Positions 1 to 64,000 of a stretch of 64,000 bases of DNA are shown in pieces. The notes under the pieces are model-generated. The model saw only the letters and a program-made list of their open reading frames with translations, was not told the origin of the DNA and did not search any database. Source of the stretch: Lachnospiraceae bacterium (GTDB lineage: Bacteria; Bacillota; Clostridia; Lachnospirales; Lachnospiraceae). Position numbers and translations under genes: made by a program. The DNA lies in the NCBI GenBank assembly GCA_029012365.1, contig JAQXLY010000028.1, positions 62,001 through 126,000 of the forward strand, written 5' to 3'. How positions within the stretch are numbered: the stretch's first letter is position 1; the number at the start of each line of letters is the position of its first letter.

Positions 1-1390
1 TCTGCTTTGCAATATTCATAATGCCGTCTGCCATCTTGTTAATTTCTACAATCGCTTCCATGCGTTTCATGGTTTCCGCTACGACAGTCTTGGTTTCTTC
101 AAAGGTGGAAGAACTGCTCGCATATGCTTCCTTCGACTGTTCCGTCATCTTATCTGAGCTCTCAATCAGATTTTCACTGGACTCTACACTCTTCTTCATG
201 GTTTCAAGAAGCAATTCCATACAATGGTCGATATGTTCCACATTGTCTTTTACATTTTCCATGAAATTATCCGTACTTTCAAGACTTGCGGATAATTCCT
301 CCACTGTTGCCGTATTTTCTGTCACACTCTCAACTAAGTGATCCGAATGACCATATAATTCTTTGGTTTTTTCATTAATCGTATTACAACATAAACCAAG
401 CATATTTACCATCTTCTGTAATGATTTCAAAAGATAATTAATAAACAGACTGGTAAATACGGTTAAAAGCAATACGCCGGCAACACAGATAACAGCAAGC
501 TGTACTTTTACTGTTTTCAATGCACCAAATACTTCAGCGGATGGGTCTGTTATAATAAATACCCAGCCCCTATCCTTCATATAGTTATAAGATGCGATGT
601 ATTCCTCTTTGTTCGTTTCATCCTCGTATACCAAAGAACCAAATTGACGATTTTCATCATTATTTATTTCCTTGATAATATCCTGTACGTACTTTTCCTC
701 TGCTACCGTATTGATTAGTTCTTTATCATCATGAAACAGGTATTCACCTGTTGCTATATTTACCATACAATACTGAAGCTTTTCCATTCCTTCCGCAGGC
801 AGCTTGTTAAGCGCATCAACCAGACCCTGGGTAAAAATGCCACCGCCTACAAAGCCAATCGGATTATTGCTTTCATCAAAACAGGCACGGTAAATCGAAA
901 TAACCTGTGCACCGCTCGCAGGCGAAGTGATAATTCCCGTATTATATACTCCGTCAGCAGCCTTCATTGACTGCTGTAGTGACTGCAATGACTCGTCTTT
1001 TCTGGTATAAATTCCCACTACACCTGCGTTGGTATGAGTAAGTACATGAGAGTCCCACTCACTGATGTAAATACCTTCTACATTTTCTCTGTCCTTGCTG
1101 AAAGTTTCTGTATATTTCTGCGCCATTTCCGTTGCAGCTTTGTCTTCCGGATGCTTTAATAACTCTTCCACCTCTCCGCCACGACTAAATGCTGTCAGAT
1201 AGCTTTCCGTCTCCAACATGTAGTTTTCAATAATTTCTGAACGTTCCTGTGCTATCGTTTCCATGCTTTTGATTGTACTGTTTTTAATATTCGATGTGAT
1301 CGAGGAATTCACAAACAAATAAACAACCGCCATTACAACCATTTGCAATACTAAGATTGCAATAATCATTTTTAAACCACGCTTTTTCAT
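1..1390 (-). CDS. Methyl-accepting chemotaxis protein (C-terminus cut by window edge)
   Basis: Transmembrane chemoreceptor. The ORF track omits it because the reading frame runs off the left edge; I read it on the minus strand from ATG at 1388-1390, which has AGGTG a few bases upstream. The translation starts MKKRGLKMIIAILVLQ (first membrane segment), continues with a roughly 250-residue extracellular region that looks like a double-Cache sensor (ending GWVFIITDPSAEVFG), then a second membrane segment (VQLAVICVAGVLLLTVF) and the start of a cytoplasmic coiled coil. The last visible residues, GIMNIAKQ, are the beginning of the conserved signalling hairpin (IA.QTNLLALNA in the family), so the gene continues about 150-200 residues past the edge. 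Ligand unknown. It has its own promoter and is not in the che operon at 7-16 kb, but could feed the same CheA. Confidence 0.9.
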   Translation of the reverse strand, partial: MKKRGLKMIIAILVLQMVVMAVVYLFVNSSITSNIKNSTIKSMETIAQERSEIIENYMLETESYLTAFSRGGEVEELLKHPEDKAATEMAQKYTETFSKDRENVEGIYISEWDSHVLTHTNAGVVGIYTRKDESLQSLQQSMKAADGVYNTGIITSPASGAQVISIYRACFDESNNPIGFVGGGIFTQGLVDALNKLPAEGMEKLQYCMVNIATGEYLFHDDKELINTVAEEKYVQDIIKEINNDENRQFGSLVYEDETNKEEYIASYNYMKDRGWVFIITDPSAEVFGALKTVKVQLAVICVAGVLLLTVFTSLFINYLLKSLQKMVNMLGLCCNTINEKTKELYGHSDHLVESVTENTATVEELSASLESTDNFMENVKDNVEHIDHCMELLLETMKKSVESSENLIESSDKMTEQSKEAYASSSSTFEETKTVVAETMKRMEAIVEINKMADGIMNIAKQ

Positions 1391-1435
1391 CTGCACCTCA
1401 TCCCTTTCATTTTTGGTAATAGCCTACACATTATT

Positions 1436-1464
1436 AGTGTAACAAATTCATTACAAAAATACAA
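1436..1464 (-). promoter_or_regulatory. Sigma-A-type promoter of the partial MCP
   Basis: On the minus strand TTGTAT and TACACT are separated by 17 bp, about 45 bp upstream of the MCP start codon. The -10 matches four of six consensus bases. The palindromic element begins 29 bp beyond the -35 box. Confidence 0.45.
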
Positions 1465-1493
1465 TTATCTTATATTGCGCAGCAGAGCATTCT

Positions 1494-1693
1494 ATAACAT
1501 TTCAGCCTTACTTATACGGGATAAGTTGTTGCGAAGGAGTATTCTAAAGAGAACCATAAGGCAACGTCAGTACTTAGCGAGGTGGTTTCGAGCTTAGTAC
1601 TGCTGCGTTGCTGCATGAGCGAGAGCGGGTTCTCTTTATGGAAACGCTGATCCGTCGCCACAACGATTACACACTAAAAGGGTGCACTGTTAC
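1494..1693 (-). mobile_element. MITE-like palindromic insertion, copy 1 (older copy)
   Basis: A 200-bp non-coding element related along its whole length, in opposite orientation, to the element at 28766-28960. The shared core includes CAGTACTTAGCGAGGTGGT and GCATGAGCGAGAGCGGGTT. The ends are ATAACATTTCAG and the complement GTAACAGTGCAC, weaker than in copy 2. It is flanked by AGCATTCT (1486-1493) and AGCATTTT (1694-1701), an 8-bp target duplication with one mismatch. The right arm of the core has diverged (TTTATGGAAACGCTGATCC in place of the arm that mirrors the left), so this copy looks older. It sits 3 bp after the stop codon of the kinase-DegV gene and may serve as its transcript end. No transposase is visible in the window. 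Confidence 0.85.
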
Positions 1694-1704
1694 AGCATTT
1701 TGCC

Positions 1705-4377
1705 CTATATGCTGTAATAAGAAATTCCAATGGTCCCCAAGCCGGAATTGCATGCCACCGAGAAGGATGCCTTTTGCACGATGACACGTTCAAACGGTAC
1801 ATAACGTAACACTTCTTTTCTTATCCATTCTAACTGCTCTACACTGCAGCCGACATGTGAAATAATAACCAAAGAAGGATTTATTTTATTTTTACGGCGC
1901 AGATGCCAGTAGATTCCCACTTTCCATGCCCGCTCCATAGTGCCTCCCAGAAACGCAGATAAAACAACTTTTTTCTGGCGCATTCCCGCATACGGATGAA
2001 GCTGTAGTAACCGGCAGAACATAAGTGTCAGAGCGTTGGTTCGCTTATTTTGGAAAAAAATATCCGCCGACGGAAAAATAAATCTGGACTGCACACCCGA
2101 CTTCATTTTTTCCACAGCACTGCATATCTCACTGGCTGTTTTTCCCTCCTTTGCAAGCTTTGCCGCAAAAAGGGTAATAATACTTTGACCACATGAAATC
2201 TGACAGGAATCTATGACCGCCACATGGTCAAACCCCTTCGCAGCCGTCATTGCAATCTGATAGCTGATACCCACATTGGATGCCATGGAAATATGCACCA
2301 CCTGCTCAGCCCGTGTCAGTACATCAGCAAAGAACTCTTCATATTCCTCTACTGTCACACTGTCCACATAGGCAGTGCTGTTGGTGGAAGAGATATACTG
2401 TGTCAGACTATCCGAATCAATTTCCTTTGTATCTGCAAACCGTCCATGTGGCGTTATGATGTACAGATACATCACCTCAATATCATACTGTTCCAACAGT
2501 TCCACAGGAAGATCACACACGCAATCTGTTGTAATACATACTTTTTTCCGCCACTGCAACGGAACCTTCTGTACCGGACTGCTTTCCTTCCATACACTTT
2601 TCACCGCTGCCTGATACTCTATCAAATCAGGCGGCAGAAATTTTAACAGCTCTGCTTCCAGTACTTTTCCGGATATAGGCTTTTCCAGATAACCGTCAAA
2701 TCCAAGTTCACGATATTTCTGCTCTGCTCCTGCCATTACATCGGCCGTAAGTGCAATCACTGTAGTATCCCTGCACAGACCGTTCTCCTGACTTCGAACT
2801 GCCTGTAACGTCTCAGCACCATTCATCTTTGGCATCATATAATCCATGAGAATTATATTGTATTGCTTTTTCTTTGTCAGTTCCAGACAATCCGGACCAC
2901 TGTTTGCAATATCTGTCTTTACCTTGGTATTTGTTAAGAGCCTGCTCACCACCATGGAACTTATGGGATTATCGTCCACAACCAGAATTTTCGCCTCCGG
3001 TGCTTCAAAGCTTGACTGATAGACTGGCGTCTCCTCCGTCTCTCTTTCCAACAGGTTGATGTCCCCGATTGTCTTTGCATCCACAACCTTTTGTCTGATG
3101 CTTATGGTGAAGACGGTTCCTTTGGTATAAATACTGTCAACAGCAATTTCTCCCTGCATCATATCCACCAGCTGTTTGGTGATTGCAAGACCGAGACCGT
3201 TTCCAACGATTCCCATATGACTTTTTTCATCCACCCGGCTGAAGGAATCATAAATATACGCTAAATCTTCCTTCCGGATTCCTATTCCGGTATCCGCTAC
3301 CTTCACCTGAAGCAGGACTTCCTCCCCTTCACTGCTTTCTGCATTTACCGAAAGTGTAACCGAGCCTTCCTCCGTATATTTCACGGCATTATCCAGAATG
3401 TTAAGAAATATCTGTTTTAACCGCCTTTCATCTCCAAACAGAACAGACGGCAGATTACGGTCAATTTCCAGATAAAACTCCAGCTCTTTGTTTTTCATCC
3501 GAATCCTAACCATATCTACAAGCTCGCCAAACAGCTCTTTTGTACTGTATGGTGCCGGAACAAGGCTCATCTTCTGCATTTCTAGCTGTGATAAATCCAA
3601 AATATCATTAATCTGGTTCAGAAGAAGCTTACTTGCCTGCTCAATATCTTTGGCATATTCCAGTGTATTACCCGAAGCGTTTTCACGCATAATCATTTCA
3701 TTCAGTCCGATGATTGCCGTAATCGGTGTTCTGATTTCATGACTCATATTGGCAAAAAAGACATTCTTTGCATTACTGCTTTTCTCTAATGCCTCTTTCT
3801 GCTCCATATTCAACTTATGCTCCTTCTCAAATACCTTCATTTGTGTCTTTAAGATGATTCCCACCAAAAGACCAACCACAATTACCGAAAAATATGAGTC
3901 CAGGTAAGCAAATTCTTCCGATGCCATCGGAACCAGATATTCCGGAAAACGAAGTGCAAAGAAGTAGGTTCCCCCATACACAGCTACACATAATATTAAG
4001 AAGAAAATCTGGCGTCTTCCGGTAAACATAATGAATATGTATGCAAAACCAAGCGCCAGCCAGACATCTGCCCCACTGTTCAGACCTGCGCTCAAAATAA
4101 ACATTACAGGAAAAATGACTGCGATTATAAAAAATCCAAGGACAATAGCCGCAATATCATACCTGCTGTACCGGAATGTGGCAAACAGGCAGATTCCCAT
4201 AGCAATAAGGAGCAGGAAAAGCATGAAAACTATCATTGCACTGATTTCCATGACAAGCAGAATTTCTATCATTGCGACAATGGCTGCTGCTCCTCCGGCA
4301 AGGATTACGGTACGGAACATTCTTTCCCTGAATTCACAATTCTTTCCGGATAACTCATCTAGTAATTTTTTCCACAC
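1705..4377 (-). CDS. Hybrid histidine kinase fused to a DegV (fatty-acid-binding) domain
   Basis: Membrane sensor kinase of 890 residues. GTG start with AGGGGGG upstream. Five or six membrane segments fill residues 20-175 with no large extracellular domain. The kinase core follows: H-box FFANMSHEIRTP with His213, N-box near 325 (LNILDNAVKY), G1 ADTGIGI near 361 and G2 GNGLGLAI near 392. A receiver domain spans about 463-580 with phospho-acceptor Asp512 (LMDYMMPKMNG). Residues 612-890 form a complete DegV-type domain: TTDCVCDLPVELLEQY at its start, HISMASNVGISYQIA and VIDSCQISCG in the middle, and a GLGTIGISYY end. DegV/FakB proteins bind fatty acids; here the domain occupies the place where an HPt or output domain would be expected. 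It lies 13 bp after the neighbouring hybrid kinase, so the two are probably co-transcribed. The stop codon is TAG at 1705-1707. Confidence 0.9.
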   Translation of the reverse strand: MWKKLLDELSGKNCEFRERMFRTVILAGGAAAIVAMIEILLVMEISAMIVFMLFLLLIAMGICLFATFRYSRYDIAAIVLGFFIIAVIFPVMFILSAGLNSGADVWLALGFAYIFIMFTGRRQIFFLILCVAVYGGTYFFALRFPEYLVPMASEEFAYLDSYFSVIVVGLLVGIILKTQMKVFEKEHKLNMEQKEALEKSSNAKNVFFANMSHEIRTPITAIIGLNEMIMRENASGNTLEYAKDIEQASKLLLNQINDILDLSQLEMQKMSLVPAPYSTKELFGELVDMVRIRMKNKELEFYLEIDRNLPSVLFGDERRLKQIFLNILDNAVKYTEEGSVTLSVNAESSEGEEVLLQVKVADTGIGIRKEDLAYIYDSFSRVDEKSHMGIVGNGLGLAITKQLVDMMQGEIAVDSIYTKGTVFTISIRQKVVDAKTIGDINLLERETEETPVYQSSFEAPEAKILVVDDNPISSMVVSRLLTNTKVKTDIANSGPDCLELTKKKQYNIILMDYMMPKMNGAETLQAVRSQENGLCRDTTVIALTADVMAGAEQKYRELGFDGYLEKPISGKVLEAELLKFLPPDLIEYQAAVKSVWKESSPVQKVPLQWRKKVCITTDCVCDLPVELLEQYDIEVMYLYIITPHGRFADTKEIDSDSLTQYISSTNSTAYVDSVTVEEYEEFFADVLTRAEQVVHISMASNVGISYQIAMTAAKGFDHVAVIDSCQISCGQSIITLFAAKLAKEGKTASEICSAVEKMKSGVQSRFIFPSADIFFQNKRTNALTLMFCRLLQLHPYAGMRQKKVVLSAFLGGTMERAWKVGIYWHLRRKNKINPSLVIISHVGCSVEQLEWIRKEVLRYVPFERVIVQKASFSVACNSGLGTIGISYYSI

Positions 4378-4390
4378 TGGTTATCCCCCC

Positions 4391-7153
4391 TTAGTTTCCT
4401 TCCACGTTATCAAGTGTCTTTTTCAGTTTGGCAAGTAGTTCAACCGCTGAAATATAAGAGGCTCCGTCTACCTTCTTCTGTATAGGCCCAAGCGCTGTAT
4501 GCAATGCCACGTTTCGATACAGATATGACTTCAGCTCATGAAAAATTGCGAGGAACGTCTCTTCATCGAGCGAATATACGGCGTTTTCCATCTGCTCTAT
4601 TTTCTGTTCAAATGCTGCTTCGTCCAGTTCCTCTAATGCGGCATCCGGAACGGAATCGACCGCAGCCACGGTATCCTCAGGGCACAGCCATTTCTCACTT
4701 TGCAGACCTTCAAGCAGCTTTCGGTATTCCTCAATCATCCTTGCATGATGTCCTGTGATAAATGCAATTCGTCCCTCACGTCCTGCAAACTCCAATTCCT
4801 TTGCAAGTTCGGAAACCTTATTGGCTCCAATGCTGCGCATTGCCCCTTTGATTCCATGCACTGCAATGGTATATTGGTTCCAGTCCTGCTCACGGAATAA
4901 TCGCTCGACGAGCTCGGCGGAATCTCCGGCTTCCTTACAGAAGTTTTGAAGTATTTTGATATAATGCTCTTTTCCGTTGCAATATAAAAGTCCACTGTTG
5001 GCATCCAGATCGTATCTGCTTAATATCTCTTTCAGTTCCTTAACCTCCGGCATTTCCGCATCGTCCTTCGGTTCCTCCATTACATCTTCCTGTAAAATAA
5101 TTTTTTCTGCCGGGATTACTCTCTTAAGCAGCCGTTCCAGTACGGAACATTCTACCGGTTTTTCTATGAAATCCTGAAATCCTTCCGTCAGGAACATTTC
5201 TCTTACTCCGGCTACCGCATTGGCAGTCAGGGCAATGACAGGTACTCTCCGGTAATAGCTTCCCACCAGATGACGGATACGATGCAGTGTTTCCACTCCG
5301 TCCATCTCCGGCATCATATGATCCATAAATACACAGTCATAATTCTCCGATGTTATTTTTGTCAATGCTTCTGCTCCGCTAAGGGCAGTCGTAACTTTAA
5401 TCCGATAGTTGGCAAGCAGGGCTTCCATAACCATAATGTTCATCCGGTTATCATCCACAACAAGTACATGTACGTCTTTTGTTGTAAACCTTCCGCTGCT
5501 TAGTGGCATTCCGTCCTCCGAAGCATTGTACAACCCATTCAGTACCGATACAATTGTAAGAATATATAACGGTTTATATATCTTCAAAACCTTCGGATTT
5601 GTCACATGCACTGCTTCTGCCCGGTCAAGCATAACAACCAGTTTGGTCTTATCGGCAAGTGTGTCAAAATAATCCCTGTCCGATAAATACTCTGTTTCAC
5701 TGACGAAGACATGAGAAAGCTCTTCTCTTTTTTCCCTTCTTTGCAGCTCCGCAAGATTGCGGCAGATATGACACCTTCCTTTTAACTGTTCTACCATGTG
5801 GGTGATACAGCGATCGTATTCATCACGTACCATCTCCATCATATACTTTTCCATATCAACATAAACGGCAACATTGATTTCATCCCTGTTACTGATAGTT
5901 GCAATCGGTCTCTCATCCAGAACCTTAAGTGGCACTGTGAATCGGATACAGGTACCTTTGCCAAGACGGCTCTTTACCATTATGGCACCGCCCATCTTTT
6001 GTACCAGTGCCCTGGATATGGCAAGTCCCAGACCAACACCTTCCTTCTGGCGGTTTCTTCCGGTATCCGCCTGATTAAAGCCGGCAAACAATTTATCCTG
6101 GCTTTTCTCATCCATACCGATTCCGGTGTCCTTCACTGCAACCATCAGATTGATTCCATAGCTTTCCCTGCGATATCCTATCAAAAGGCTGATACAGCCT
6201 TCCTCTGTAAATTTTATAGCATTGTCTATCAGATTCATTATTACTCTGCGGAGCTTTTTCTCATCTCCGTACAAAGCGCATGGAATATTCGCATCACAAT
6301 CCACAATCAGCTCAATCGGCTTGTTTCCTCTGCGTGCCGATGTCATATTTATCACATCATTAATCGTTGAAGTAATACTGTATGCTTCCTCCTCAAGTTC
6401 TATTCTGCCCGAAAGAAGCTCTGAAAAATCAAGAATATCGCTGACAACCGACATCAGCATCCGTCCGGAGGTCTGGATACTCCGGATATCCTCCTGTACG
6501 GAATCCGGAAGCTCCTTTTGCAGTAACAGTTCGCTCATACCACAGATGGTATTTAACGGTGTCCTGATTTCATGGCTGACATTAGCGAGGAAGTCATCCT
6601 TACTCTGTTCTACTCTCTCCAGTTCGTCAATGACCCCGAGCAGCTGCTCACTTCCCGCCTTGTTCATTCTGGTAGAGGTATACATCACCCGTTCCAGAAG
6701 TCCTGCATTCAACAGCAGTGCAATTGCCGTATAAACGGTTTCAGGACTTACATCCGCATAGCTTTTTATGAAAAATACATGAATTATAAATACAATCAGT
6801 ATACCCACCGTCGGAATATAAATCAGTTCCGCTATGCCATACAGACTGACCATTACAACAAATACCAGCAATACCGGAAGTGCACGCGTAAAATCCTCCA
6901 GCTTTGACGCATGCAGTATCAGTATCGACTGCATAACCACAACATAAAACGCCGCCCGGAACACATAGGTTCTGAATTTTCCCACATACACAATCCACGC
7001 CAAAAGTATTCCGCAGGTCATTAATATGCCGTCCCACGGACTTCCTTCTCTCCTGACAGACAGTATTACCAGTGTAATCGTATAAAGACTGTAAATAATT
7101 ACGGAATACGTCTCTATTTTCTTCTGATTACTGTCTGAATACGTGCAATTCAC
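4391..7153 (-). CDS. Hybrid sensor histidine kinase with receiver and HPt domains
   Basis: 920-residue membrane hybrid kinase. The start is GTG with AAGGAGG eight bases upstream. Six or so membrane segments occupy residues 15-155, followed by a short coiled linker. The kinase has His194 in FLANVSHEIRTP, N-box MNLIDNAIKF near 306, DTGIGM near 342 and GVGLGLAI near 372. Residues about 425-545 look like a receiver fold without a clear phospho-acceptor; a canonical receiver follows at about 561-680 (Asp611 in FMDHMMPEMDG). An HPt domain near 720-800 carries His766 (AVHGIKGAMRSIGA). The protein thus has a complete internal His-Asp-His relay and could pass phosphate on to a separate receiver. It is the first gene of a two-gene unit with the kinase-DegV fusion. 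Signal unknown. Confidence 0.92.
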   Translation of the reverse strand: MNCTYSDSNQKKIETYSVIIYSLYTITLVILSVRREGSPWDGILMTCGILLAWIVYVGKFRTYVFRAAFYVVVMQSILILHASKLEDFTRALPVLLVFVVMVSLYGIAELIYIPTVGILIVFIIHVFFIKSYADVSPETVYTAIALLLNAGLLERVMYTSTRMNKAGSEQLLGVIDELERVEQSKDDFLANVSHEIRTPLNTICGMSELLLQKELPDSVQEDIRSIQTSGRMLMSVVSDILDFSELLSGRIELEEEAYSITSTINDVINMTSARRGNKPIELIVDCDANIPCALYGDEKKLRRVIMNLIDNAIKFTEEGCISLLIGYRRESYGINLMVAVKDTGIGMDEKSQDKLFAGFNQADTGRNRQKEGVGLGLAISRALVQKMGGAIMVKSRLGKGTCIRFTVPLKVLDERPIATISNRDEINVAVYVDMEKYMMEMVRDEYDRCITHMVEQLKGRCHICRNLAELQRREKREELSHVFVSETEYLSDRDYFDTLADKTKLVVMLDRAEAVHVTNPKVLKIYKPLYILTIVSVLNGLYNASEDGMPLSSGRFTTKDVHVLVVDDNRMNIMVMEALLANYRIKVTTALSGAEALTKITSENYDCVFMDHMMPEMDGVETLHRIRHLVGSYYRRVPVIALTANAVAGVREMFLTEGFQDFIEKPVECSVLERLLKRVIPAEKIILQEDVMEEPKDDAEMPEVKELKEILSRYDLDANSGLLYCNGKEHYIKILQNFCKEAGDSAELVERLFREQDWNQYTIAVHGIKGAMRSIGANKVSELAKELEFAGREGRIAFITGHHARMIEEYRKLLEGLQSEKWLCPEDTVAAVDSVPDAALEELDEAAFEQKIEQMENAVYSLDEETFLAIFHELKSYLYRNVALHTALGPIQKKVDGASYISAVELLAKLKKTLDNVEGN

Positions 7154-7185
7154 CCCGCTCTCCTCCTTCTCTCTCCCTGCATGGG

Positions 7186-7234
7186 AAAAAAACGCATACC
7201 GACGTCACAGACAACGCCTCTGACGCCAGTATGC
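7186..7234 (-). terminator. Rho-independent terminator ending the chemosensory operon
   Basis: Minus-strand stem GCATACTGGCGTCAGAG pairs with CTGTGACGTCGGTATGC (one mismatch, two G-U) across a 7-base loop and is followed by GTTTTTTT. It begins 9 bp after the MCP stop. Only about 30 bp separate it from the hybrid kinase start, so the kinase pair may depend on read-through. Confidence 0.85.
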
Positions 7235-7242
7235 ACTCTGTA

Positions 7243-8598
7243 TTAATATTTACCAAAATTTCCTTTTAAGGAAATAATCTGTTCATTTCTGTCCGCATGA
7301 CTGTCATAGCGGTGCGACTCATTTAAGGTGCCGGTGCCCGCAACTCCAAAGGTATCGTTGTCCAGTCTGTATACAGAAACAAGTTCACGTACTCTGCTTG
7401 CCTGACTGGCCAGTTCCTGACTGGCAGCAGCACATTCTTCACTGGTAGCGGAATTTGTCTGTACTACCTGGGATACCTGTTCGATTGCCTGGTCAATCTG
7501 TGCAATTGCAGTTGCCTGATAATTGGAAGCCTCTGCAATATCCATAATAATCTTTTCGCTCTGCTGTACTACCTTTGTGATATCCTCCAGTGCCTGTGCT
7601 GTTTCGTTTGCGATTCTGGAACCTACCTCCACCTTCTGGATGGAATCCTCAATCATATCTGCTGTCTCTGCGGCTGCGGAAGAACTCTTTGCCGCAAGGT
7701 TTCTTACTTCCTCGGCTACTACGGCAAAGCCCTTGCCTGCCTCGCCTGCCCTTGCTGCCTCAACTGCCGCATTGAGGGCAAGAATGTTTGTCTGAAATGC
7801 AATGTCGTCAATTACCTTGATAATTTTTGAAATGCTCTCGGACGCTTTATTAATATCCTGCATGGCTACTACCATTGCTCTCATTTCTTCATTGCCCTTC
7901 TTCACGTCTGTAATTGCACTTGTCACCAGCTCTGCTGCCTCGTTTGCCTGGGAAGCATTCTGTCTTGTCTTTTCCGCCACATCTATAATGGAAGCTGTAA
8001 TCTGTTCAATTGCACTTGCCTGCTCTGTAGAACCCTGAGCCAAAGCCTCACTTGCACTTGCAACCTGAGACGAGCTGGTTGTCACCTGATAAGCTGCATT
8101 TCTGATGTTACCAATGGAATTCTGGTTCTGCCATATCATTTTCTGTAAAGCAAGTCCCATGATATCTTCTTCCGACCTAGGCTTTACCTCTACCGAAAGG
8201 TTACCTTCTGCAACCTCCTGTGCAATCTGTGCCTGATAACGGGTAGCATCAATCATCTGCTGGAAGCTGTCGATTAACACGCCGAACTCATCATTGTTCG
8301 CCTTTTCTAACGTTACATCGACCTTTCCGAGCTTCATTTCCTCTGTTGCCGTCATAATTTGTGCCAAAGACAATCGGATTCCCCGGATGACATAAATTGA
8401 AATAACCGTAGAGGCAGCAACTGCCATCAGCAACAGAAAAATTGTAAATATCGCATAGGAATGCAGGTATTTCTCCTGATCGTCTTTTGTGATAATTGTT
8501 TTCGCCGTAGAATAGCCGGCAAACTGGCTAAATAAAACAAACAAATCCATAATAAAAAAGCCTATGTACAGTTTTGTTACCATCTTAATGTTTTTCAT
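7243..8598 (-). CDS. Methyl-accepting chemotaxis protein without an extracellular sensor domain
   Basis: 451-residue chemoreceptor, last gene of the che operon. The first ATG at 8604 overlaps the cheW stop (TAATG) and lies only three bases from GGAG; the ATG at 8598 has a proper 9-base spacing and is chosen. Two membrane segments (near 10-30 and 43-65) are separated by only about 15 residues, so there is no room for a periplasmic ligand domain. A HAMP region follows, then the methylation helices and the signalling tip [20 protein letters not shown] near 270. The signal may be read in the membrane, the HAMP region or through a soluble partner. The C-terminal tail lacks a clear CheR-docking pentapeptide. 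Confidence 0.93.
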
Positions 8599-8603
8599 AA
8601 TCA

Positions 8604-9101
8604 TTACTCTCCTTCTTCTGTTATTTCTTCTGTCATCTGCTCTAAAACAGACCAGTCTTCATCTTTAATCAGTTTCTCCGGGTCCAGCAGAAGCTTTACA
8701 TTTTCTCCTACCTTACCGATTGCATAAACATACTTGTTCTGGTTTTTATCCACGTTTCCGAGTGACGGTGAATCCAGAATATTGTCTTCCGTAATCTCCA
8801 CCACCTCTGCAACCTTTTCTACAATCAGACCTACCACCATATCCTTCACATTGATAACAATGATGCAGGTTCTGTCATTGTACGCAAGCTCCGGCTGCTT
8901 AAACCGCACTCTTACGTCAATGACAGGAATAATTTTCCCCCTAAGGTTAATCAGGCCCTTGATATAATCCTCACTTTCGGGTATTTCCGTAATTTCCTGA
9001 AAGACGATTATCTCATTGACGTATTCGATTTTTAAGGCGAAGTACTCATTACCCGACTTAAAAGTCACATACTTGTTATGTTGTGTAACAAGTTCACTCA
9101 T
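8604..9101 (-). CDS. cheW: Chemotaxis coupling protein CheW
   Basis: Scaffold protein linking chemoreceptors to CheA; 165 residues, usual length. The track ORF starts at a TTG (9110) that abuts the Shine-Dalgarno; the ATG at 9101, ten bases after AAAGGAG, is the better start. The CheW beta-fold is recognisable in [21 protein letters not shown], the central [15 protein letters not shown] and [15 protein letters not shown]. It lies between cheA and the MCP gene, overlapping the latter's first ATG by one base. Confidence 0.95.
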
Positions 9102-9124
9102 ATAGTTCAAGCTCCTTTCTGTAT

Positions 9125-11275
9125 TTATTCTACCAGTCCGGCTACATCAAGAATCAGGGCAATGCTTCCGTCTCCAAGCTGTGTACAGCCTGTTAACCCT
9201 TTCACCTTTTTGATATAATCCGGAATCGGTTTTACAACTATTTCCTGATTTCCTATCAACCGGTCTACAAACAGGCAAATGGTCTTCTTCTCAGCCTCCA
9301 CCAGTACTAACATACCTTCTTCGACATCTGCCTTGTAATCATGCAGCTTGTACCATTCTCCAATTCTGAGAACGGGATAGCCTTCACCGCGTATCATGAC
9401 AAACTCCCTGCCGTTCGGCTGCTGAATAAGTCTGTTTTCACGGATGCTCACAAATTCCTTCACGGCACCCGTTTCCAGTACAAAGTAGGACTTGCCGACA
9501 CCCATAATGATTCCGTCAATAATTGCAAGTGTTAACGGTATTTTTAACAGCATAAGGCTTCCCTGCCCCGGAGTGCTTTCTATTTCCAGACTTCCGCCGA
9601 TGGACTGGAGATTCGAAACTACAACGTCCATTCCGACTCCTCTTCCCGAATACTCCGTAACCTTCTCATTCGTGGAAAAGCCCGGAAGAGTAATAAACTG
9701 ATAGACTTCCTTATCGGTATAGTCACTTTCTTCCTTTGCGCTGTCTAAAAGTCCCTGCTTTCTTGCTTTTGCCAGTATCTTTTCACGGTCCAGTCCTTTA
9801 CCGTTATCCTGTACGCCAATCCATACCTTTCCGGACTCCGTCTTTGCCCACAGGGTTACCTTGCCCTTTTCCGTCTTGCCCTGAGCAATACGTTCTTCCT
9901 CGGTTTCAATACCATGATCTACCGCATTTCGGACAAGGTGCATCAGCGGGTCGGAAATATGCTCGATGATATTTTTATCAACTTCTGTGTATTCTCCGGA
10001 CATTTCAAATTCAATGTCCTTTCCGAGCTTTCTTGATACATCAAACACAATCCGGTTCATTTTCTGGAAGGTATTTGTCAAAGGCATCATTCTCATGCTC
10101 ATAATGACGTTCTGAAGATCCGTGGATATCTTGGTCATCTGCACTGCGGCCTTATTAAAATTATCCAGCTTTAAGCCCGGTACCTTTAAATCCGAATTTT
10201 GAAGCACCACTGATTCGGAAATAACAAGCTCTCCGATTAAATCCATCAGCATATCCATCTTCTGCACATCCACACTGATAAAAGCTGCCTTTTCCTGCTT
10301 TTTCGACTTGTCCTTTGCCAGCTTTTTCCCTTTGCCGGGCTCCTTTGACTCAATGACAAAGTCACCGGGTGCTATTTCCTTTTTCGCTGCTTCTTCCTTC
10401 AATTTAGCAGCTTCTGCCACATCGGCCTTTGCCTCAATCTCTTCCACACTGGATTCCAGATCAATTCTGATTTCCGTACCGAAGCTGTCAAAGCCCTGCT
10501 GAAATTCCTTTGCGTTACATTCATAGATTTCTACTTTTTTAATGTCGTAGCCTTCTTGGATGATGCCACGCAGGTCCTGTTCGCTGCACTGTGCCTGCAA
10601 TAGGATTTTAAACCCATTTTCCAGAATTTCGTCTGCACTGGATTCATCCGAAATAATATCCTCCGGATAATGCAGTAAATCCTCTGCGATTTCCTTCATG
10701 GAATATATTATTTTGTAGGCATGTACATTCGCAAGAGGAACATCCGGATTAAAAGTCACGTAAATCTTAAAAAAACGGCTTGCACTTGTAGCCATCGGTG
10801 CAATATAAAACTGCTGCGGTTCCTCATGCACATTTTCCTTGATATCCTTTTCCTTCTCGCCGTCTCCGTTTTTTATTGAAGTTAAAAACCGGTCAATATC
10901 ATCCACCAGTTCTCCGGCAACCCCGTCCGCTGCTTCACCGTCCTGAATTTTATCCATCTCTGCATTAATAAAATCAGATACCTTCAGAACATATTCCACT
11001 AATTCCATATGCGGAACATTTTGTGGTTTTGATTCTCTCAGGTAATAGAACACATCCTCCAATTTGTGCGACAGCTTCGTAATCTCATCAAACATCATGA
11101 CACCGGAAGAACCCTTGATGGTATGCATCGTACGGAAGATTTCGTTGATGCTCTCCTCATCAAAGCACTCCTCATCCTTTTGTTCTAACACGATCTCCTG
11201 AAGCTTTTCCAGCAGCTGTCTGTTTTCAAACAGGTAGATGTCCAACATTCCCTGTGTATTAAACTCCTCTGCCAT
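9125..11275 (-). CDS. cheA: Chemotaxis histidine kinase CheA
   Basis: Central kinase of the chemosensory array, 716 residues. The N-terminal HPt (P1) carries phospho-accepting His51 in RTMHTIKGSSGVMMF. Residues about 150-260 form a CheY/CheB-docking-like P2 region, followed by an Ala/Lys-rich linker, the P3 dimerisation helices (MDMLMDLIGELVISES near 345), the P4 ATPase domain (HLVRNAVDHGIET, GVQDNGKGLD, GRGVGMDVV) and the CheW-like P5 at the C-terminus (LTLAIIDGIIMGVG onward). AAAGGAG precedes the ATG. It sits between cheY and cheW with gaps of 17 and 14 to 23 bp. All functional motifs are intact. Confidence 0.97.
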   Translation of the reverse strand: MAEEFNTQGMLDIYLFENRQLLEKLQEIVLEQKDEECFDEESINEIFRTMHTIKGSSGVMMFDEITKLSHKLEDVFYYLRESKPQNVPHMELVEYVLKVSDFINAEMDKIQDGEAADGVAGELVDDIDRFLTSIKNGDGEKEKDIKENVHEEPQQFYIAPMATSASRFFKIYVTFNPDVPLANVHAYKIIYSMKEIAEDLLHYPEDIISDESSADEILENGFKILLQAQCSEQDLRGIIQEGYDIKKVEIYECNAKEFQQGFDSFGTEIRIDLESSVEEIEAKADVAEAAKLKEEAAKKEIAPGDFVIESKEPGKGKKLAKDKSKKQEKAAFISVDVQKMDMLMDLIGELVISESVVLQNSDLKVPGLKLDNFNKAAVQMTKISTDLQNVIMSMRMMPLTNTFQKMNRIVFDVSRKLGKDIEFEMSGEYTEVDKNIIEHISDPLMHLVRNAVDHGIETEEERIAQGKTEKGKVTLWAKTESGKVWIGVQDNGKGLDREKILAKARKQGLLDSAKEESDYTDKEVYQFITLPGFSTNEKVTEYSGRGVGMDVVVSNLQSIGGSLEIESTPGQGSLMLLKIPLTLAIIDGIIMGVGKSYFVLETGAVKEFVSIRENRLIQQPNGREFVMIRGEGYPVLRIGEWYKLHDYKADVEEGMLVLVEAEKKTICLFVDRLIGNQEIVVKPIPDYIKKVKGLTGCTQLGDGSIALILDVAGLVE

Positions 11276-11292
11276 GTAACACTCCTTTCTAT

Positions 11293-11685
11293 CTATACCA
11301 GACCAAATTTTTTCAATACCTGTTCAAACTTTTCCTGGTCAATCGGTTTTCCCGAGTAAACCGTGCACCCCAGTTCAAATGCCATTTTTACATTCTTCTC
11401 TTCGTTCAATGCGGTTGTCATGATAACCTTCGCTGCCTTTTCCTTCGGAATGCTGCGTTCCTTTTCCAAATTACGGATTCCGACAAGTGCCTGATAGCCG
11501 TCCATTACCGGCATCATGATATCCAGGCAGACCAAATCATATGGGTTATCCTCCTCCAGTGCCATCATAAAAGCATCCACTGCTTCCATGCCGTCCACTG
11601 CGACATCACATTCACCATACTTTCCCAAAAAATTTGTCATAAACTTTCTTGTTACAAAATCATCCTCTGCTAACAGTATTCTCAT
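11293..11685 (-). CDS. cheY: CheY-like single-domain response regulator
   Basis: 130-residue stand-alone receiver. Acidic pocket AEDD at 6-9, phospho-acceptor Asp55 in LVCLDIMMPVMDGY, Thr near 90 (IMTTAL) and Lys in the GKPID loop near 113. Placed directly upstream of cheA and downstream of cheB, so CheA is the expected phosphodonor. The family includes both flagellar-switch CheY and phosphate-sink or non-flagellar outputs; with no flagellar genes nearby the output is open. AGGAAGG precedes the ATG. Confidence 0.93.
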   Translation of the reverse strand: MRILLAEDDFVTRKFMTNFLGKYGECDVAVDGMEAVDAFMMALEEDNPYDLVCLDIMMPVMDGYQALVGIRNLEKERSIPKEKAAKVIMTTALNEEKNVKMAFELGCTVYSGKPIDQEKFEQVLKKFGLV

Positions 11686-11703
11686 AATACCTTCCTTTCC
11701 GCT

Positions 11704-12732
11704 TTACATTTTACTCAGTATCGTATAGGTTTTCCTGGCGATATCCGACAGTTTTTCCTGATACTCTACTGCGCCTATCTCGTATGCCACTTTCGGCATG
11801 CCATAAACAACGCAGGTAGATTCATCCTGTCCGATTGTCCTCGCGCCTGCTTTTCGCATAGCAAGAAGCCCTTTTGCACCATCCCCTCCCATTCCGGTTA
11901 AAATAATGCCTATTGCCCTGCTTCCTGCAGCCTCCGCTACAGAATGAAACAAAACATCAACGGACGGACAATGTCTGTTTACCTTCTCTCCTTTTCGGAT
12001 GACTACCTGATACCCCCCGTTCCTGTTCACCAGCTGCATATGGGCGTCACCGCCCGGCGCAATCAATACCTGTCCCGGCACAACCGGATCACCGGATTTT
12101 GCTTCCTTTACCTGTACCCTGCACCTTCCATTCAGCCTGTTTGCATACATTTCCGTAAACCCGGCAGGCATATGCTGCACGATAACCACTCCCGGAATAT
12201 CGGTACCGAATTGCTCCAATACGGCCGCAATAGCTTCCGTACCTCCTGTGGATGCACCGATTGCTACAACCAGATTATGGTTTTCATTTGAAAGTACCTG
12301 ACCGACTGCCTGCGCCTGTGTTCTTTTCCAGCTTCCGAGTTTTGCAATGGAAGCTATTTTAATTTTTGCCGGAATTTCATTCTTCATAAACGCTTCCAGC
12401 TGTGCCCGCGTTGCACCGGACGGCTTTGCCACAAAATCAACCGCCCCTGCATTCAGGGCATCAAATACTTTATCGCTCAGGGAGCTGATGACTACAACCG
12501 GTAACGGATACTGCGGCATCAGCTTTCGTAAGAATTCAATTCCGCTCATATGCGGAAGTTCAATATCCAGTGTCATGACATCCGGCTGATACTGAATAAT
12601 TGCATCCCTCGCTTCAAAAGGGTCTTTCGCCGCTGCCACCACCTGAATTTCCGGATCTTCATTCAGCTTTTGAATGAGAAGCTCCCTGAATACCAGAGAA
12701 TCTTCTACCACTAATACCCTTATCTGACGCAT
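11704..12732 (-). CDS. cheB: Protein-glutamate methylesterase/deamidase CheB
   Basis: Adaptation enzyme that removes methyl groups from chemoreceptors. 342 residues: receiver domain 1-120 with Asp56 (MTLDIELPHMSG), a linker, and the methylesterase domain from about 150 with the catalytic Ser in VAIGASTGG, His in VIVQHMPAGF and Asp in ILTGMGGDGAKG. Full length for the family. It lies 2 bp after cheR, with GGAGGAG before the start, so both arms of the methylation cycle are present. Confidence 0.97.
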   Translation of the reverse strand: MRQIRVLVVEDSLVFRELLIQKLNEDPEIQVVAAAKDPFEARDAIIQYQPDVMTLDIELPHMSGIEFLRKLMPQYPLPVVVISSLSDKVFDALNAGAVDFVAKPSGATRAQLEAFMKNEIPAKIKIASIAKLGSWKRTQAQAVGQVLSNENHNLVVAIGASTGGTEAIAAVLEQFGTDIPGVVIVQHMPAGFTEMYANRLNGRCRVQVKEAKSGDPVVPGQVLIAPGGDAHMQLVNRNGGYQVVIRKGEKVNRHCPSVDVLFHSVAEAAGSRAIGIILTGMGGDGAKGLLAMRKAGARTIGQDESTCVVYGMPKVAYEIGAVEYQEKLSDIARKTYTILSKM

Positions 12733-12734
12733 TT

Positions 12735-13553
12735 TTATTTCATCTCCTCCTGCTTACGGAAAATTGAGGGTTGTACCAGCTCAAAAGGAACGCTCTCCCG
12801 GTCGATGGTTTCCGTTCTTCCTATAAATAAATATCCTCCCGGCTTCATGACATGATACACCTTTTGAAGCAATTCATTTTTTGTATTCTTATCAAAATAT
12901 ATCATAACATTTCTCAAAAATACAATATGCATTTTCCGCTTAAACGGAAAGACATCCATCAGATTAAACTGACGGAACAGTACTTCATCCTTGATTTCCT
13001 TTGTAACCTCAAAATTCTCTCCATGATCCGTGGAATGCAGAAAACGGCGTTTCCATGCATCCGGAAGTACTTCAATCTGCTCTGCTGTGTATCGTCCTTC
13101 CATCGCCTGCCGCAATACCTGTGTTGAAATATCTGTCGCCAGTACCTTGGTATCCCAAAGCTGATGCTCCAACCCGAAAAAGTCTTTTAAGAGCATTGCC
13201 AGCATATAGGGTTCCTGTCCTGTAGAGGCTGCACCGCACCAGATGCATAAATCCTTTGCTTTGTCTTCCCTTTGTTTCAGTTCCGGAAGTACAACCTTTC
13301 TCAGAAAATCAAAATGTTCAAACTCTCTCATGAAGAAGGTATGATTTGTGGTCATAAGATCGACCAGCTCTCTTTCAAGCGTACCCGTGTAATCTGTTTC
13401 TACGGAATTCATATATTCATGATAGCTTCCAAAGCCCTTGATACGAATATAGTTTTCCAGTTTTCCCTGCATAATTTCCTTTTTGCGGCTCATATCAATG
13501 CCGTATTTGCTCTTTAAAAAGCGGCAAATCCGCAAAAACTCTTCTTCTGTCAT
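12735..13553 (-). CDS. cheR: Chemoreceptor methyltransferase CheR
   Basis: S-adenosylmethionine-dependent glutamate methyltransferase acting on receptor methylation helices; 272 residues, standard length. The N-terminal helical domain is followed by TTNHTFFMREFEHFDFL, typical of CheR, the SAM-binding LCIWCGAASTGQEPYMLAM and the later DIFLRNVMIYF-like segment (HIVFLRNVMIYFDKNT). Gaps are 28 bp to the upstream response regulator gene and 2 bp to cheB. Confidence 0.96.
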   Translation of the reverse strand: MTEEEFLRICRFLKSKYGIDMSRKKEIMQGKLENYIRIKGFGSYHEYMNSVETDYTGTLERELVDLMTTNHTFFMREFEHFDFLRKVVLPELKQREDKAKDLCIWCGAASTGQEPYMLAMLLKDFFGLEHQLWDTKVLATDISTQVLRQAMEGRYTAEQIEVLPDAWKRRFLHSTDHGENFEVTKEIKDEVLFRQFNLMDVFPFKRKMHIVFLRNVMIYFDKNTKNELLQKVYHVMKPGGYLFIGRTETIDRESVPFELVQPSIFRKQEEMK

Positions 13554-13581
13554 ATTTCCCCCGTATTTTCCGGCTGCCGCA

Positions 13582-14652
13582 CTAATGAAGCTGCCTCATT
13601 ATTTTTTTCAAAATGCAGAATATTTCAGGACAAAATTTTTTATTTTCATCCTTTTCCATAATTTGAAACGCCTCTTCTCTGCTAAAGGATTTACGGTATG
13701 TCCTGTGTTCCGTCAACGCGCAGAAAATGCCTGTCACTGCAACAATCTGTGCCGAAAGCGGAATTTCATTTTCCTTTCTTCCTTCCGGATATCCGCTACC
13801 GTCCCAGTTCTCATGATGATAATTTGCGATATCCACCGCCATCTGAAGCATTCTGTTATCCGTGCCGGCTCCCTTGATATCGCGCAGAATTCTTGCTCCG
13901 ACAGTTGTGTGGGTCTGCATAATTTCCTTTTCTTCCTGCGTAAGCTTTCCCTGCTTCTGCAGTATGTTGGTCGGGATTGCCAGGTTTCCGAGATCACAAA
14001 GAGGTGCTGCAAGCTCTATCGTATCTATGTAGCTGTCGGAAATCAGATGTTCATAGTTTTTTGACAGTTGCATTGCCTCCGCCAGTACACGGCAGTTGTA
14101 GCTGAACCGTTCCATATATGCCTCATTATAACAGGCATTTTCCCTTGCCACCCTGAGTAAAGCATATAATACACTTCTTCGCTCCAATTCCATTTTTTGC
14201 AGCTGCTCTCCGATGGATATCTGCAGCTGCCGGTTCATTTCCGTCATCCGGTGGTTAGCTTCATATAATTTCAGATGCAGCCCGACTCTTGCCTTAACGA
14301 CCTCCGAAATAAAGGGCTTAACAATATAGTCCTCACCGCCGAGCGAAAAGCCACGCACAATATCGTTAGGTTCATCCAGTGCAGAAATAAATATAACCGG
14401 AATTTCCTTTGTATCCGTGTCCTCCTTTAGCCTTCTGCATGCTTCATAGCCATCCATTTCAGGCATCGCGACATCCAGAATAATCAACTGGGGCCTGATA
14501 TGCTGTGCCAGTTTAAGTGCCTGTATCCCGTTTTCGGCAAGTACCGCCTGATATCCCATTTCCGAAATGATGTCCTTTAACACCAGTCTGTTTGCCTCCA
14601 CGTCATCTGCAATCAGAACTATGGGAACTATACTATTTATCTTCCGTTCCAT
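13582..14652 (-). CDS. Response regulator with a degenerate HD-GYP output domain
   Basis: 356-residue receiver-HD protein. The ATG at 14652 is preferred over 14667 because GGAGGA lies eight bases upstream of it. Receiver 8-125 with Asp60 (ILDVAMPEMDGY) and Lys112. The C-terminal half follows the HD-GYP layout and keeps QTHTTVGARIL (His248) and YHHENWDGSGYP (279-289). However, the HD signature itself reads LCDLGN (219-223; normally HDIGK), the first His of the family is missing in ERFSYNCRV, and the late D..DAL motif reads TGIFCALT. Several metal ligands are therefore absent and c-di-GMP hydrolysis is unlikely; a sensing or scaffold role is more likely. It overlaps the kinase gene by 20 bp and is probably that kinase's partner. 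Confidence 0.88.
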   Translation of the reverse strand: MERKINSIVPIVLIADDVEANRLVLKDIISEMGYQAVLAENGIQALKLAQHIRPQLIILDVAMPEMDGYEACRRLKEDTDTKEIPVIFISALDEPNDIVRGFSLGGEDYIVKPFISEVVKARVGLHLKLYEANHRMTEMNRQLQISIGEQLQKMELERRSVLYALLRVARENACYNEAYMERFSYNCRVLAEAMQLSKNYEHLISDSYIDTIELAAPLCDLGNLAIPTNILQKQGKLTQEEKEIMQTHTTVGARILRDIKGAGTDNRMLQMAVDIANYHHENWDGSGYPEGRKENEIPLSAQIVAVTGIFCALTEHRTYRKSFSREEAFQIMEKDENKKFCPEIFCILKKIMRQLH

Positions 14653-16114
14653 CCGATTTTCCTCCATGGTCCATGATTATGCCCTGCAACAATTCAAATG
14701 TCTCCGTGGTTTTCCCGTAATCCCCCTTTTGTACTGACATCTTCAGCCGGAGTGCTGCACTCTTTACTTCTCTTGGTGCATCCTCTAACAGCTTTTTGAC
14801 CGACTCTGCAAACATTTCTGCTTTTTCCCAGTTCTCCATCTCAACGCTGAGAATCAGCTTAGACATTTTTTTCTTAACTTCATTGTTGTTTTCTGTTGTT
14901 CCATACTGCCAGATTTTTTTGCTTACTCTTTCTTCTGATATATTCTGCAGCTTTTTTAGCAGACTCTGGGTATCCACATCAACGGATGGCTCCGATACAC
15001 TCTCTGCCCCCGCTTCCTCCTCGGGAATCTCTACCCAGATATGAAATGTGAAGGTACTTCCCTTTTCATATTCGCTTTCCACATGAATGCTTCCCCCCAT
15101 CAGCTCTGTGAGCTGCTTGCAGATATTCAGACCGAGCCCTGTTCCTCCGTATCTTCTGGAAATGGAAGCATCCGCCTGCACAAAGCTCTGAAACAGCTTA
15201 TCCTGCTTGTCCTTCGGAATACCGATTCCGGTGTCTATCACCATAAAGAATAATTCTATCCGGTTATCGGTCTGTGCGGTTTTTACTACTTCCACATGGA
15301 TGCCTCCGACGGAAGTAAATTTATATGCATTGGATATCAGATTATTCAGTATCTGGACAATTCTTAACTTATCTCCTATCACATATACCGGAATCTTCGG
15401 AGAAACGGAAATTGTAAACTCCAGTCCTTTTTCGATGATTCGGTTGCTGTGGTTTTCTTTGACATATTCCATCATTTCCCGGAAATCAAACTTTCTTGGC
15501 TCCAGTGTAAATTTACCTGCTTCCAGCTTCGAAAAATCCAGAATACTGTTTATCAGTGTATTCATATCCTGACAGCCATGCTCTATCAGCTCCAGACGTT
15601 TTCTTTTTTCCTTATCCGTTTCCATCGCAAGAAGCTCCCTTGCATTTCCGGAAATACCGTTGACCGGTGTTCGGAGCTCATGCGTAACATTGGCAACAAA
15701 TTCGGATTTCACCTTAAGGGCATCCTCTGCCTCCTGACCGGCCTGACTTGCTTTTTTTTCAAGGAAGCTTTCATTCGAGATATTATAAGCAATACATACA
15801 TATTGCTTTTTTTCCCCCTGCTCACGATAAAGAAACAATCTGCCCTTCGCCGGAAAACAGGTTTTGTTTTTCCGGTATGCCATCATGTCCCGCAACACAT
15901 TCCCGGACTTCTGCAAAGGAACTGCTTTTTCACCCTCTGATTGAAATTCTGCAGGGAAAATTTCCTTTATCTGATGTCCGTAAAGTCCTTCCTCAAATTC
16001 CAGCTGCTGTTTTGCCGAAGGATTGGCATATGTAATAATTCCATTCTCATCGAAGCTGATGATAAGTTCCAATGCATTGTCTATCGAAAATCGAAATAAG
16101 CCTTCCAATTCCAT
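14633..16114 (-). CDS. PAS-domain soluble histidine kinase heading the che operon
   Basis: 493-residue cytoplasmic sensor kinase. The ATG at 16114, with GGAGG five bases upstream, is preferred over the TTG at 16147. PAS domain 8-110 (ALELIISFDENGIITYANPS), H-box EFVANVTHELRTP with His145, N-box NNLISNAYKF, G1 DTGIGI and G2 YGGTGLGLNICKQL. No membrane segment and no receiver of its own. The C-terminal 90 residues are helical and unassigned. Its position as the first gene, overlapping a receiver-HD gene, suggests a two-component input attached to the chemosensory operon. Such a gene is not part of the standard cheRBYAW set. Confidence 0.92.
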   Translation of the reverse strand: MELEGLFRFSIDNALELIISFDENGIITYANPSAKQQLEFEEGLYGHQIKEIFPAEFQSEGEKAVPLQKSGNVLRDMMAYRKNKTCFPAKGRLFLYREQGEKKQYVCIAYNISNESFLEKKASQAGQEAEDALKVKSEFVANVTHELRTPVNGISGNARELLAMETDKEKRKRLELIEHGCQDMNTLINSILDFSKLEAGKFTLEPRKFDFREMMEYVKENHSNRIIEKGLEFTISVSPKIPVYVIGDKLRIVQILNNLISNAYKFTSVGGIHVEVVKTAQTDNRIELFFMVIDTGIGIPKDKQDKLFQSFVQADASISRRYGGTGLGLNICKQLTELMGGSIHVESEYEKGSTFTFHIWVEIPEEEAGAESVSEPSVDVDTQSLLKKLQNISEERVSKKIWQYGTTENNNEVKKKMSKLILSVEMENWEKAEMFAESVKKLLEDAPREVKSAALRLKMSVQKGDYGKTTETFELLQGIIMDHGGKSDGTEDK

Positions 16115-16219
16115 TCTATCCTCCAAAGCATCAGACAGGGTCCCCAAAAGAATTACCTGTTTCTCTTTATTTGTATAATGTCGTTAATTCTTCAAACTTT
16201 TCTTAGGCCTTACGCTCTA

Positions 16220-16248
16220 ATTATAATACAATTTTTCAATATTTGCAA
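16220..16248 (-). promoter_or_regulatory. Strong sigma-A promoter of the chemosensory operon
   Basis: Minus strand TTGCAA, 17-bp spacer, perfect TATAAT; about 100 bp upstream of the PAS-kinase start. Downstream genes are spaced 28 bp or less, so this promoter probably drives all eight genes to the terminator at 7186-7234. No flagellar sigma-28 motif is evident here. Confidence 0.7.
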
Positions 16249-16275
16249 CAAATTTACTCTTGAGTTTTAAATAAG

Positions 16276-16328
16276 TAAAAAAAGGACTTTCACATCTGTG
16301 AATTCTTCACTCACAAATGTGAAAGTCC
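16276..16328 (-). terminator. Terminator after xylB
   Basis: Minus-strand stem GGACTTTCACAT pairs perfectly with ATGTGAAAGTCC, extended by TGTG/CACA, and is followed by eight T residues. It lies 16 bp after the xylB stop. Confidence 0.9.
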
Positions 16329-16344
16329 GTTCTTCTTTTCTCTC

Positions 16345-17820
16345 TTATACCGTTGCTACCGCATCAAAGCTGTCCTTTAATGCCGGGTAAAGCTTCTTAA
16401 ATACCTGATACTTTGCCTCATACTTTGCAACAAGCTCGGCATCCGGCTCAGTGGTATCTACGACGGTAATAAACTTGTCTGCCGCTTCCTCTACGGATGC
16501 ATATTCACCACAGCCTACTGCCGCAAGGATAGCTGCACCATAACCCGGTCCCTCTTCGCTGTTGATGATATCTACCTTTACATTCATGATATTGGCAAGC
16601 ATCTTTCTCCAGAGCGGGCTCTTTGCACCGCCGCCGGTTGCGCGGATACGGTCAATCTTCACACCGAGGCTTCTTGCGATTTCAAGGGAATCGCGAAGCG
16701 CATAGGTAACACCCTCAAGCACAGCCTGAGTCATATCGGCTCTGGTGGTGTCCATGGTTAAGCCGATAAAGCAGCCTCTTGCATTCGGATTGTTGTGCGG
16801 TGTCCTCTCACCCATTAAATACGGCAGATAATAAACATGATTCTCGCCAAGGGTGGTAATTGCCTTCTGCTCGCCTGCGTAATCCTTTGTTCCGATAATT
16901 TCATCCATCCACCACTTGTTGGAGGATGCAGCGGAAAGCATACAGCCCATTAAGTGGTACTTTCCGTTTGCATGAGCAAACATATGTAATGCGTTCTGAT
17001 CGTCTACCGCAAACTTATCACAAGCTACAAATACCGTACCGGATGTACCGAGGGATACAATACACATACCGTCCTTCGTTGTACCGGTTCCGATTGCACC
17101 TGCGGCGTTATCACCCGCACCCGCAATAATCTTTACACCTTCAGGAAGTCCGAGACGTTCCGCCATTGCCTTCGTCAGTGTACCGACTACCTCGTAGCTG
17201 TCAAAAATCTTCGCAAGCTGCTCTTCCTTAATGCCGCAGATTTCAAGCATCTCCTTAGACCAGCACTTATGCTCCACATCCATTAAAAGCATACCTGCCG
17301 CATCGGAAGCATCCGTGCAGTGTACACCGGAAAGAAGATATGCGAGATAATCCTTCGGCAGCATAATCTTCTTAATCCTTGCAAAATTTTCCGGCTCATG
17401 CTTCTTTACCCAGAGAATCTTTGGTGCGGTAAAACCGGTAAGTGCCATATTTGCGGTATAAGAAGAAATCTTCTCACGGCCGATTGTTTTATTTAAGTAA
17501 TCGCACTCCTCCTGAGTTCTTCCGTCATTCCAGAGAATTGCCGGACGAATTACTTTATCGTTCTCATCTAACATAACAAGACCATGCATCTGTCCGCCGA
17601 AGCTGATACCTGCAAGCTTACTTTTATCAAGGCCGTCAAAAATCTCGGCAACACCGCTCTCAAATCCTGCAAACCAGTCCTCCGGATTCTGCTCTGACCA
17701 GCCCGGCTTCGGGAAAGACAACCCATACTCGCGGCTTGCGGTCTTTACAATCTTACCATCACTCTCCATCAGCACAAGCTTTACGGAGGAGGTTCCTAAA
17801 TCTACACCTAAATAATACAT
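16345..17820 (-). CDS. xylB: Xylulokinase
   Basis: Phosphorylates D-xylulose with ATP, feeding the pentose phosphate pathway; 491 residues, normal for FGGY kinases. The ATG at 17820 (MYYLGVDLGTSSVK) follows AAAGGAG; the track start 23 codons earlier lacks support. Family signs: N-terminal phosphate-binding LGVDLGTSSVK, GISFGGQMHGLVMLDE with Asp-containing ILWNDGRT, and the C-terminal ATRATGGGAKSPLWRKMLAN. It stands alone between its own promoter and terminator, without xylA or a xylose regulator nearby, so the substrate is assigned by family resemblance. Confidence 0.92.
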   Translation of the reverse strand: MYYLGVDLGTSSVKLVLMESDGKIVKTASREYGLSFPKPGWSEQNPEDWFAGFESGVAEIFDGLDKSKLAGISFGGQMHGLVMLDENDKVIRPAILWNDGRTQEECDYLNKTIGREKISSYTANMALTGFTAPKILWVKKHEPENFARIKKIMLPKDYLAYLLSGVHCTDASDAAGMLLMDVEHKCWSKEMLEICGIKEEQLAKIFDSYEVVGTLTKAMAERLGLPEGVKIIAGAGDNAAGAIGTGTTKDGMCIVSLGTSGTVFVACDKFAVDDQNALHMFAHANGKYHLMGCMLSAASSNKWWMDEIIGTKDYAGEQKAITTLGENHVYYLPYLMGERTPHNNPNARGCFIGLTMDTTRADMTQAVLEGVTYALRDSLEIARSLGVKIDRIRATGGGAKSPLWRKMLANIMNVKVDIINSEEGPGYGAAILAAVGCGEYASVEEAADKFITVVDTTEPDAELVAKYEAKYQVFKKLYPALKDSFDAVATV

Positions 17821-17903
17821 CTTTTCTCCTTTCTTCGCACCTGCATTTTCCACGTTTCGCGCCCTGTGATATTTCGGAAACAAACGCAAAGCACCTTAAA
17901 TTA

Positions 17904-17932
17904 ATGATAGCAATGAAGCCCTGACATGTCAA
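17904..17932 (-). promoter_or_regulatory. Sigma-A promoter of xylB with a palindrome at the -35
   Basis: Minus strand TTGACA, 17-bp spacer, TATCAT, about 80 bp before the xylB start. The -35 box is embedded in TGACATGTCA, a 10-bp perfect palindrome that could be an operator. No regulator gene is adjacent. Confidence 0.7.
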
Positions 17933-18008
17933 CCTTTTTCGATAAACTCATCTACCTTTTTCCAAAGAATTCGACATCCGCCCCACCGCATTATACCTTA
18001 CATTACCA

Positions 18009-19532
18009 TTACAGTTCAGCCAGAAGACGCGGATAGAATTCATCCTCCCTTTTTGCGATTTCCCGCAGCTTATTGCATACCCTTTCCGGTAAAACCCCAC
18101 CCGATTTGCTTTTCATTAAAAGCAGCTTTAACTCCTCGGATTTCCGGCAGATTATCTCAAAATCACGTTCCAGAGCTTCCCCCTGTTCCTCTCCGATATA
18201 CCCCCGCCGTATCAGGAAACGAATTCTCTGCCGCATCACCCTGTTATGCTCACAAATCAGATATCCGACGCGGATATCCTTCAGAAGCAGAGTTACTCCC
18301 TTTTCTGTTTCCGTCAAAAAATCATATATCTTTCTTCCGTAAATGCCCTTCTTCATCGTCAGCAGATTAGCAGTATGTATGCTACTGTCAATTCCATGCA
18401 GATACTCATACAGCATTTCCTTAAACTTAGCCGGGCAAAAAGCAAACGGTGTGCTGTTCGGATGGTAGGATATGCTGCAAACCTTTCCTTCATATCTTTT
18501 CAGGTTCAGCGCTGCATCAAACTCGGCTGTATCCAGTTCTCCCTGCTCCGCCCGGCTTCCGTAGCCGAGCATCAATAGTTTATCCTCCTCATAACCGAAA
18601 ATCAGATTTCCGTGCTCATAATGCTTTTTTCGAAAAGACGCCCGCCCCCGTATATAAAACTCATCCAGCCAAAGCTCCACATATTTTCCGCAGCGAAGCT
18701 TCCATTTTACATACTCCAATACACTTCCGAAACCGCTGATTGCATCCGCATAATCTTCGTGCTGATATTCCAAAAACTGATTGGCATATTGTGTATTGTA
18801 ATTTCGATTCGGCAAATTATAATAATCCATGGAGAGCATCCAGCCTACTATCTCCTCGGTACTGTTACAATATAATTGTACAAAATTTGAAAAATACCAG
18901 TCATAAAACTGGTTGTATTTCCCGTCCGCCGAAATGCCGATATAACAATTTTCTCCGTAAACCTCGCTTAATTCCTGACGCATAACGAGCTGCCACTTTC
19001 CTTCCTCATACCCAAGAAAGGCCTTTACTTCCCGTCCGTTACGCTCTATCTTCAGCCACACCGGATAGGTCCCTGTCTTCCACGAAACCTGCTTTTCGTT
19101 GCAAAACACACTGTCGTTTACAACAAACATCCCGTTTCTCCTTACCAGACTCACTACAAAAAGAGGATTCCTCATCCGTTCTGCCTCTGCAAAATCTCCC
19201 GGTGAAAGCGAAAGTGAAAATACACTGTCCCCCTGCGAATACAACTGTTTCTCCAGCTTCACGGAAATGACATCCTTTTCTTTGCACCGGCGATACAAAA
19301 GACCCTTCACGCTCATTGCATATTCCGTTCCGTATAATGACAGACTTCCTGTATCCTGACTGTGAAATTCCGCATTCTCAAGTTCGGTCTCCCACATATC
19401 GTTTCCGTATTCCTCGATTCGGAAACGAAAATATTCCTCCCCTGTATGCTCCTCATTTTCTAAAATCGCAAGCATAAAGGCATGATGCGCATACGCCTGA
19501 ATGCTTGGATTTTTTTCTATCGAAAGCCGCAT
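18009..19532 (-). CDS. Unassigned 507-residue protein, possible peptide-maturation or peptidase-like factor
   Basis: I do not recognise the family with certainty. GAAGGAGG precedes the ATG. No signal peptide and no membrane segment. Residues about 20-215 look like a beta-sandwich of the DUF1349/LamG kind (VWLKIERNGREVKAFLGYEE, CYIGISADG). Residues about 220-400 resemble the N-terminal domain of butirosin protein BtrH, a papain-fold relative: VELWLDEFYI then HYEHGNLIFGYEED. A helical charged tail follows. It starts 20 bp after the remains of an ABC exporter, an arrangement seen where peptide products are processed and exported. With the exporter broken, this gene may be an orphan. No precursor peptide gene was seen. 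Confidence 0.6.
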   Translation of the reverse strand: MRLSIEKNPSIQAYAHHAFMLAILENEEHTGEEYFRFRIEEYGNDMWETELENAEFHSQDTGSLSLYGTEYAMSVKGLLYRRCKEKDVISVKLEKQLYSQGDSVFSLSLSPGDFAEAERMRNPLFVVSLVRRNGMFVVNDSVFCNEKQVSWKTGTYPVWLKIERNGREVKAFLGYEEGKWQLVMRQELSEVYGENCYIGISADGKYNQFYDWYFSNFVQLYCNSTEEIVGWMLSMDYYNLPNRNYNTQYANQFLEYQHEDYADAISGFGSVLEYVKWKLRCGKYVELWLDEFYIRGRASFRKKHYEHGNLIFGYEEDKLLMLGYGSRAEQGELDTAEFDAALNLKRYEGKVCSISYHPNSTPFAFCPAKFKEMLYEYLHGIDSSIHTANLLTMKKGIYGRKIYDFLTETEKGVTLLLKDIRVGYLICEHNRVMRQRIRFLIRRGYIGEEQGEALERDFEIICRKSEELKLLLMKSKSGGVLPERVCNKLREIAKREDEFYPRLLAEL

Positions 19533-19552
19533 CCTGTCCCTCCTTCTTCACT

Positions 19553-20580
19553 CTATGCCCTCTGTTCCGCCATTTTGTAGCGTTCTGCCTGAAGTGTAAA
19601 CATTTTATAATATTCTGCCTTTCTCTCAAGAAGCTCTTCATGGCATCCGTCTTCAATCACCCTGCCGTTTTCCAGCACAATAATACGGTCCGCATAAGTC
19701 ACATTGGACAGACGATGGGTAATAAAAACCGCTCCCTTCTTCTCACAAAGTGCAAGCATATTTCGAAATACCTCTTCCTCTGCCTTTGCATCCAAGGCAG
19801 CCGACGGTTCGTCCAGAATCAAAAACAGCGAATCCCCGAAATAGGCTCTTGCGATAGCCAGCTTCTGCCATTCTCCGCCGGAGAGCTCCTGTCCCGAAGA
19901 GTCAAACTCCCTTGTAAGATAGGTTTCGATTCCGTTCGGAAATCTTTTCTCCGAAATCATAAAACCGGCCCGCTCACAACACTTCTTTATTTCTTCCTCC
20001 GTCGCGTTTTTTCCTTTACTTAAATCAGATAAAATTATGTTTTCCTTTAATGTAAGCGCATAATTGCAGAAATCCTGCAGAAGCACCCCGAACGCACGCC
20101 GGAGTGAAGTTACATCATAGTCCTTAATGTTATATCCGTTGATTCTGATTTCACCTACGGTCACATCATAGAACCGGAGTAAAAGCTTTACAATAGTTGA
20201 TTTCCCCGCTCCGTTTACCCCCACCAGAGCTACCCGCTCCCCCGATTGTATACAAAAGGAAAGATTTTGCAAAACCATGCGTTCTGTCTGCGGATAGCAA
20301 AAGCTCACTTCACGAAACTCGATTTCGTCTCCCTTTTCCAGTTTGCGTGCTCCTTCGTCCTTTCGTATCGGTTTCCACTGCATGAATTTTCTGTAATTTT
20401 CTAATTTCATTTCATTTTCGTATACCTGTGAAAAGGAAGAAAGCACCACGCCGCATGCCCCGATAAACTGTGCCACGATGCTTGAATAACATCAAAATAA
20501 GAGAGCACACCCGTTTTATCAACCGAAAAGGTATGCTCTCTTTCCTTAAATTCCCAAATAGCATCTGACAATTCGCCCAT
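19553..20580 (-). pseudogene. Decayed ABC exporter (membrane domain deleted, frame broken)
   Basis: The 3' part (19553-20476) encodes a full ABC ATPase: Walker A GVNGAGKSTIVK, signature LSGGEWQKLAIA, Walker B LFLILDEPSAALD and the H-loop ITHRLSN. It is preceded by only about 35 residues that look like the end of an exporter membrane domain (QFIGACGVVLSSFSQVYENEMK). The apparent start at 20476 is a GTG with no ribosome binding site. Upstream, an ATG at 20578-20580 has a good site (AGGGAGGAG) and opens a different frame of 57 codons (MGELSDAIWEFK...) that ends in the ATPase region at 20407. The simplest reading is an internal deletion of the transmembrane domain plus a frameshift. The ATPase motifs remain intact, so the loss is probably recent. 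Confidence 0.75.
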
Positions 20581-20674
20581 AAGCTCCTCCCTGTGTCCAC
20601 GTTTTCTTTATTTGAGCTTATCACTTTTCCCAAAAATTGTCAAATGCTTTTTTTCTAAATATATAAAACCTTTT

Positions 20675-22291
20675 TTAAATTTTCATCGGTTCGGGTTTGG
20701 CTTTACCGATGATACCCTCATATAAATCCAGACCGTAGCTTGTAAGCTCCGGCTCCTGTTCCACCATGCGGAAGGTACGGTGTCCGTCCGTTTCGCGCTC
20801 TGCCGATAAAAAAACAGCATGCTCAAGGCTCTTTGCATAACAGTTCCTTGCAAACGCCATCAGGTGCGTTACCATCATAACCCGTATCCCCCGCTCATAC
20901 AATGCGTCTGTAATATCCTCCGCAATAACAGAGCCTTCTTTTTCTGTAGTCGTTGCAAAGGATTCGTTTAAAAACAGGATAGAGTCTTTGGTCAGATTGT
21001 CTACAATTCTTTCCATCCTGCCAAGCTCCTCATCCAGACGTCCGCTGTTCATGGCACTGTCCTCACGTCTTGTAAAATGAGTAAAAACATTGCGGTACAA
21101 ACCGCTCGAAAAGCTTTTTGCCGGCACAAACATACCACATTGCAGCAGCATCTGTGCAATACCGATACTTCGGAGATAGGTTGATTTTCCTCCCTGATTC
21201 GCACCGGTAACCACCATAAGATACTTCCCGTTTGCGTTCAGACTGTTATCAACCGGACATCTTAGGCTGTTTATGGCAAGACTCATTTCAACAAGCCCCT
21301 CAAAGCAGATATTCTCCCTGTCCGTAATTTTCGGGAAACACACATCTACGCCGATTCGCCGTATTCTTCGGTAAAGATTCGCCGCCCCCATCAAAAAGGC
21401 CGTCTGTGCATACAGCTGCTTAAAAAAATTCTCCTTTTCCTCTAAGAAAACCTCGAAATAGCGCATAATTGCCCCCAGAGCAGCGTTCTTAATCTCACCG
21501 ATATCCTGCAGAAGGTTTTGATTCTCCCCCTCCAGAGTCATGCCGTCCGTTTCGAACAGGCTCTTATAAAATTCACCGATTTTTCCTGCGGTATTTCGTA
21601 AGAAGCCTGTTTTTTCCTTTTTCGCCGGCTCTCTCAAATCACATAGTACCATAGGTGACATAGAAAGCCCCGGTCCGAGAGCTGCCGTTACCTCTATAAT
21701 CCCATCCATGGCAGAAGTACGAAGGTCCTTTACAACCTTGCCCAGACAAAGCTTGTACTCCGGTCTGTACTCATCTGAAAAGTTATCCGCAAATTCTGCC
21801 ATTTCCTCTGTCACAAAGGTATCCCTCCAGTGTCCAATCGCCGCTTCCACCATGTCCAGATGATACACCATATGCTCCAGATACTCTATATTGGCGACAT
21901 TCCTGCGTCCCTGGTCCGTACTGCCGCCATAGCCCTGCTTTTTCTTTGCAACCGAAAACTTTGTAATATCCTCCATTGCCTTCTTTGCAACCTGATAAAG
22001 CTCTGCCGTCCGGTCATAAGAAGTGACCGCTTCCTTTATTATCTGCTGTCTGTAATGCACTTCTTCAGGGCTCATAAGCGGCACAAGCATTACACGCTTT
22101 ACCATCTCACTCACATAGTCATCCCGCTCGTTTCCTACCTTAACGGTTTTTCCGCCGTCCTCCTCATCATAAAGACTCCCTGCCGCGCGAAACAAAATAT
22201 GTAGATTTAAATCCTTACAGATTTCTTCCTTGTCAAAATAACTATTCTCTTTTCCCCATTCTCTGTCCCGATACAGTAATGTTACCTTCAT
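20675..22291 (-). CDS. MutS-like ATPase, second of a pair
   Basis: 538-residue protein with a C-terminal MutS-type ABC ATPase domain. The ATG at 22291 overlaps the upstream MutS-like stop (ATGA) and follows GAGGGGGG; the track start ten codons earlier is less likely. Walker A GANQGGKSTYLRSIG, a DSAMNSGRLDEELGRM segment, Walker B SILFLNESFATTTEKEG and VMMVTHLMAFA. The N-terminal half is helical, like a shortened MutS lever/clamp. The mismatch-recognition domain (with its Phe-X-Glu motif) is absent, so this is not canonical mismatch repair MutS; the length also differs from MutS2 and there is no Smr domain. It likely forms a heterodimer with the product of the overlapping gene. Confidence 0.85.
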   Translation of the reverse strand: MKVTLLYRDREWGKENSYFDKEEICKDLNLHILFRAAGSLYDEEDGGKTVKVGNERDDYVSEMVKRVMLVPLMSPEEVHYRQQIIKEAVTSYDRTAELYQVAKKAMEDITKFSVAKKKQGYGGSTDQGRRNVANIEYLEHMVYHLDMVEAAIGHWRDTFVTEEMAEFADNFSDEYRPEYKLCLGKVVKDLRTSAMDGIIEVTAALGPGLSMSPMVLCDLREPAKKEKTGFLRNTAGKIGEFYKSLFETDGMTLEGENQNLLQDIGEIKNAALGAIMRYFEVFLEEKENFFKQLYAQTAFLMGAANLYRRIRRIGVDVCFPKITDRENICFEGLVEMSLAINSLRCPVDNSLNANGKYLMVVTGANQGGKSTYLRSIGIAQMLLQCGMFVPAKSFSSGLYRNVFTHFTRREDSAMNSGRLDEELGRMERIVDNLTKDSILFLNESFATTTEKEGSVIAEDITDALYERGIRVMMVTHLMAFARNCYAKSLEHAVFLSAERETDGHRTFRMVEQEPELTSYGLDLYEGIIGKAKPEPMKI

Positions 22292-23847
22292 GCCATACCC
22301 CCCTCTTCCAATCGCCTGCAAAGGTCTTCATAGCCCAAACGATGCTTCTCCACAATATCACCCGCATAGCCGATACCTTCTGCTTCCTTTCGCACAATCC
22401 GGAAAGTACGCTTTCTATGGTCGTTTTCGTCCGCAAGTGCCACAAGACTCACTACTCCTCCGCCCGCCTTCGTTAATTCCGCAATATGCGTCACATAAAC
22501 ACCGAGGTACCCCTGCTCCGTAAAATGCTTCAGCACACGTTGTCCCATAACAAAGGCATCATAGGTGGCCGCCGTGGTAAAAAGCTCATTTAAAATCACA
22601 AAACGATTTCCCGGCTTTTCAGCCATCATCGGCGCAAGGCGTACCAGCTCCTCCTTTAATTTTCCTCTGCCGCTCTCTAAGCTTTCCTCCACGGAAAAGT
22701 GCGTAAGAAGGTCTTCAAAATACGGCAGCACTGCCGATTCCGCCGGGACCGTAAGCCCCATCATGGCAAAATATACCAGCTGTCCGAGACTTCTGGCAAA
22801 GGTAGTCTTTCCGCCCTGATTCGGTCCTGTTACCACAAAAAAGCGTTCGCCCTCTCTATACTGCACCGAATTACTTACGACATCCTTTTCCGCCCATCTG
22901 TTTTTCCGTGCCAGTGCCAGGTCATATACCTGCCGCACCGAAAATTCGCCTCCCACCTGTACCTCAGGCTCACAGAACACACAGCCGTGGGCTTCCATAT
23001 CGGATTGAAATGCCGAAAACACAAGATAAAACTGCAATTCCTCTTCCACACGGTACACATCGGTGTCAATTACCTTTTGATAATGCTTATAGAACTTTGC
23101 GAGTGCATTAAAAAAGTCCGGACGCACCTTACGGTACATCTTAACAATTTCCGTCTCAAGAAATCCGAGCTTCTCATTGGTTACAAACGGACTCGCGATC
23201 AGGTAATCCTGCGGAATTCCAAGCATTCCCTTTTTCTCGGAGAACTTGTCCGGAAACAGCTTTTTCAAATTGTCAAAGTAATATTGTTCATGCAAAACAG
23301 TACGCACCTTTAAGCCTGCACCGTCTATACTCAGTTCAAAACGAAGTCCCGAAAGCATATCCTTGATTTTTTCGATATCCTCTCTGCACTCCTGCCACAA
23401 TGTCTTTCCGCAAATCTCATTCAAATATTCAAAAAGTCCGAAGAGTCCCTCCGATTCCGTTTTTGTCTCCGAAAGAGCCTCCCTCAGAAGGTCAACTCCT
23501 TCCACGAACCGGCTCACCGCATCGAAGAAATACATCCGTTGCTGCTGTGTGTCCTCTACACTCTTTGAGCGTTCCAGATACCATCTTGTTTCTCTCATCC
23601 TCTTTGAAAAGAGAGCAAAGGCCGGCTCCAGCTTCTTCCGTCTGATTTCTCCGTAAATTGCCCTCCGGTAGCAGACCGTTTCATAATCCCCCGGAAAATG
23701 AAAATACATTTTCCGGATATCGTAGTCCTTTCCCTTCTCCTGCAACTCCTTAATAATCTGATTCAAATTCAGGTCAAGGAAAAAATCAGGCATTGCTGCT
23801 TCTTCCTGTTTTCCTGTATACACCCGTTCCAATACACCCGAATACAT
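22288..23847 (-). CDS. MutS-like ATPase, first of a pair
   Basis: 519-residue MutS-family protein without an N-terminal mismatch-binding domain. Walker A TGPNQGGKTTFARSLGQ, then FSVEESLESGRGKLKEELVRL, Walker B RFVILNELFTTAATYDA, and VYVTHIAEL. Its Walker B carries NE where canonical MutS has DE, as does its partner. Start at 23847 has a mediocre AGGTAGG; an internal ATG at codon 19 with AGGA is possible. It lies 10 bp downstream of the nuclease-helicase gene and overlaps the second MutS-like gene by 4 bp, so the three genes are translated as a set. The pair shares the fold but is diverged, as expected for two subunits of one complex. The DNA substrate is unknown. Confidence 0.85.
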   Translation of the reverse strand: MYSGVLERVYTGKQEEAAMPDFFLDLNLNQIIKELQEKGKDYDIRKMYFHFPGDYETVCYRRAIYGEIRRKKLEPAFALFSKRMRETRWYLERSKSVEDTQQQRMYFFDAVSRFVEGVDLLREALSETKTESEGLFGLFEYLNEICGKTLWQECREDIEKIKDMLSGLRFELSIDGAGLKVRTVLHEQYYFDNLKKLFPDKFSEKKGMLGIPQDYLIASPFVTNEKLGFLETEIVKMYRKVRPDFFNALAKFYKHYQKVIDTDVYRVEEELQFYLVFSAFQSDMEAHGCVFCEPEVQVGGEFSVRQVYDLALARKNRWAEKDVVSNSVQYREGERFFVVTGPNQGGKTTFARSLGQLVYFAMMGLTVPAESAVLPYFEDLLTHFSVEESLESGRGKLKEELVRLAPMMAEKPGNRFVILNELFTTAATYDAFVMGQRVLKHFTEQGYLGVYVTHIAELTKAGGGVVSLVALADENDHRKRTFRIVRKEAEGIGYAGDIVEKHRLGYEDLCRRLEEGGMA

Positions 23848-23857
23848 AACTACCTAC

Positions 23858-26320
23858 CTATATCCTTTCCCAGAAATTTTGTAAATGCCCGGACAGTGTC
23901 GTCAACGTGACCGTTTCATACGGATACCATTCCTTCGGAAAAAGGGATACATACTGATTTCCGGCAAAACGGTCATCCAACAGAAGTATTGCACCCTTGT
24001 CCTCCATCGTCCGAATCACCCGCCCCGCTGCCTGCTGTACCTTATTCATTCCCGGATACAAATATGCGCGTTCAAAGCCGCTTCCACTCTCTCCCGTTTT
24101 TTCGTCATAATACCTTCGGAACAATTCACGTTCTTCGCATACAAGCGGAAGTCCCGTTCCGACAACAACTACCCCTATCAGCCGTTCTCCTTTCAGGTCT
24201 ATTCCTTCACCGAAAATGCCACCCAGCACGCAAAGTCCGATGTGCGTCTCCACAGCTTCATCCGTAAATTGTGCAAGAAACTCTTCCCGTTCCTCCTCTG
24301 TCATATTGGTCTTTTGCTTATGGAGAATCACGCTCCTTTCAGACTGCAGCTTTTCTTCGAGTACGGCACCGATATCCTGCAGCATCCGATACGACGAAAA
24401 GAACACAAAATAGTTCCCCCTCTTTGCCGCTGTAAACATTAATATATATTCCGCTGCCTTCTCATACATTCTTCGTCCGCGGTTTGCATAACGAAAATTC
24501 ACGTCACACCCAACCGACACAAGACGCCGTTCCCTGAAAAAAGGAGACGGTACATAAATTGCATAATCTTCCTCCGTTCCTCCGAGCTCCTCCATATAAT
24601 ACCGTACCGGTAACAGTGTAGCGGAAAAAAAAACGGCACTTTTTCCCTTCTTCAGCTGTTCCGACAGAGCTCTCGCGGGCTGCATGCACTGAACTCTTGC
24701 ATAAAAGGAGCCGTCCTCCTCATAAGAGGTATAATAACGGTAATCCGTATCCGAAAAATCATACATCGCCAAAAAATGCCGCACTTCAAAATACAGATTT
24801 AAAACCGCATCCCGCTCGGTTCCGGAACGTTTTTCATCCTTTAAATATTCTTCACATTCCGTCGTCAGACGTGTTAAAAGAAGTGCAAGCGTGCCGAACT
24901 CCTTCTGCTCCGTAAAAGAATCACATTCACGCTTTAACCTCAGCATTTCTTTATTGCATGCCTCCAGCTTCTTCGTAAGCCCGGACATCTGCTTTCCCAA
25001 AAGACGCTTCACACTTAAGAATTCTTCTTTTCTAAGAGTCGCGCTGTACATTTCTCTTGCACGTTCCGGCAGATTATGTGCCTCATCTACCAGAAATACA
25101 TAATTATTTTTTGTTTCTCCCGAAAAAAAGCGTTTTAAGGATACCGTAGGGTCAAACACATAGTTATAATCACAAATTACAGCATCTGCCCAGAGTGTCA
25201 GATCAAGACAGAACTCAAACGGACAGACCGTGTGCTTTTGTGCATAGGCTTCAATCAGTTCACGGGTAATATTCTTCTCATTTGTAAGCATATCAAACAG
25301 TGCATCGTTTACCCTGTCAAAATGCCCCTTTGCTCTGGGACAGGCAAACGGATTACACTCCGGTTTCTCTAAAATGCAAATCTTATCCTTTGCCGTAATC
25401 GTTACAGTCTTAAACATCAGTCCCTGCCCGGAAAGAAGCGAAAATGTTTCCTCTGCCACAGTCCTTAGCATCGTCTTTGCCGTCAGGTAAAACAGTTTCT
25501 CAACAATTTCCTCTCCTACTGCCTTTACCGAAGGGAAAACGGTAGCAATCGTTTTTCCGACACCGGTGGGTGCCATAGCAAACAGCTTCTTTTCACGCAG
25601 AATTGAACGATACACTCCGGCGGTAAAATCCCTCTGCCCCTCTCTGTACGGAAACGGAAACTGTAATTCCTTTGCGGAAGCATTCCGGAGCTTTCGCCAG
25701 CGTCTCTCCCATACCGCCCACTTGGCATATTCCTTTATCAGGGCATCAAACCATTTCGTAAGCTCCTGTGCGGATAGTTCCTCCTGAAACCGCCTGACCT
25801 GCTCCGTTTCGATATTGCAGTAGGTCAGCTGTATGCCGAAAACCGGACCGGCTGTATTTTCCGGTTCGGTAAAAGCAAGCATATATGCATAGCATCTCGC
25901 CTGGGCAAGATGTACCTGTTCCGCTTTCTCCAGTTGCATGACATCCCGGTACGTACATTTGATTTCATCGATGATAAAGGTATCATCCGGGTTCCGGATA
26001 ACACCGTCTGCTCTTCCCTCAATCACAAGAAAAAAGCTTTCCTCCCCATCCTTTAAAGGTATCGAAATTGTAAGAGGCACTTCCGAAGTATAATCGCTTC
26101 CCATGCTCTTTTGAAGCTTTCTATGCAGCCTGGTTCCCGCCTGCATGGCATCACTGTCCATACGACCGCTTCCGCTCTCCAAATCACCGGAGCGCATAAT
26201 AAATTCAACAAGCGTCCGCACAGACACCTTTACCGTATCCGCTGTCGGCATCCTGCTTATTTGATCCTCATCCTGCGCTTTTGCCTGCACAACGGTCTTT
26301 TTTTCTTCCAACCGATTCAC
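23858..26320 (-). CDS. PD-(D/E)XK nuclease fused to XPD/DinG-like helicase
   Basis: 820-residue fusion. Residues about 50-205 form a RecB/Cas4-like nuclease: GTRLHRKLQK, EGRADGVI, IIDEIKCT (E-x-K) and QARCYAYML. Residues 225-820 form an XPD-family helicase: Walker A APTGVGKTIATVF, a putative iron-sulphur cluster with Cys in DKICILEKPEC, NPFACPRAK and TVCPFEFC, DEAH box FLVDEAHNLPERA, and motif VI QQAAGRVIRT. It therefore should unwind DNA 5' to 3' and cut it. The start is GTG at 26320 with GGCAGGGG directly against it; an alternative ATG lies at codon 24 ahead of the nuclease fold. First gene of the operon with two MutS-like ATPases; DNA repair or defence are both possible. Confidence 0.87.
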   Translation of the reverse strand: MNRLEEKKTVVQAKAQDEDQISRMPTADTVKVSVRTLVEFIMRSGDLESGSGRMDSDAMQAGTRLHRKLQKSMGSDYTSEVPLTISIPLKDGEESFFLVIEGRADGVIRNPDDTFIIDEIKCTYRDVMQLEKAEQVHLAQARCYAYMLAFTEPENTAGPVFGIQLTYCNIETEQVRRFQEELSAQELTKWFDALIKEYAKWAVWERRWRKLRNASAKELQFPFPYREGQRDFTAGVYRSILREKKLFAMAPTGVGKTIATVFPSVKAVGEEIVEKLFYLTAKTMLRTVAEETFSLLSGQGLMFKTVTITAKDKICILEKPECNPFACPRAKGHFDRVNDALFDMLTNEKNITRELIEAYAQKHTVCPFEFCLDLTLWADAVICDYNYVFDPTVSLKRFFSGETKNNYVFLVDEAHNLPERAREMYSATLRKEEFLSVKRLLGKQMSGLTKKLEACNKEMLRLKRECDSFTEQKEFGTLALLLTRLTTECEEYLKDEKRSGTERDAVLNLYFEVRHFLAMYDFSDTDYRYYTSYEEDGSFYARVQCMQPARALSEQLKKGKSAVFFSATLLPVRYYMEELGGTEEDYAIYVPSPFFRERRLVSVGCDVNFRYANRGRRMYEKAAEYILMFTAAKRGNYFVFFSSYRMLQDIGAVLEEKLQSERSVILHKQKTNMTEEEREEFLAQFTDEAVETHIGLCVLGGIFGEGIDLKGERLIGVVVVGTGLPLVCEERELFRRYYDEKTGESGSGFERAYLYPGMNKVQQAAGRVIRTMEDKGAILLLDDRFAGNQYVSLFPKEWYPYETVTLTTLSGHLQNFWERI

Positions 26321-26399
26321 CCCCTGCCGATATCCGCCTTACTCCGTTCTTCTCCCGAATATATAATCACATCCGTGTTTTTTTCTTAACCATGCAAAT

Positions 26400-26428
26400 A
26401 TTTTACCACATCGGAGGGCAGAACGCAA
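26400..26428 (-). promoter_or_regulatory. Probable promoter of the nuclease-helicase/MutS operon
   Basis: Minus strand TTGCGT, 17-bp spacer, TAAAAT, about 80 bp upstream of the GTG start. No SOS box (GAAC-N4-GTTC type) is visible near it, although GAACAACG lies upstream. Confidence 0.5.
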
Positions 26429-26477
26429 ACCGTTGTTCGGAACAACCACGAAAAATTCCAAAGGATTGTCGTATCGG

Positions 26478-26533
26478 CAAAAGAATGCCCGTTGCCTTAC
26501 TATAGTCTGACTATCGCATGCAACGGGCATTCT
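26478..26533 (-). terminator. Terminator after the flotillin gene
   Basis: Minus-strand AGAATGCCCGTTGC pairs perfectly with GCAACGGGCATTCT around a 24-base loop that itself contains ATAGTCAGACTAT, a near-palindrome, and is followed by TTTT. It lies 24 bp after the flotillin stop. Confidence 0.85.
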
Positions 26534-26556
26534 CAAACAAAAACTATATTTACTTC

Positions 26557-27954
26557 CTACTCTTCATTAACCTGCTTAGCATTCCCGGTCTCAGTTTCCT
26601 CTTCCTTCTCTTTTCCAAGGAAACCCGGAAGCTCCATACCTACCTGCTTAAATACTTCGTTAAGCGGCGGCACTGCCTGCATCATACCGGAAAGGAAGCC
26701 GGAGGTAGCAGTCTTGCCGTCAGCGTTCTTTCCGCCGTCCCAAACCGTAACCTTATCAATCTTAATATTCTTGATTGCGTCAACCTGAATCTGAAGGAGC
26801 TGCTCCATCTTATCCGCAATGATAAGCTTCACCGCATTATCGGAATCTCCGCCGGCAGCCTCTACGAGCTTACGCATACCTTCTGCCTGCTTTTCCAACA
26901 GCTCCTGTGTACCGCGTGCTTCTGCGGACATCTTTGCAAAAATGGCATCCGCTTCACCCTGTGCCTTACGTCTTGCAACTTCTGCCTCTGCATCAGCCTC
27001 AATCTGTGCCTGCTCTTTTGCAATCTGTGCCTTTACGATAACATCTGCCTGCTGGGTTGCCATTTCAAGCTGTGCACGGGTCTGCTCTGCTTCCTGCTGT
27101 GCAATATAAGCCTCCTGCTTTGCCTTTGCAGCCTGTACTGCCTCGGCAGCGGTTGCGATACGAAGTGCCTCTGCCTCTTTTTCACGACGGTTCGCCTCAG
27201 ACTGTGCCACTTCAATCTTCGCATCGTTTTCACCCTGAATCGCACTCGCATCCGCAGCAGCTACCTGAATACGCTGATCCTTTCTTGCAAGTGCCTGACC
27301 GATTTCACCGTCTCTGTCCTTTTCCGCAACGTTCTTCTTCGCATCGTTGATTGCCTTTGCGGCCGCTTCCTTACCGAGTGCCTCAATGTAGCCGGATTCA
27401 TCGGTAATATCCGTTACATTTACGTTGATAAGTCTGAGACCAATCTTCTTTAACTCGATTTCTACATTTTTGGAAACCGCCAATAAGAATTTATCACGGT
27501 CCGTATTGATTTCCTCAATTTCCATAGTAGCAATAACAAGACGCAGCTGACCGAAAATAATATCCTTGGCAAGCTCCTGAATCTCGTTTAGCTTAAGACC
27601 CAGCAAACGCTCCGCCGCATTCTGCATGATGCCGTCCTCCGTAGAAATACCTACGGTAAACCGGGACGGTACATCTACACGGATGTTCTGTTTTGAAAGT
27701 GCATTTCTTAAATCTACATTTAATGAAATCGGTGTTAAATCCAGATACTGATAAGACTGGATAACCGGTACTACGAAAGCAGCTCCGCCGTGAATACACT
27801 TTGCGCTTCTCGGCTGTCCCTCCTTATCCGTGCCTACCTTACCGTAGATAACCATTACCTTATCCGACGGACACTTACGGTAGCGTGATAACACCCCGGC
27901 GATTACAGCAAATATCAAAAGTGCAATCGCAACGACAAGCATCATTGTTTCCAT
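26557..27954 (-). CDS. floT: Flotillin-like SPFH membrane protein
   Basis: Membrane microdomain scaffold, 465 residues. N-terminal membrane anchor (LVVAIALLIFAVIAGVLS), an SPFH/band-7 domain at about 30-220, and a long Ala/Glu-rich coiled coil (about 220-385) of the flotillin type (REKEAEALRIATAAEAVQA). AAAGGAGG before the ATG. The upstream nfeD-like gene forms the usual NfeD-flotillin pair (yuaF-floT in Bacillus), which affects membrane fluidity and assembly of kinases and secretion components. The operon promoter carries the operator shared with the XRE regulator gene on the other side of the MITE. Confidence 0.93.
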   Translation of the reverse strand: METMMLVVAIALLIFAVIAGVLSRYRKCPSDKVMVIYGKVGTDKEGQPRSAKCIHGGAAFVVPVIQSYQYLDLTPISLNVDLRNALSKQNIRVDVPSRFTVGISTEDGIMQNAAERLLGLKLNEIQELAKDIIFGQLRLVIATMEIEEINTDRDKFLLAVSKNVEIELKKIGLRLINVNVTDITDESGYIEALGKEAAAKAINDAKKNVAEKDRDGEIGQALARKDQRIQVAAADASAIQGENDAKIEVAQSEANRREKEAEALRIATAAEAVQAAKAKQEAYIAQQEAEQTRAQLEMATQQADVIVKAQIAKEQAQIEADAEAEVARRKAQGEADAIFAKMSAEARGTQELLEKQAEGMRKLVEAAGGDSDNAVKLIIADKMEQLLQIQVDAIKNIKIDKVTVWDGGKNADGKTATSGFLSGMMQAVPPLNEVFKQVGMELPGFLGKEKEEETETGNAKQVNEE

Positions 27955-28006
27955 TGTTAAATCCTCCTTTAATCATCACATTTATTGCCACATTATTCTG
28001 CCGCAA

Positions 28007-28654
28007 TTATAACTCCTTCTCTACGACTACCACATCTCCACGCACATCGACAATCCGGACTGTGCTTCCGCTCGGAATCGCCTGATTTCCTTCGGTAATC
28101 GCATCAACCTCCGTAAAACGTGAAGCACTGCTTAAAGTTACCTTTCCGCCGCTTTCCCCCGACGGCAAGACTGTCAGATATACCTGCGCCGTCTCACCAA
28201 TCACCGACTTCAGCCGGAAAGTACCGTTCTCCGCAAGCCGTGCCATCAGTTGTAACAGCTTTGCAATAACATACATCATAGCCACACCGCACACCAGACC
28301 GATAAGTAATGCTGCCGCATCCGGCATTCCGGTCTTTACGCAGACCAGTGCAACCCATGAAAAGGTTGTTAAAAACGCAACTACGCCCTGCACGGTAAAC
28401 AGCTTTAGTGTACCTGCATCTGCCGGACTGAATTCACCTGCATCCACATCTGCCAAATCCCCTGCAGAAATGTCCTCAGGCATATCCATGTCAAGCCCTG
28501 ATGTATCACTTGGATTAAAATCACCGCCGCCTGCCCCGTCTCCGAATCCCATTATCACCAATACCGTCTGTAAAATCAGAATCAGTGTCGCAGGGATTGC
28601 AATACAATACAGTACCTTTTGCAGGACACTAAGAGCTTCCCACCAAGCATTCAT
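28007..28654 (-). CDS. NfeD-family membrane protein (YuaF-like)
   Basis: 215-residue partner of flotillin. Three or four membrane segments (near 13-35, 75-95, 100-125), an acidic Gly/Asp-rich stretch at 36-70, and a C-terminal OB-fold domain (IGETAQVYLTVLPSGESGGKV then GSTVRIVDVRGDVVVVEK) typical of short NfeD proteins. GAAGGAGG precedes the ATG. A 52-bp gap separates it from the flotillin gene, without a terminator. Confidence 0.88.
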   Translation of the reverse strand: MNAWWEALSVLQKVLYCIAIPATLILILQTVLVIMGFGDGAGGGDFNPSDTSGLDMDMPEDISAGDLADVDAGEFSPADAGTLKLFTVQGVVAFLTTFSWVALVCVKTGMPDAAALLIGLVCGVAMMYVIAKLLQLMARLAENGTFRLKSVIGETAQVYLTVLPSGESGGKVTLSSASRFTEVDAITEGNQAIPSGSTVRIVDVRGDVVVVEKEL

Positions 28655-28689
28655 ATTCCTTCCCTCCTTCTCCCCTCGTGAAGCATCGG

Positions 28690-28704
28690 GTAAATTTTAT
28701 TTAC
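28690..28704. promoter_or_regulatory. Operator-like inverted repeat at the nfeD-flotillin transcription start
   Basis: GTAAAT-TTT-ATTTAC, a perfect 6+6 inverted repeat, begins 3 bp downstream of the nfeD -10 box. The same GTAAAT-N3-ATTTAC occurs at 29024-29038, 4 bp downstream of the -10 of the divergent XRE regulator. Placement over both start sites suggests repression. Confidence 0.65.
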
Positions 28705-28707
28705 TTT

Positions 28708-28736
28708 ATAATATCATGATCGTATAAAATTGTCAA
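28708..28736 (-). promoter_or_regulatory. Sigma-A promoter of the nfeD-flotillin operon
   Basis: Minus strand TTGACA, 17-bp spacer, TATTAT (11 of 12 consensus bases). The MITE end lies 29 bp upstream of the -35 box. Confidence 0.85.
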
Positions 28737-28765
28737 TGCTTTTTTGCTATTACTTTCCTGTTTAT

Positions 28766-28960
28766 GTAACAATTCAGTCTTCCGGTGTGTAATCGTTGTG
28801 GCGGCATAGTATTCTAAAGGGAACCCGCTCTCGCTCATGCGGCAACGTAGCAGTACTAAGCTCGAGACCACCTCGCTAAGTACTGACGTTGCCTTATGGT
28901 TCTCTTTAGAATACTATGCCGCCACAACTTATACTGCATAAGGAAGTCTGAACCTGTTAC
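28766..28960 (+). mobile_element. MITE-like palindromic insertion, copy 2 (well-preserved copy)
   Basis: 195-bp non-coding element. Ends are terminal inverted repeats: GTAACAATTCAGTCTTCC on the left and, read inward on the other strand, GTAACAGGTTCAGACTTCC on the right. Identical 8-bp duplications CTGTTTAT flank it at 28758-28765 and 28961-28968. Inside, 28795-28928 is a 134-bp long inverted repeat: outer arms of 31 bp with one mismatch (GTTGTGGCGGCATAGTATTC...), inner arms GCAACGT...CAGTACTAAGC with small bulges, and the unpaired tip near CGAGACCACCTCG. A smaller inverted repeat CTTAT-ACTGC-ATAAG lies beside the right end. No ORF. It separates the divergent nfeD and XRE promoters. A transposase in trans would be required. 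Confidence 0.9.
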
Positions 28961-28991
28961 CTGTTTATCATTTTTTGTATTTATAATTTAC

Positions 28992-29019
28992 TTGCTTTTT
29001 TGTTCTTTTATGCTATAAT
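28992..29019 (+). promoter_or_regulatory. Promoter of the XRE regulator gene
   Basis: TTGCTT, 16-bp spacer, TATAAT preceded by TGC (extended -10). It lies about 45 bp upstream of the start codon and 31 bp from the MITE. Confidence 0.75.
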
Positions 29020-29023
29020 ATAC

Positions 29024-29038
29024 GTAAATTCTATTTAC
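29024..29038. promoter_or_regulatory. Operator-like inverted repeat at the XRE regulator start site
   Basis: GTAAAT-TCT-ATTTAC, with a third half-site ATTTAC at 29043-29048 just before the AGGAGG. Same motif as at 28690-28704. Probable autoregulation by the HTH protein encoded immediately downstream. Confidence 0.65.
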
Positions 29039-29061
29039 CTTTATTTACAGGAGGTGATTTT

Positions 29062-29628
29062 ATGGACTCCAAACTTCTCGGACAACGCATCAAAGAAGCG
29101 CGTCTGGCAAAAAAGATGACGCAGGCAGAGGTTGTCGGTTCGTTTATTACAAGAAATATGCTCAGTCAGATTGAAAGCGGCAATGCCGTTCCTTCCATGA
29201 AGACCTTAACCTATCTGGCAAAGGTACTGGAGCTGCCGCCGTCCGTTTTACTCCCGGATACTTCGGAAGATGCCGCCTGTTCTTCCGAACAAAGCGACAT
29301 CCGTCTGCCCGCTTTTGTTTCCGAAGACGCTTCTGTTTTTTATCATGCCAAGGAAGCCTATCTTTCCGGAAACAATAACATCGCTTACGAAGCTCTTTCT
29401 TCTATCCCGGAGACTTCCGTCCTGACCGATGAAGCACAGGCATTGTTTGCCAGAGTTGCGCTCCGCATGGCAGAAGCCTGTCACAACGCAGGAAACCATA
29501 CAGAAGCGCTGGAGTATGCAAAAGCTGCTGCCACCGCCGCTGCCAAAGGTATCTACGCTTCCCTGGAGGTAAAGTCCCAAGCCCTGCTTCTCCTGTCTGA
29601 TGCCGCAGCAAAGCTGGCAGAGATATAA
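29062..29628 (+). CDS. XRE-family transcriptional regulator with TPR-like tail
   Basis: 188-residue DNA-binding protein. HTH at 5-60 (LGQRIKEARLAKKMTQAEV, then MLSQIESGNAVPSMKTLTYLAKVL). Residues 85-188 are helical, Ala-rich and TPR-like (FYHAKEAYLSGNNNIAYEAL, ALFARVALRMAEACHNAGN), the arrangement of peptide- or protein-responsive XRE regulators. AGGAGG precedes the ATG by 8 bases. Its own promoter and the facing nfeD-flotillin promoter share the operator GTAAAT-N3-ATTTAC, so it likely represses itself and the flotillin operon. It is the only plus-strand gene in the first 50 kb. Confidence 0.9.
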   Translation: MDSKLLGQRIKEARLAKKMTQAEVVGSFITRNMLSQIESGNAVPSMKTLTYLAKVLELPPSVLLPDTSEDAACSSEQSDIRLPAFVSEDASVFYHAKEAYLSGNNNIAYEALSSIPETSVLTDEAQALFARVALRMAEACHNAGNHTEALEYAKAAATAAAKGIYASLEVKSQALLLLSDAAAKLAEI

Positions 29629-29732
29629 AAAAAGCCGTCGCAATTACTGCGACAGGCCATTGAACAATAGAAATCGAGGAGGGAAATTTAGAAATAAATT
29701 TCCCAACCTCTCACACCACTGTATGTCATATA
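29628..29732 (-). ncRNA. Candidate small RNA with terminator
   Basis: Minus strand: TTGACA at the palindrome CTGTCAATTGACAG (29752-29765), then TATTAT 15 bp on (short spacing), would start a transcript near 29730. The RNA would contain a hairpin GGGAAATTT-N5-AAATTTCCC and end in GTCGCA-GTAAT-TGCGAC, GGC and seven T (29630-29653). No coding frame is visible in it. The alternative is that the last hairpin is merely a terminator for the convergent small membrane protein gene; that gene already has a stronger terminator at 29774-29806. Speculative. Confidence 0.35.
29630..29653 (-). terminator. Terminator-like hairpin read on the minus strand
   Basis: GTCGCA/TGCGAC 6-bp stem, 5-base loop, followed on the minus strand by GGCTTTTTTT. 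It begins immediately after the XRE stop codon and lacks a T-run on the plus strand, so it does not fit as the regulator's own terminator. Confidence 0.6.
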
Positions 29733-29773
29733 TAATACTGTGGTGCAGTCTCTGTCAATTGACAGAATAGACA

Positions 29774-29806
29774 CAAAAAGGAGAAGCTCCGAACAAAGCC
29801 CCTCCT
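29774..29806 (-). terminator. Terminator of the 92-residue membrane protein gene
   Basis: Minus strand AGGAGGGGCT pairs with AGCTTCTCCT (ten pairs including two G-U), 8-base loop, followed by TTTTTGTG. It begins 29 bp after the stop codon. Confidence 0.8.
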
Positions 29807-29834
29807 CCTGCAAATTGAATATAACCTCAAAATC

Positions 29835-30113
29835 CTATATATCGCGTCCTTTTTCGTCTTCTGATAATAAATCCACTAATACATCATGTTGCTTTACTGC
29901 TTTTTCGCATGTTGCCCATATTCTACAAAGAATCGTGCCCCCTAAAACAATATAGGCATACTTCCCTATTTTGAATAAAACAGTAAAAAAGCTTGATTCT
30001 AACGAAACACTAAGCAATGCTACAAGCAGGGTCAAAAAAAACAGAATGTAGAGTATTCTTAAGTATACCCTAATCTCCTTGTGAAATTTTTCAGTCATTT
30101 TTTGATATTGCAT
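29835..30113 (-). CDS. Small two-helix membrane protein of unknown function
   Basis: 92 residues, not recognised. AAGGAGGAACGT precedes the ATG. Two hydrophobic segments (LRILYILFFLTLLVALLSV at about 18-36 and FKIGKYAYIVLGGTILCRIW at about 47-66) with a basic N-terminus and an acidic C-terminus (DLLSEDEKGRD). It is a complete single-gene transcription unit with its own promoter (30159-30187) and terminator (29774-29806), which supports it being real. It is near but not clearly linked to the XRE regulator. Confidence 0.8.
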   Translation of the reverse strand: MQYQKMTEKFHKEIRVYLRILYILFFLTLLVALLSVSLESSFFTVLFKIGKYAYIVLGGTILCRIWATCEKAVKQHDVLVDLLSEDEKGRDI

Positions 30114-30158
30114 ACGTTCCTCCTTAAACTACACGCATTACTTTAACAATACATAATC

Positions 30159-30187
30159 ATTTTATACTTATTTGTACAATATGTCAA
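30159..30187 (-). promoter_or_regulatory. Promoter of the 92-residue membrane protein gene
   Basis: Minus strand TTGACA, 17-bp spacer, TAAAAT, about 45 bp before the start codon. Confidence 0.75.
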
Positions 30188-30325
30188 TCTATTCCCTATA
30201 AATTAACTGTTACTCAAAACTAATTTCTTCGATTTGCTTGTGCAAAACATAATGTCTGCACGCCCCTCAACCCTCCAAATTACTTACCCTTTATGGCTCA
30301 TGAAGTTCTATTCTCATTCATAAGC

Positions 30326-30364
30326 AAAAAATCGGAGCCGTTGCCAAAACCTTGCAACGGCTCC
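30326..30364 (-). terminator. Terminator of the MacB-like ABC transporter gene
   Basis: Minus strand GGAGCCGTTGC / GCAACGGCTCC perfect 11-bp stem, 9-base loop, followed by GATTTTTTGC. Apart from this and the promoter at 30159-30187, nothing is seen in 30114-30408. Confidence 0.92.
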
Positions 30365-30408
30365 TTATTTATACATGAAACAACAACTATCTGCCCGCAA
30401 AAGAGGGT

Positions 30409-33354
30409 CTATTCACTTCTCAGTGCAATTACCGGGTCTTTCCTTGCCGCTACCTTTGCCGGGAATAAACCTGCGATAAAGGTAAGCAGCATACTAATCA
30501 ATACAAGAATCACACCAGCCACCGGCGGAAGTATTGCATTCAGATTTGCAATTCCTGTGACGGAATGCAGTATAATATTGATGATTACAATAAATCCGAG
30601 CGTCACTAAGATTCCGATTGCGCCGGAGGTAAATCCGACAATAATCGTCTCCGCATTAAATACGCGGGAAATATCCTTCTTAGAAGCACCGATTGCACGT
30701 AAAATACCGATTTCCTTTGTACGCTCCAATACGGAAATATAAGTAATAATGCCAATCATAATGGAGGATACCACAAGAGAGATTGCCACAAATGCAATCA
30801 GCACATACGAAATCGCATTAATTACCGTTGTAATGGAGGACATAAGAAGTGCTACATAGTCGGTATATTCTATCACATCTTCTTCCGCTGCATTTTCGTT
30901 ATACTTTTCAATCAGGTCAGCAATCGTATCTTTGTTTTCAAAGGTATCCGCATAAATACTGATAGCAGAAGGGCTATTCGGATCCGCATACCCAAGCAGC
31001 TTTAGATTTTCCTCATAGGTAGACTCGGAATAGCTCTTCGGAAGGTACGTTTCATAAAATTTCACACACTCCTCCGTAGTAAACTGTGCGGTGTCAAACA
31101 TGGCCGCGAGCTGCTCTGCCGTCATAGTGCCGAGGTTTGCCTGTACACCCTTCGCATATTCCGCCGTCACCATTGCGGTAAGTACCTGAGTGACATAATT
31201 TTGCAGCTCAGCCGTTTCCATCTCTGCCACATACCCCTGTATCTGCTCTGCATCTACAGCCATCTGCTGTGAAAACGTCGTTACAAGCAGGACACGCATT
31301 TTTTCTTCATCCATCTGCGCCATCTGTGCACCTACCGCCTGCATCAGATAGTTTTCCGGCGGAGTTGCCATAATAGATTCGTACAGCTCTGCTTTCTTCG
31401 CGCTGTCAAGGTCTGCAAAATATGCCTTTACCGCTGCTTCCTTTTCTTCTGCCGAAAGCTCCTCTTCCTCACCGGTCTCAAACGGAAGTCCGGTAATAAC
31501 ATCTGTCGTTTTATTTTCAAGCTGTGCCGTCAAAATCTCGGAACTGTCGTTTTCCTTCATTACATGCTCGGTCAAAGCCGTGGTATATGCAATCGCACCG
31601 TCCATTGATACCGCCACCGCATCTTCATTCGGTCTTAAAATGCCTACCACCTTTATGTCAAACCCTGCCTTATCATACAGATAAGAAAGTCCGGCATCAC
31701 TGGCCGACAAATCCACATAACTTCCATCTGCCTGTTTTTGATACTTCTGCGCCGAAGGAATCACACGGAAGGTCATATTACAAAGCTCCTCATAGCTCCA
31801 CGGTCCGAGATTCTGGGAGATTTCCTCTCCGCTCATTGTAGCTTCCATAGAATCCATCAGGGTATCCATACTGGTCAGACCAAGTGCATAAAGAACCATA
31901 TCACTGATTTCATTTCTGCTGTTTACAAGGAGGACAACCTCATCATATGCCTCCGGCCATCTGCCGTATATCACGTCATACTGTTCCTTTACCACATTGC
32001 TGACCGGCTCTCCGTTTTCTCCGGCAAGCATTTCACTCCATACATCCATTCCCTTTGACATAGAGCCCATTGTTTCCATCATATTACTGGACATACCGTA
32101 TGAACTCATCATCTTCTTCATAAGCTCCATCACATCGGACTTCATTACCTTTCCGTCCACATCCTTGGTGTAAATGCTCAGATCCATGTCATAAGAATAC
32201 TGTACAGAAGATATATACTGTTTTATTTCCTCGTTTTCCTCCAGGAACTTCTTAAACGCTTTCAGGTTGTTCGTTTTTGTTTCCATATTGTTTAATGAAT
32301 TCAGCATATCATACATGGTAGAATTTGCATACACCTTATCCAGCTCATGAGGGTTTAAGGATTCACCTTCCTTATTTACCCCCATCATGGTAGCAAGAAG
32401 CACAGAGGAATCCACTGTTTCCGCCTCCATTGTAATAGGATAGCTGGAAAGCGTATCCCGCTGCACAGAATCAATATATGCCTGCACACCGGTAGACACC
32501 GATAAAATCAGCGCAATACCGATAATACCGATAGAGCCCGCAAACGCAGTCATAAAGGTACGCCCTTTCTTTGTAAGCAGGTTATTAAAGGAAAGGGATA
32601 ACGCGGTGAAGAAGGACATGGAGGTCTTCTTTGCCTTCTTCTCCTTCTTTGTCTGCTCTACCGGCTTTATCTCCTCCTCATACGGGTCGGAATCACTGAT
32701 AATCTTACCGTCTAAAAGCCGCACGATACGGCTGGAATACTGTTCCGCCAAATCCGGGTTATGTGTAACCATGATAATAAGCTTATCCTTGGCAATTTCC
32801 TTTAAAATCTCCATTATCTGTACACTGGTTTCGCTGTCAAGTGCACCCGTTGGCTCATCCGCAAGCAAAATATCCGGGTCATTCACCAGAGCGCGCGCAA
32901 TCGCCACACGCTGCATCTGACCGCCGGACATCTGGTTCGGCTTCTTATTCAGCTGGTCTCCGAGTCCTACCTTTTCCAAAGCCTCTATTGCTCTCTTTCT
33001 GCGCTCCGATTTGGAAACGCCGGAAAGCGTAAGTGCCAGCTCAACATTGGAAAGTACGGTCTGATGCGGAATCAGATTGTAGCTCTGGAATACAAAGCCG
33101 ATGGAATGATTGCGGTAGCTGTCCCAGTCCGAATCCTTAAACTTCTTCGTGGAAACGCCGTTGATAATCAAATCACCTTCCGTATACTGATCCAGACCTC
33201 CGATAATATTTAACAATGTGGTCTTACCGCAGCCTGACTGTCCCAAAACAGAAACAAACTCGTTCTTTCGGAACTGGATACTGACGCCTTTTAGCGCCGG
33301 GATGGTCATATCGCCTGTGCGATACTCCTTTACAATATTACGTAATGTAAGCAT
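30409..33354 (-). CDS. MacB-type ABC transporter, ATPase fused to FtsX-like permease
   Basis: 981-residue single-chain ABC protein. The ATG at 33354 follows GCAGGAGG; the track start 13 codons upstream is weaker. Residues 1-235 are a LolD-like ATPase (Walker A GQSGCGKTTLLN, signature MSGGQMQRVAIA, Walker B ILLADEPTGALD, THNPDLA). A charged linker follows, then a membrane helix (AFAGSIGIIGIALILSVSTG near 270), an extracellular domain of more than 500 residues, and three C-terminal helices in the FtsX layout. Such proteins do not translocate through the membrane in the usual way but drive mechanotransmission, for example in peptide resistance or lipoprotein release. No adjacent histidine kinase or membrane-fusion partner. 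Substrate unknown. Confidence 0.9.
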   Translation of the reverse strand: MLTLRNIVKEYRTGDMTIPALKGVSIQFRKNEFVSVLGQSGCGKTTLLNIIGGLDQYTEGDLIINGVSTKKFKDSDWDSYRNHSIGFVFQSYNLIPHQTVLSNVELALTLSGVSKSERRKRAIEALEKVGLGDQLNKKPNQMSGGQMQRVAIARALVNDPDILLADEPTGALDSETSVQIMEILKEIAKDKLIIMVTHNPDLAEQYSSRIVRLLDGKIISDSDPYEEEIKPVEQTKKEKKAKKTSMSFFTALSLSFNNLLTKKGRTFMTAFAGSIGIIGIALILSVSTGVQAYIDSVQRDTLSSYPITMEAETVDSSVLLATMMGVNKEGESLNPHELDKVYANSTMYDMLNSLNNMETKTNNLKAFKKFLEENEEIKQYISSVQYSYDMDLSIYTKDVDGKVMKSDVMELMKKMMSSYGMSSNMMETMGSMSKGMDVWSEMLAGENGEPVSNVVKEQYDVIYGRWPEAYDEVVLLVNSRNEISDMVLYALGLTSMDTLMDSMEATMSGEEISQNLGPWSYEELCNMTFRVIPSAQKYQKQADGSYVDLSASDAGLSYLYDKAGFDIKVVGILRPNEDAVAVSMDGAIAYTTALTEHVMKENDSSEILTAQLENKTTDVITGLPFETGEEEELSAEEKEAAVKAYFADLDSAKKAELYESIMATPPENYLMQAVGAQMAQMDEEKMRVLLVTTFSQQMAVDAEQIQGYVAEMETAELQNYVTQVLTAMVTAEYAKGVQANLGTMTAEQLAAMFDTAQFTTEECVKFYETYLPKSYSESTYEENLKLLGYADPNSPSAISIYADTFENKDTIADLIEKYNENAAEEDVIEYTDYVALLMSSITTVINAISYVLIAFVAISLVVSSIMIGIITYISVLERTKEIGILRAIGASKKDISRVFNAETIIVGFTSGAIGILVTLGFIVIINIILHSVTGIANLNAILPPVAGVILVLISMLLTFIAGLFPAKVAARKDPVIALRSE

Positions 33355-33418
33355 ATTCGCCTCCTGCTTTACAGCTACACTTCCCAAATACAAATTCTTC
33401 GTAACACATCTTCTATTT

Positions 33419-33431
33419 CTATGTTACATAG
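33419..33431. promoter_or_regulatory. Operator-like palindrome upstream of the ABC transporter
   Basis: CTATGT-T-ACATAG, 6-bp arms, 65 bp upstream of the start codon, overlapping the likely promoter region (TTGTTA, 17 bp, TAGAAA on the minus strand is a weak match). Confidence 0.3.
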
Positions 33432-33551
33432 CAAAAAATAACAATAAGAACATCTTCTAAAATAGCAGATTGCTATTTTTTCGTCAATATCCGGACAATG
33501 ATTTAATACTTTCTTTAGAAATTTCAGAGATAGGAAATAAAGACCGGGTAT

Positions 33552-33593
33552 ATATAAAGGAGGCTGTTCCGCAACACCCTGGGGAACAGCCTC
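33552..33593 (-). terminator. Terminator after asd
   Basis: GAGGCTGTTCC / GGAACAGCCTC 11-bp stem with a 12-base loop, 28 bp after the asd stop; on the minus strand it is followed by CTTTATATAT, a modest U-tract, and on the plus strand by TTTTATA. Confidence 0.75.
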
Positions 33594-33620
33594 TTTTATA
33601 CTCACTTTGTAACTCGGATT

Positions 33621-34703
33621 CTATTTTGCGGTAATATAGCCCTGTGCTTTAAGAAGCTCTGCACACAGTACAGCGCCGCCCGCAGCACCGCGAACCGTGT
33701 TGTGGGAAAGGCCTACGAACTTCCAGTCGTATACGGAATCCTCACGGATTCTGCCGACACTGATGCCCATGCCGTTCTCATAATCCACATCCAGCTTTAC
33801 CTGCGGACGATTGTCTTCCTCAAGGTACTGGATAAACTGCTTCGGTGCACTCGGAAGCGCAAGCTCCTGCGGAACACCCTTGAAGTTTACAAGCTTCTCG
33901 ATGAGCTGTTCCTTCGTCGGCTTCTTTCTGAACTTTACGAATACCGCTGCGGTATGACCGTTCAGTACCGGAACACGGATACACTGGCAGGTAATGACCG
34001 GAGAAGCTGCCGGAACAATAACGCCGTCCTTAATCTCGCCCCAGATACGAAGCGGCTCCTTCTCACTCTTTTCTTCCTCACCGCCGATATACGGAATAAT
34101 ATTCTCTACCATTTCCGGCCAGTCCTTAAAGGTCTTGCCCGCACCGGAAATTGCCTGATACGTGGTAGCCACTACTTCATACGGCTCGAATTCCTTCCAT
34201 GCGGTAAGCACCGGAGCGTAGCTCTGGATAGAACAGTTCGGCTTTACTGCTACGAAGCCTCTGGTCGTACCGAGACGCTTCTTCTGGAAATCGATAACCT
34301 TCATGTGCTCCGGATTAATTTCCGGCACTACCATCGGCACATCCGGAGTCCAGCGGTGCGCGCTGTTATTGGAAACAACCGGGGTTTCGGTCTTTGCATA
34401 AGCTTCCTCGATTGCCTTAATCTCATCCTTCGTCATATCTACTGCGCTGAATACGAAGTCAACGGTTGCAGCAACTGCTTCTACTTCATTTACATTCTTT
34501 ACAATCAGCTTCTTTACCGCTTCCGGCATCGGGGTAGTCATCTTCCAACGGTCACCCACTGCTTCTTCGTAGGTCTTACCCGCACTTCTAGGACTCGCAG
34601 CCACCGTTACTACCTCAAACCACGGATGGTTTTCAAGCAGAGCAATAAATCTCTGACCTACCATACCCGTTGCACCTAAAATGCCGACTTTTAACTTTGC
34701 CAT
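33621..34703 (-). CDS. asd: Aspartate-semialdehyde dehydrogenase
   Basis: NADPH-dependent reduction of aspartyl phosphate to aspartate semialdehyde, the branch to lysine/diaminopimelate, threonine and methionine. 360 residues. The ATG at 34703 follows GTGGAGG; the track start 11 codons upstream is unsupported. N-terminal nucleotide fold VGILGATGMVGQRF, catalytic Cys in VAVKPNCSIQSY, and the substrate-binding RVPVLNGHTAAVFVKF. The insertions place it with the archaeal/fungal-type asd subfamily rather than the E. coli type. Single-gene unit with its own promoter. Confidence 0.95.
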   Translation of the reverse strand: MAKLKVGILGATGMVGQRFIALLENHPWFEVVTVAASPRSAGKTYEEAVGDRWKMTTPMPEAVKKLIVKNVNEVEAVAATVDFVFSAVDMTKDEIKAIEEAYAKTETPVVSNNSAHRWTPDVPMVVPEINPEHMKVIDFQKKRLGTTRGFVAVKPNCSIQSYAPVLTAWKEFEPYEVVATTYQAISGAGKTFKDWPEMVENIIPYIGGEEEKSEKEPLRIWGEIKDGVIVPAASPVITCQCIRVPVLNGHTAAVFVKFRKKPTKEQLIEKLVNFKGVPQELALPSAPKQFIQYLEEDNRPQVKLDVDYENGMGISVGRIREDSVYDWKFVGLSHNTVRGAAGGAVLCAELLKAQGYITAK

Positions 34704-34784
34704 CTTTCTATACCTCCACTTTATAATCAGACGCATTCCTTATGCCGCTATTTGTTTTTCTGCCGCGAACATTTGTCTTTCGCT

Positions 34785-34813
34785 ATAATACACTCTTTTC
34801 CCAAAAAAGTCAA
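34785..34813 (-). promoter_or_regulatory. Promoter of asd
   Basis: Minus strand TTGACT, 17-bp spacer, TATTAT, about 80 bp upstream of the start. No known riboswitch structure fits in the short leader. Confidence 0.8.
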
Positions 34814-34938
34814 CACTTATTTTAAATTCTTCTTATTTTTTGTAACTATTGCTCAGTTTTTACCTAAAATCAATTTGACTTTTGCCCATTCTGACGAAGC
34901 AAAAATGGGGTACTGTTCCCAAAGCACATATTTGTCCC

Positions 34939-35934
34939 TTATTCCTCGCATGGGATATGCTCTGTTTCTTCCACATACTCAGAAAGCAGTTTCGTAAGCT
35001 GCTCCATCGTCTCCACAGCATTTACCCTCACCCGAAGCTTTGCGGAATGCGGATAACCTGTCGTATACCATGCCACATGCTTTCGCATTTCTCTCATCCC
35101 CAGATATTCCCCCTTAAACTCAAGCTGTAGTCTTGCATGACGCAGGATTGTTTCAATCAATTCGGACATAGGCGGCTTAGGAAGAAGCTCCCCCGTTTCC
35201 AGATAGCGACCGACTCTGGCAAAAAGCCACGGATCCCCCTGCACGCCTCTGGCAAGCATAAGTCCGTCGCATCCGGTTTCGTCAAGCATCCGTTTTGCAT
35301 CCTGCGGCGTAAAAATATCACCGTTACCTATCACCGGAATCGATACGGTTTCCTTTACCTTTCGTATAATCTCCCAGTCTGCCTTTCCGCTGTAATACTG
35401 CTCTCTGGTACGTCCGTGCACTGCGACGGCCGCCGCACCGCACTCCTCGGCAATCCGTGCAAGCTCCGGTGCATTGGCATCCTCTTTTCCGAAGCCTTTC
35501 CGTATTTTTACGGTGACCGGCTTCTTTATCGCTTTCGCTATCGCTTCAATAATCCGCCCTGCCTTTTTCGGATCTTTCATTAGCGCGGAACCCTCTCCGT
35601 TATTTACTACCTTCGGTACCGGACATCCCATATTAATGTCCAGAATATCAAAGGGAAGCTCCTCAATCCGTTTTGCCACCTCACTCATAAGCTCAGCGTT
35701 TTCTCCGAACAGCTGCAATGCCACCGGTCGTTCACTGTCTGCTGTTTCTAAAAGATTCCCGGTGTTCTTATTATTGTAATGAATTCCTTTTGCGCTTACC
35801 ATCTCGGTGTAAATAAGGCTTGCGCCCTGCTCTTTACATAAACAGCGAAAAGGCAGGTCCGTTACACCTGCCATCGGTCCCAGAGCCAAAATGCCATCTA
35901 TCGTTACATTTCCTATCCGCAAGTCCTTCTTCAT
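34939..35934 (-). CDS. dus: tRNA-dihydrouridine synthase
   Basis: FMN-dependent reduction of uridine in tRNA D-loops; 331 residues, DusB-like. TIM barrel with [16 protein letters not shown] at the start, [21 protein letters not shown] carrying the catalytic Cys, [24 protein letters not shown] and [10 protein letters not shown]. Starts inside coaX with an ATGA overlap, so the two are translationally coupled, a pairing often seen in Firmicutes. No clear terminator follows before asd's promoter region. Confidence 0.95.
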
Positions 35935-36716
35935 CGTTCCTTACCCTGTCCTTTGTGACGTCGAAAAATCAGATACAGCCCTTTCATGGTAAGCATCGGA
36001 TCATATTCACTGATACAATCCGTTTCCTCTGCTATAATACGCCCAAGTCCTCCGGTTGCTACTACCTTTACATTCGAAAATCCGGATTCCTCAATCATTT
36101 TCTTTACAATATATTCTGTCTGGCCGATTGTTCCGTACACAAGTCCTGCCTGCATGCTGGAAATGGTTTCCTTTGCTAAAATCGACTCCGGCTTCTTTAT
36201 CTCGATTTTCGGAAGCTTTGCGGCTTCATTCCAAAGGGCATTGGCAGAGATTGCAATTCCCGGACTCGTCACTCCTGCCACAAACTCCCCATCTGCCGTC
36301 ACCAAATCATATGTGGTAGCCGTACCGAAGTCAATCACAAGTACAGGTCCGCCGTACAGTTCATAGCCTGCCACGGCATCTACCACGCGGTCTGCCCCGA
36401 TTTCCTTCGGATTTGCCGTAGCAATCCGAAGCCCGGTCCTTGTTCCCGTACCTACAATAATCGGCTTACACTCAAAATATTTCAGCATGGAATTTACAAG
36501 TGAATGCATAACGTCAGGTACTACAGAAGCAATAATTACATCCGTTATCTGTTCCCGCTTTATCCCTCTGTTTTCCACAATGCCGCAGAACAGAAATCCG
36601 TACTCATCCGAGGTACGTTTTTCCTTCGTTGTAATCCGGAAGGTAGTAACTAATTCCTCTCCGTCAAAAATGCCACAGGTAAAATTTGTATTTCCCACAT
36701 CAACTGCCAGTAACAT
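35931..36716 (-). CDS. coaX: Type III pantothenate kinase
   Basis: First step of coenzyme A synthesis, ATP-dependent phosphorylation of pantothenate; 261 residues. ASKHA fold: [21 protein letters not shown] at the N-terminus, [38 protein letters not shown] and [21 protein letters not shown] precedes the ATG. CoaX lacks feedback by CoA, unlike CoaA. Confidence 0.96.
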
Positions 36717-36749
36717 ATAACTCCTCCTTGCTCTTATTGTTTATTACAG

Positions 36750-36788
36750 AAAACGAGGGTACATAAAGCCTCCTGCCTATGTCCCTCG
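36750..36788 (-). terminator. Terminator after the 117-residue gene
   Basis: Minus strand CGAGGGACATA pairs with TATGTACCCTCG (one bulge), followed by TTTTC; it separates the LiaF-like unit from coaX-dus. Confidence 0.75.
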
Positions 36789-36804
36789 CACCGAATATCT
36801 TTTT

Positions 36805-37158
36805 TTAATATCCCGGAAACAAAAGCTGTCCGGCATCTTCACCCAAAAAGAATACTTTAAAATACAACTCCAAAGACTCTAACAGCTCTTTTTTCTCCTC
36901 CTGCAGACGCTTGATTACGAGTGCACTGCCGATTTCATCATATAGCAGATCTCCTTCATCCGCATCCACCTCAAATACCAGTGTACCGTCCTCCTCATAT
37001 ACAAGGGAAAGCACTCCTCCCACATCTTCCGTATAAAGCACACACATGATTTTCAGTTCATCCTTGATTGCCTGTGGAAGTGCTTCAAAATCTTCATTCA
37101 GATAATATTTCTTCTCGTAAGAATTGCTGACACACAACACCACTCGTCCCTCGTACAT
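36805..37158 (-). CDS. Conserved hypothetical acidic protein (possibly DUF6145)
   Basis: 117 residues, soluble, strongly acidic (VDADEGDLLYDEIGSALV). No catalytic motif. By recollection it resembles the small Lachnospiraceae family DUF6145, which I cannot confirm here. It lies 18 bp after the LiaF-like gene and ends at a terminator, so it is the second gene of that unit. The start MYEGRVVLCVSNSYEKKYYL is preceded by GCGGAGGC. Confidence 0.75.
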   Translation of the reverse strand: MYEGRVVLCVSNSYEKKYYLNEDFEALPQAIKDELKIMCVLYTEDVGGVLSLVYEEDGTLVFEVDADEGDLLYDEIGSALVIKRLQEEKKELLESLELYFKVFFLGEDAGQLLFPGY

Positions 37159-37176
37159 AAAAGCCTCCGCTTTTTC

Positions 37177-38004
37177 TTATTTTACTTCCACGCCGCCAAA
37201 CAGACAGGTGCCCTTGATGTAAACGGTAGGTGTATTCTCATCTGCGCCGAGCGGTGTCCTTGTTCCGTTTTCGACACCGCCTAAAATCGGTGTTACATCA
37301 ACCACTACACGTACATTAGGCGGCATAATGATATCGATTCCGCCAAAGATTGCCTTTACCTCAATCGATACATTTTTCCGGATTAATGCGTTCTTCAGAT
37401 TAAGGTCAATTCCACCGAACAGTGCGGAAAGATCGGCACCGTAGAAATAGGAATTGTCTACCCTGATATCCCTTCCGGCAAATACCGCGGAGCAAACCAC
37501 CTTATCTCCCGCATCCGCATTTTCTTTAAACTGCTCTGTCGGCTCAACCGTGATTGTCTGTGACTGTGCATATCCTTCGCTTTCTGCCCCGGTGCTTTCC
37601 ACCGTGACATCCTGTGCACGTTCAAAACGGTCTGTGCGGTCAAAGCGATCTTCATGTGAATAAAACTCCTGCGTATTCCTTTTTTTCTTCGGAAGAATCA
37701 GATTCACACCGATAAGTACAAAAATCGCTGCCACAAGCAGTGCCCACATCTTCTCTCCTCGTAGAATATCCTGTGCCGACAACAGCAGAAACAGACCGAT
37801 TGCAATTCCGATTAAATATCCTACTTTGTCACCGCTTTTTCCGAGTAACCCGCAGAAACACGGCACTATGATGAACAATGTCCACCAGCCGTCAAAAAAG
37901 ATGGTAAACTCCGGCAGGAGACCAACAGCTTCCGCCAGATATCCGGCACCGATTACTAAGAAGAACAATCCCAATATGATACCGACTGAATTATTTTTTT
38001 TCAT
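37177..38004 (-). CDS. LiaF-like membrane protein with cell-wall-stress C-terminal domain
   Basis: 275 residues. The ATG at 38004 (MKKNNSVGIILGLFFL) is chosen over the track start eight codons earlier. Four hydrophobic segments fill residues 5-105 (DUF5668-like), then a basic and polar linker, and a C-terminal beta-helical domain with FAGRDIRVDNSYFYGADLSALFGGIDLNLKNA and IFGGIDIIMPPNVRV, the LiaF/YvqF pattern. LiaF proteins restrain the LiaRS two-component system in response to envelope stress, but no liaRS lies here. Many Firmicutes carry such stand-alone relatives. Confidence 0.85.
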   Translation of the reverse strand: MKKNNSVGIILGLFFLVIGAGYLAEAVGLLPEFTIFFDGWWTLFIIVPCFCGLLGKSGDKVGYLIGIAIGLFLLLSAQDILRGEKMWALLVAAIFVLIGVNLILPKKKRNTQEFYSHEDRFDRTDRFERAQDVTVESTGAESEGYAQSQTITVEPTEQFKENADAGDKVVCSAVFAGRDIRVDNSYFYGADLSALFGGIDLNLKNALIRKNVSIEVKAIFGGIDIIMPPNVRVVVDVTPILGGVENGTRTPLGADENTPTVYIKGTCLFGGVEVK

Positions 38005-38045
38005 AGCCTCTACCTCTCTCGCATACATTTTGTTTTTGTATCTCT

Positions 38046-38074
38046 ATCATACAAAAGGTTCTGCGAAAAAGCAA
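38046..38074 (-). promoter_or_regulatory. Promoter of the LiaF-like gene
   Basis: Minus strand TTGCTT, 17-bp spacer, TATGAT, about 42 bp before the start codon. Confidence 0.7.
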
Positions 38075-38103
38075 ATTAGATTTCGATTAGAATTCTTAAA
38101 GAA

Positions 38104-38128
38104 CTGCCGCACGCATTGCACGCGACAG
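38104..38128 (-). terminator. Probable terminator after argF
   Basis: Minus strand CTGTCGCGTGC-AAT-GCGTGCGGCAG forms an 11-bp stem counting three G-U pairs, followed by TTCTTT. The U-tract is poor. Confidence 0.5.
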
Positions 38129-38154
38129 CCCCTTAGAAAATGCCATAGGTCATC

Positions 38155-39099
38155 TTATCTTTCATATTCTCCGAGAGTCGCAACCATCACTGCCTTGATT
38201 GTATGCATACGGTTTTCCGCCTCATCAAATACCACATCGGCAAACCTTTCAAAAACCTCCGCCGTCACCTCGTTGCCTTTCACCGCCGGCAGACAATGTA
38301 AGAAAATCGTATCCTTCTTTCCCGTACGTTCCAAAAGCTCCTCATTTACCTGATACGGACGAAGAAGTGCCACACGTTCCGCAGCCTTGTCCTCTTCTCC
38401 CATGGAACACCATACATCGGTATAAACAGCATCCGCGTCTTTTACCTCCGCCAAATCCTCGCTAATGGTAATCACACTTCCGGATTCCTTTGCATACTCC
38501 TTACAGGTTTCCACAAGAGTTTCCTCCGGCCACAGCTCCTTCGGGGCAAGAATGGTGAAATGCACGCCCATCTTTGCGGAACCGATCATCAGGCTGTTTG
38601 CCATATTGTTGCGTCCGTCACCTACAAACACCAGCTTCTTTCCCTTTAATCCGCCGAGATGCTCCCTCATGGTTAAAAAGTCCGCAAGAATCTGCGTCGG
38701 ATGGTACGTATCCGTCAGACCGTTCCATACCGGCACCCCGCTGTATTTTGCAAGCTTCTCGACATTTTCCTGTGAAAAGCCGCGGAATTCGATACCATCA
38801 AACATTCTTCCGAGAACACGTGCCGTATCCTCCACGCTCTCCTTATAACCAAGCTGAATATCATCCTTACCGAGATATTCGGCATGACCGCCCTCATCGA
38901 TACAGCCTATGGTAAATGCACAACGGGTTCTTGTTGACGGTTTCTCGAAAATCAGCGCAATGTTCTTTCCCTTTAAGCTGTTCCCGGTAATGCCCTGCTT
39001 TTTCTTTGCCTTAAGCTCTGCCGCCAAATCCAGCAGATATGAAATCTCCTCCGGAGAATAATCCTTTAATGTTAAAAACGAACGCCCCTTTAAATTCAT
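38155..39099 (-). CDS. argF: Ornithine carbamoyltransferase
   Basis: Condenses ornithine and carbamoyl phosphate to citrulline in arginine synthesis; 314 residues. Carbamoyl-phosphate loop [23 protein letters not shown], ornithine-binding segment near [12 protein letters not shown] and the catalytic [13 protein letters not shown]. The start codon overlaps the stop of the upstream lipoprotein gene by one base (TAATG). No ARG box was recognised, and no other arg gene is present. Confidence 0.96.
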
Positions 39100-40229
39100 T
39101 ATTTTTCCCCCTTTTCGACAACACTGTCAAGTAAAAAGTTTAATGCGGACTCCATTAACATCGTCTGACGTACCGCATCTTCGCCCTGCTCTGCCAGAAA
39201 CTCCTCTAATGTCTCTCCATAGCTCTCTGCCAGCTCTGTGGCCGATGCGATAAACTCCTCCTCTGTCATTGTCATTTTTTCCGCTTTTGCAACGCAGTAA
39301 AGTACAACACGTTCCTGTTCCTCCCTGCGTATCTGCTCTTCCAATTCCTTCCAGAATGCATCGGCATCCTCTACACCATAATCCGACATAAACTCATTTA
39401 CATCGGAATACCCTAACATAGATGCGTAATACCGGTAATACTCCTTCATGGAGCTTAACATATTCTGAATGTAATCCTCATTCAGCATGGCAAATACGGT
39501 ATTTTCCACAAGATAATCCATTACCGCAAGATATTTCTTTTCCTCAAGTAAAAGTCCCCTTGTATACTCACGAAAGGTCTCTACACTGGTGTACTCATCC
39601 GCGGTTAAATCTGCAACAAATGCATCCGTAAGCTCCGGCAGCACATACTCCGCAACTGTGTTTACACTTACCTCGAACACAACTTCCTTCCCCGCCAAAT
39701 CCTTATTATTCTTATAGTCCTCAGGGAACTTCAGCCTTAATGACCTTGTTTCCCCTTTCTTTGCTCCAATCAGTCCTTCCTCGAATCCCGGAATAAAGGT
39801 GCCGGAACCGATTTCAAGCTGGTATCCGATGTCAGACCCGCCTTCAAATTCCTCACCGTCCAGATATCCCGTAAAATCGATGGTAGCAACATCACCGTTT
39901 TCGATTGCCCCGCTCTTAAGCTGTGTTTTTCTATTGTTCTCTAACACCTTCTGAATATACGCCTCAACCTCAGCATCCTCTACAGCTTCCACTTCGATAC
40001 CGACATAATTCTTCGGTAACATAGTCGTGGCAACATAATCCTCATAATTTGTAAACGTAATTTCTTCACTTTCCGCATCCGATGCAGCACCCGTCACGGT
40101 TGCCTGAGGTGTCGTATCCTCCGGCTGCGTGGTCGGTTTCGAGGAATCTGCCGGTGTCGTTTTGTTACATGCGCATACGGCCATACATAGTGCTGTACAA
40201 AGTGCAACAGCAAAAAATCTTTTTCTCAT
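39099..40229 (-). CDS. FKBP-type peptidyl-prolyl isomerase lipoprotein, trigger-factor-like
   Basis: 376-residue surface lipoprotein. Signal peptide with lipobox AVCAC (Cys21), a Thr/Pro/Ser-rich tether to about 50, an FKBP domain ([29 protein letters not shown].. [16 protein letters not shown], about 105-195) and a helical C-terminus like trigger factor domain III. It should act as an extracytoplasmic folding catalyst. Promoter at 40296-40324. The one-base overlap with argF ties a secreted foldase to arginine synthesis, which looks fortuitous but is unusual. Confidence 0.88.
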
Positions 40230-40255
40230 ATTATCTCCTTATCTCCTCTTTCTCT

Positions 40256-40291
40256 AAAAGCGTGTTCCCGATACATCACCGGAAACACGCT
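40256..40291 (-). terminator. Hairpin: spoVAE terminator and 5' leader stem of the lipoprotein-argF mRNA
   Basis: Minus strand AGCGTGTTTCCG / CGGGAACACGCT 12-bp stem (one mismatch/wobble), 9-base loop, followed by TTTTAG. The promoter directly upstream would start transcription inside its first arm, so the hairpin may end spoVAE transcripts and cap the 5' end of the next mRNA. Confidence 0.75.
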
Positions 40292-40295
40292 TTAT

Positions 40296-40324
40296 AGTAT
40301 ACCATGATAAAATTAAAATGGCAA
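40296..40324 (-). promoter_or_regulatory. Promoter of the lipoprotein-argF operon
   Basis: Minus strand TTGCCA, 17-bp spacer, TATACT; predicted start near 40289, about 60 bp before the ATG. Confidence 0.7.
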
Positions 40325-40361
40325 GTAAAACACGGCTAAAATGCCCTTTTTCACCGTTTTT

Positions 40362-40721
40362 TCACGAATCCTTCATTCTTGATTTAAAAATAAGGGACGC
40401 AAGATACCCGAATACCAGTGCCGCACTGATTCCCACTGCCGAGGCTGTAAAGCCTCCTTTAAATATCCCAAGAAATCCGTTCTCATCCACTGCCTTCTTT
40501 ACTCCCTCAAACAGCGTATGACCGAATCCCGTCAGCGGTATGGATGCTCCCGCACCCGCCCATTCCTTAAACGGGGCATAAATACCGAATGCGCTTAATA
40601 CCGCGCCGCCGCAAACCAAAAGCACCATAATCCGTCCCGGCTGCAGCTTCGTCCGGTCCATTAAAATCTGAACAAGGGCGCAAATAGCTCCACCGACTGC
40701 AAATGCAATTACATAATCCAT
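40362..40721 (-). CDS. spoVAE: Stage V sporulation protein AE
   Basis: 119-residue membrane protein (four helices) of the spore inner-membrane SpoVA channel that loads dipicolinic acid. Motifs FAVGGAICALVQILMDRTKL and EWAGAGASIPLTGFGHTLFEGVKKAV match SpoVAE(b) and the related SpoVAC. One base separates it from spoVAD. A terminator follows. Confidence 0.93.
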   Translation of the reverse strand: MDYVIAFAVGGAICALVQILMDRTKLQPGRIMVLLVCGGAVLSAFGIYAPFKEWAGAGASIPLTGFGHTLFEGVKKAVDENGFLGIFKGGFTASAVGISAALVFGYLASLIFKSRMKDS

Positions 40722-40722
40722 T

Positions 40723-41820
40723 TTACTTTTCCTCCCCCTTTCGCTCTAATACAATCGCATGGGCAATTCCCGGAATACTGCTTCCCTCATTGGCACTGAC
40801 AGGAGACAGCAGGGCTCCCGTAGGTACAAACAGAATACGGCTCCATTCCCCTTCGTAGAGCTTGTCCAATAAATATCCCGCTAACGTCACCGCACAGCAT
40901 CCGCAGCCCGAACCGCCGGAATGCGTATCCTGCAGCTCATTATCATAAATCAGCAGACCGCAGTCCTCCTGAACAGGCTCCACCTGAAAGCCCTTCTGCC
41001 CCAATATATCCGCAAAGATTTTTGCACCGATTTCTCCCAGATCACCTGTAATTATTTTATCATAATACTCAGGCATTCTGTGAAAATCCTTCAGATGTGT
41101 CTCCACCACCTCCGCCGCCGCCGGTGCCATGCAGGCTCCCATGTTTGCCTTGTCCTTGATGCCGAAATCCGTTACACGACCGATGGTACCACCGGAGATT
41201 ACCACTTCGACTCCCGCACACAACGCTCCGGCACATCTTCCTTTTTCCTCTTCCCTCTGTGCGCGGCATCGTTCCAGTGCAGCCCGGTTGCCTACTACCA
41301 GAGCACCGCTGCCGGTCACCGTCCAGGTTGCGGTCAGCGGCCGCTGATTTCCGTAACCGAGCGGAAAACGGAACTCCTTTTCCGCGCTCGCAAAATGACT
41401 GGAGGTTACAGCTTCCGTACAATCCGCAAAACCACCGCCTACTGCCATGGATGCCAGTAACAGACTCTCACCCATGGTAGAACAGGCTCCGTATACTCCA
41501 AGAAACGGAATCGGCAGCTCTCCGGCACCGAAGCTGCTTGCCAGAAGCTGTCCCAGCAAATCTCCGGCAAAGAGCATTCGAATCTGCTTTGGCGTAAGAC
41601 CCGCTTTTCGAATCGCAAGCGCCGCCGCCTTCTGCATCATGCGGCTTTCCGCGTCATTCCAGTTTTTTCCTTCGAACATATCCGTTTCATCAATTTCATC
41701 AAAAAAAGAACGTAGCGGTCCCTCGCCTTCCTTTTTCCCGACGATGGCCGCACGTCCCAATACATAAATATCTTCCGTAAAGCAAATACTTTGTGCACCC
41801 ACGTACCTCTGTTCGCCCAT
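40723..41820 (-). CDS. spoVAD: Stage V sporulation protein AD
   Basis: 365-residue thiolase-fold protein that binds dipicolinic acid in the SpoVA complex. The ATG at 41820 (MGEQRYVGAQSICF) fits the family start; the track adds 16 unsupported codons. Typical segments FLGVYGACSTMGESLLLAS, AVTSSHFASAEKEFRFPLGYGNQRP and AGYLLDKL.. near the end. Forms a two-gene unit with spoVAE, away from spoVAA-AB-AC at 56 kb. Confidence 0.95.
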   Translation of the reverse strand: MGEQRYVGAQSICFTEDIYVLGRAAIVGKKEGEGPLRSFFDEIDETDMFEGKNWNDAESRMMQKAAALAIRKAGLTPKQIRMLFAGDLLGQLLASSFGAGELPIPFLGVYGACSTMGESLLLASMAVGGGFADCTEAVTSSHFASAEKEFRFPLGYGNQRPLTATWTVTGSGALVVGNRAALERCRAQREEEKGRCAGALCAGVEVVISGGTIGRVTDFGIKDKANMGACMAPAAAEVVETHLKDFHRMPEYYDKIITGDLGEIGAKIFADILGQKGFQVEPVQEDCGLLIYDNELQDTHSGGSGCGCCAVTLAGYLLDKLYEGEWSRILFVPTGALLSPVSANEGSSIPGIAHAIVLERKGEEK

Positions 41821-41886
41821 TGTATGCCGCCTTTCCTTTCCATGCTTTTTTCTGCAACAAAGCTGCATCCGCCGTTGTTCTACGTA

Positions 41887-41915
41887 AAGTATCTGCTTTT
41901 TTTACTATTTTATTC
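41887..41915 (-). promoter_or_regulatory. Candidate sigma-G/sigma-F promoter of spoVAD-AE
   Basis: Minus strand GAATA, 17-bp spacer, GATACTT, about 65 bp before the start. It matches the forespore -35 (GHATR) fully and the -10 (CATNHTA) in five of seven positions. In Bacillus spoVA is sigma-G dependent; here it is an inference. Confidence 0.3.
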
Positions 41916-41933
41916 TTTTTATTTCGCTGGTCT

Positions 41934-42539
41934 TCAGCTTTCATAAGGGCGTACCCTGAGTGTTGCCCCTACCGACTCGCATATTTTACGGCACTGCATT
42001 TGCTCCTCAGGTGTCGTTACCACATCCACAACAGTCATGACCACATTCGGTACATAATCGGTACAATCCTTTGTATAGGCTAACATTGCCTCATAGGATT
42101 CCATTCCGAATTTCGGACGTACCAGCTCATAGTAGGTTTCGCGATTTGTCGCATTAAGACTTACGGAAACCGTATCAACCAGTCCCTTCAGCTTATAAGC
42201 AGTCTTCTCCCCATGAATCAGGTCCGCCAGACCGTTTGTATTCACACGGATTTTGATGTCACATTTTCCTTTTACGTACTTTGCCACTGTAAGCAGGTCG
42301 TCCAGTCTCTCGGTAGGCTCCCCGTAGCCGCAGAACACCAGCTCGTCGTACTTTGTAAGCTCCCATTCGTCAATGCTGTCGCAAACCTCCCGCACCGTTG
42401 GCTCCCTGTCCAGCCAGAGAGGCTCCGAACCGAATACTCCCTCCCCGTTATGCCTGAGACAGAACGTACAGGCACAGGGACATCGATTCGTCATATTCAC
42501 ATAGATTCCGTTTTTTACCGGATACGTAATGGTCATCAT
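41934..42539 (-). CDS. Small radical SAM protein (TatD-associated type)
   Basis: 201 residues. Radical SAM cluster motif NRCPCACTFCLRH (C-x3-C-x2-C), GGEP-like FCGYGEPTERLDD and NTNGLADL match the family; short length and C-terminus resemble the TatD-linked radical SAM proteins (TIGR04038 by recollection). The second ATG, three bases on, is an equally good start (AGGGAGGGC upstream). It is 2 bp after the ECF S-component gene, so the two are co-translated. Substrate unknown. Confidence 0.85.
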   Translation of the reverse strand: MMTITYPVKNGIYVNMTNRCPCACTFCLRHNGEGVFGSEPLWLDREPTVREVCDSIDEWELTKYDELVFCGYGEPTERLDDLLTVAKYVKGKCDIKIRVNTNGLADLIHGEKTAYKLKGLVDTVSVSLNATNRETYYELVRPKFGMESYEAMLAYTKDCTDYVPNVVMTVVDVVTTPEEQMQCRKICESVGATLRVRPYES

Positions 42540-42541
42540 TT

Positions 42542-43051
42542 TTATCGCCCTCCCTGCAGCATGCGTTCCTTGAGCTTCAGCCTGTCCGCCGCCAGTCCGA
42601 GAAGTATAAACAGGATACTGCTCAGTACAGACTGTGTAATATATCCCGGTATTCCGGAAAGCGGTGCCGTGAAATTACCGGTTATCAGTGCCTCATACAG
42701 ATAGTAGCCTCCGATACATAAGCCGGAAGCCGGTATGAGCGCAATCAGATTTCTCGGTACAATCATCCTGCTCTTTTTGGAAGTAAACATAAATACCGCC
42801 GCTGCTTTGATAATCACAGACGCAGGGGCCCAGACGGCGAACCCCGTAAGACAGTCGGCAAGAAGCGCGCCTGCCGCTCCCACAAATACTGCATACGGAA
42901 GGGGCAGCAGACATGCGGCAAAATAAATAAATCCGTCTCCCACATGTGTATATCCTGTATGGCTAGGAACATGCAGATATGCGGTAAATACAAACACAAT
43001 GGCGGTAAATATCCCGGCCAGACACATAAACTTCAGCTTTCGGTTTTTCAT
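42542..43051 (-). CDS. ECF transporter S-component (TIGR04002-like)
   Basis: 169-residue, five- or six-helix membrane protein that supplies substrate specificity to an energy-coupling-factor vitamin importer. Recognised from VPSHTGYTHVGDGFIYFAACLLPLPYAVFVGAAGALLADCLTG, an S-component fold start. By position it lies 20 bp after a pyridoxal/pyridoxamine kinase, which suggests a B6-type substrate; no EcfA/T genes are present, so it would share a housekeeping module. Confidence 0.85.
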   Translation of the reverse strand: MKNRKLKFMCLAGIFTAIVFVFTAYLHVPSHTGYTHVGDGFIYFAACLLPLPYAVFVGAAGALLADCLTGFAVWAPASVIIKAAAVFMFTSKKSRMIVPRNLIALIPASGLCIGGYYLYEALITGNFTAPLSGIPGYITQSVLSSILFILLGLAADRLKLKERMLQGGR

Positions 43052-43071
43052 GCGTAACAGCTCCTTTTGCT

Positions 43072-43896
43072 TTACAATTCTTTTAAATACTCCTCAAAAC
43101 AGACTCCGTCGGTTTTCGGCAAATCAAGCTCCATTGCGCGTTGCAATGCTTTTGCGATAAATCCGGAGGCATGACGCACCGCACATACTAAATCTACCCC
43201 GTTCACAACATCCCCCGCAATCACCGACGAGAAAACATCCCCCGTTCCGGAACGGCACGGCCCTACCTTATGTTCCTTTACCGTTACAACAGGTTTTCCC
43301 TTTTCGCAGACAAAATTTACCAAATCATCGCCGCGCTCAAGACCGGAAATCACGATTCTCTCCGGTCCCATTTTGCATAATACCTCACACAGCTCTACCA
43401 GTCTGTCATCCGTCATATCCGGATTATAATCGGTTCCTGTAAGGATGCATGCTTCCGTCAGGTTCGGAGTCAGGACATCCGCATACGGCACAAGTGATTT
43501 CATCCGCTCCGCCAGATCGGGTGAATAGGTGGGATATAATTTTCCGTAGTCCCCCATGACCGGGTCCATAACCACAACTGTATTCTGTTTCTTAAACTTT
43601 TTCAGAAAACGCTCCACGATAGATGTCTGCTCCGGCGAACCTAAAAAGCCGGTCAGAATACCGTTAAACCGTAAATCCAGCTTTGCCCATTCATCCATAT
43701 ATGCATTCATGTGTTCCGTATAGTCTGTATAATAGAAGCTTTCAAACCCCGTATGATTTGAAAAAACAGAAGTCGGCAACGGGCAGCATTGAATTTTCAT
43801 TGCGGAAATAATCGGCAGCGATACAGCTATGGAACAGCGTCCAAAGCCGCAGAAATCATTGATAACCGCAATTTTTTTCTGATGATTGTGTGACAC
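43072..43896 (-). CDS. pdxY: Pyridoxal/pyridoxamine kinase
   Basis: 274-residue ribokinase-fold enzyme phosphorylating B6 vitamers (pyridoxal, pyridoxamine, pyridoxine). GTG start with GGAGGG upstream. INDFCGFGRCSIAVSLPIIS, FNGILTGFLGS, VVVMDPVMGDYGKLY, LTPNLTEACILTG and the anion hole GPCRSGTGDVFSSVIAGD. It follows the BMP ABC importer by 37 bp and precedes the ECF S-component by 20 bp, suggesting a salvage unit. ThiD-type hydroxymethylpyrimidine kinase is a possible alternative. Confidence 0.87.
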   Translation of the reverse strand: MSHNHQKKIAVINDFCGFGRCSIAVSLPIISAMKIQCCPLPTSVFSNHTGFESFYYTDYTEHMNAYMDEWAKLDLRFNGILTGFLGSPEQTSIVERFLKKFKKQNTVVVMDPVMGDYGKLYPTYSPDLAERMKSLVPYADVLTPNLTEACILTGTDYNPDMTDDRLVELCEVLCKMGPERIVISGLERGDDLVNFVCEKGKPVVTVKEHKVGPCRSGTGDVFSSVIAGDVVNGVDLVCAVRHASGFIAKALQRAMELDLPKTDGVCFEEYLKEL

Positions 43897-43933
43897 CTGT
43901 ATTCACCCTCCTTGCTTTTCCGGATTAATTGCT

Positions 43934-44926
43934 CTATCTCTCTTCTCTGAAATATGCCAGACCGAGACTTGCCGGAGGCTGACTTTCGCGCTTTTTGCGA
44001 AGACTTACCGCGATAAGCACGATTATGGTTACCACATACGGTATCATCTGAATTAAGTCTGTTACATAGTTCGGCACCTTAAGACCGAGCATCGACGGCA
44101 GAAACTGATACAGCCAGTAAAGGATACCGAATAAATAAGCTCCCCATATTCCGTTTAACGGACGCCATGTCGTAAAGATTACAAGGGCAAGAGCAAGCCA
44201 GCCGAGAGCTTCAATCTGCCCCGTTGTTGCCCAGATTCCCTGATTATAGTCTAACACATAGTACAGACCGCCGATACCGGAAATTCCTGCGCCGATACAG
44301 GTGGCAAGATATTTATATTTTGTGACGTTGATCCCCGCCGCGTCTGCCGTTGCCGGATTTTCGCCTACAGCACGGAGATTCAGTCCGACCTTGGTTTTAT
44401 TAAGTACAATGTGCAAAGCTATGGCAAGCGCAATGGCTGCATATGCGAGAAAGCCATAGCCGAACAGCATCTCGCCGACCGGTCCGAGCTTTTCGGAAAG
44501 AACCGGTATCTTTGCCGAAAATGCCTTGTTGGCAAGCGGTGCGGCAGTATAGCTGGCACCATTTAAAATATAGACACCGAAGAAATTCGCCACACCCATA
44601 CCGAAGGTCGTAAGAGCAAGTCCGGTTACATTCTGATTCGCCCTCAGGGTAATCGTCAGAAAGCTGAAAATCAGCCCGCCTGCCATCGAAGCCAGAATAC
44701 AACAAACGAGAGCAAGTAAAATGCACACAATTCCGCTTGGGTTTGTGGCATTCTTCTCATAAAAATAAGCACTGGCAAAGCCGGCAAAGCCGCCCAGATA
44801 CATAATTCCCGGAACACCGAGATTTAAATTACCCGACTTTTCCGTAACGGTTTCACCCATTGCACCATACATTATAATCGTACCGAAGGCTACGGCACGG
44901 AGAATCCAAGAAACAAACACGCTCAT
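43934..44926 (-). CDS. BMP-family ABC transporter permease 2
   Basis: 330-residue inner-membrane permease with about eight helices, of the NupQ/YufQ type: MYGAMGETVTEKSGNLNLGVPG, then LRAVGENPATADAAGINVTKYK (coupling loop, EAA-like). One-base overlap with the first permease gene. It pairs with that permease, with the double ATPase at 46025-47569 and with the lipoprotein BmpA to import nucleosides or similar. Confidence 0.93.
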   Translation of the reverse strand: MSVFVSWILRAVAFGTIIMYGAMGETVTEKSGNLNLGVPGIMYLGGFAGFASAYFYEKNATNPSGIVCILLALVCCILASMAGGLIFSFLTITLRANQNVTGLALTTFGMGVANFFGVYILNGASYTAAPLANKAFSAKIPVLSEKLGPVGEMLFGYGFLAYAAIALAIALHIVLNKTKVGLNLRAVGENPATADAAGINVTKYKYLATCIGAGISGIGGLYYVLDYNQGIWATTGQIEALGWLALALVIFTTWRPLNGIWGAYLFGILYWLYQFLPSMLGLKVPNYVTDLIQMIPYVVTIIVLIAVSLRKKRESQPPASLGLAYFREER

Positions 44927-46032
44927 TATTCCTGTACCTCCTTTGCTTTCTTACCGCGGAAAATCAGCTTATAATTTGCAAAAAACTCACTTCCGAGAAT
45001 AAAGAATAATATAACACCGGAAATAATGTCCGCCACATAATCGTTCAGACCGAATGCCGAGGAAATCTCACCGGCACCCATCTCAAGGAAAATCAGCAGA
45101 AACGAGATTAATACCATGGTAAATGTGTTAAATTTTGCCAGCCACGCCACAATAATCGCGGTAAAGCCTCTGCCTCCCGCAGTAGACACCGAAATTGTCT
45201 GATCACGTCCGCACACAAGCAGAAATCCGCACAAACCGCATATAGCACCGGAAAGTGTAACCGTACGGATTATTACCTTTTTAACATTAATACCCGCGTA
45301 ACGTGCCGTATTTTCCGATTCACCGACAACGCTGATTTCATAACCCTGCTTCGTATATTTCAGATAAAAATACATCGCAAAGGTGAAAACAAGCACTACC
45401 AGAATATTAATCGTATACCGTTCTCCGAAAATCGCCGGAAACCATCCGATTTTCGTCTTCATATTCAGCTTACCGAGACTGGATGCCTGTCCGCGCAAAA
45501 TAGTAACGGCACAGGCAACAATGCTCGTAGCAACATAGTTCATCATAAGTGTAAACAAGGTTTCGTTTGTTTTCCAGTGAGCTTTAAAGAAGGCAGGCAA
45601 AAACGCCCACAACGCACCTGCCAGTATACTGGTTACAAGCATCACAAGAAACAGTACCACTGTCGGTACTTTATCCCCTACATACACCATAACAAGTGCC
45701 GTAGCCAGTCCCCCCATCAGAATCTGGCCCTCCGCACCGATATTCCAGAACTTCATCTTAAACACCGGTGCCAGTGCGATTCCCACTAAAAGCAGCCCCG
45801 CAATATCACGGATTGCCCAGGAAAAACGCATACGGTTTCCAAACGTACCTTGAAACATCACGCCGTAAACCGAAAACGGATTAAGTCCTGTTACGAGAAA
45901 GATAAACAAAGCATCTACAATGAGTGCCGCAAAAATTGATATCGCAATCGTTAACAATCGCGTGCTTCTCTTTACGCCGTCCCGCTTTACTATACGCAAA
46001 AACGGTTCTTTTACCGTCATCCCTTTACTCAT
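44926..46032 (-). CDS. BMP-family ABC transporter permease 1
   Basis: 368-residue permease (NupP/YufP type). The ATG at 46032, eight bases after GGGAGG, overlaps the ATPase stop and is preferred over the GTG at 46038. Ten or so helices; FWNIGAEGQILMGGLATALV and VVGESENTARYAGINVKK (coupling loop) are typical. Confidence 0.93.
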   Translation of the reverse strand: MSKGMTVKEPFLRIVKRDGVKRSTRLLTIAISIFAALIVDALFIFLVTGLNPFSVYGVMFQGTFGNRMRFSWAIRDIAGLLLVGIALAPVFKMKFWNIGAEGQILMGGLATALVMVYVGDKVPTVVLFLVMLVTSILAGALWAFLPAFFKAHWKTNETLFTLMMNYVATSIVACAVTILRGQASSLGKLNMKTKIGWFPAIFGERYTINILVVLVFTFAMYFYLKYTKQGYEISVVGESENTARYAGINVKKVIIRTVTLSGAICGLCGFLLVCGRDQTISVSTAGGRGFTAIIVAWLAKFNTFTMVLISFLLIFLEMGAGEISSAFGLNDYVADIISGVILFFILGSEFFANYKLIFRGKKAKEVQE

Positions 46033-47569
46033 TTGCACTACCTCCCGTCACCGTATTCACCGTGGTCATCAGCCTTCCCACTTCTTCCTTTGTTGTAGTG
46101 CGGCCATCCAGAAGACCTGTCACCTGACCGCCGCAGAGCACCAGAATACGGTCACACAGTGCCAGAAGCACGTCCAAATCTTCACCGACATAAATCACTG
46201 CAACTCCCTTTTCCTTCTGTTCGTTTAACAAATGGTAAATCGTATAGGAGGTATTGATATCAAGCCCTCTCACCGCATATGCCGTCATCAGCACTACCGG
46301 CGACTCCGCTATTTCACGTCCTACCAGCACCTTCTGTACATTACCGCCGGAGAGTCTTGATACCGGCGTGGAGATTCCCGGCGTTACCACTCCGAGACTG
46401 TCCTTAATCTGCTCCGCCAAAAGCTTAGGACTTTTCCTGTCTAACATAAAAAGCCTTCCGCTTTCATAGCTTTTCAGCATCATATTGTCGGCCATTCCCA
46501 TAGAGCCTACAAGTCCCATGCCGAGGCGGTCCTCCGGAACAAAGGAAAGGTGAACTCCTGCCTGTCTGATTGCCTTCGGCGTCTTTCCGAGAAGCTCTAC
46601 TCCGTCTGTCTCGAAAGGAGGGAAAAACTGCACACTGCTCCCGCCCTCGGTATGCTGCAGACCGGCAATCGCTTCTAAGAGCTCCTTCTGACCGTTGCCG
46701 GAAACCCCGGCAATTCCTAAAATCTCGCCGCCGTATACATCAAAAGACACGTTGTTAAGCATCTTGATTCCGTCGCTGTTTACAACCGTCAGATGATTAA
46801 TATCAAGACGTTTTACCCGGTTCTTTGCTTCCGGGCGTTCAATATTTAACTCAACCTTCTTCCCGACCATCATTTCCGTCAGCAAATCCACACTTGCCTC
46901 CGAAGTCGGTACAGCACCCACATATTCGCCCTTCCTGAGAATTGCCACACGGTCGGATACGGAAAGCACCTCCTGCAGCTTATGGGTGATAATAATAATA
47001 GCCTTGCCGTCCTTTTGCATATTCCGGATAACTTCAAAAAGCTTCTCCGTTTCCTGCGGCGTAAGCACTGCTGTCGGTTCATCCAGAATCAGAATATCAA
47101 CCTCACGGTACAACACCTTGACAATTTCCAGGGTCTGCTTTTGAGAAACACTCATAGTATAAACCTTCTGGTCCAAATCCAGTTCAAAATGATATCTGTC
47201 ACAGATTTCTCTTGCGCGTTCCTTTACCTTTTTTAAATCAAAGCGTTCCGATTTTTCAAGCCCAAGTGCAATATTTTCCGTCGCCGTGAAAACATCCACC
47301 AGCTTAAAATGCTGATGAACCATACCGATTCCAAGCTCAAACGCATCCCTCGGAGAATGAATCTCCACCGGTTTTCCGTCCACAAAAATCTGACCGGAAT
47401 CCTGATAATAAATACCTGCAAGCATATTCATCAGTGTGGTCTTACCGCTCCCGTTTTCCCCAAGAACCGATAATATCTCACCGCGGTAAACCTCCATTGT
47501 TACATCCTTATTTGCTACTACCTGTCCAAATGTCTTGGTTACATTTTTAAACTGAATCGCGCATTCCAC
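46025..47569 (-). CDS. BMP-family ABC transporter ATP-binding protein
   Basis: 514-residue duplicated ATPase (YufO-like): first cassette Walker A GENGSGKTTLMN, Walker B VDILILDEPTAVL; second cassette with GVSGNGQKELLEA, LSGGNVQKVLVGR. In the second cassette Walker B reads SPVVLMTAYAVRGLDI, without the usual Asp-Glu, typical of these sugar/nucleoside-type double ATPases where one site is degenerate. GTG start. Stop overlaps the permease start by 8 bp. Confidence 0.94.
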   Translation of the reverse strand: MECAIQFKNVTKTFGQVVANKDVTMEVYRGEILSVLGENGSGKTTLMNMLAGIYYQDSGQIFVDGKPVEIHSPRDAFELGIGMVHQHFKLVDVFTATENIALGLEKSERFDLKKVKERAREICDRYHFELDLDQKVYTMSVSQKQTLEIVKVLYREVDILILDEPTAVLTPQETEKLFEVIRNMQKDGKAIIIITHKLQEVLSVSDRVAILRKGEYVGAVPTSEASVDLLTEMMVGKKVELNIERPEAKNRVKRLDINHLTVVNSDGIKMLNNVSFDVYGGEILGIAGVSGNGQKELLEAIAGLQHTEGGSSVQFFPPFETDGVELLGKTPKAIRQAGVHLSFVPEDRLGMGLVGSMGMADNMMLKSYESGRLFMLDRKSPKLLAEQIKDSLGVVTPGISTPVSRLSGGNVQKVLVGREIAESPVVLMTAYAVRGLDINTSYTIYHLLNEQKEKGVAVIYVGEDLDVLLALCDRILVLCGGQVTGLLDGRTTTKEEVGRLMTTVNTVTGGSANE

Positions 47570-47621
47570 TTAGGACATGTCCCCCTTTTCTCAAACTATT
47601 ACTTATTCCGTAAAGTAAGAC

Positions 47622-47644
47622 AAGGGGAGTCATAAACTCCCCTT
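47622..47644 (-). other. Intercistronic hairpin between bmpA and the ATPase gene
   Basis: AAGGGGAGT-CATAA-ACTCCCCTT, a perfect 9-bp stem without a U-tract. Such stems often stabilise the upstream message and let the binding protein accumulate over the membrane parts. Confidence 0.6.
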
Positions 47645-47690
47645 AGAAGTCCAGCTTCTGCTGAACATATCTTAATTTTCTTCTAAACAA

Positions 47691-48986
47691 TTATTCTGCC
47701 TGGGCAGCATCTTCTACAATGCCGTCGATACGAATTGAGAAGTACGGTGCACTACGGAAATCAGACTCTGCAAAAGCGCCATCCTTGATACACTCTACTA
47801 CTTCGCCCTCGTAAATTGCAGTCATGGTTGCAAAATCCATAAAGGACAAATCAACCTTACAGCTCGTCACCTTACCGTCTGCATCGGTCTCAACCGTGCA
47901 GGTATTCTGCGGAGCACTTACGGTAAAGCTGTTTGTATCAAACACCTTTAAAGAACCGTCCTTTAACTTAGCCTCAACATCAGCAACATACTCAGCGGTA
48001 CCTGCTGCACAGGAGGTACCGAGCTTCGTAATTCCAACGGCATCCTTTGTGTAGCCTTCTGACCAGTTTACCGGAACTTCCTTTCCGTCCATAGCTGCCT
48101 TGAATGCTTCGGTGTAGTAAGCAGCCCAGTTGTTTGTTGCAGAGGTCAGTGCCGCATTCGGAGCAGTCTCAAGCATATCAACGTTGTAGCCTACGGAATA
48201 GCAGATTCTACCGTTATTAAGAAGCTTCTCGGTTGCAGCCGGAGCACCGGTGGAGTCCGCATGCTGACCGATAATTACACAGCCGTTTGCGATGAGTGCT
48301 TCCGCAGCAGCAGCTTCCTTATCAATATCAAACCATGAATTAGTGTACTTTACTTCCATTACTACATTCGGCATTACACTCTTGATACCAAGATAGAATG
48401 CTGTGTAACCGGAAACTACCTCGGCATAGTTAAATGCACCGACATAACCGATCTTAATGTTGCCGTCTGCGTCAAAGCTGTCTGCCTGAGTAGAAGCGGT
48501 AAGCGTACCGTTCTCAACCAGCTCCTTTAACTTAAGACCTGCAACCACACCGGATACATAACGGGACTCATATATTCTGGTAAACGCATTTTTTAAGTTA
48601 TCAACACCGGAAATTGCTGCGAAGTCACCTGTCATGGCAATGAAGGTAACATCGGAAAACTCTTCCGCAGCCTGAACCATGTATGTCTGATGACCGTAGC
48701 TGTTGGAAACAATCACGTCACACCCGGATGCAACTAAATCGCTGGCTGCATCATAGCATTTGGAATCCTCTGTTACCTTATACTTCCAGATGATATCCTT
48801 TTCAGCGATGTTAAGGGACTTAGCAGCCTCCTTAATACCGTTCATATGTGCGGCGGTGTATCCTTCCGTATCGTCGCCGACCAAAATAACACCAACCTTA
48901 AAATCTCCGCCTTCATCCTTCTTGCCGCATGCGCCGATACAAAATACCATTGCGCAGATAAGCAGCAAACTCACTAATTTCTTCAT
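47691..48986 (-). CDS. bmpA: BMP-family substrate-binding lipoprotein
   Basis: 431-residue extracytoplasmic binding lipoprotein. Signal peptide MKKLVSLLLICAMVFCIGAC with lipobox IGAC. Core resembles the BmpA/Med fold: FKVGVILVGDDTEGYTAAHMNGI, DVIVSNSYGHQTYMVQAAEEF, CVIIGQHADSTGAPAATEKLL. Family members bind nucleosides (purine riboside-type) and a minority other small molecules. First gene of an operon with the ATPase and two permeases, then pdxY and others. GGAGGATATGAGAA precedes the ATG. Confidence 0.93.
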   Translation of the reverse strand: MKKLVSLLLICAMVFCIGACGKKDEGGDFKVGVILVGDDTEGYTAAHMNGIKEAAKSLNIAEKDIIWKYKVTEDSKCYDAASDLVASGCDVIVSNSYGHQTYMVQAAEEFSDVTFIAMTGDFAAISGVDNLKNAFTRIYESRYVSGVVAGLKLKELVENGTLTASTQADSFDADGNIKIGYVGAFNYAEVVSGYTAFYLGIKSVMPNVVMEVKYTNSWFDIDKEAAAAEALIANGCVIIGQHADSTGAPAATEKLLNNGRICYSVGYNVDMLETAPNAALTSATNNWAAYYTEAFKAAMDGKEVPVNWSEGYTKDAVGITKLGTSCAAGTAEYVADVEAKLKDGSLKVFDTNSFTVSAPQNTCTVETDADGKVTSCKVDLSFMDFATMTAIYEGEVVECIKDGAFAESDFRSAPYFSIRIDGIVEDAAQAE

Positions 48987-49036
48987 TTCTCATATCCTCC
49001 TGTTTTGTAAAAATGTCCTATGACAATTACACGTGC

Positions 49037-49065
49037 ATTATATAATACTGCGTATAAAAATGCAA
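49037..49065 (-). promoter_or_regulatory. Promoter of the bmpA operon
   Basis: Minus strand TTGCAT, 17-bp spacer, perfect TATAAT, about 45 bp before bmpA and 20 bp after the MATE gene stop. No purine-type riboswitch is visible in the short leader. Confidence 0.8.
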
Positions 49066-49084
49066 GCAAAAATTTCATACCGGC

Positions 49085-50449
49085 TTATTGTTGCCTTACT
49101 ACCGACTTTCCTTTCCAGCTTCCGCGCCTCCAGCGCACAAGCATAATAATTCCCCTCAGGCACTCATCCGCAGCGGTACCGAGGAAAACTCCTCCTATTC
49201 CGAGGGAAAGCAGGACACCGAAGCTGTAACCTACAGTGATTCCGCAGCCCCACATACTGACCAGCCCCATTAATACCGGGAACAGCACATCTCCCGCCGC
49301 CTTCATGCTTCCGATGACAACAAGATTTGTAGTTCTGCCGACTTCCAAAAGGATTCCGACTGCCAGTACCTGCTGCACAAGCGGCACTACCTCCGGATTC
49401 GGTGTAAAGATTTTTAAAGTCCACGGACAAAGCAGACAATTCAAAGCCGCGATACCGACCGCTACCGGCAATGAAGTACGAAGTGTCTTCATAACCCGCT
49501 TGTCTGCCGCATCCTCCCTGCCGGCACCTACCAGATGCCCCGTTACAATCTGGGTTGCCTGGGCGAGCGCATTTGAAAATACGACCGAGAAAGACATCAG
49601 CGTATTGCTGTACACCTTTGCATTGGAGGCAAGAGGTCCCATCGGAGTAATAAAAGAAAGCAGCACAAGCTGGTACATGGAATATGCCATGTTCTCTCCC
49701 GCAGACGGAATACCGATTTTCAGCATACGGAACAATATCTGACTCGGAAACGGATGAAGCGTTTTAAGTGATAATTTTCCTATTTTGTAACGGAAGAAAA
49801 TGAACAAAGAAACGGTAAGTGCCAGGACTCTCGCCGTAACCGTAGAAATCGCTACACCTGCCACTCCGAGGTTCAAAAACTTAAGCGGTCCGTATAAGAA
49901 CAGGTAATTTCCTATAATATTTACTCCATTGACCGCCAGTGAGATATACATGCCGACTCTTGTGTAGCCGTGACAGCGAAGAATCTGAACCATTACATTG
50001 TAACCGGCCTGTAAAAACAAAAATCCGCCTACAATCTTCATATATTTCACTGCATCCTCCACCTGACTGGCATCTACCTTTAACAGTCTCACAAACCCGT
50101 TGCCGAAGAAGCATACAATGAGACTGAGTATTATGCCTAACGTCAGATTGAATACAAATGACAGCGTATAAATCTGATTCATATTATCTGTTTTCTTCGC
50201 GCCCAGGTATTGTGCAACAACAACTCCGGTTGCTCCTGCAATTACATTAAACATAATAATAAATAAGAACATCATCTGATTGGCGATTCCTACCGCACCT
50301 ACCGCATTCTCGGAATAGCGGCTTAACATTACTGTATCTACATTATTTAAAAGAATATTTAACAGCAGTTCCACAAAAATCGGTCCTGCCAGCAATAACA
50401 TCGGTGTCTTTTCGTTTATCTCCAGTGTCCTTTGCTTTCCATGATTCAT
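49085..50449 (-). CDS. MATE-family efflux transporter
   Basis: 454-residue, twelve-helix multidrug/toxin extrusion protein of the NorM/DinF group: ILLNNVDTVMLSRYSENAVGAVGIANQMM and the repeat in the second half PVAVGIAALNCLLCPW. GGAGG precedes the ATG. Substrate unknown. Its promoter overlaps an inverted repeat, indicating regulation by a repressor encoded elsewhere. Confidence 0.93.
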   Translation of the reverse strand: MNHGKQRTLEINEKTPMLLLAGPIFVELLLNILLNNVDTVMLSRYSENAVGAVGIANQMMFLFIIMFNVIAGATGVVVAQYLGAKKTDNMNQIYTLSFVFNLTLGIILSLIVCFFGNGFVRLLKVDASQVEDAVKYMKIVGGFLFLQAGYNVMVQILRCHGYTRVGMYISLAVNGVNIIGNYLFLYGPLKFLNLGVAGVAISTVTARVLALTVSLFIFFRYKIGKLSLKTLHPFPSQILFRMLKIGIPSAGENMAYSMYQLVLLSFITPMGPLASNAKVYSNTLMSFSVVFSNALAQATQIVTGHLVGAGREDAADKRVMKTLRTSLPVAVGIAALNCLLCPWTLKIFTPNPEVVPLVQQVLAVGILLEVGRTTNLVVIGSMKAAGDVLFPVLMGLVSMWGCGITVGYSFGVLLSLGIGGVFLGTAADECLRGIIMLVRWRRGSWKGKSVVRQQ

Positions 50450-50538
50450 ATGTATCCGTCCTCCAGACCTTCCAATCCTTCACCTTCTGTCTTAAATCAG
50501 ACATGGTACGTTTATTACTCTTTCCGTTCATTTTCATT

Positions 50539-50567
50539 AATATACCGCAATTTGCATCTATATGCAA
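50539..50567 (-). promoter_or_regulatory. Promoter of the MATE gene with overlapping inverted repeat
   Basis: Minus strand TTGCAT, 17 bp, TATATT. Overlapping it: TTGCAT-CTAT-ATGCAA (50552-50567), with an extra ATGCAA at 50576-50581. Apart from this, the terminator at 50716-50769 and nothing else, 50450-50821 appears AT-rich and non-coding. Confidence 0.6.
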
Positions 50568-50715
50568 GTAAAAATATGCAAATATTTATATTATGCAGAT
50601 TTGTTCATTTTATTATATTTCAAATATTCCGCTGTTTCCCGGACTTTTTTTGTTATGCTTTTTCCTCGGCTTTTCGTTCATTTTCTTATGCTGTATCAAT
50701 TTATAAATGCACAAG

Positions 50716-50769
50716 AAAAAAGCGTCAGTGCACTTTCAGCTTACATTTTCTCTGTACACCGCGCTTTTT
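50716..50769 (-). terminator. Terminator of the 40-residue small protein gene
   Basis: Minus strand AAAAAGCG pairs with CGCTTTTTT; an inner GTGTAC/GTGCAC stem lies within. A T-run follows. Located about 50 bp downstream of the small gene stop. Confidence 0.65.
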
Positions 50770-50821
50770 CGGTTTAAAATCATTTTCCGTATGCCGTATC
50801 TATTCGTATCTTCATAATCGT

Positions 50822-50944
50822 TTATTCAAAATTATTTCCCGGATTTGTAATAAACCGTTCCATATCTTCTCTGGTATGCTGATTTCTGCTTGTTTCGATT
50901 ACCGCACGCTTCTCCTCATCGCTCATGGCGGCAAAACATTCCAT
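50822..50944 (-). CDS. Small protein of 40 residues
   Basis: Absent from the track because of length. ATG at 50944 with GAAAGGAGGGCA directly upstream, one of the strongest ribosome binding sites of the region. Translation starts MECFAAMSDEEKRAVIETS and ends TNPGNNFE: soluble, helical, charged; no signal peptide. A terminator follows at 50716-50769. I do not recognise the family. The strong site and terminator argue for a real gene; no clear promoter was found. Confidence 0.6.
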   Translation of the reverse strand: MECFAAMSDEEKRAVIETSRNQHTREDMERFITNPGNNFE

Positions 50945-51108
50945 TGCCCTCCTTTCCATTATTCCATGTCCGCAGAAAACTATTCCGAATCCTTAAAATA
51001 AAAAATCACATTTATCCATATCGTATCAACATTTTCCCATAGCAAAACACAGTAAAAGCAGATATACTTGAGGTATACTATCAACCCTTTCCTGAAAGGA
51101 GAAAAAGA

Positions 51109-52374
51109 ATGATTGCAAAAACACCGCCTATGGGCTGGAACAGCTGGGACTGCTACGGAGCAGCCGTAACCGAAGATATTGTAAAAGCAAATGCCGACTT
51201 TATGGCAGCCAATTTAAAGCAATACGGATGGGAATATGTCGTTGTTGACATCCAGTGGTACGAGCCTACCGCAGAGAGCCATTTCTATCACAACTTTACC
51301 GAGCTCTGTATGGATGAATACTCCAGACTTTTACCTGCCGTAAACCGTTTTCCGTCCTCTGCGGACGGGAAAGGCTTTGCCCCGCTCGCGGACTATGTCC
51401 ATTCTCTCGGATTAAAATTCGGTATTCATATTATGCGTGGTATTCCGCGTCAGGCAGTACACCAAAACACCGCTGTGAAAGGCAGCACCGTAACCGCCCG
51501 TCAGATTGCCGCACAAAGCAGCATCTGTGACTGGAATACGGACATGTACGGTGTAGACTGCACAAAGGACGGCGGACAGGCGTATTATGACAGCCTGTTC
51601 GAGCTGTATGCCTCATGGGGTGTCGATTTTGTAAAGGTAGATGACATCTGCCGCGGTTATCCGGTTGCGGAAGTGGAAGCCATCGCAAAGGCAATCAGGC
51701 ACTGTGGCAGAGACATTGTCCTTTCCCTCTCTCCGGGTCCTGCACGACTTGATATGGCAGAGCATATGAAGCAGCATGCCAATATGTGGCGCATCACCGA
51801 TGATTTCTGGGACCGCTGGGACCTGCTCTACAATATGTTCGAGCGTGCCGAAAAATGGTGCATCCATTCCGGTATCACAAGCGACCACGGGCATTGGCCG
51901 GATGCTGATATGCTGCCGATTGGACCGATTAATCAGGTATACGGAAAAGATAACCGCACAAAATTTACGAAGGATGAACAACGCACCATGCTTACCCTCT
52001 GGTGCATCATGCGTTCGCCTCTTATCATCGGCGGTGACATGACCGGATTTGACGACTTCACCATGAGCCTGTTAAACAATTCCGAATTGATTGAAGTATT
52101 ACAGCATTCCCACTCCGCTCATCCGCTCTTCCGTAAGAAGACGGAAACAGCCGAGACCTGTGCATGGATTTCTACTTATGAAAACGGAGACTTCTGCGTG
52201 GCTCTCTTTAACTTAGGTGAGTCGGAAGCAAACGTGACCGCCGTGCTTCCGTTCGGTGATGCCTACGATTGCTTTGATATCTGGAGCAGGCAAAAGACAG
52301 TTTCCGTAAACAAAGAAATCGGTACGGTTCTGCCGCCTCACGGATGTGCGATGTACCGCCTGAGCCGTCAATAA
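51109..52374 (+). CDS. GH27 alpha-galactosidase-type glycoside hydrolase
   Basis: 421 residues, no signal peptide, so cytoplasmic. GH27 TIM barrel: TPPMGWNSWDCYG at the start, nucleophile Asp in VDFVKVDDICRGYP near 188, acid/base Asp in MWRITDDFWDRWD near 245, and SDHGHWPDADML. C-terminal beta-sandwich to residue 421. The family includes alpha-galactosidases and beta-L-arabinopyranosidases. AAAGGAG precedes the ATG. First of three plus-strand genes acting on plant polysaccharide fragments. Confidence 0.93.
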   Translation: MIAKTPPMGWNSWDCYGAAVTEDIVKANADFMAANLKQYGWEYVVVDIQWYEPTAESHFYHNFTELCMDEYSRLLPAVNRFPSSADGKGFAPLADYVHSLGLKFGIHIMRGIPRQAVHQNTAVKGSTVTARQIAAQSSICDWNTDMYGVDCTKDGGQAYYDSLFELYASWGVDFVKVDDICRGYPVAEVEAIAKAIRHCGRDIVLSLSPGPARLDMAEHMKQHANMWRITDDFWDRWDLLYNMFERAEKWCIHSGITSDHGHWPDADMLPIGPINQVYGKDNRTKFTKDEQRTMLTLWCIMRSPLIIGGDMTGFDDFTMSLLNNSELIEVLQHSHSAHPLFRKKTETAETCAWISTYENGDFCVALFNLGESEANVTAVLPFGDAYDCFDIWSRQKTVSVNKEIGTVLPPHGCAMYRLSRQ

Positions 52375-52422
52375 CAAATCCGAAAAAATAACCTTTTTTG
52401 TAAAAATCCGAACATTAATTAG

Positions 52423-52494
52423 ATTTCTAATTGACTTTGAAATCAAGATGATTTATCATCAAATCAGCAAGATTCATTTCTAATGAACTTTGAA
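52423..52494 (+). repeat. Direct-repeat pair upstream of the GH43 gene
   Basis: ATTTCTAATTGACTTTGAAA (52423-52442) and ATTTCTAATGAACTTTGAAC (52475-52494), 17 of 20 identical, 52 bp apart (five helical turns). The first copy contains the -35 box of the GH43 promoter. This fits two binding sites of a dimeric (AraC-like) activator or a repressor. Confidence 0.65.
52431..52459 (+). promoter_or_regulatory. Promoter of the GH43-esterase genes
   Basis: TTGACT, 17-bp spacer, TATCAT, about 80 bp upstream of the GH43 start. Confidence 0.7.
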
Positions 52495-52537
52495 CCGGGT
52501 TTTACATTTTATAAATTTTAAAACGGAGGTATGAATT

Positions 52538-53950
52538 ATGGGAACAGCCCAAAAGAAATGTGCATTTAACCCTTATCTTCCGTCCTGGGAGTATATTCCG
52601 GACGGCGAGCCGTATGTATTCGGTGACCGTGTATATGTATATGGCTCCCACGACCTGTACAACGGACACGTTTTCTGTCTCGGTGACTATGTATGCTGGT
52701 CCGCACCCGTAGATGATTTAGACAACTGGCGCTACGAGGGTGTGATTTATCCGAAGACCGCAGACCCGTTGAACCGTGAAGGTAAGATGTGTCTGTATGC
52801 TCCGGATGTCACAGTAGGTCCGGACGGCAGATATTACCTTTACTATGTTCTGGACCATGTATCCGTGGTGTCTGTTGCTGTTTGCGACACACCGGCGGGA
52901 AAGTATGAGTTTTACGGCTATGTACATTATGAAGACGGAACTCGTCTCGGCGACCGTCCGGGTGACGAACCGCAATTCGACCCGGGTGTTCTGACCGAGG
53001 ACGGCAGGACCTACCTTTACACCGGTTTCTGCGGCAGAGGTGATAAGAGTCGTACCGGCTCCATGGTAACAGTTCTGGATTCCGATATGCTCACCATTTC
53101 AGAAGCTCCGAAGCTGGTGGTTCCGGGCTGCGAATACAGCACCGGCAGCGGATTTGAAGGTCATGCCTTTTTTGAAGCTTCTTCTATTCGCAAGATAGGA
53201 GCTACTTACTATTTCATTTATTCCTCCGAAGTAATGCATGAGCTTTGCTATGCCACCGCGAAAAGCCCGACGGATAAGTTCACATACGGCGGCGTGATTG
53301 TCAGCAACTGTGATTTACATATCGACACGTACAAGCCTGCGGATATGCCTGCGGCTTACGGTGCAAACAACCACGGAAGCATCGTTGAAATTAACGGTCA
53401 GTGGTATATCTTCTATCACCGTCAGACCAACGGTACATGGTATTCCCGTCAGGGCTGTGCCGAGAAGATTACTGTCCTGCCTGACGGTTCCATACCACAG
53501 GTAGAAATCACCTCCTGTGGCTTAAACGACGGACCGCTTCCGGGCGTTGGCGAATATGCCGGCTATCTTGCATGTAACCTGTTTACGGATGTGCGTCATC
53601 CGTTTGTCGGCGGCGAAGGCTTCCCGAAGGTAATGCAGGACGGCAGGGACGGTGACGAAAACCCGGGCTATGTAGGCAACATTACAAATAGCGCAACCGC
53701 AGGCTTCAAATACTTTGATTGTAAGGGTGTGAAGCGTTTTGCCGTTACCACACGCGGTTACGGAAACGGCACCTTTGAAATCAGAACCGCCTGGGACGGC
53801 GAGGTGCTCGGTTCCGTTACTTTACAGTACACCAACGTCTGGGAGCGTTACGAAGCCGAAGCAAACATTCCGGACGGTATCAACGCAATCTATCTTACTT
53901 ACCGCGGCGGCGGAAACGTAAGCTTAAAGTCTTTTGAACTTTTGAAGTAG
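52538..53950 (+). CDS. GH43-family glycoside hydrolase with CBM6-like domain
   Basis: 470 residues, cytoplasmic. Five-bladed propeller: YIPDGEPYVFGDRVYVYGSHD (catalytic-base region, with PDGEP in place of the common ADP), CLYAPDVTVGPDGRYYLYY (pKa-modulating Asp) and GHAFFEASSIRKIG (general-acid Glu). Residues about 345-470 form a beta-sandwich (GFKYFDCKGVKRFAVTTRGYGNGTF) like CBM6. Family members are arabinofuranosidases, xylosidases or galactan enzymes; no single activity can be named. ACGGAGG precedes the ATG. Confidence 0.92.
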   Translation: MGTAQKKCAFNPYLPSWEYIPDGEPYVFGDRVYVYGSHDLYNGHVFCLGDYVCWSAPVDDLDNWRYEGVIYPKTADPLNREGKMCLYAPDVTVGPDGRYYLYYVLDHVSVVSVAVCDTPAGKYEFYGYVHYEDGTRLGDRPGDEPQFDPGVLTEDGRTYLYTGFCGRGDKSRTGSMVTVLDSDMLTISEAPKLVVPGCEYSTGSGFEGHAFFEASSIRKIGATYYFIYSSEVMHELCYATAKSPTDKFTYGGVIVSNCDLHIDTYKPADMPAAYGANNHGSIVEINGQWYIFYHRQTNGTWYSRQGCAEKITVLPDGSIPQVEITSCGLNDGPLPGVGEYAGYLACNLFTDVRHPFVGGEGFPKVMQDGRDGDENPGYVGNITNSATAGFKYFDCKGVKRFAVTTRGYGNGTFEIRTAWDGEVLGSVTLQYTNVWERYEAEANIPDGINAIYLTYRGGGNVSLKSFELLK

Positions 53951-54034
53951 AAACCGGGTCATTTGTGCCCGGCACGCGGCTCAGGCGTGGCGGCGCAAAC
54001 ACCCGACAAAAATAAATAAGAAAGAAGGTTACTT

Positions 54035-55564
54035 ATGATTCGTAGGGCAAAAACAGAAAACGGTATTGTAAAGGGGTTACCGGCAGCAGATCCGAGGATT
54101 ACGGCATTCAAGGGAATTCCGTTTGCAGCTCCGCCTGTCGGAGAAAACAGATGGCGTGCACCGCAGCCATGTAAAAACTGGGAAGGCGAGCTTGAAGCGT
54201 ATCAGTTTGCTCCGATTTCGGTACAGGACACACCGGGGCTCGGTACAGACGTATACTGTAAGGAATGGCATGTTGACCCGGAGATTCCGATGGGAGAAGA
54301 CTGCCTGTACTTAAACGTGTGGACAAATGCAAAAAGTGTCGATGACAAGCTTCCTGTTCTCGTATGGTTTTTCGGCGGCGGTTTTCAATGGGGGTATACC
54401 GCCGAGATGGAATTTGACGGTGAACGTTTTGCAAGACGCGGTATCGTAGTCGTAACCGTGAACTATCGTTTGAATTTATTCGGTTTCCTTGCACATCCCG
54501 ACCTTACAAGAGAACAGCCGGATGCGCCTTCAAACTTTGGTCTTCTTGACCAGCAGGCGGGACTCAAATGGGTAAAACGTAACATAGCTGCATTCGGCGG
54601 TGACCCGGACAGCATCACAATCGCCGGTCAGTCCGCAGGCGGCGGAAGTGTCCTGCAGCAGCTTACCGCTCCGTCCAATAAGGGGCTGTTCCAGAAGGCT
54701 GTTATTATGAGCGGTGCAATCCACAGTCCTTACACAGGACCGAATCCGAATATTGCTCCTGTAACGCTTGAAGCATCACAGGCAAACGGAAAAGGTTTTT
54801 TTGATTTTATCGGTGCAAAATCACTTGAAGAAGCCAGAGCAATGGATGCAGCATGGTTACTTTCCAAATATAACGAGTATGTAACGGACCATATGCGTAT
54901 GTTCCCGTGTCAGGACGGTGTCTTTTCCGTCGGTGACCCGATACTGCTGTTTGCAAAAGGGGAACGTCTGGATATTCCGGTGATGGCAGGAAATACTACT
55001 GATGAGTTTCCGGACTTCATTCCGGCAAAGAATGAGGCAGAATTAAAGAAAACGGCTGCCGGCTGCTTCGGTGAAGATGCAGAAAAATTTCTCGAATTTA
55101 CCGACAGCAAAGTACGCCTGGGAGACTTTGCCTATGCGCCGGTCAGCGGCATCGAGTGCTCCGTAAAGAGTATTTTCTTAGATAGTCAGGAAGTAGGCAA
55201 TACAAAGGACTGCTACTACTACCGCTTTGATGCTGACATACCGGGGCCGGATCATCCGGGCACCTTCCACTCTGTAGACTTGTGGTTCTTCTTTGAGACT
55301 CTGGCAAAGTGCTGGAGACCGTTTACCGGAAAGCACTATGATGTGGCACGTCAGATGTGTAATTACATGACCAACTTCATAAAGACCGGCAATCCGAACG
55401 GTACAGACATAGACGGTACTCCGCTTCCTGAATGGAACAGCTACACGAAGGAGCACAGATCCGGTATCGTTTTCGGAAAAGAAACCTCTTATTCAGAGGA
55501 TGTATCCGACACTCCTTTTGTAGGCTTCTTAGTTGATCATCTCTGCAAACAATTTAAGGAATAA
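54035..55564 (+). CDS. Type B carboxylesterase
   Basis: 509-residue alpha/beta hydrolase, cytoplasmic. FKGIPFAAPPVGENRWRAPQPC at the N-terminus, EDCLYLNVWTNA, oxyanion loop WFFGGGFQWG, nucleophile Ser in AGQSAGGGSVLQQL near 200 and catalytic His in FHSVDLWFFFE near 410. Acyl-ester hydrolase with broad chemistry; with GH27 and GH43 it may remove acetyl or feruloyl groups from sugars. It begins 84 bp after GH43; the gap holds a CCGGG/CCCGG hairpin. AGAAGGTTACTT precedes the ATG. Confidence 0.9.
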   Translation: MIRRAKTENGIVKGLPAADPRITAFKGIPFAAPPVGENRWRAPQPCKNWEGELEAYQFAPISVQDTPGLGTDVYCKEWHVDPEIPMGEDCLYLNVWTNAKSVDDKLPVLVWFFGGGFQWGYTAEMEFDGERFARRGIVVVTVNYRLNLFGFLAHPDLTREQPDAPSNFGLLDQQAGLKWVKRNIAAFGGDPDSITIAGQSAGGGSVLQQLTAPSNKGLFQKAVIMSGAIHSPYTGPNPNIAPVTLEASQANGKGFFDFIGAKSLEEARAMDAAWLLSKYNEYVTDHMRMFPCQDGVFSVGDPILLFAKGERLDIPVMAGNTTDEFPDFIPAKNEAELKKTAAGCFGEDAEKFLEFTDSKVRLGDFAYAPVSGIECSVKSIFLDSQEVGNTKDCYYYRFDADIPGPDHPGTFHSVDLWFFFETLAKCWRPFTGKHYDVARQMCNYMTNFIKTGNPNGTDIDGTPLPEWNSYTKEHRSGIVFGKETSYSEDVSDTPFVGFLVDHLCKQFKE

Positions 55565-55591
55565 TTTCTGTTTCATAAACACCTAAGAGCA

Positions 55592-55648
55592 GGGGGCTGT
55601 CACACGCATATGCCACGGTTTCGTCGCATAATTCGTATGGCAGCCCCT
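55592..55648. terminator. Long hairpin between convergent esterase and spoVAC
   Basis: GGGGCTG...CAGCCCC with a stem of about 17 bp (three mismatches) around a loop. No U-tract on either side, so function as a terminator is only probable from position. Confidence 0.45.
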
Positions 55649-55653
55649 CTGAA

Positions 55654-56160
55654 CTACAAAATTCCTATTATCTTCAGTATCCAGTATCCAAACCCTAAAA
55701 CCCAGCTGGTAAAGATCCCGTACAAAATAACCGGTCCCGCAATGGTAAAAATCTTACATCCGATACCAAATACCTGACCTTCCTTGCTATACTCAATAGC
55801 AGATGCCGCTACAGAGTTCGCGAATCCTGTAATCGGCACTACACTGCCGGCACCCGCATATTTTGTTAATTTCTGATAAAGATTTAATCCTGTTGTCAAT
55901 GCAGACAAAAAGACAAGGCTGATTGTTACATACAATGCCGCATCTTCTTTACTCGCTCCCATATTTTGATACCAGTTCATTAATACCTGTCCGAGAGTGC
56001 AGATGGCACCACCTACTACAAATGCCCATGTAATATTCACAAAAGGGTTATGCTTCGGTGTTACTTTTTCCACATACTGATTGTACTTTTTGTCACGCTT
56101 TGTACTGTCTGTTTCGCTTACCACCTCATGTATCATACGCTTTCTTTGCTTTTCATCCAT
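55654..56160 (-). CDS. spoVAC: Stage V sporulation protein AC
   Basis: 168-residue membrane protein with five helices, the mechanosensitive-like core subunit of the dipicolinic-acid channel. FVVGGAICTLGQVLMNWYQN and KYAGAGSVVPITGFANSVAASA are diagnostic. Last gene of the sigF-spoVAA-AB run; 109 bp separate it from spoVAB, so a separate forespore promoter is possible but none was recognised. Confidence 0.95.
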   Translation of the reverse strand: MDEKQRKRMIHEVVSETDSTKRDKKYNQYVEKVTPKHNPFVNITWAFVVGGAICTLGQVLMNWYQNMGASKEDAALYVTISLVFLSALTTGLNLYQKLTKYAGAGSVVPITGFANSVAASAIEYSKEGQVFGIGCKIFTIAGPVILYGIFTSWVLGFGYWILKIIGIL

Positions 56161-56269
56161 ACCACGCAGCTCCCTTTCCTGTAAATCCTTCTTCTTTCCA
56201 TAGATTTTCTGATGCAGCAGCCGGAAATTCAGACAAGTTATTTCATCCGGTTATTTGCGGAATGATACA

Positions 56270-56698
56270 CTATTTCCCTGCTCCGAGAATCAGCTGATAC
56301 CATGACCCGAATCCTTTTCCCACGGCAAATGCAAGTACAATATACGGCAATCCCACTTTAATCCTGATTCTTCTTATCATTACCGGGAATACATTTACTA
56401 CTTCTGCCAGTGCCGCCGCAAGACACCCTACAAACACTCCCGAGAAAAAGCCTCCGGCAGTTCTGCATAACGTACCGCAAAATATTTCCCACCGGAAAAT
56501 ATCAAGTCCGTTTGCAAGCGTCACTCCGAATATTGCTATTGTTTCATACAGCATTGTATGTTTCGCTGTTTTCGTTCCTGCCGCAAGTCTTGTTACAACG
56601 CCCACCGTTGTAATAAATGCAAATAATCCTGCGGCTACCGCTACGCCAAAGGAAATTCCTGTAAAATAATAAAGTGCAATCCGTATTCCGTCAGACAT
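56270..56698 (-). CDS. spoVAB: Stage V sporulation protein AB
   Basis: 142-residue membrane protein with four or five helices. The ATG at 56698 follows GGGAGG and overlaps the spoVAA stop by 8 bp; the track start adds 11 codons. YYFTGISFGVAVAAGLFAFITTVGVVTRLA and FCRTAGGFFSGVFVGCLAAALAEVVNVFPVMIRR fit SpoVAB. Confidence 0.93.
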   Translation of the reverse strand: MSDGIRIALYYFTGISFGVAVAAGLFAFITTVGVVTRLAAGTKTAKHTMLYETIAIFGVTLANGLDIFRWEIFCGTLCRTAGGFFSGVFVGCLAAALAEVVNVFPVMIRRIRIKVGLPYIVLAFAVGKGFGSWYQLILGAGK

Positions 56699-57326
56699 CT
56701 TCCTTCCTGCCCTCCCTTGATGCATTCTCAATAATCGTGGAATTTACATCTTTCTCATACTGTCGCATTTGTACCTGTAACGGTGTAGGGTCACTGTCAA
56801 TCTTCTTTCTCATAAAATGATTAAAAAACAGAATAATTCCAAGAGGAATCCCAATGCTGTATGCGATTTCAAGCTCACCCGGACCTCCCCGTTCCGCACC
56901 TTCCGTCAGCCGGTAAATCATCGAAAATATTTCTTCCACACTGGCATCTTTATTAAATGTCACAATGGTAAAGGCAGCACCGAAAAATACGGACAGACAG
57001 ACAAATGCCGTCTTACACCAGTCAAAAAGCTTTGCTTTATTTGCTTGTCCATCCGGCATATATTCTACAATAAAGTCCGATTCTCCTACTGGAGTAACCG
57101 ATACTTCAGGATAGCTGTTACCGACCAGCTCAATTACCTTTAGCACCGAAAATGCCTTCTTTTCTTTCTTCTCCTTCGGAAAACAATATAACTCAATCGC
57201 ACCGACCTTTTGCTGAACGACCGGATCTGTAGTATATACGGATGCCACGTCGGAAAGCACTACTCTCTTCTTATTTACAAGCCTGCTCTGATCAAAGTAA
57301 AGGAATACAGTTACCTGTTGTGGCAT
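56691..57326 (-). CDS. spoVAA: Stage V sporulation protein AA
   Basis: 211 residues. The ATG at 57326 (MPQQVTVFLYFDQSR) follows AGGGGGAACG. N-terminal soluble domain of about 95 residues, then two or three membrane helices (FVCLSVFFGAAFTIVTF, YSIGIPLGIILFFNHFM). Cytosolic-plus-membrane SpoVAA layout. Overlaps the 61-residue gene upstream and spoVAB downstream, so the group is translationally coupled. Confidence 0.92.
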   Translation of the reverse strand: MPQQVTVFLYFDQSRLVNKKRVVLSDVASVYTTDPVVQQKVGAIELYCFPKEKKEKKAFSVLKVIELVGNSYPEVSVTPVGESDFIVEYMPDGQANKAKLFDWCKTAFVCLSVFFGAAFTIVTFNKDASVEEIFSMIYRLTEGAERGGPGELEIAYSIGIPLGIILFFNHFMRKKIDSDPTPLQVQMRQYEKDVNSTIIENASREGRKEDV

Positions 57327-57496
57327 AAACGTTCCCCCTGGCAAGGCTGATCCGCAATCCGCATATATGCCTCTTTATATACTAAAACACCCTCCGGCAT
57401 ATCCTCCGGTCTCTGCAGGTACCAGACAAAAAAGAAAACTATTGCCAAAAGTGCTAACGATGCCAGCGCTAACGCAACTCTTTGTTTCACCGTCAT
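57311..57496 (-). CDS. Small membrane protein between sigF and spoVAA
   Basis: 61 residues: one membrane helix (VALALASLALLAIVFFFVWYLQ) after MTVKQR, then a short exported or cytosolic tail ending CQGERLCHNR. AAGGCGG precedes the ATG. Its 3' end overlaps the spoVAA start by 16 bp, so it is translated with spoVAA. Not present in the Bacillus spoVA operon; unassigned, likely sporulation-linked by position. Confidence 0.7.
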   Translation of the reverse strand: MTVKQRVALALASLALLAIVFFFVWYLQRPEDMPEGVLVYKEAYMRIADQPCQGERLCHNR

Positions 57497-57552
57497 CTTT
57501 TCTTCACCGCCTTTCCCGATACTGACGGAAGTATATGCCGTTTTTGTACAAA

Positions 57553-58266
57553 CTATGCAAGAAGATTTCGCATTCGCTGCAATACCTTCTTTTCCATCCG
57601 GCTTACCTGCACCTGACTTACACCCAGAATCGCCGCAATTTCCGTCTGGGTCTTATTTTCAAAATAGCGCATCTCAATCAGCCGTCTTTCTTCCTGCCCC
57701 AATTCTTCTAACAGTTGTTTCATCACAAGATGATTCACGATTTTCTCCGTTGCATCCTCTTCCCCTGCAATCCGCTCCGCAAGAATACTTTCCGTTCCGT
57801 CCGCACGGTTCACCGGCTTTGACAAAGATTCCACCTCCGTGCAGGCTTCCATGGCAAGTACGATATCTTCCATACTCATCCCTGTATCTTCTGCAATTTC
57901 TTCAAGCGTTGCATCCCTCCCAAGCTTTGCCGAGAGCCTTTCTCCGGATGTTCGGAGCTTCATGTGATTTTCTTTGATTGTTCTGCTTACCTTTATCATA
58001 CCGTCATCCCGGAGAAAACGCTTGATTTCACCGCTTATCATCGGTACTGCATAGGTTGAGAATTTGACATCAAAGGTAATATCAAACTTATCGATTGCCT
58101 TGATTAATCCGATAATTCCGATTTGAAACAAATCCTCTGCTTCGCAGCCTCTTCCCATGAAACGCCTTACCATACTCCATACCAGACCGACGTTTTCGGT
58201 AATCAGCTGCTCCCTAGCCTGTCTGTCTCCCTCCTGCGAGAGACGTATCAGTCCGATTGTATCCAA
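57553..58266 (-). CDS. sigF: Forespore sigma factor F
   Basis: 237-residue sigma-70-family factor that starts forespore-specific transcription. The start codon is TTG (TTGGATACAATC) after GGAGGAG. Region 2 LIGIIGLIKAIDKFDITFDVKFSTYAVP, -10 recognition follows; region 4 LGQEERRLIEMRYFENKTQTEIAAILGVSQVQVSRMEKKVL. Held inactive by SpoIIAB. Confidence 0.97.
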   Translation of the reverse strand: MDTIGLIRLSQEGDRQAREQLITENVGLVWSMVRRFMGRGCEAEDLFQIGIIGLIKAIDKFDITFDVKFSTYAVPMISGEIKRFLRDDGMIKVSRTIKENHMKLRTSGERLSAKLGRDATLEEIAEDTGMSMEDIVLAMEACTEVESLSKPVNRADGTESILAERIAGEEDATEKIVNHLVMKQLLEELGQEERRLIEMRYFENKTQTEIAAILGVSQVQVSRMEKKVLQRMRNLLA

Positions 58267-58282
58267 ACGCTCCTCCTCCCGA

Positions 58283-58708
58283 TTACCCGATTACCTTTTT
58301 CATATTTACAACTGTCCCTTCACCTACTGTCGATTCCACCGTCAATTCATCCGTAAATGCCTCCATAAAGGAGAAGCCCATTCCGGAACGTTCCATTTCC
58401 GGCTTTGTGGTATACATCGGCTCCATTGCCGCTGCAATATCCGCAATTCCGCTTCCGGTATCCGTAATCCGGAAAAAAACTTCTCTCCCTTTTCTCGCAC
58501 ACCATAGTTCTACCATTCCCCCGTTTTCTCCGTATCCGTGAATAATAGCATTTGTCACTGCCTCCGACACTGCGGTCTTCGCATCGGCAAGCTCCTCTAA
58601 CGTCGGATTAAGCGGTGTCAAAAAAGCTGCCACCGTCATTCGTGCCAATGCTTCATTACAGGATTTTGCCTGAAACACCAGCTGCATTTCATTATCAAAG
58701 CTGTCCAC
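58283..58708 (-). CDS. spoIIAB: Anti-sigma-F factor SpoIIAB (kinase)
   Basis: 141-residue GHKL protein kinase that binds sigma F and phosphorylates SpoIIAA. GTG start with GGAGG upstream. AVSEAVTNAIIHGY (N-box), FRITDTGSGI and GMGFSFMEAFTD. Standard length. Confidence 0.97.
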   Translation of the reverse strand: MDSFDNEMQLVFQAKSCNEALARMTVAAFLTPLNPTLEELADAKTAVSEAVTNAIIHGYGENGGMVELWCARKGREVFFRITDTGSGIADIAAAMEPMYTTKPEMERSGMGFSFMEAFTDELTVESTVGEGTVVNMKKVIG

Positions 58709-58731
58709 TCTCCTGCCTCCTTTTCTCTCTT

Positions 58732-59097
58732 CTAATTTTGCTCTGCAAAATATTCCCTTGCCGGACGTATAAAGGCTTCTTCTACCGTTTCATACCGTTC
58801 CACAATCTTATATAGTCCGGAAAAGCCGAGGATTCGTTCCACATTTTTCCCGACTCCCGTTACACCGACACGTCCCCCTTGAAAAATAACATGACGGTAA
58901 CGCCCCATAATTACTCCTATACCTGAACTGTCCATAAAATCCACACCGGTAAAATCAAACAAAATATGTTTTGCCTGACTTCTTGCCAACAGCGTATCTG
59001 CTGTTTCCCTGACTGCCATGGCCGTGTGATGGTCCAAATCCGCTTTCAAATGAATAATCAGGATATTATCCCGTATCTCATACTCTGCTGCCTGCAT
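58732..59097 (-). CDS. spoIIAA: Anti-anti-sigma factor SpoIIAA
   Basis: 121-residue STAS-domain protein. The ATG at 59097 (MQAAEYEIRDNILIIHLK) follows AAGGAGG and replaces the track start 20 codons upstream. Phosphorylation site Ser in FMDSSGIGVIMGRY. When dephosphorylated by SpoIIE it frees sigma F from SpoIIAB. First gene of the operon; a sigma-H promoter was not convincingly found in the 95 bp available. Confidence 0.96.
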   Translation of the reverse strand: MQAAEYEIRDNILIIHLKADLDHHTAMAVRETADTLLARSQAKHILFDFTGVDFMDSSGIGVIMGRYRHVIFQGGRVGVTGVGKNVERILGFSGLYKIVERYETVEEAFIRPAREYFAEQN

Positions 59098-59192
59098 GTC
59101 TCCTCCTTTCTTACAAAATCCGGACTGTGTAAGCACGCTTGCACCCTTTCCTCTCATCCGGCATCTTTGGCTCCGGGGCTTTGCACCTGCAC

Positions 59193-59226
59193 AAAAAAAG
59201 AAGACACGACCCTGTCATGTCTTCTT
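59193..59226 (-). terminator. Terminator after the TPR gene
   Basis: Minus strand AAGAAGACATGAC-AGG-GTCGTGTCTTCTT, 13-bp stem with one G-U, followed by a run of T. It isolates the sigF operon from the upstream unit. Confidence 0.92.
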
Positions 59227-59252
59227 TGGTAACAGATTTTGTAGTTTTATTA

Positions 59253-60692
59253 TTAATCCAACCCGTCCATACATTGATGTGCCATTTCGGCACGCTCGCT
59301 GTCCGGGTATTGATTAACCAACATCTGCAAATAGATTCTGGCATTCTTTTCATCGCCGCTCTTCTGGTAAGAACGGCCTAAGAAATAAAGATTGTCCGCA
59401 CTATCTTCTCCCATATTGTAAGCAGCCAACAGATAGTTGACGGCTTCTCCGTATTTTGCAGCACCATATAAATCATGTCCGTAATCGAATCCGTATTTCT
59501 TTACCTTTTCGGCAACCTCATCCCTTATCTGCTTATAAACTGCCGCCGTTTTCGACCGCACCAAGGCAATATTCTCATTTTCAAGAAGTCTGTCCGCATA
59601 CGCAATCAAATCATCTAAAATATCCGATAAATCTTCTTCCTCTTCCGCCTTTATCAAGCGTTCCTTTAATTGCGGATATTCCGCAATCAACAGCAATACC
59701 TGTTCATATGCATCAGCATCAAATGCGGATACTTCCTCATTCTCCCGACGCAGCTCTATAATCCTGTTTTCCGCCTCTTTCAGCTTGTCCGACAGATTCT
59801 CCTTTTCTTTTTCCAACACAGAAATCGTTGTGGTATAAGATGCTATCTCTGCTCCGTAATCCCGTTCCTCATTTGCGTACTCTGCCTTTACATCCGAACG
59901 TACCGTAGGAACAATCAGCCAGTAAAGTACCGCAATTCCGATTAAAATCCCGGCAAAAAAAGTAATAAAGGCAATATAATTCGGCTTGTCCTCCTGATAA
60001 GAAACAGCAGACACCGCCGGCTGATAGGATACGCTCTCTATACTCCGCTCGGTATGTACCTTCTGACCGTCCGGATTCAGCACCCTTTCAATTTCCGCCA
60101 GATAAGCAAGCGTCGTTGTATTTGCCACATCGGTTTTCTGCGCCCTTAAAAGACACCGTTTCGCCTTTTCATATTCATCGTTTTTCATATAAAGCAGAGC
60201 CAGAAGCTGCAATGCACGTACATACCCCGGACGGGCACTGATTACCTTTCTCAACTGGAGCATTGCAAGGTCATCGCTCCCCTGTTTCGCATATGCAAGC
60301 GCCTGATTAAACTTCTTTACAGTCTGGTTCACAGCATCCAGCTTTGCCGGATTTGATTGTATCTTTTCTATAAAATAATCCGCAAGGTTATTTTCCGGTA
60401 TAAAGTGCTTGCTGATAATCCATTCGCTTAACGCCGCAACAGGCTCACCCAGTTCATGATATACCAGCCCCAGAAGATTCCGTGCCTGTATATTTCTTTT
60501 ATTGCATTCCAGACTCCTTTTTAACATCGTAACCGCACCGGACAAATCTCTCACCTGTGCTCTTCTAAGGCCTTCGTTATAATAACGGTTTGATAACCGG
60601 TATAACCGAATTGCAACAGCCGTATCCGTCCCACACTGTTCACAGTACCTCCGATTACGCCCTATTTCATATCCACACTTCGGACAATTCAT
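59253..60692 (-). CDS. Zinc-ribbon TPR membrane protein
   Basis: 479 residues. N-terminal zinc ribbon CPKCGYEIGRNRRYCEQCG (two C-x2-C), TPR repeats at about 30-205 (GLRRAQVRDLSGAVTMLKRS, LQLLALLYMKNDEYEKAKRC), one membrane helix near 240-260 (IAFITFFAGILIGIAVLYWL), a coiled coil (SVLEKEKENLSDKLKEAEN) and a TPR-containing C-terminal part beyond the membrane. Probably a scaffold. Start overlaps the end of the upstream 51-residue gene by 4 bp. Confidence 0.85.
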   Translation of the reverse strand: MNCPKCGYEIGRNRRYCEQCGTDTAVAIRLYRLSNRYYNEGLRRAQVRDLSGAVTMLKRSLECNKRNIQARNLLGLVYHELGEPVAALSEWIISKHFIPENNLADYFIEKIQSNPAKLDAVNQTVKKFNQALAYAKQGSDDLAMLQLRKVISARPGYVRALQLLALLYMKNDEYEKAKRCLLRAQKTDVANTTTLAYLAEIERVLNPDGQKVHTERSIESVSYQPAVSAVSYQEDKPNYIAFITFFAGILIGIAVLYWLIVPTVRSDVKAEYANEERDYGAEIASYTTTISVLEKEKENLSDKLKEAENRIIELRRENEEVSAFDADAYEQVLLLIAEYPQLKERLIKAEEEEDLSDILDDLIAYADRLLENENIALVRSKTAAVYKQIRDEVAEKVKKYGFDYGHDLYGAAKYGEAVNYLLAAYNMGEDSADNLYFLGRSYQKSGDEKNARIYLQMLVNQYPDSERAEMAHQCMDGLD

Positions 60693-60844
60693 CTCTCTCT
60701 CCTACCTTCTGTCCTTTTTCCCGTAATTACCTGTTCCAGCAAATCAGACAAATCCGTCAAATCATTGTTTAAAATTGCTTCCTCTGCCTGATCAATCTCC
60801 AAACTAGGCTGAAACTTTGCCAGCTCTTCCTCGTAATTTAACAT
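60689..60844 (-). CDS. Small acidic protein of 51 residues
   Basis: The ATG at 60844 (MLNYEEELAKFQPS) after GGCAGGAGG is chosen; the track ORF's 56 upstream codons run through the promoter. Acidic, helical, no membrane segment. It overlaps the TPR gene by ATGA, so both are one unit with a promoter at 60918-60946. Unassigned. Confidence 0.75.
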   Translation of the reverse strand: MLNYEEELAKFQPSLEIDQAEEAILNNDLTDLSDLLEQVITGKRTEGRRER

Positions 60845-60917
60845 GCTCTTTCCTCCTGCCTTGTACAGCCTCCAAAACAGCCAAATCTGACTTTCTCTAT
60901 TCTTAACTCTACTTTCT

Positions 60918-60946
60918 ATCATATAGACAAATGCGGCAAAAATCAA
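60918..60946 (-). promoter_or_regulatory. Promoter of the 51-residue/TPR operon
   Basis: Minus strand TTGATT, 17-bp spacer, TATGAT, about 75 bp before the start codon. Confidence 0.75.
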
Positions 60947-60979
60947 TAGGTATGCTCTACTTTTTTTATTCTTATATGC

Positions 60980-61019
60980 AAAAAAGGCGATATTGCCCGT
61001 TTTTACGTGCAATATCGCC
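60980..61019 (-). terminator. Terminator of valS
   Basis: Minus strand GGCGATATTGC / GCAATATCGCC perfect 11-bp stem, 12-base loop, followed by TTTTTTG. It lies 55 bp after the valS stop. Confidence 0.95.
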
Positions 61020-61073
61020 TTTTCTTTTCCTTTTTTTCCCTAAAAGTCCCTGTTTCCCCGACTTCTTAAGCTT

Positions 61074-63770
61074 TTAACAATTCCCTGCAAGGTGTGCAAG
61101 GCGTTCTTCCACCTGTGCCATCATTGCGGTGTACTTTTCAAGCTTTGCCCGCTCCTCCGCAAGCTTAGCCTCCGGTGCCTTGTTCACAAAGTTCGGATTG
61201 GAAAGCATACCGTTAACACGCTTTAACTCACCCTCCAGTCTTGTCTTTTCCTTCCGAAGTCGTTCGATTTCCTTCTCAATATCTACCAAATCCGCAAACG
61301 GAATGTAAACAGTTGCGTTCGGAATTACCGCAGATACCGCATCGGCATCGATTCCTTCTTTCCCTGACTGAATCTTTACTTCACTAGCACCGCCGAGAGC
61401 CGCAAAAAATACCCTGCTGTTCTCAAAAATGTTACGAACACTGTCCTGTTCGGAAACTACATATACCATTGCCTTTCTGCTCGGCGGAACATTCATCTCG
61501 CTTCGAACGTTGCGGATGCCCTTTACCGCTTCCTTAATAAGCTCTACCGCTTCTTCCTCCGCGGCAAAGGAGTAGCTTTCGCTGTACTCCGGCCAAGAGG
61601 AAATCATAATGGATTCCTCTGCGGTATTGCCTTCCATTTCCTTTAAGGTACAGAAGATTTCTTCGGTTACAAACGGCATATACGGATGTAACAGCTTCAA
61701 CGCATCCGTTAATACATGACGAAGCGTCCAGATAGCCGCTGCCTTGCTCTTTTCATCGGAACCGTAAAGACGGGGCTTCACCATCTCAATGTACCAGTCG
61801 CAGAACTCTTCCCAGATAAAATCATAAATCTTCTGCGCCGCGATACCCATCTCAAACTTGTCTAAGTTCTCGGTTACTTCCCTGCAAAGTGTATTCGCCT
61901 TGGAAAGAATCCACTTATCCGCATCCGCAAGGCTGCCTGCCTCCGCTGCCTCTGCCCTTGCCGCGGCACCGTTTCCTGCCGCCTCCATCTGCTGCATATT
62001 CATCATAATGAAACGGCTTGCATTCCATACCTTGTTGGCGAAGTTTCTGCTTGCCTCCACACGTTCCATATAAAAACGCATATCATTTCCCGGTGCATTT
62101 CCCGTAATCAGGGTGAAACGAAGCGCATCTGCACCGTACTTATCAATAATTTCAAGCGGGTCGATTCCGTTTCCTAAAGACTTACTCATCTTTCTGCCCT
62201 GGGAGTCACGTACCAGACCGTGGAACAGTACCGTCTTAAACGGCTTCTCCTTCATCTGCTCATATCCCGAAAAAATCATACGGATAACCCAGAAGAAGAT
62301 AATGTCATAACCGGTTACGAGGACGTCCGTCGGATAGAAATATTTCAAATCCTCTGTCATCTCCGGCCAACCAAGCGTTGAGAACGGCCACAGCGCGGAA
62401 GAAAACCATGTATCCAGAGTATCCGGATCCTGTGTCAAATGGTCGTGTCCGCACTTCGGACAAATCTTTGGTGCATCCGCGGTCTTTGCTACGGTAATTT
62501 CCCCACACTTGTCACAATAATAAGCCGGAATACGATGTCCCCACCAGAGCTGTCTGGAAATACACCAGTCACGGATGTTATCGGTCCAGTTAAAGTACGT
62601 CTTTTCCATACGCTCCGGAACCAAAGTAATTTCTTTATTCTTAACCGCCTCTACTGCCGGCTTGATTAGCTCATCCATCCTTACAAACCACTGCTGTTTG
62701 ATTAACGGCTCTACCGTAGTCTTACAACGGTCGTGAGTACCTACATTATGGGAATAGTCTTCGATACGAACCAAAAGTCCCATTTCATCAAGCTCTTTTA
62801 CAATCTGCTTTCTTGCCTCATAGCGATCCATACCGGCAAACTTACCGCCTGCCGCATTAATCGTTGCGTCATCGTTCATAATATTGATTTCCGGCAGATT
62901 GTGGCGCTTTCCCACCTCAAAATCGTTCGGGTCGTGTGCCGGAGTAATCTTTACTACACCTGTACCGAAATCCATTTCAACATACTCATCCGCAATAATC
63001 GGAATCTCGCGGTCTACAAACGGAACCTTAACGGTCTTTCCTACCAGATGGGCATATCGCTCATCCTTCGGGTTGACAGCGACAGCGGTATCACCAAGCA
63101 TAGTTTCAGGACGTGTCGTAGCAAACTCCAGAAATTCCTGCGTTCCCACTACCGGATACTTGATGTGCCAGAAATGACCTGCCTGCTCCTCATATTCTAC
63201 CTCCGCGTCGGAAATGGAGGTCTTACAGACCGGACACCAGTTGACAATACGGGAGCCCTTATAAATCATCTTCTTTTCATAGAGCTTTACAAATACTTCC
63301 TCAACTGCCTTGTTACAGCCCTCATCCATAGTAAAGCGCTCTCTGTCCCAGTCACAGGAGGAGCCGAGCTTCTTTAACTGGCTGATAATACGCCCGCCGT
63401 ATTCCTTTTTCCATTCCCACGCACGCTTTAAAAAGCCCTCACGGCCAAGGTCATGCTTGTCGATGCCCTCTTTCTTCATCTGCTCGATTATCTTAACTTC
63501 CGTTGCGATGCTTGCATGGTCCGTACCCGGCTGCCACAATGCATTATAGCCCTGCATTCTCTTATAACGGATCAAAATATCCTGCATCGTATTATCCAGT
63601 GCATGTCCCATATGAAGCTGACCGGTAATGTTTGGCGGCGGAATCACAATGGTAAACGGCTTCTTTGTTTCATCCGGCTCGGCATGAAAATACTTCTTAT
63701 CCAGCCACTTTGCATACAATCTGTCCTCTATGTCCTTCGGATCATAGGTCTTTGCTAATTCTTTCTGCAT
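61074..63770 (-). CDS. valS: Valyl-tRNA synthetase
   Basis: Class I synthetase charging tRNA-Val; 898 residues. The ATG at 63770 ([17 protein letters not shown]) follows AAGGAGG, the track start being nine codons early. HIGH-like [17 protein letters not shown], an inserted editing domain with [18 protein letters not shown] motif [14 protein letters not shown], zinc-type CPVCKTSI and CDKCGEI..CPKCG, and the C-terminal coiled coil ([21 protein letters not shown]). Regulated by the T-box upstream. Confidence 0.98.
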
Positions 63771-63874
63771 AGTTTTCCTCCTTACTCTCGTTCGCATGCT
63801 CTCTTTTTATTCCGTGCAGGCTCGTGCCCACTGCCGGTTTCCGTGCAGGCGGTACTTTGCACCTGCCCACATTG

Positions 63875-64000
63875 AAAACGGTCGGTTCATCCTATAAGGA
63901 CGAATCGACCGTGGTACCACCTTAATTCACAGCAAGCCATGCTGCCTCTTTTGTCTGTAACGGGACTCCCGGAAGCTCCTACTATCTCAAACCTGTTTCC
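63875..64000 (-). promoter_or_regulatory. T-box leader of valS (5' part beyond the window)
   Basis: Minus strand contains the T-box antiterminator AAGGTGGTACCACGG (63909-63923) and directly after it the competing terminator CGGTCGATTCGTCC/GGATGAACCGACCG (63879-63911) followed by TTTT. Upstream GGAGCTTCCGGGAGTCCCGTT resembles stem III. The specifier loop, expected to show a Val codon, lies outside the window. Uncharged tRNA-Val would allow read-through into valS. Confidence 0.93.

Follow-up and report, generated by a model that had tools for sequence, protein, structure and literature searches.

Gene content of the locus

The window—the whole 64,000-nucleotide stretch of Lachnospiraceae DNA analysed here—carries near its start a run of minus-strand genes in which two hybrid histidine kinases (HK) with receiver domains (REC) lie beside a set of chemotaxis genes:

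1705..4377, minus strand: HK-REC-DegV hybrid histidine kinase, 890 aa (open reading frame and Pfam; GTG start at 4377)
4391..7153, minus strand: partner kinase, HK-REC-Hpt, 920 aa, a membrane hybrid whose gene ends 13 nt before that of the DegV kinase begins (Pfam)
7243..8604, minus strand: methyl-accepting chemotaxis protein (MCP), 453 aa, the next gene upstream of the partner kinase
8604..9110, minus strand: CheW (Pfam)
9125..11275, minus strand: CheA (domain assignment)
11293..11685, minus strand: single receiver domain, CheY-like, 130 aa (domain assignment)
11704..12732, minus strand: CheB (domain assignment)
12735..13553, minus strand: CheR (domain assignment)
13582..14667, minus strand: REC-HD-GYP response regulator with a degenerate HD motif (domain assignment)
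14633..16147, minus strand: PAS histidine kinase without a receiver domain, 504 aa (domain assignment)

The DegV kinase is one continuous open reading frame of 890 aa, running from a GTG start at 4377 to a stop at 1705; the plus strand across 1705–4377 is stop-rich. A purine-rich ribosome-binding site precedes the start, which falls 13 nt past the stop of the upstream gene. A sequence-only reading of this DNA had described a single uninterrupted frame joining kinase and DegV domains, and this was borne out, with the addition that the frame lies on the minus strand, which that reading left unstated. Its parts are as follows:

3844..4377, minus strand: residues 1–178, an amphipathic N-terminal helix (2–10) and five to six membrane helices (predicted secondary structure, hydropathy)
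3580..3768, minus strand: HisKA, residues 204–266 (Pfam; phospho-His213 invariant in 44 homologues)
3091..3435, minus strand: HATPase_c, residues 315–429 (Pfam; N330, D362, G364, G366, G392, G394, and G396 invariant in 44 homologues)
2653..2988, minus strand: receiver domain (Response_reg), residues 464–575 (Pfam; D468, D469, phospho-Asp512, and K566 invariant in 44 homologues)
2554..2610, minus strand: flexible linker, residues 590–608, pLDDT < 50 (structure prediction)
1714..2544, minus strand: DegV-fold domain, residues 612–888, a complete fold (Pfam, predicted structure)

The multi-helix membrane input that had been proposed is likewise present: five to six helices span residues 16 to ~178, and no extracellular domain was recognised within residues 1–178 from secondary structure and hydropathy. 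All the hallmarks of a hybrid kinase (HisKA His, HATPase N and G boxes, REC Asp) are in place, and the active-site residues of the three domains are invariant among 44 homologues. The DegV domain is recognised by Pfam (PF02645; 109 bits, cut-off 27, covering model positions 1–278 of 280) and by NCBIfam (TIGR00762; 114 bits, cut-off 99.7). A full-chain structure prediction, which the sequence-only reading had proposed, gave no confident placement of the domains relative to one another (pTM 0.48).

The REC-HD-GYP gene of the window lies beyond the che genes, counted from the kinase pair. Its HD motif reads PLCDLGN against an intact LLHDVGK in most other cassettes, where the HD-GYP regulators retain both HD and GYP motifs. 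Phosphodiesterase activity has possibly been lost from this protein. With its HD motif degenerate, c-di-GMP output is not to be assumed at the window locus. The GYP motif of the same gene (HHENWDGSGYP; 13582–14667) is intact.

Distribution of the fusion

When 60 related genomes were searched with the whole protein, co-linear full-length matches (33%–52% identity) were found in seven genomes besides the source, some of which hold two or three copies, and full-length HK-REC-DegV homologues occur in many genera. A frameshift at codons 590–612, raised earlier as a way in which two genes might have been joined, is ruled out by these homologues and by the nature of residues 590–608, which form a disordered linker.

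A profile built from an alignment of the kinase-linked DegV domain was then run over 397 Lachnospiraceae genomes, many of the assemblies surveyed being metagenome bins. Matches of about 250 bits or more lie nearly all in open frames of ~720–1166 aa, whereas those below ~246 bits are almost only standalone proteins of ~300 aa, the exception being a divergent copy in genome G188. Among listed matches of about 250 bits or more, the DegV sub-clade defined by the fusion is present in ~74 of the 397 genomes, nearly always fused. When the order (a sample of 295 genomes) and the phylum (a sample of 398) were scanned, fused members of this clade turned up only in Lachnospiraceae and in one genome from another family of the order; outside these, the nearest relatives are standalone DegVs, plus one or two longer frames. 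In a named genome collection, a profile scan found 385 stretches encoding relatives, and some of the loci match records named as Lachnospiraceae, among them Acetatifactor sp. and Lapin bins. One fused copy (L211) comes from a bin named Candidatus Treponema faecavium and groups inside the Lachnospiraceae sequences; this contig is probably mis-binned.

Within the genus of the source genome, the fusion occurs in the source itself and in G002, an unfused DegV of the same subtype occurs in G006, G008, and G009, and no DegV of this subtype was detected in five other genomes. The concern that the fusion might be missing from close relatives thus holds in part within the genus, but not for the family, across which it is widespread. 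The DegV part of the fusion is under purifying selection, with dN/dS of 0.05–0.15 in all but one of 15 close pairs (the remaining pair has saturated dS). No published description of a fusion between DegV and a histidine kinase was found in the open-access full text, which was the literature covered.

A conserved operon

The DegV kinase is part of a conserved operon, in which an output regulator is followed by HK-REC-Hpt and then by HK-REC-DegV. A neighbourhood survey covered 134 distinct kinase-linked DegVs. The gene upstream most often encodes HK-REC-Hpt, seen as 92 whole genes and as 12 fragments ending in REC-Hpt that are truncated by the end of the stretch. The output regulator farther upstream varies: it is a REC-HD-GYP protein in about half, a lone REC in 15, or a chemosensory set of MCP, CheW, and CheA. 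Cassettes of this last type are those of the window, G031, G129, G119, and G188. One copy, in G011, sits in what its translated neighbours, the sole basis for this reading, suggest is a cluster of flagellar genes.

The DegV domain is not fused at every such locus. In G006, G008, G009, G392, G077, and G298, it is encoded by a separate gene directly behind HK-REC-Hpt, and at a second locus of the source genome the HK-REC and DegV genes overlap by a few bases (ATGACAAATAG). That second cassette (L046, 4108–11245; G000:C58) comprises HK-REC-Hpt, REC-HD-GYP, HK-REC, and the separate, overlapping DegV gene, and G306 (L125) is split in the same manner. Since the unfused and split genes sit directly behind the same kinases, DegV belongs with the kinase pair in fused and unfused form alike. 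The separate DegV of L046, at 10388–11242, keeps a Ser62/Ser95 pair (numbering as in the carrier FakB1, below), and the source genome thus supplies its own natural counterpart against which to compare the fused copy. A further arrangement is found in G421 (L149:708-5444), in which a protein of 1578 aa has an N-terminal DegV followed by dCache-HisKA-HATPase-REC-Hpt—the same parts in another order—with ~470 residues between the DegV and Cache domains to which no domain is assigned.

One Hpt per kinase pair

The sole Hpt of the window's kinase pair is in the partner kinase (4391..7153). Among the 94 pairs to which the count was restricted, in which both genes were readable, Hpt lies in the upstream kinase only in 89 and in the DegV kinase only in five; no pair has Hpt in both kinases and none lacks it. 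The five exceptions read HK-REC-DegV-Hpt or, in L149, DegV-HK-REC-Hpt; a Pfam check confirmed that L038 and L149 contain Hpt and that the partner in L039 lacks it. L045 stands outside the 94; no Hpt was recognised in its partner kinase, and one is encoded by a separate gene downstream. On the DegV tree, the five fall into one clade plus L149. The switch thus happened at least twice, and each time the partner shows the reciprocal state; on the DegV-kinase side, the sharing rule involves only about two evolutionary events.

The simplest reading of exactly one Hpt in each of 94 pairs is one shared phosphorelay, and the pattern argues for it. Coupling of DegV to a phosphorelay, proposed earlier from the fusion, is strongly supported by fusion or tight linkage at more than 100 loci together with this strict sharing of a single Hpt.

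The DegV domain: fold and residues

The predicted DegV domain is a complete fold (pLDDT 93.9) of the same kind as the FakB/DegV proteins Staphylococcus aureus FakB1 (5uto/6mh9), Bacillus subtilis DegV (3fys), and Thermotoga maritima TM841 (1mgp). The best matches among FakB/DegV crystal structures align over 264–277 residues at 2.1–2.7 Å with Z of about 31–34 (33.6 to 1pzx, ~31 to FakB1). In S. aureus FakB1, the carboxylate of the fatty acid is held by Thr62, Ser95, Ser171, and His270, whereas Arg173 is required for catalysis with FakA (acyl phosphorylation) and Arg205 docks FakA (PMC8892158).

Comparison at these positions of 134 kinase-linked with 48 standalone DegVs separates the two groups. 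Arg205 is present in one of the 134 against 48/48 standalone proteins, and His270 is replaced in 131/134 (by Asn in 130) against a His in all 46 standalone proteins aligned there. Arg173 is less affected, being kept in 98/134 against 48/48. A register error at Arg205 was considered and is ruled out: the glycine that follows is invariant in all 182 sequences (134/134 and 48/48), which fixes the alignment and makes the loss firm. An Arg one residue before position 205 occurs in 50/134, though not in the window copy, and some members of the clade might thus retain a positively charged patch at this site. Position 62 is Ser, in place of Thr, in 119/134, and Ser95 is retained in 117/134. Standalone DegVs have 81 hydrophobic columns, of which 66—many of them core columns—remain hydrophobic in the kinase-linked clade. 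The retained hydroxyl pair and hydrophobic columns suggest a preserved tunnel.

In a quick tree, the kinase-linked DegVs stand apart from 52 standalone ones across a branch with SH-aLRT 99, and an unfused operonic copy lies at the base of the group. Judged by its residues, with Arg205 lost, the domain is a FakB relative disconnected from FakA; the source genome itself encodes FakA and four separate, ordinary DegVs.

The window copy departs further from FakB1. At positions 62/95/171/173/205/270, it reads V/G/N/R/G/N instead of T/S/S/R/R/H, so that the Thr62-Ser95-Ser171-His270 network is replaced throughout (V62, G95, N171, N270), Gly stands at the FakA-docking position, and the Arg173 equivalent is kept in the alignment. 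The earlier description of a complete fatty-acid-binding domain with recognisable binding-loop motifs was correct as to the fold, which is complete, and overstated as to binding, since key FakB residues—both hydroxyls, Ser171, and His270—are absent. Loss of both carboxylate-binding hydroxyls (T62V and S95G in the window) is shared by the chemotaxis-linked branch to which the window belongs: the 62/95 pair is present in 0/4 chemosensory-linked members against 118/130 others (Fisher p = 1.4e-4), although the four are related, which brings the loss closer to one event. By these residues, fatty-acid binding of the known type is least likely in the branch of the window DegV, and with the equivalents of Thr62, Ser95, Ser171, and His270 gone, the binding of any ligand by the window copy is doubtful. 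The lipid sensing first suggested is thus possible for most of the clade, which has a hydroxyl at 62 together with Ser95, and is weakened for the window protein. Another chemosensory-linked kinase, in G188 (L147:4577-7288), has a DegV tail that has diverged strongly, scoring 211 bits with S C A F P L at the site positions, and its ligand site looks to have decayed further.

A probable shared phosphorelay with a DegV module

The fusion, the clade, the operon, Hpt sharing, residue losses, the predicted fold, and purifying selection are established by the analysis; from them we infer phosphate flow, ligand binding, and the direction of control. The cassette is probably a two-kinase Lachnospiraceae phosphorelay with one shared Hpt and a FakB-derived, C-terminal DegV regulatory module. 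Two membrane hybrid kinases from one operon would share the single Hpt; the DegV kinase would autophosphorylate on His213 and pass phosphate to its own Asp512, and the Hpt of the partner would relay phosphate to an output regulator on another protein, which is a REC-HD-GYP in some cassettes, a lone CheY-like REC in others, and a chemosensory set in the window. The DegV domain, a putative descendant of a FakB-type carrier freed from FakA, would have been recruited as a cytosolic regulatory module. In most members, the most likely input would be a small lipid ligand, acyl or otherwise, that alters kinase or phosphotransfer activity, since the Ser62/Ser95 pair able to hold an acyl carboxylate persists in them; in the chemotaxis-linked branch, loss of that pair suggests that the ligand has changed or that the domain acts by protein docking. 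Of the roles proposed for the domain, the best supported is that of a module turned to a new use, sensing a ligand or docking within a two-kinase phosphorelay, with an acyl ligand plausible for most members and less so for the window.

A more specific version, in which the FakB-derived domain reads an acyl ligand and thereby controls the shared-Hpt relay towards HD-GYP c-di-GMP turnover or a motility/chemosensory output, is tentative. If correct, it would be a lipid-responsive relay previously undescribed in gut Lachnospiraceae and a Gram-positive analogue of DSF/Rpf signalling assembled from different parts.

A pseudo-FakB that binds no ligand and instead docks, holding together the kinase pair or a kinase and a chemosensory array, is a somewhat fainter possibility. 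The chemotaxis-linked branch, which has lost both hydroxyls while its fold remains complete, speaks for such a role, as does a DegV nearly always encoded beside the same partner; most of the clade, however, keeps the hydroxyls at 62 and 95 and the hydrophobic columns, and the four chemotaxis-linked members may represent one event. That the tail is a working FakB, carrying fatty acids from membrane to FakA while the kinase reports the traffic, is very improbable. Fatty-acid carriers do work at the membrane (PMC8892158), where the DegV kinase is anchored, and the complete fold and the Arg173 of many members and of the window copy are compatible with such a role, but 133/134 have lost Arg205 and nearly as many His270, the window copy has also replaced Thr62, Ser95, and Ser171, and FakA and four ordinary DegVs are available in the source genome for that job. 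Delivery to FakA is accordingly rejected on residues for the clade, unlikely for the DegV kinase of the window, and the lipid delivery suggested by the sequence-only reading finds no support. An assembly or sequencing artefact, for which the split genes of L046 and L125 might be cited, is ruled out for practical purposes by a continuous frame at more than 100 loci, with a conserved linker position and no internal stops.

Returning to the shared phosphorelay, the one-Hpt-per-pair rule opens a two-kinase relay to direct testing, and the small, probably soluble DegV domain lends itself to a search for its ligand.

Relation to known systems

In the RpfC-RpfG system of Xanthomonas, which responds to DSF, a multi-transmembrane HK-REC-Hpt protein senses a fatty acid and drives a REC-HD-GYP regulator (PMC5391125). 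The cassette described here likewise has an HK-REC-Hpt kinase, with an adjacent REC-HD-GYP in about half of the resolved loci; many cassettes of the family place a multi-transmembrane HK-REC-Hpt beside an intact REC-HD-GYP, whereas in the window the HD-GYP gene lies past the che genes and encodes a degenerate HD motif. The Lachnospiraceae cassette differs in its second kinase with DegV; RpfC has no DegV and senses DSF via a short N-terminal sensor. By this comparison, the likeness is one of layout, not membership.

Unlike FakB, the kinase-linked DegV is covalently part of a hybrid kinase and is without Arg205 and His270, the window copy also being without the Thr62 and Ser95 hydroxyls. Loss of Arg205 and His270 provides a signature that splits signalling DegVs from metabolic FakBs, both of which are annotated 'DegV family' today. 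A fatty-acid carrier fold would thus have moved from lipid metabolism into a signalling chain, in an abundant gut family.

Recruitment of this kind has a distant parallel. DhaQ is a DhaK-related co-activator: a paralogue of a kinase subunit, it is no longer catalytic and now regulates in response to a ligand. The DhaQ of the Lactococcus lactis dha operon (2iu4) matches the kinase DegV domain at the level of the fold only (Z 16.5); it binds dihydroxyacetone, acts with a TetR-type regulator, and is not fused to a histidine kinase. In B. subtilis, degV adjoins the degSU two-component genes, and a DegV/two-component neighbourhood is therefore not unique; that DegV is, however, a separate, unfused FakB-type protein outside any hybrid phosphorelay.

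A repeat behind the DegV-kinase gene

No Rfam family matched within window positions 1–18000, which include an intergenic hairpin element of ~100 bp behind the DegV-kinase gene (1540–1645; G000:C28:63540-63645; core GTACTAAGCTCGAAACCACCTCGCTAAGTAC). The element resembles small palindromic mobile repeats of the REP/MITE kind and is found at 31 sites genome-wide, mostly at 95%–99% identity, with several at contig ends.

Follow-up and report, generated by a model that had tools for sequence, protein, structure and literature searches.

A palindromic, probably IS66-type MITE in Lachnospiraceae with a conserved module at the tip of its hairpin

Positions 28766-28960 of the window (the whole 64,000-nucleotide stretch of DNA that we analysed) are a palindromic MITE, and the entire element is a single long hairpin whose apex holds a distinct conserved module some 100 nt in length. 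The MITE itself belongs to a known kind of element; the novel part is the apex module, which is present family-wide and for which a counterpart was found in no RNA library or literature searched. We consider it probable that the element is a MITE moved by IS66 and that its apex module, copied separately and kept as DNA structure, is shared among otherwise unrelated palindromes. The conserved module marks the tips of many long palindromes across a dominant gut family. Should it be copied as one unit, it would represent either a novel type of mobile hairpin or a naturally occurring trace of hairpin template switching. The outcome is a concrete IS66-linked MITE family, together with a covariance model for annotating Lachnospiraceae intergenic regions.

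The window element and its copies

The initial annotation described a palindromic element with terminal inverted repeats (TIRs), an internal hairpin and 8-bp duplications, and this description is confirmed by coordinates, folding and arm complementarity. It also proposed an older, reversed second copy, which is likewise present with duplications at its ends. The features in the window are the following.

28766..28960, + strand: MITE copy 1, complete and palindromic, 195 bp
28758..28765: left 8-bp target duplication of copy 1, CTGTTTAT
28961..28968: right 8-bp target duplication of copy 1, CTGTTTAT
28766..28783, + strand: left TIR of copy 1, IS66-type, family consensus GTAACAGTTCAGCCTT
28942..28960, - strand: right TIR of copy 1
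28795..28825, + strand: left inner arm of the copy 1 palindrome, 97% complementary to 28898-28928
28898..28928, + strand: right inner arm of the copy 1 palindrome, pairing with 28795-28825
28804..28918, + strand: apex module of copy 1, bounds from covariance model R1, 117.7 bits
1494..1693, - strand: MITE copy 2, older and in opposite orientation to copy 1, 200 bp
1486..1493: target duplication of copy 2, AGCATTCT
1694..1701: target duplication of copy 2, AGCATTTT
1537..1648, - strand: apex module of copy 2, 98.1 bits

Copy 1 is non-coding, bears the TIR consensus at both termini and has exact duplications on its two sides (8/8); its right TIR is one base longer than the family consensus, which accounts for TIR lengths of 18 and 19. 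Its folding energy lies 13.6 sd below that of shuffled sequences as RNA and 13.8 sd below as DNA, and none of 200 shuffles folded as well. In bacteria, a palindrome this long is normally unstable. Next to copy 2, positions 1705-4377 (- strand) encode an 890-aa protein in which HisKA, HATPase_c and response regulator domains are followed by a C-terminal DegV domain, a fusion that is uncommon to our knowledge.

The genome of origin is a draft of 2.89 Mb in 67 contigs, with many contig breaks inside the MITE repeat. It contains 26 MITE copies, counting full, truncated and contig-end examples, and the existence of these further copies upholds the original reading of the element as a MITE. Model R1 detects 28 apex modules in the same genome, five of them outside MITEs (L027-L030 and L037), so that about 23 MITE copies carry the module. 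Two congeners have more MITE copies than this genome. The 8-bp flanks agree at six or more of eight bases in 10 of 15 MITE copies, compared with 2 of 210 pairings when flanks were matched across different copies as a control, and we take these two matches to be an insertion shared between species. At the window site the insert is missing from all nine congeners, each of which retains the genes on its two sides (one encodes an HTH regulator, the other is a 215-aa gene that matches no Pfam entry) as well as a recognisable intergenic region. Some other insertions are common to more than one species (for example L007, L041 and L058), which indicates that the family has been active over time.

Some copies are incomplete or contribute to a gene leader. 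At L031, L087 and L096 the MITE has lost arm and apex, with GTAATCGT joined directly to CGCCACAAC, which fits slippage involving short repeats at the palindrome base. At L086 (1639-2449) and at L089 (G001), a methyltransferase gene (P0001, PF08241) takes its ribosome-binding site and leader from a MITE end, and because this arrangement occurs in two species the MITE end may have been domesticated. A search for phage or plasmid carriage of the element gave no match.

A conserved module shared among unrelated palindromes

The module was first seen as partial matches, in which the centre of the element appeared without MITE ends inside hairpins with unrelated arms. An alignment of 42 copies yields 39 base pairs, 25 of which covary on both sides, and none of 500 shuffles attained the covariation score. 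With 53 distinct sequences, drawn almost entirely from other genera, 37 of the 39 pairs covary, although that alignment was fitted to the model and thereby favours it. Unpaired but conserved are a 5′ bulge, CGCTYYCGCTC, and an A-A mismatch, and two G-T columns are conserved as well. The internal hairpin in the initial annotation is real but not exclusive to this MITE: its apex is a Lachnospiraceae-wide module that also resides in other hairpins.

Model R1 finds the module in 9 of 10 genomes of the same genus and in 125 of 299 Lachnospiraceae genomes sampled, many of which reach the limit of 12 scored candidates and so have 12 or more copies. A pattern scan of the GTDB collection recovered at least 116 stretches with the module; among the 80 matches listed, nearly all are labelled as Lachnospiraceae or its genera, including Roseburia, Acetatifactor, Robinsoniella, Eisenbergiella, Pseudobutyrivibrio and Lachnospira. 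No Rfam 15 family scored above its gathering threshold for the element or for solo modules, and our search for literature on Lachnospiraceae MITEs or a structured RNA of this kind found nothing relevant.

The position of the module is highly consistent. In 142 of 153 copies it sits at a palindrome apex, where the arms pair better than at every random control position, and the median score for arm pairing outside the module is 20 (n=153) against 0 at random positions. The hosts include MITEs, whose ends are of three or more kinds, and the terminator loop of typA. Hosts with IS66-type ends account for 17 of 114 in other genera, nine of these having flanks that match at seven or more of eight bases, and further module-bearing palindromes end in GGAAATCAATTTTCAG or GGGGTGGGGAAATA. 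At the typA 3′ end, the module lies inside the terminator loop in four species, among them, in degenerate form, the genome of origin, whereas the terminator is an ordinary one in G001, G003, G005 and G009. The terminator stem of G001 is recognisably that of G000, and the presence of the module fits gain and loss alike. In G008 (L392), the typA 3′ region holds a different long palindrome without the module. Long palindromes bearing the module also occur between a T-box and the start of an aminoacyl-tRNA synthetase gene (L029, L053, L060 and L076); from their sequences, we take the genes after these T-boxes to be thrS, tyrS and pheS.

Modules and arms can have separate histories. For example, G004 has a module at the 3′ end of typA that is 100% identical to one in the thrS leader of G007 (both gene names read from sequence), while their arms are at a background identity of 0.56. 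Several additional pairs of identical modules with unlike arms exist, some within a single genome. We infer from these pairs that movement or conversion of the module does not depend on its arms and that the module may be mobile, although identical modules could also result from gene conversion or from duplication followed by a change of arms.

The covariation has an unusual character, in that two-sided changes of pairs are almost exclusively Watson-Crick and G-U occurs no more often than other mismatches. When the two wobble columns are set aside, G-U makes up 19 of 162 non-Watson-Crick cells, which is not above chance, and about 1% of standard pairs, compared with 10% for the acceptor stems of tRNAs at these loci, a generous control for which the best-pairing register was taken. 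Single modules are oriented near-evenly with respect to genes (23 in (+,+), 19 in (-,-) and 9 in divergent arrangements). The Watson-Crick bias and the near-even orientation together suggest that the structure is kept at the DNA level, but they are suggestive only, because G-U would be disfavoured as well if RNA from both strands were functional. Structure kept in DNA would fit either recognition of folded single strands or correction by template switching, and the asymmetry of the module between strands could still reflect an RNA function.

Many module copies are located 25-60 nt past a stop codon, and it had been suggested that copies might act as terminators. This idea fits the typA site, where a T-run clearly follows the hairpin. 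As a general role it is not supported: few outer ends have T-runs, there is no overall orientation bias, and modules lie in either orientation to genes.

Element ends and a probable IS66 parent

The end GTAACAGTTCAGCC is found in 101 of 397 Lachnospiraceae genomes, at up to 61 sites per strand, with a reversed control near 0. Such ends flank many different palindromes across the family; in other genera these measure 56-216 bp, and exact 8-bp duplications accompany several of them. Both IS256-like and IS66 parents were considered originally, and the evidence supports IS66. At L115 (G100), a truncated tnpC retains the IS66 C-terminus (PF13817, 1.5e-13; PF03050, 8e-12), and about 20 nt past the stop codon of this remnant lies a MITE-type end, GCGAATGGCGCGGGCTGAATTGTTAC, in which 26 bp are nearly identical to the right end of the MITEs at L133 and L137. 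IS66 elements in Frankia are reported to produce 8-bp repeats, with IS66 ends beginning GTAAGCG (PMC11946415). The MITE terminal repeat starts GTAACAG, sharing GTAA with IS66 but departing from the published GTAAGCG. It is thus likely, judging from one truncated remnant, that the MITE ends are an IS66-type inverted repeat and that the MITE is IS66-driven.

An insertion sequence with these ends was traced only as the truncated tnpC at L115; an intact IS66 with such ends was not found in 27 TIR-rich genomes, where the readable IS66 ends differ (for example GTAAGTAC and GTAAGTAGG). PF03050 gave no match in the genome of origin or in three of the MITE-richest genomes (G062, G107 and G374), and neither G000 nor G001 has it. 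Open reading frames inspected between paired TIRs 0.4-5 kb apart, as candidates for an autonomous parent, are ordinary genes rather than transposases. The MITE resembles the IS66 family in its 8-bp duplication, its GTAA start and the identical type of end beside a tnpC remnant, and differs from it in having no genes, in starting GTAACAG and in the failure to find a full insertion sequence with MITE ends.

Origins of the module and comparable elements

In the explanation that we favour, an IS66-family transposase would recognise GTAACAGTTCAGCC ends and move the MITE in trans, making the 8-bp duplications, and the MITE would amplify the module as a passenger. The Watson-Crick bias suggests that a folded single strand of DNA or a cruciform may be the form in which the module itself is recognised or kept, and the module could spread between hairpin tips either by insertion there or by template switching between hairpins. 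A bolder version, which we put forward only tentatively, is that the apex module constitutes a novel class of mobile DNA hairpin, one that targets other hairpins at their tips in folded single-stranded DNA; its hosts would then be terminators and palindromic MITEs, and an enzyme would have spread it through much of Lachnospiraceae. It is also possible, though we doubt it, that there is one large group of palindromic MITEs in which polymerase template switching corrects and extends the palindromes, so that the apex has neither function nor mobility of its own. This would account for covariation that is Watson-Crick only and for arms that are wholly unlike at orthologous sites and nevertheless pair. 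At three loci (L295, L345 and L348), the repeats on either side of module-bearing IS66-type units are inverted and not direct, among them gagcgggg/ccccgctc and gcttcggt/accgaagc, as if each unit had been set precisely into a hairpin tip or template switching had extended the palindrome outward. However, template switching should erase the conserved bulge, the A-A mismatch and the G-T columns, all of which persist across genera, and the typA terminator that carries the module exists without it in a sister species.

A functional structured RNA (a 3′-UTR, leader or protein-binding RNA) that was captured by the MITE and is conserved for its RNA function appears unlikely to us. Strong covariation, the conserved unpaired CGCTYYCGCTC, the many copies shortly after stop codons and those in the terminator of typA and in the apparent leaders of thrS and tyrS would all suit such an RNA, but placement in either orientation to genes, a G-U share so far below that of tRNA acceptor stems and the lack of an Rfam family do not. 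Far less credible is a REP/BIME-like element moved by a Y1 (RAYT) transposase. REP, BIME and REPIN elements with RAYT are small intergenic hairpins that form inverted pairs and prefer gene ends, and the module resembles them in each of these respects, being intergenic, present in many copies and, in close pairs, mostly convergent. Nevertheless, we rejected this origin, given that G000, G001 and roughly half of the module-rich genomes lack PF01797 and that the window copy has TIRs and 8-bp duplications; the module requires no Y1 transposase, is far larger and is located at an apex. Finally, an ordinary fixed part of both intergenic regions, such as a conserved attenuator or terminator, might be imagined from the hairpin shape alone, but the exact target duplication and the site that is empty in nine congeners with neighbouring genes in place refute this for the window copy and leave the idea with virtually no credence.

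Among known systems, bacterial MITEs such as MITEAba12 are similarly short and non-coding, with TIRs, target duplications and tens of copies; the present element differs in that the whole of it is one palindrome and in having a covarying, conserved apex shared with other palindromes. Integron attC sites are hairpin DNA recombination sites in which structure and extrahelical bases are conserved above sequence. The module is comparable in that structure with extrahelical bases is kept more than sequence, apparently at the DNA level, but by inspection we noticed no attC motifs and no cassette arrays.

Two further arrangements of the module recur. Convergent, non-identical pairs about 60-390 bp apart are found in many genera (L300, L314, L320, L325, L339, L341, L215, L216, L230, L231, L234 and L235); an origin of these pairs in convergent genes was rejected, as several lie between co-directional genes. 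At L057, L062 and L082, a second insert rich in hairpins, CAGAGTTTCGCnTGCGAAACTCTG...GCGGTCGCTTGCGACATC...CTGCGGAG, breaks up the module close to its tip, giving nested tip insertions.
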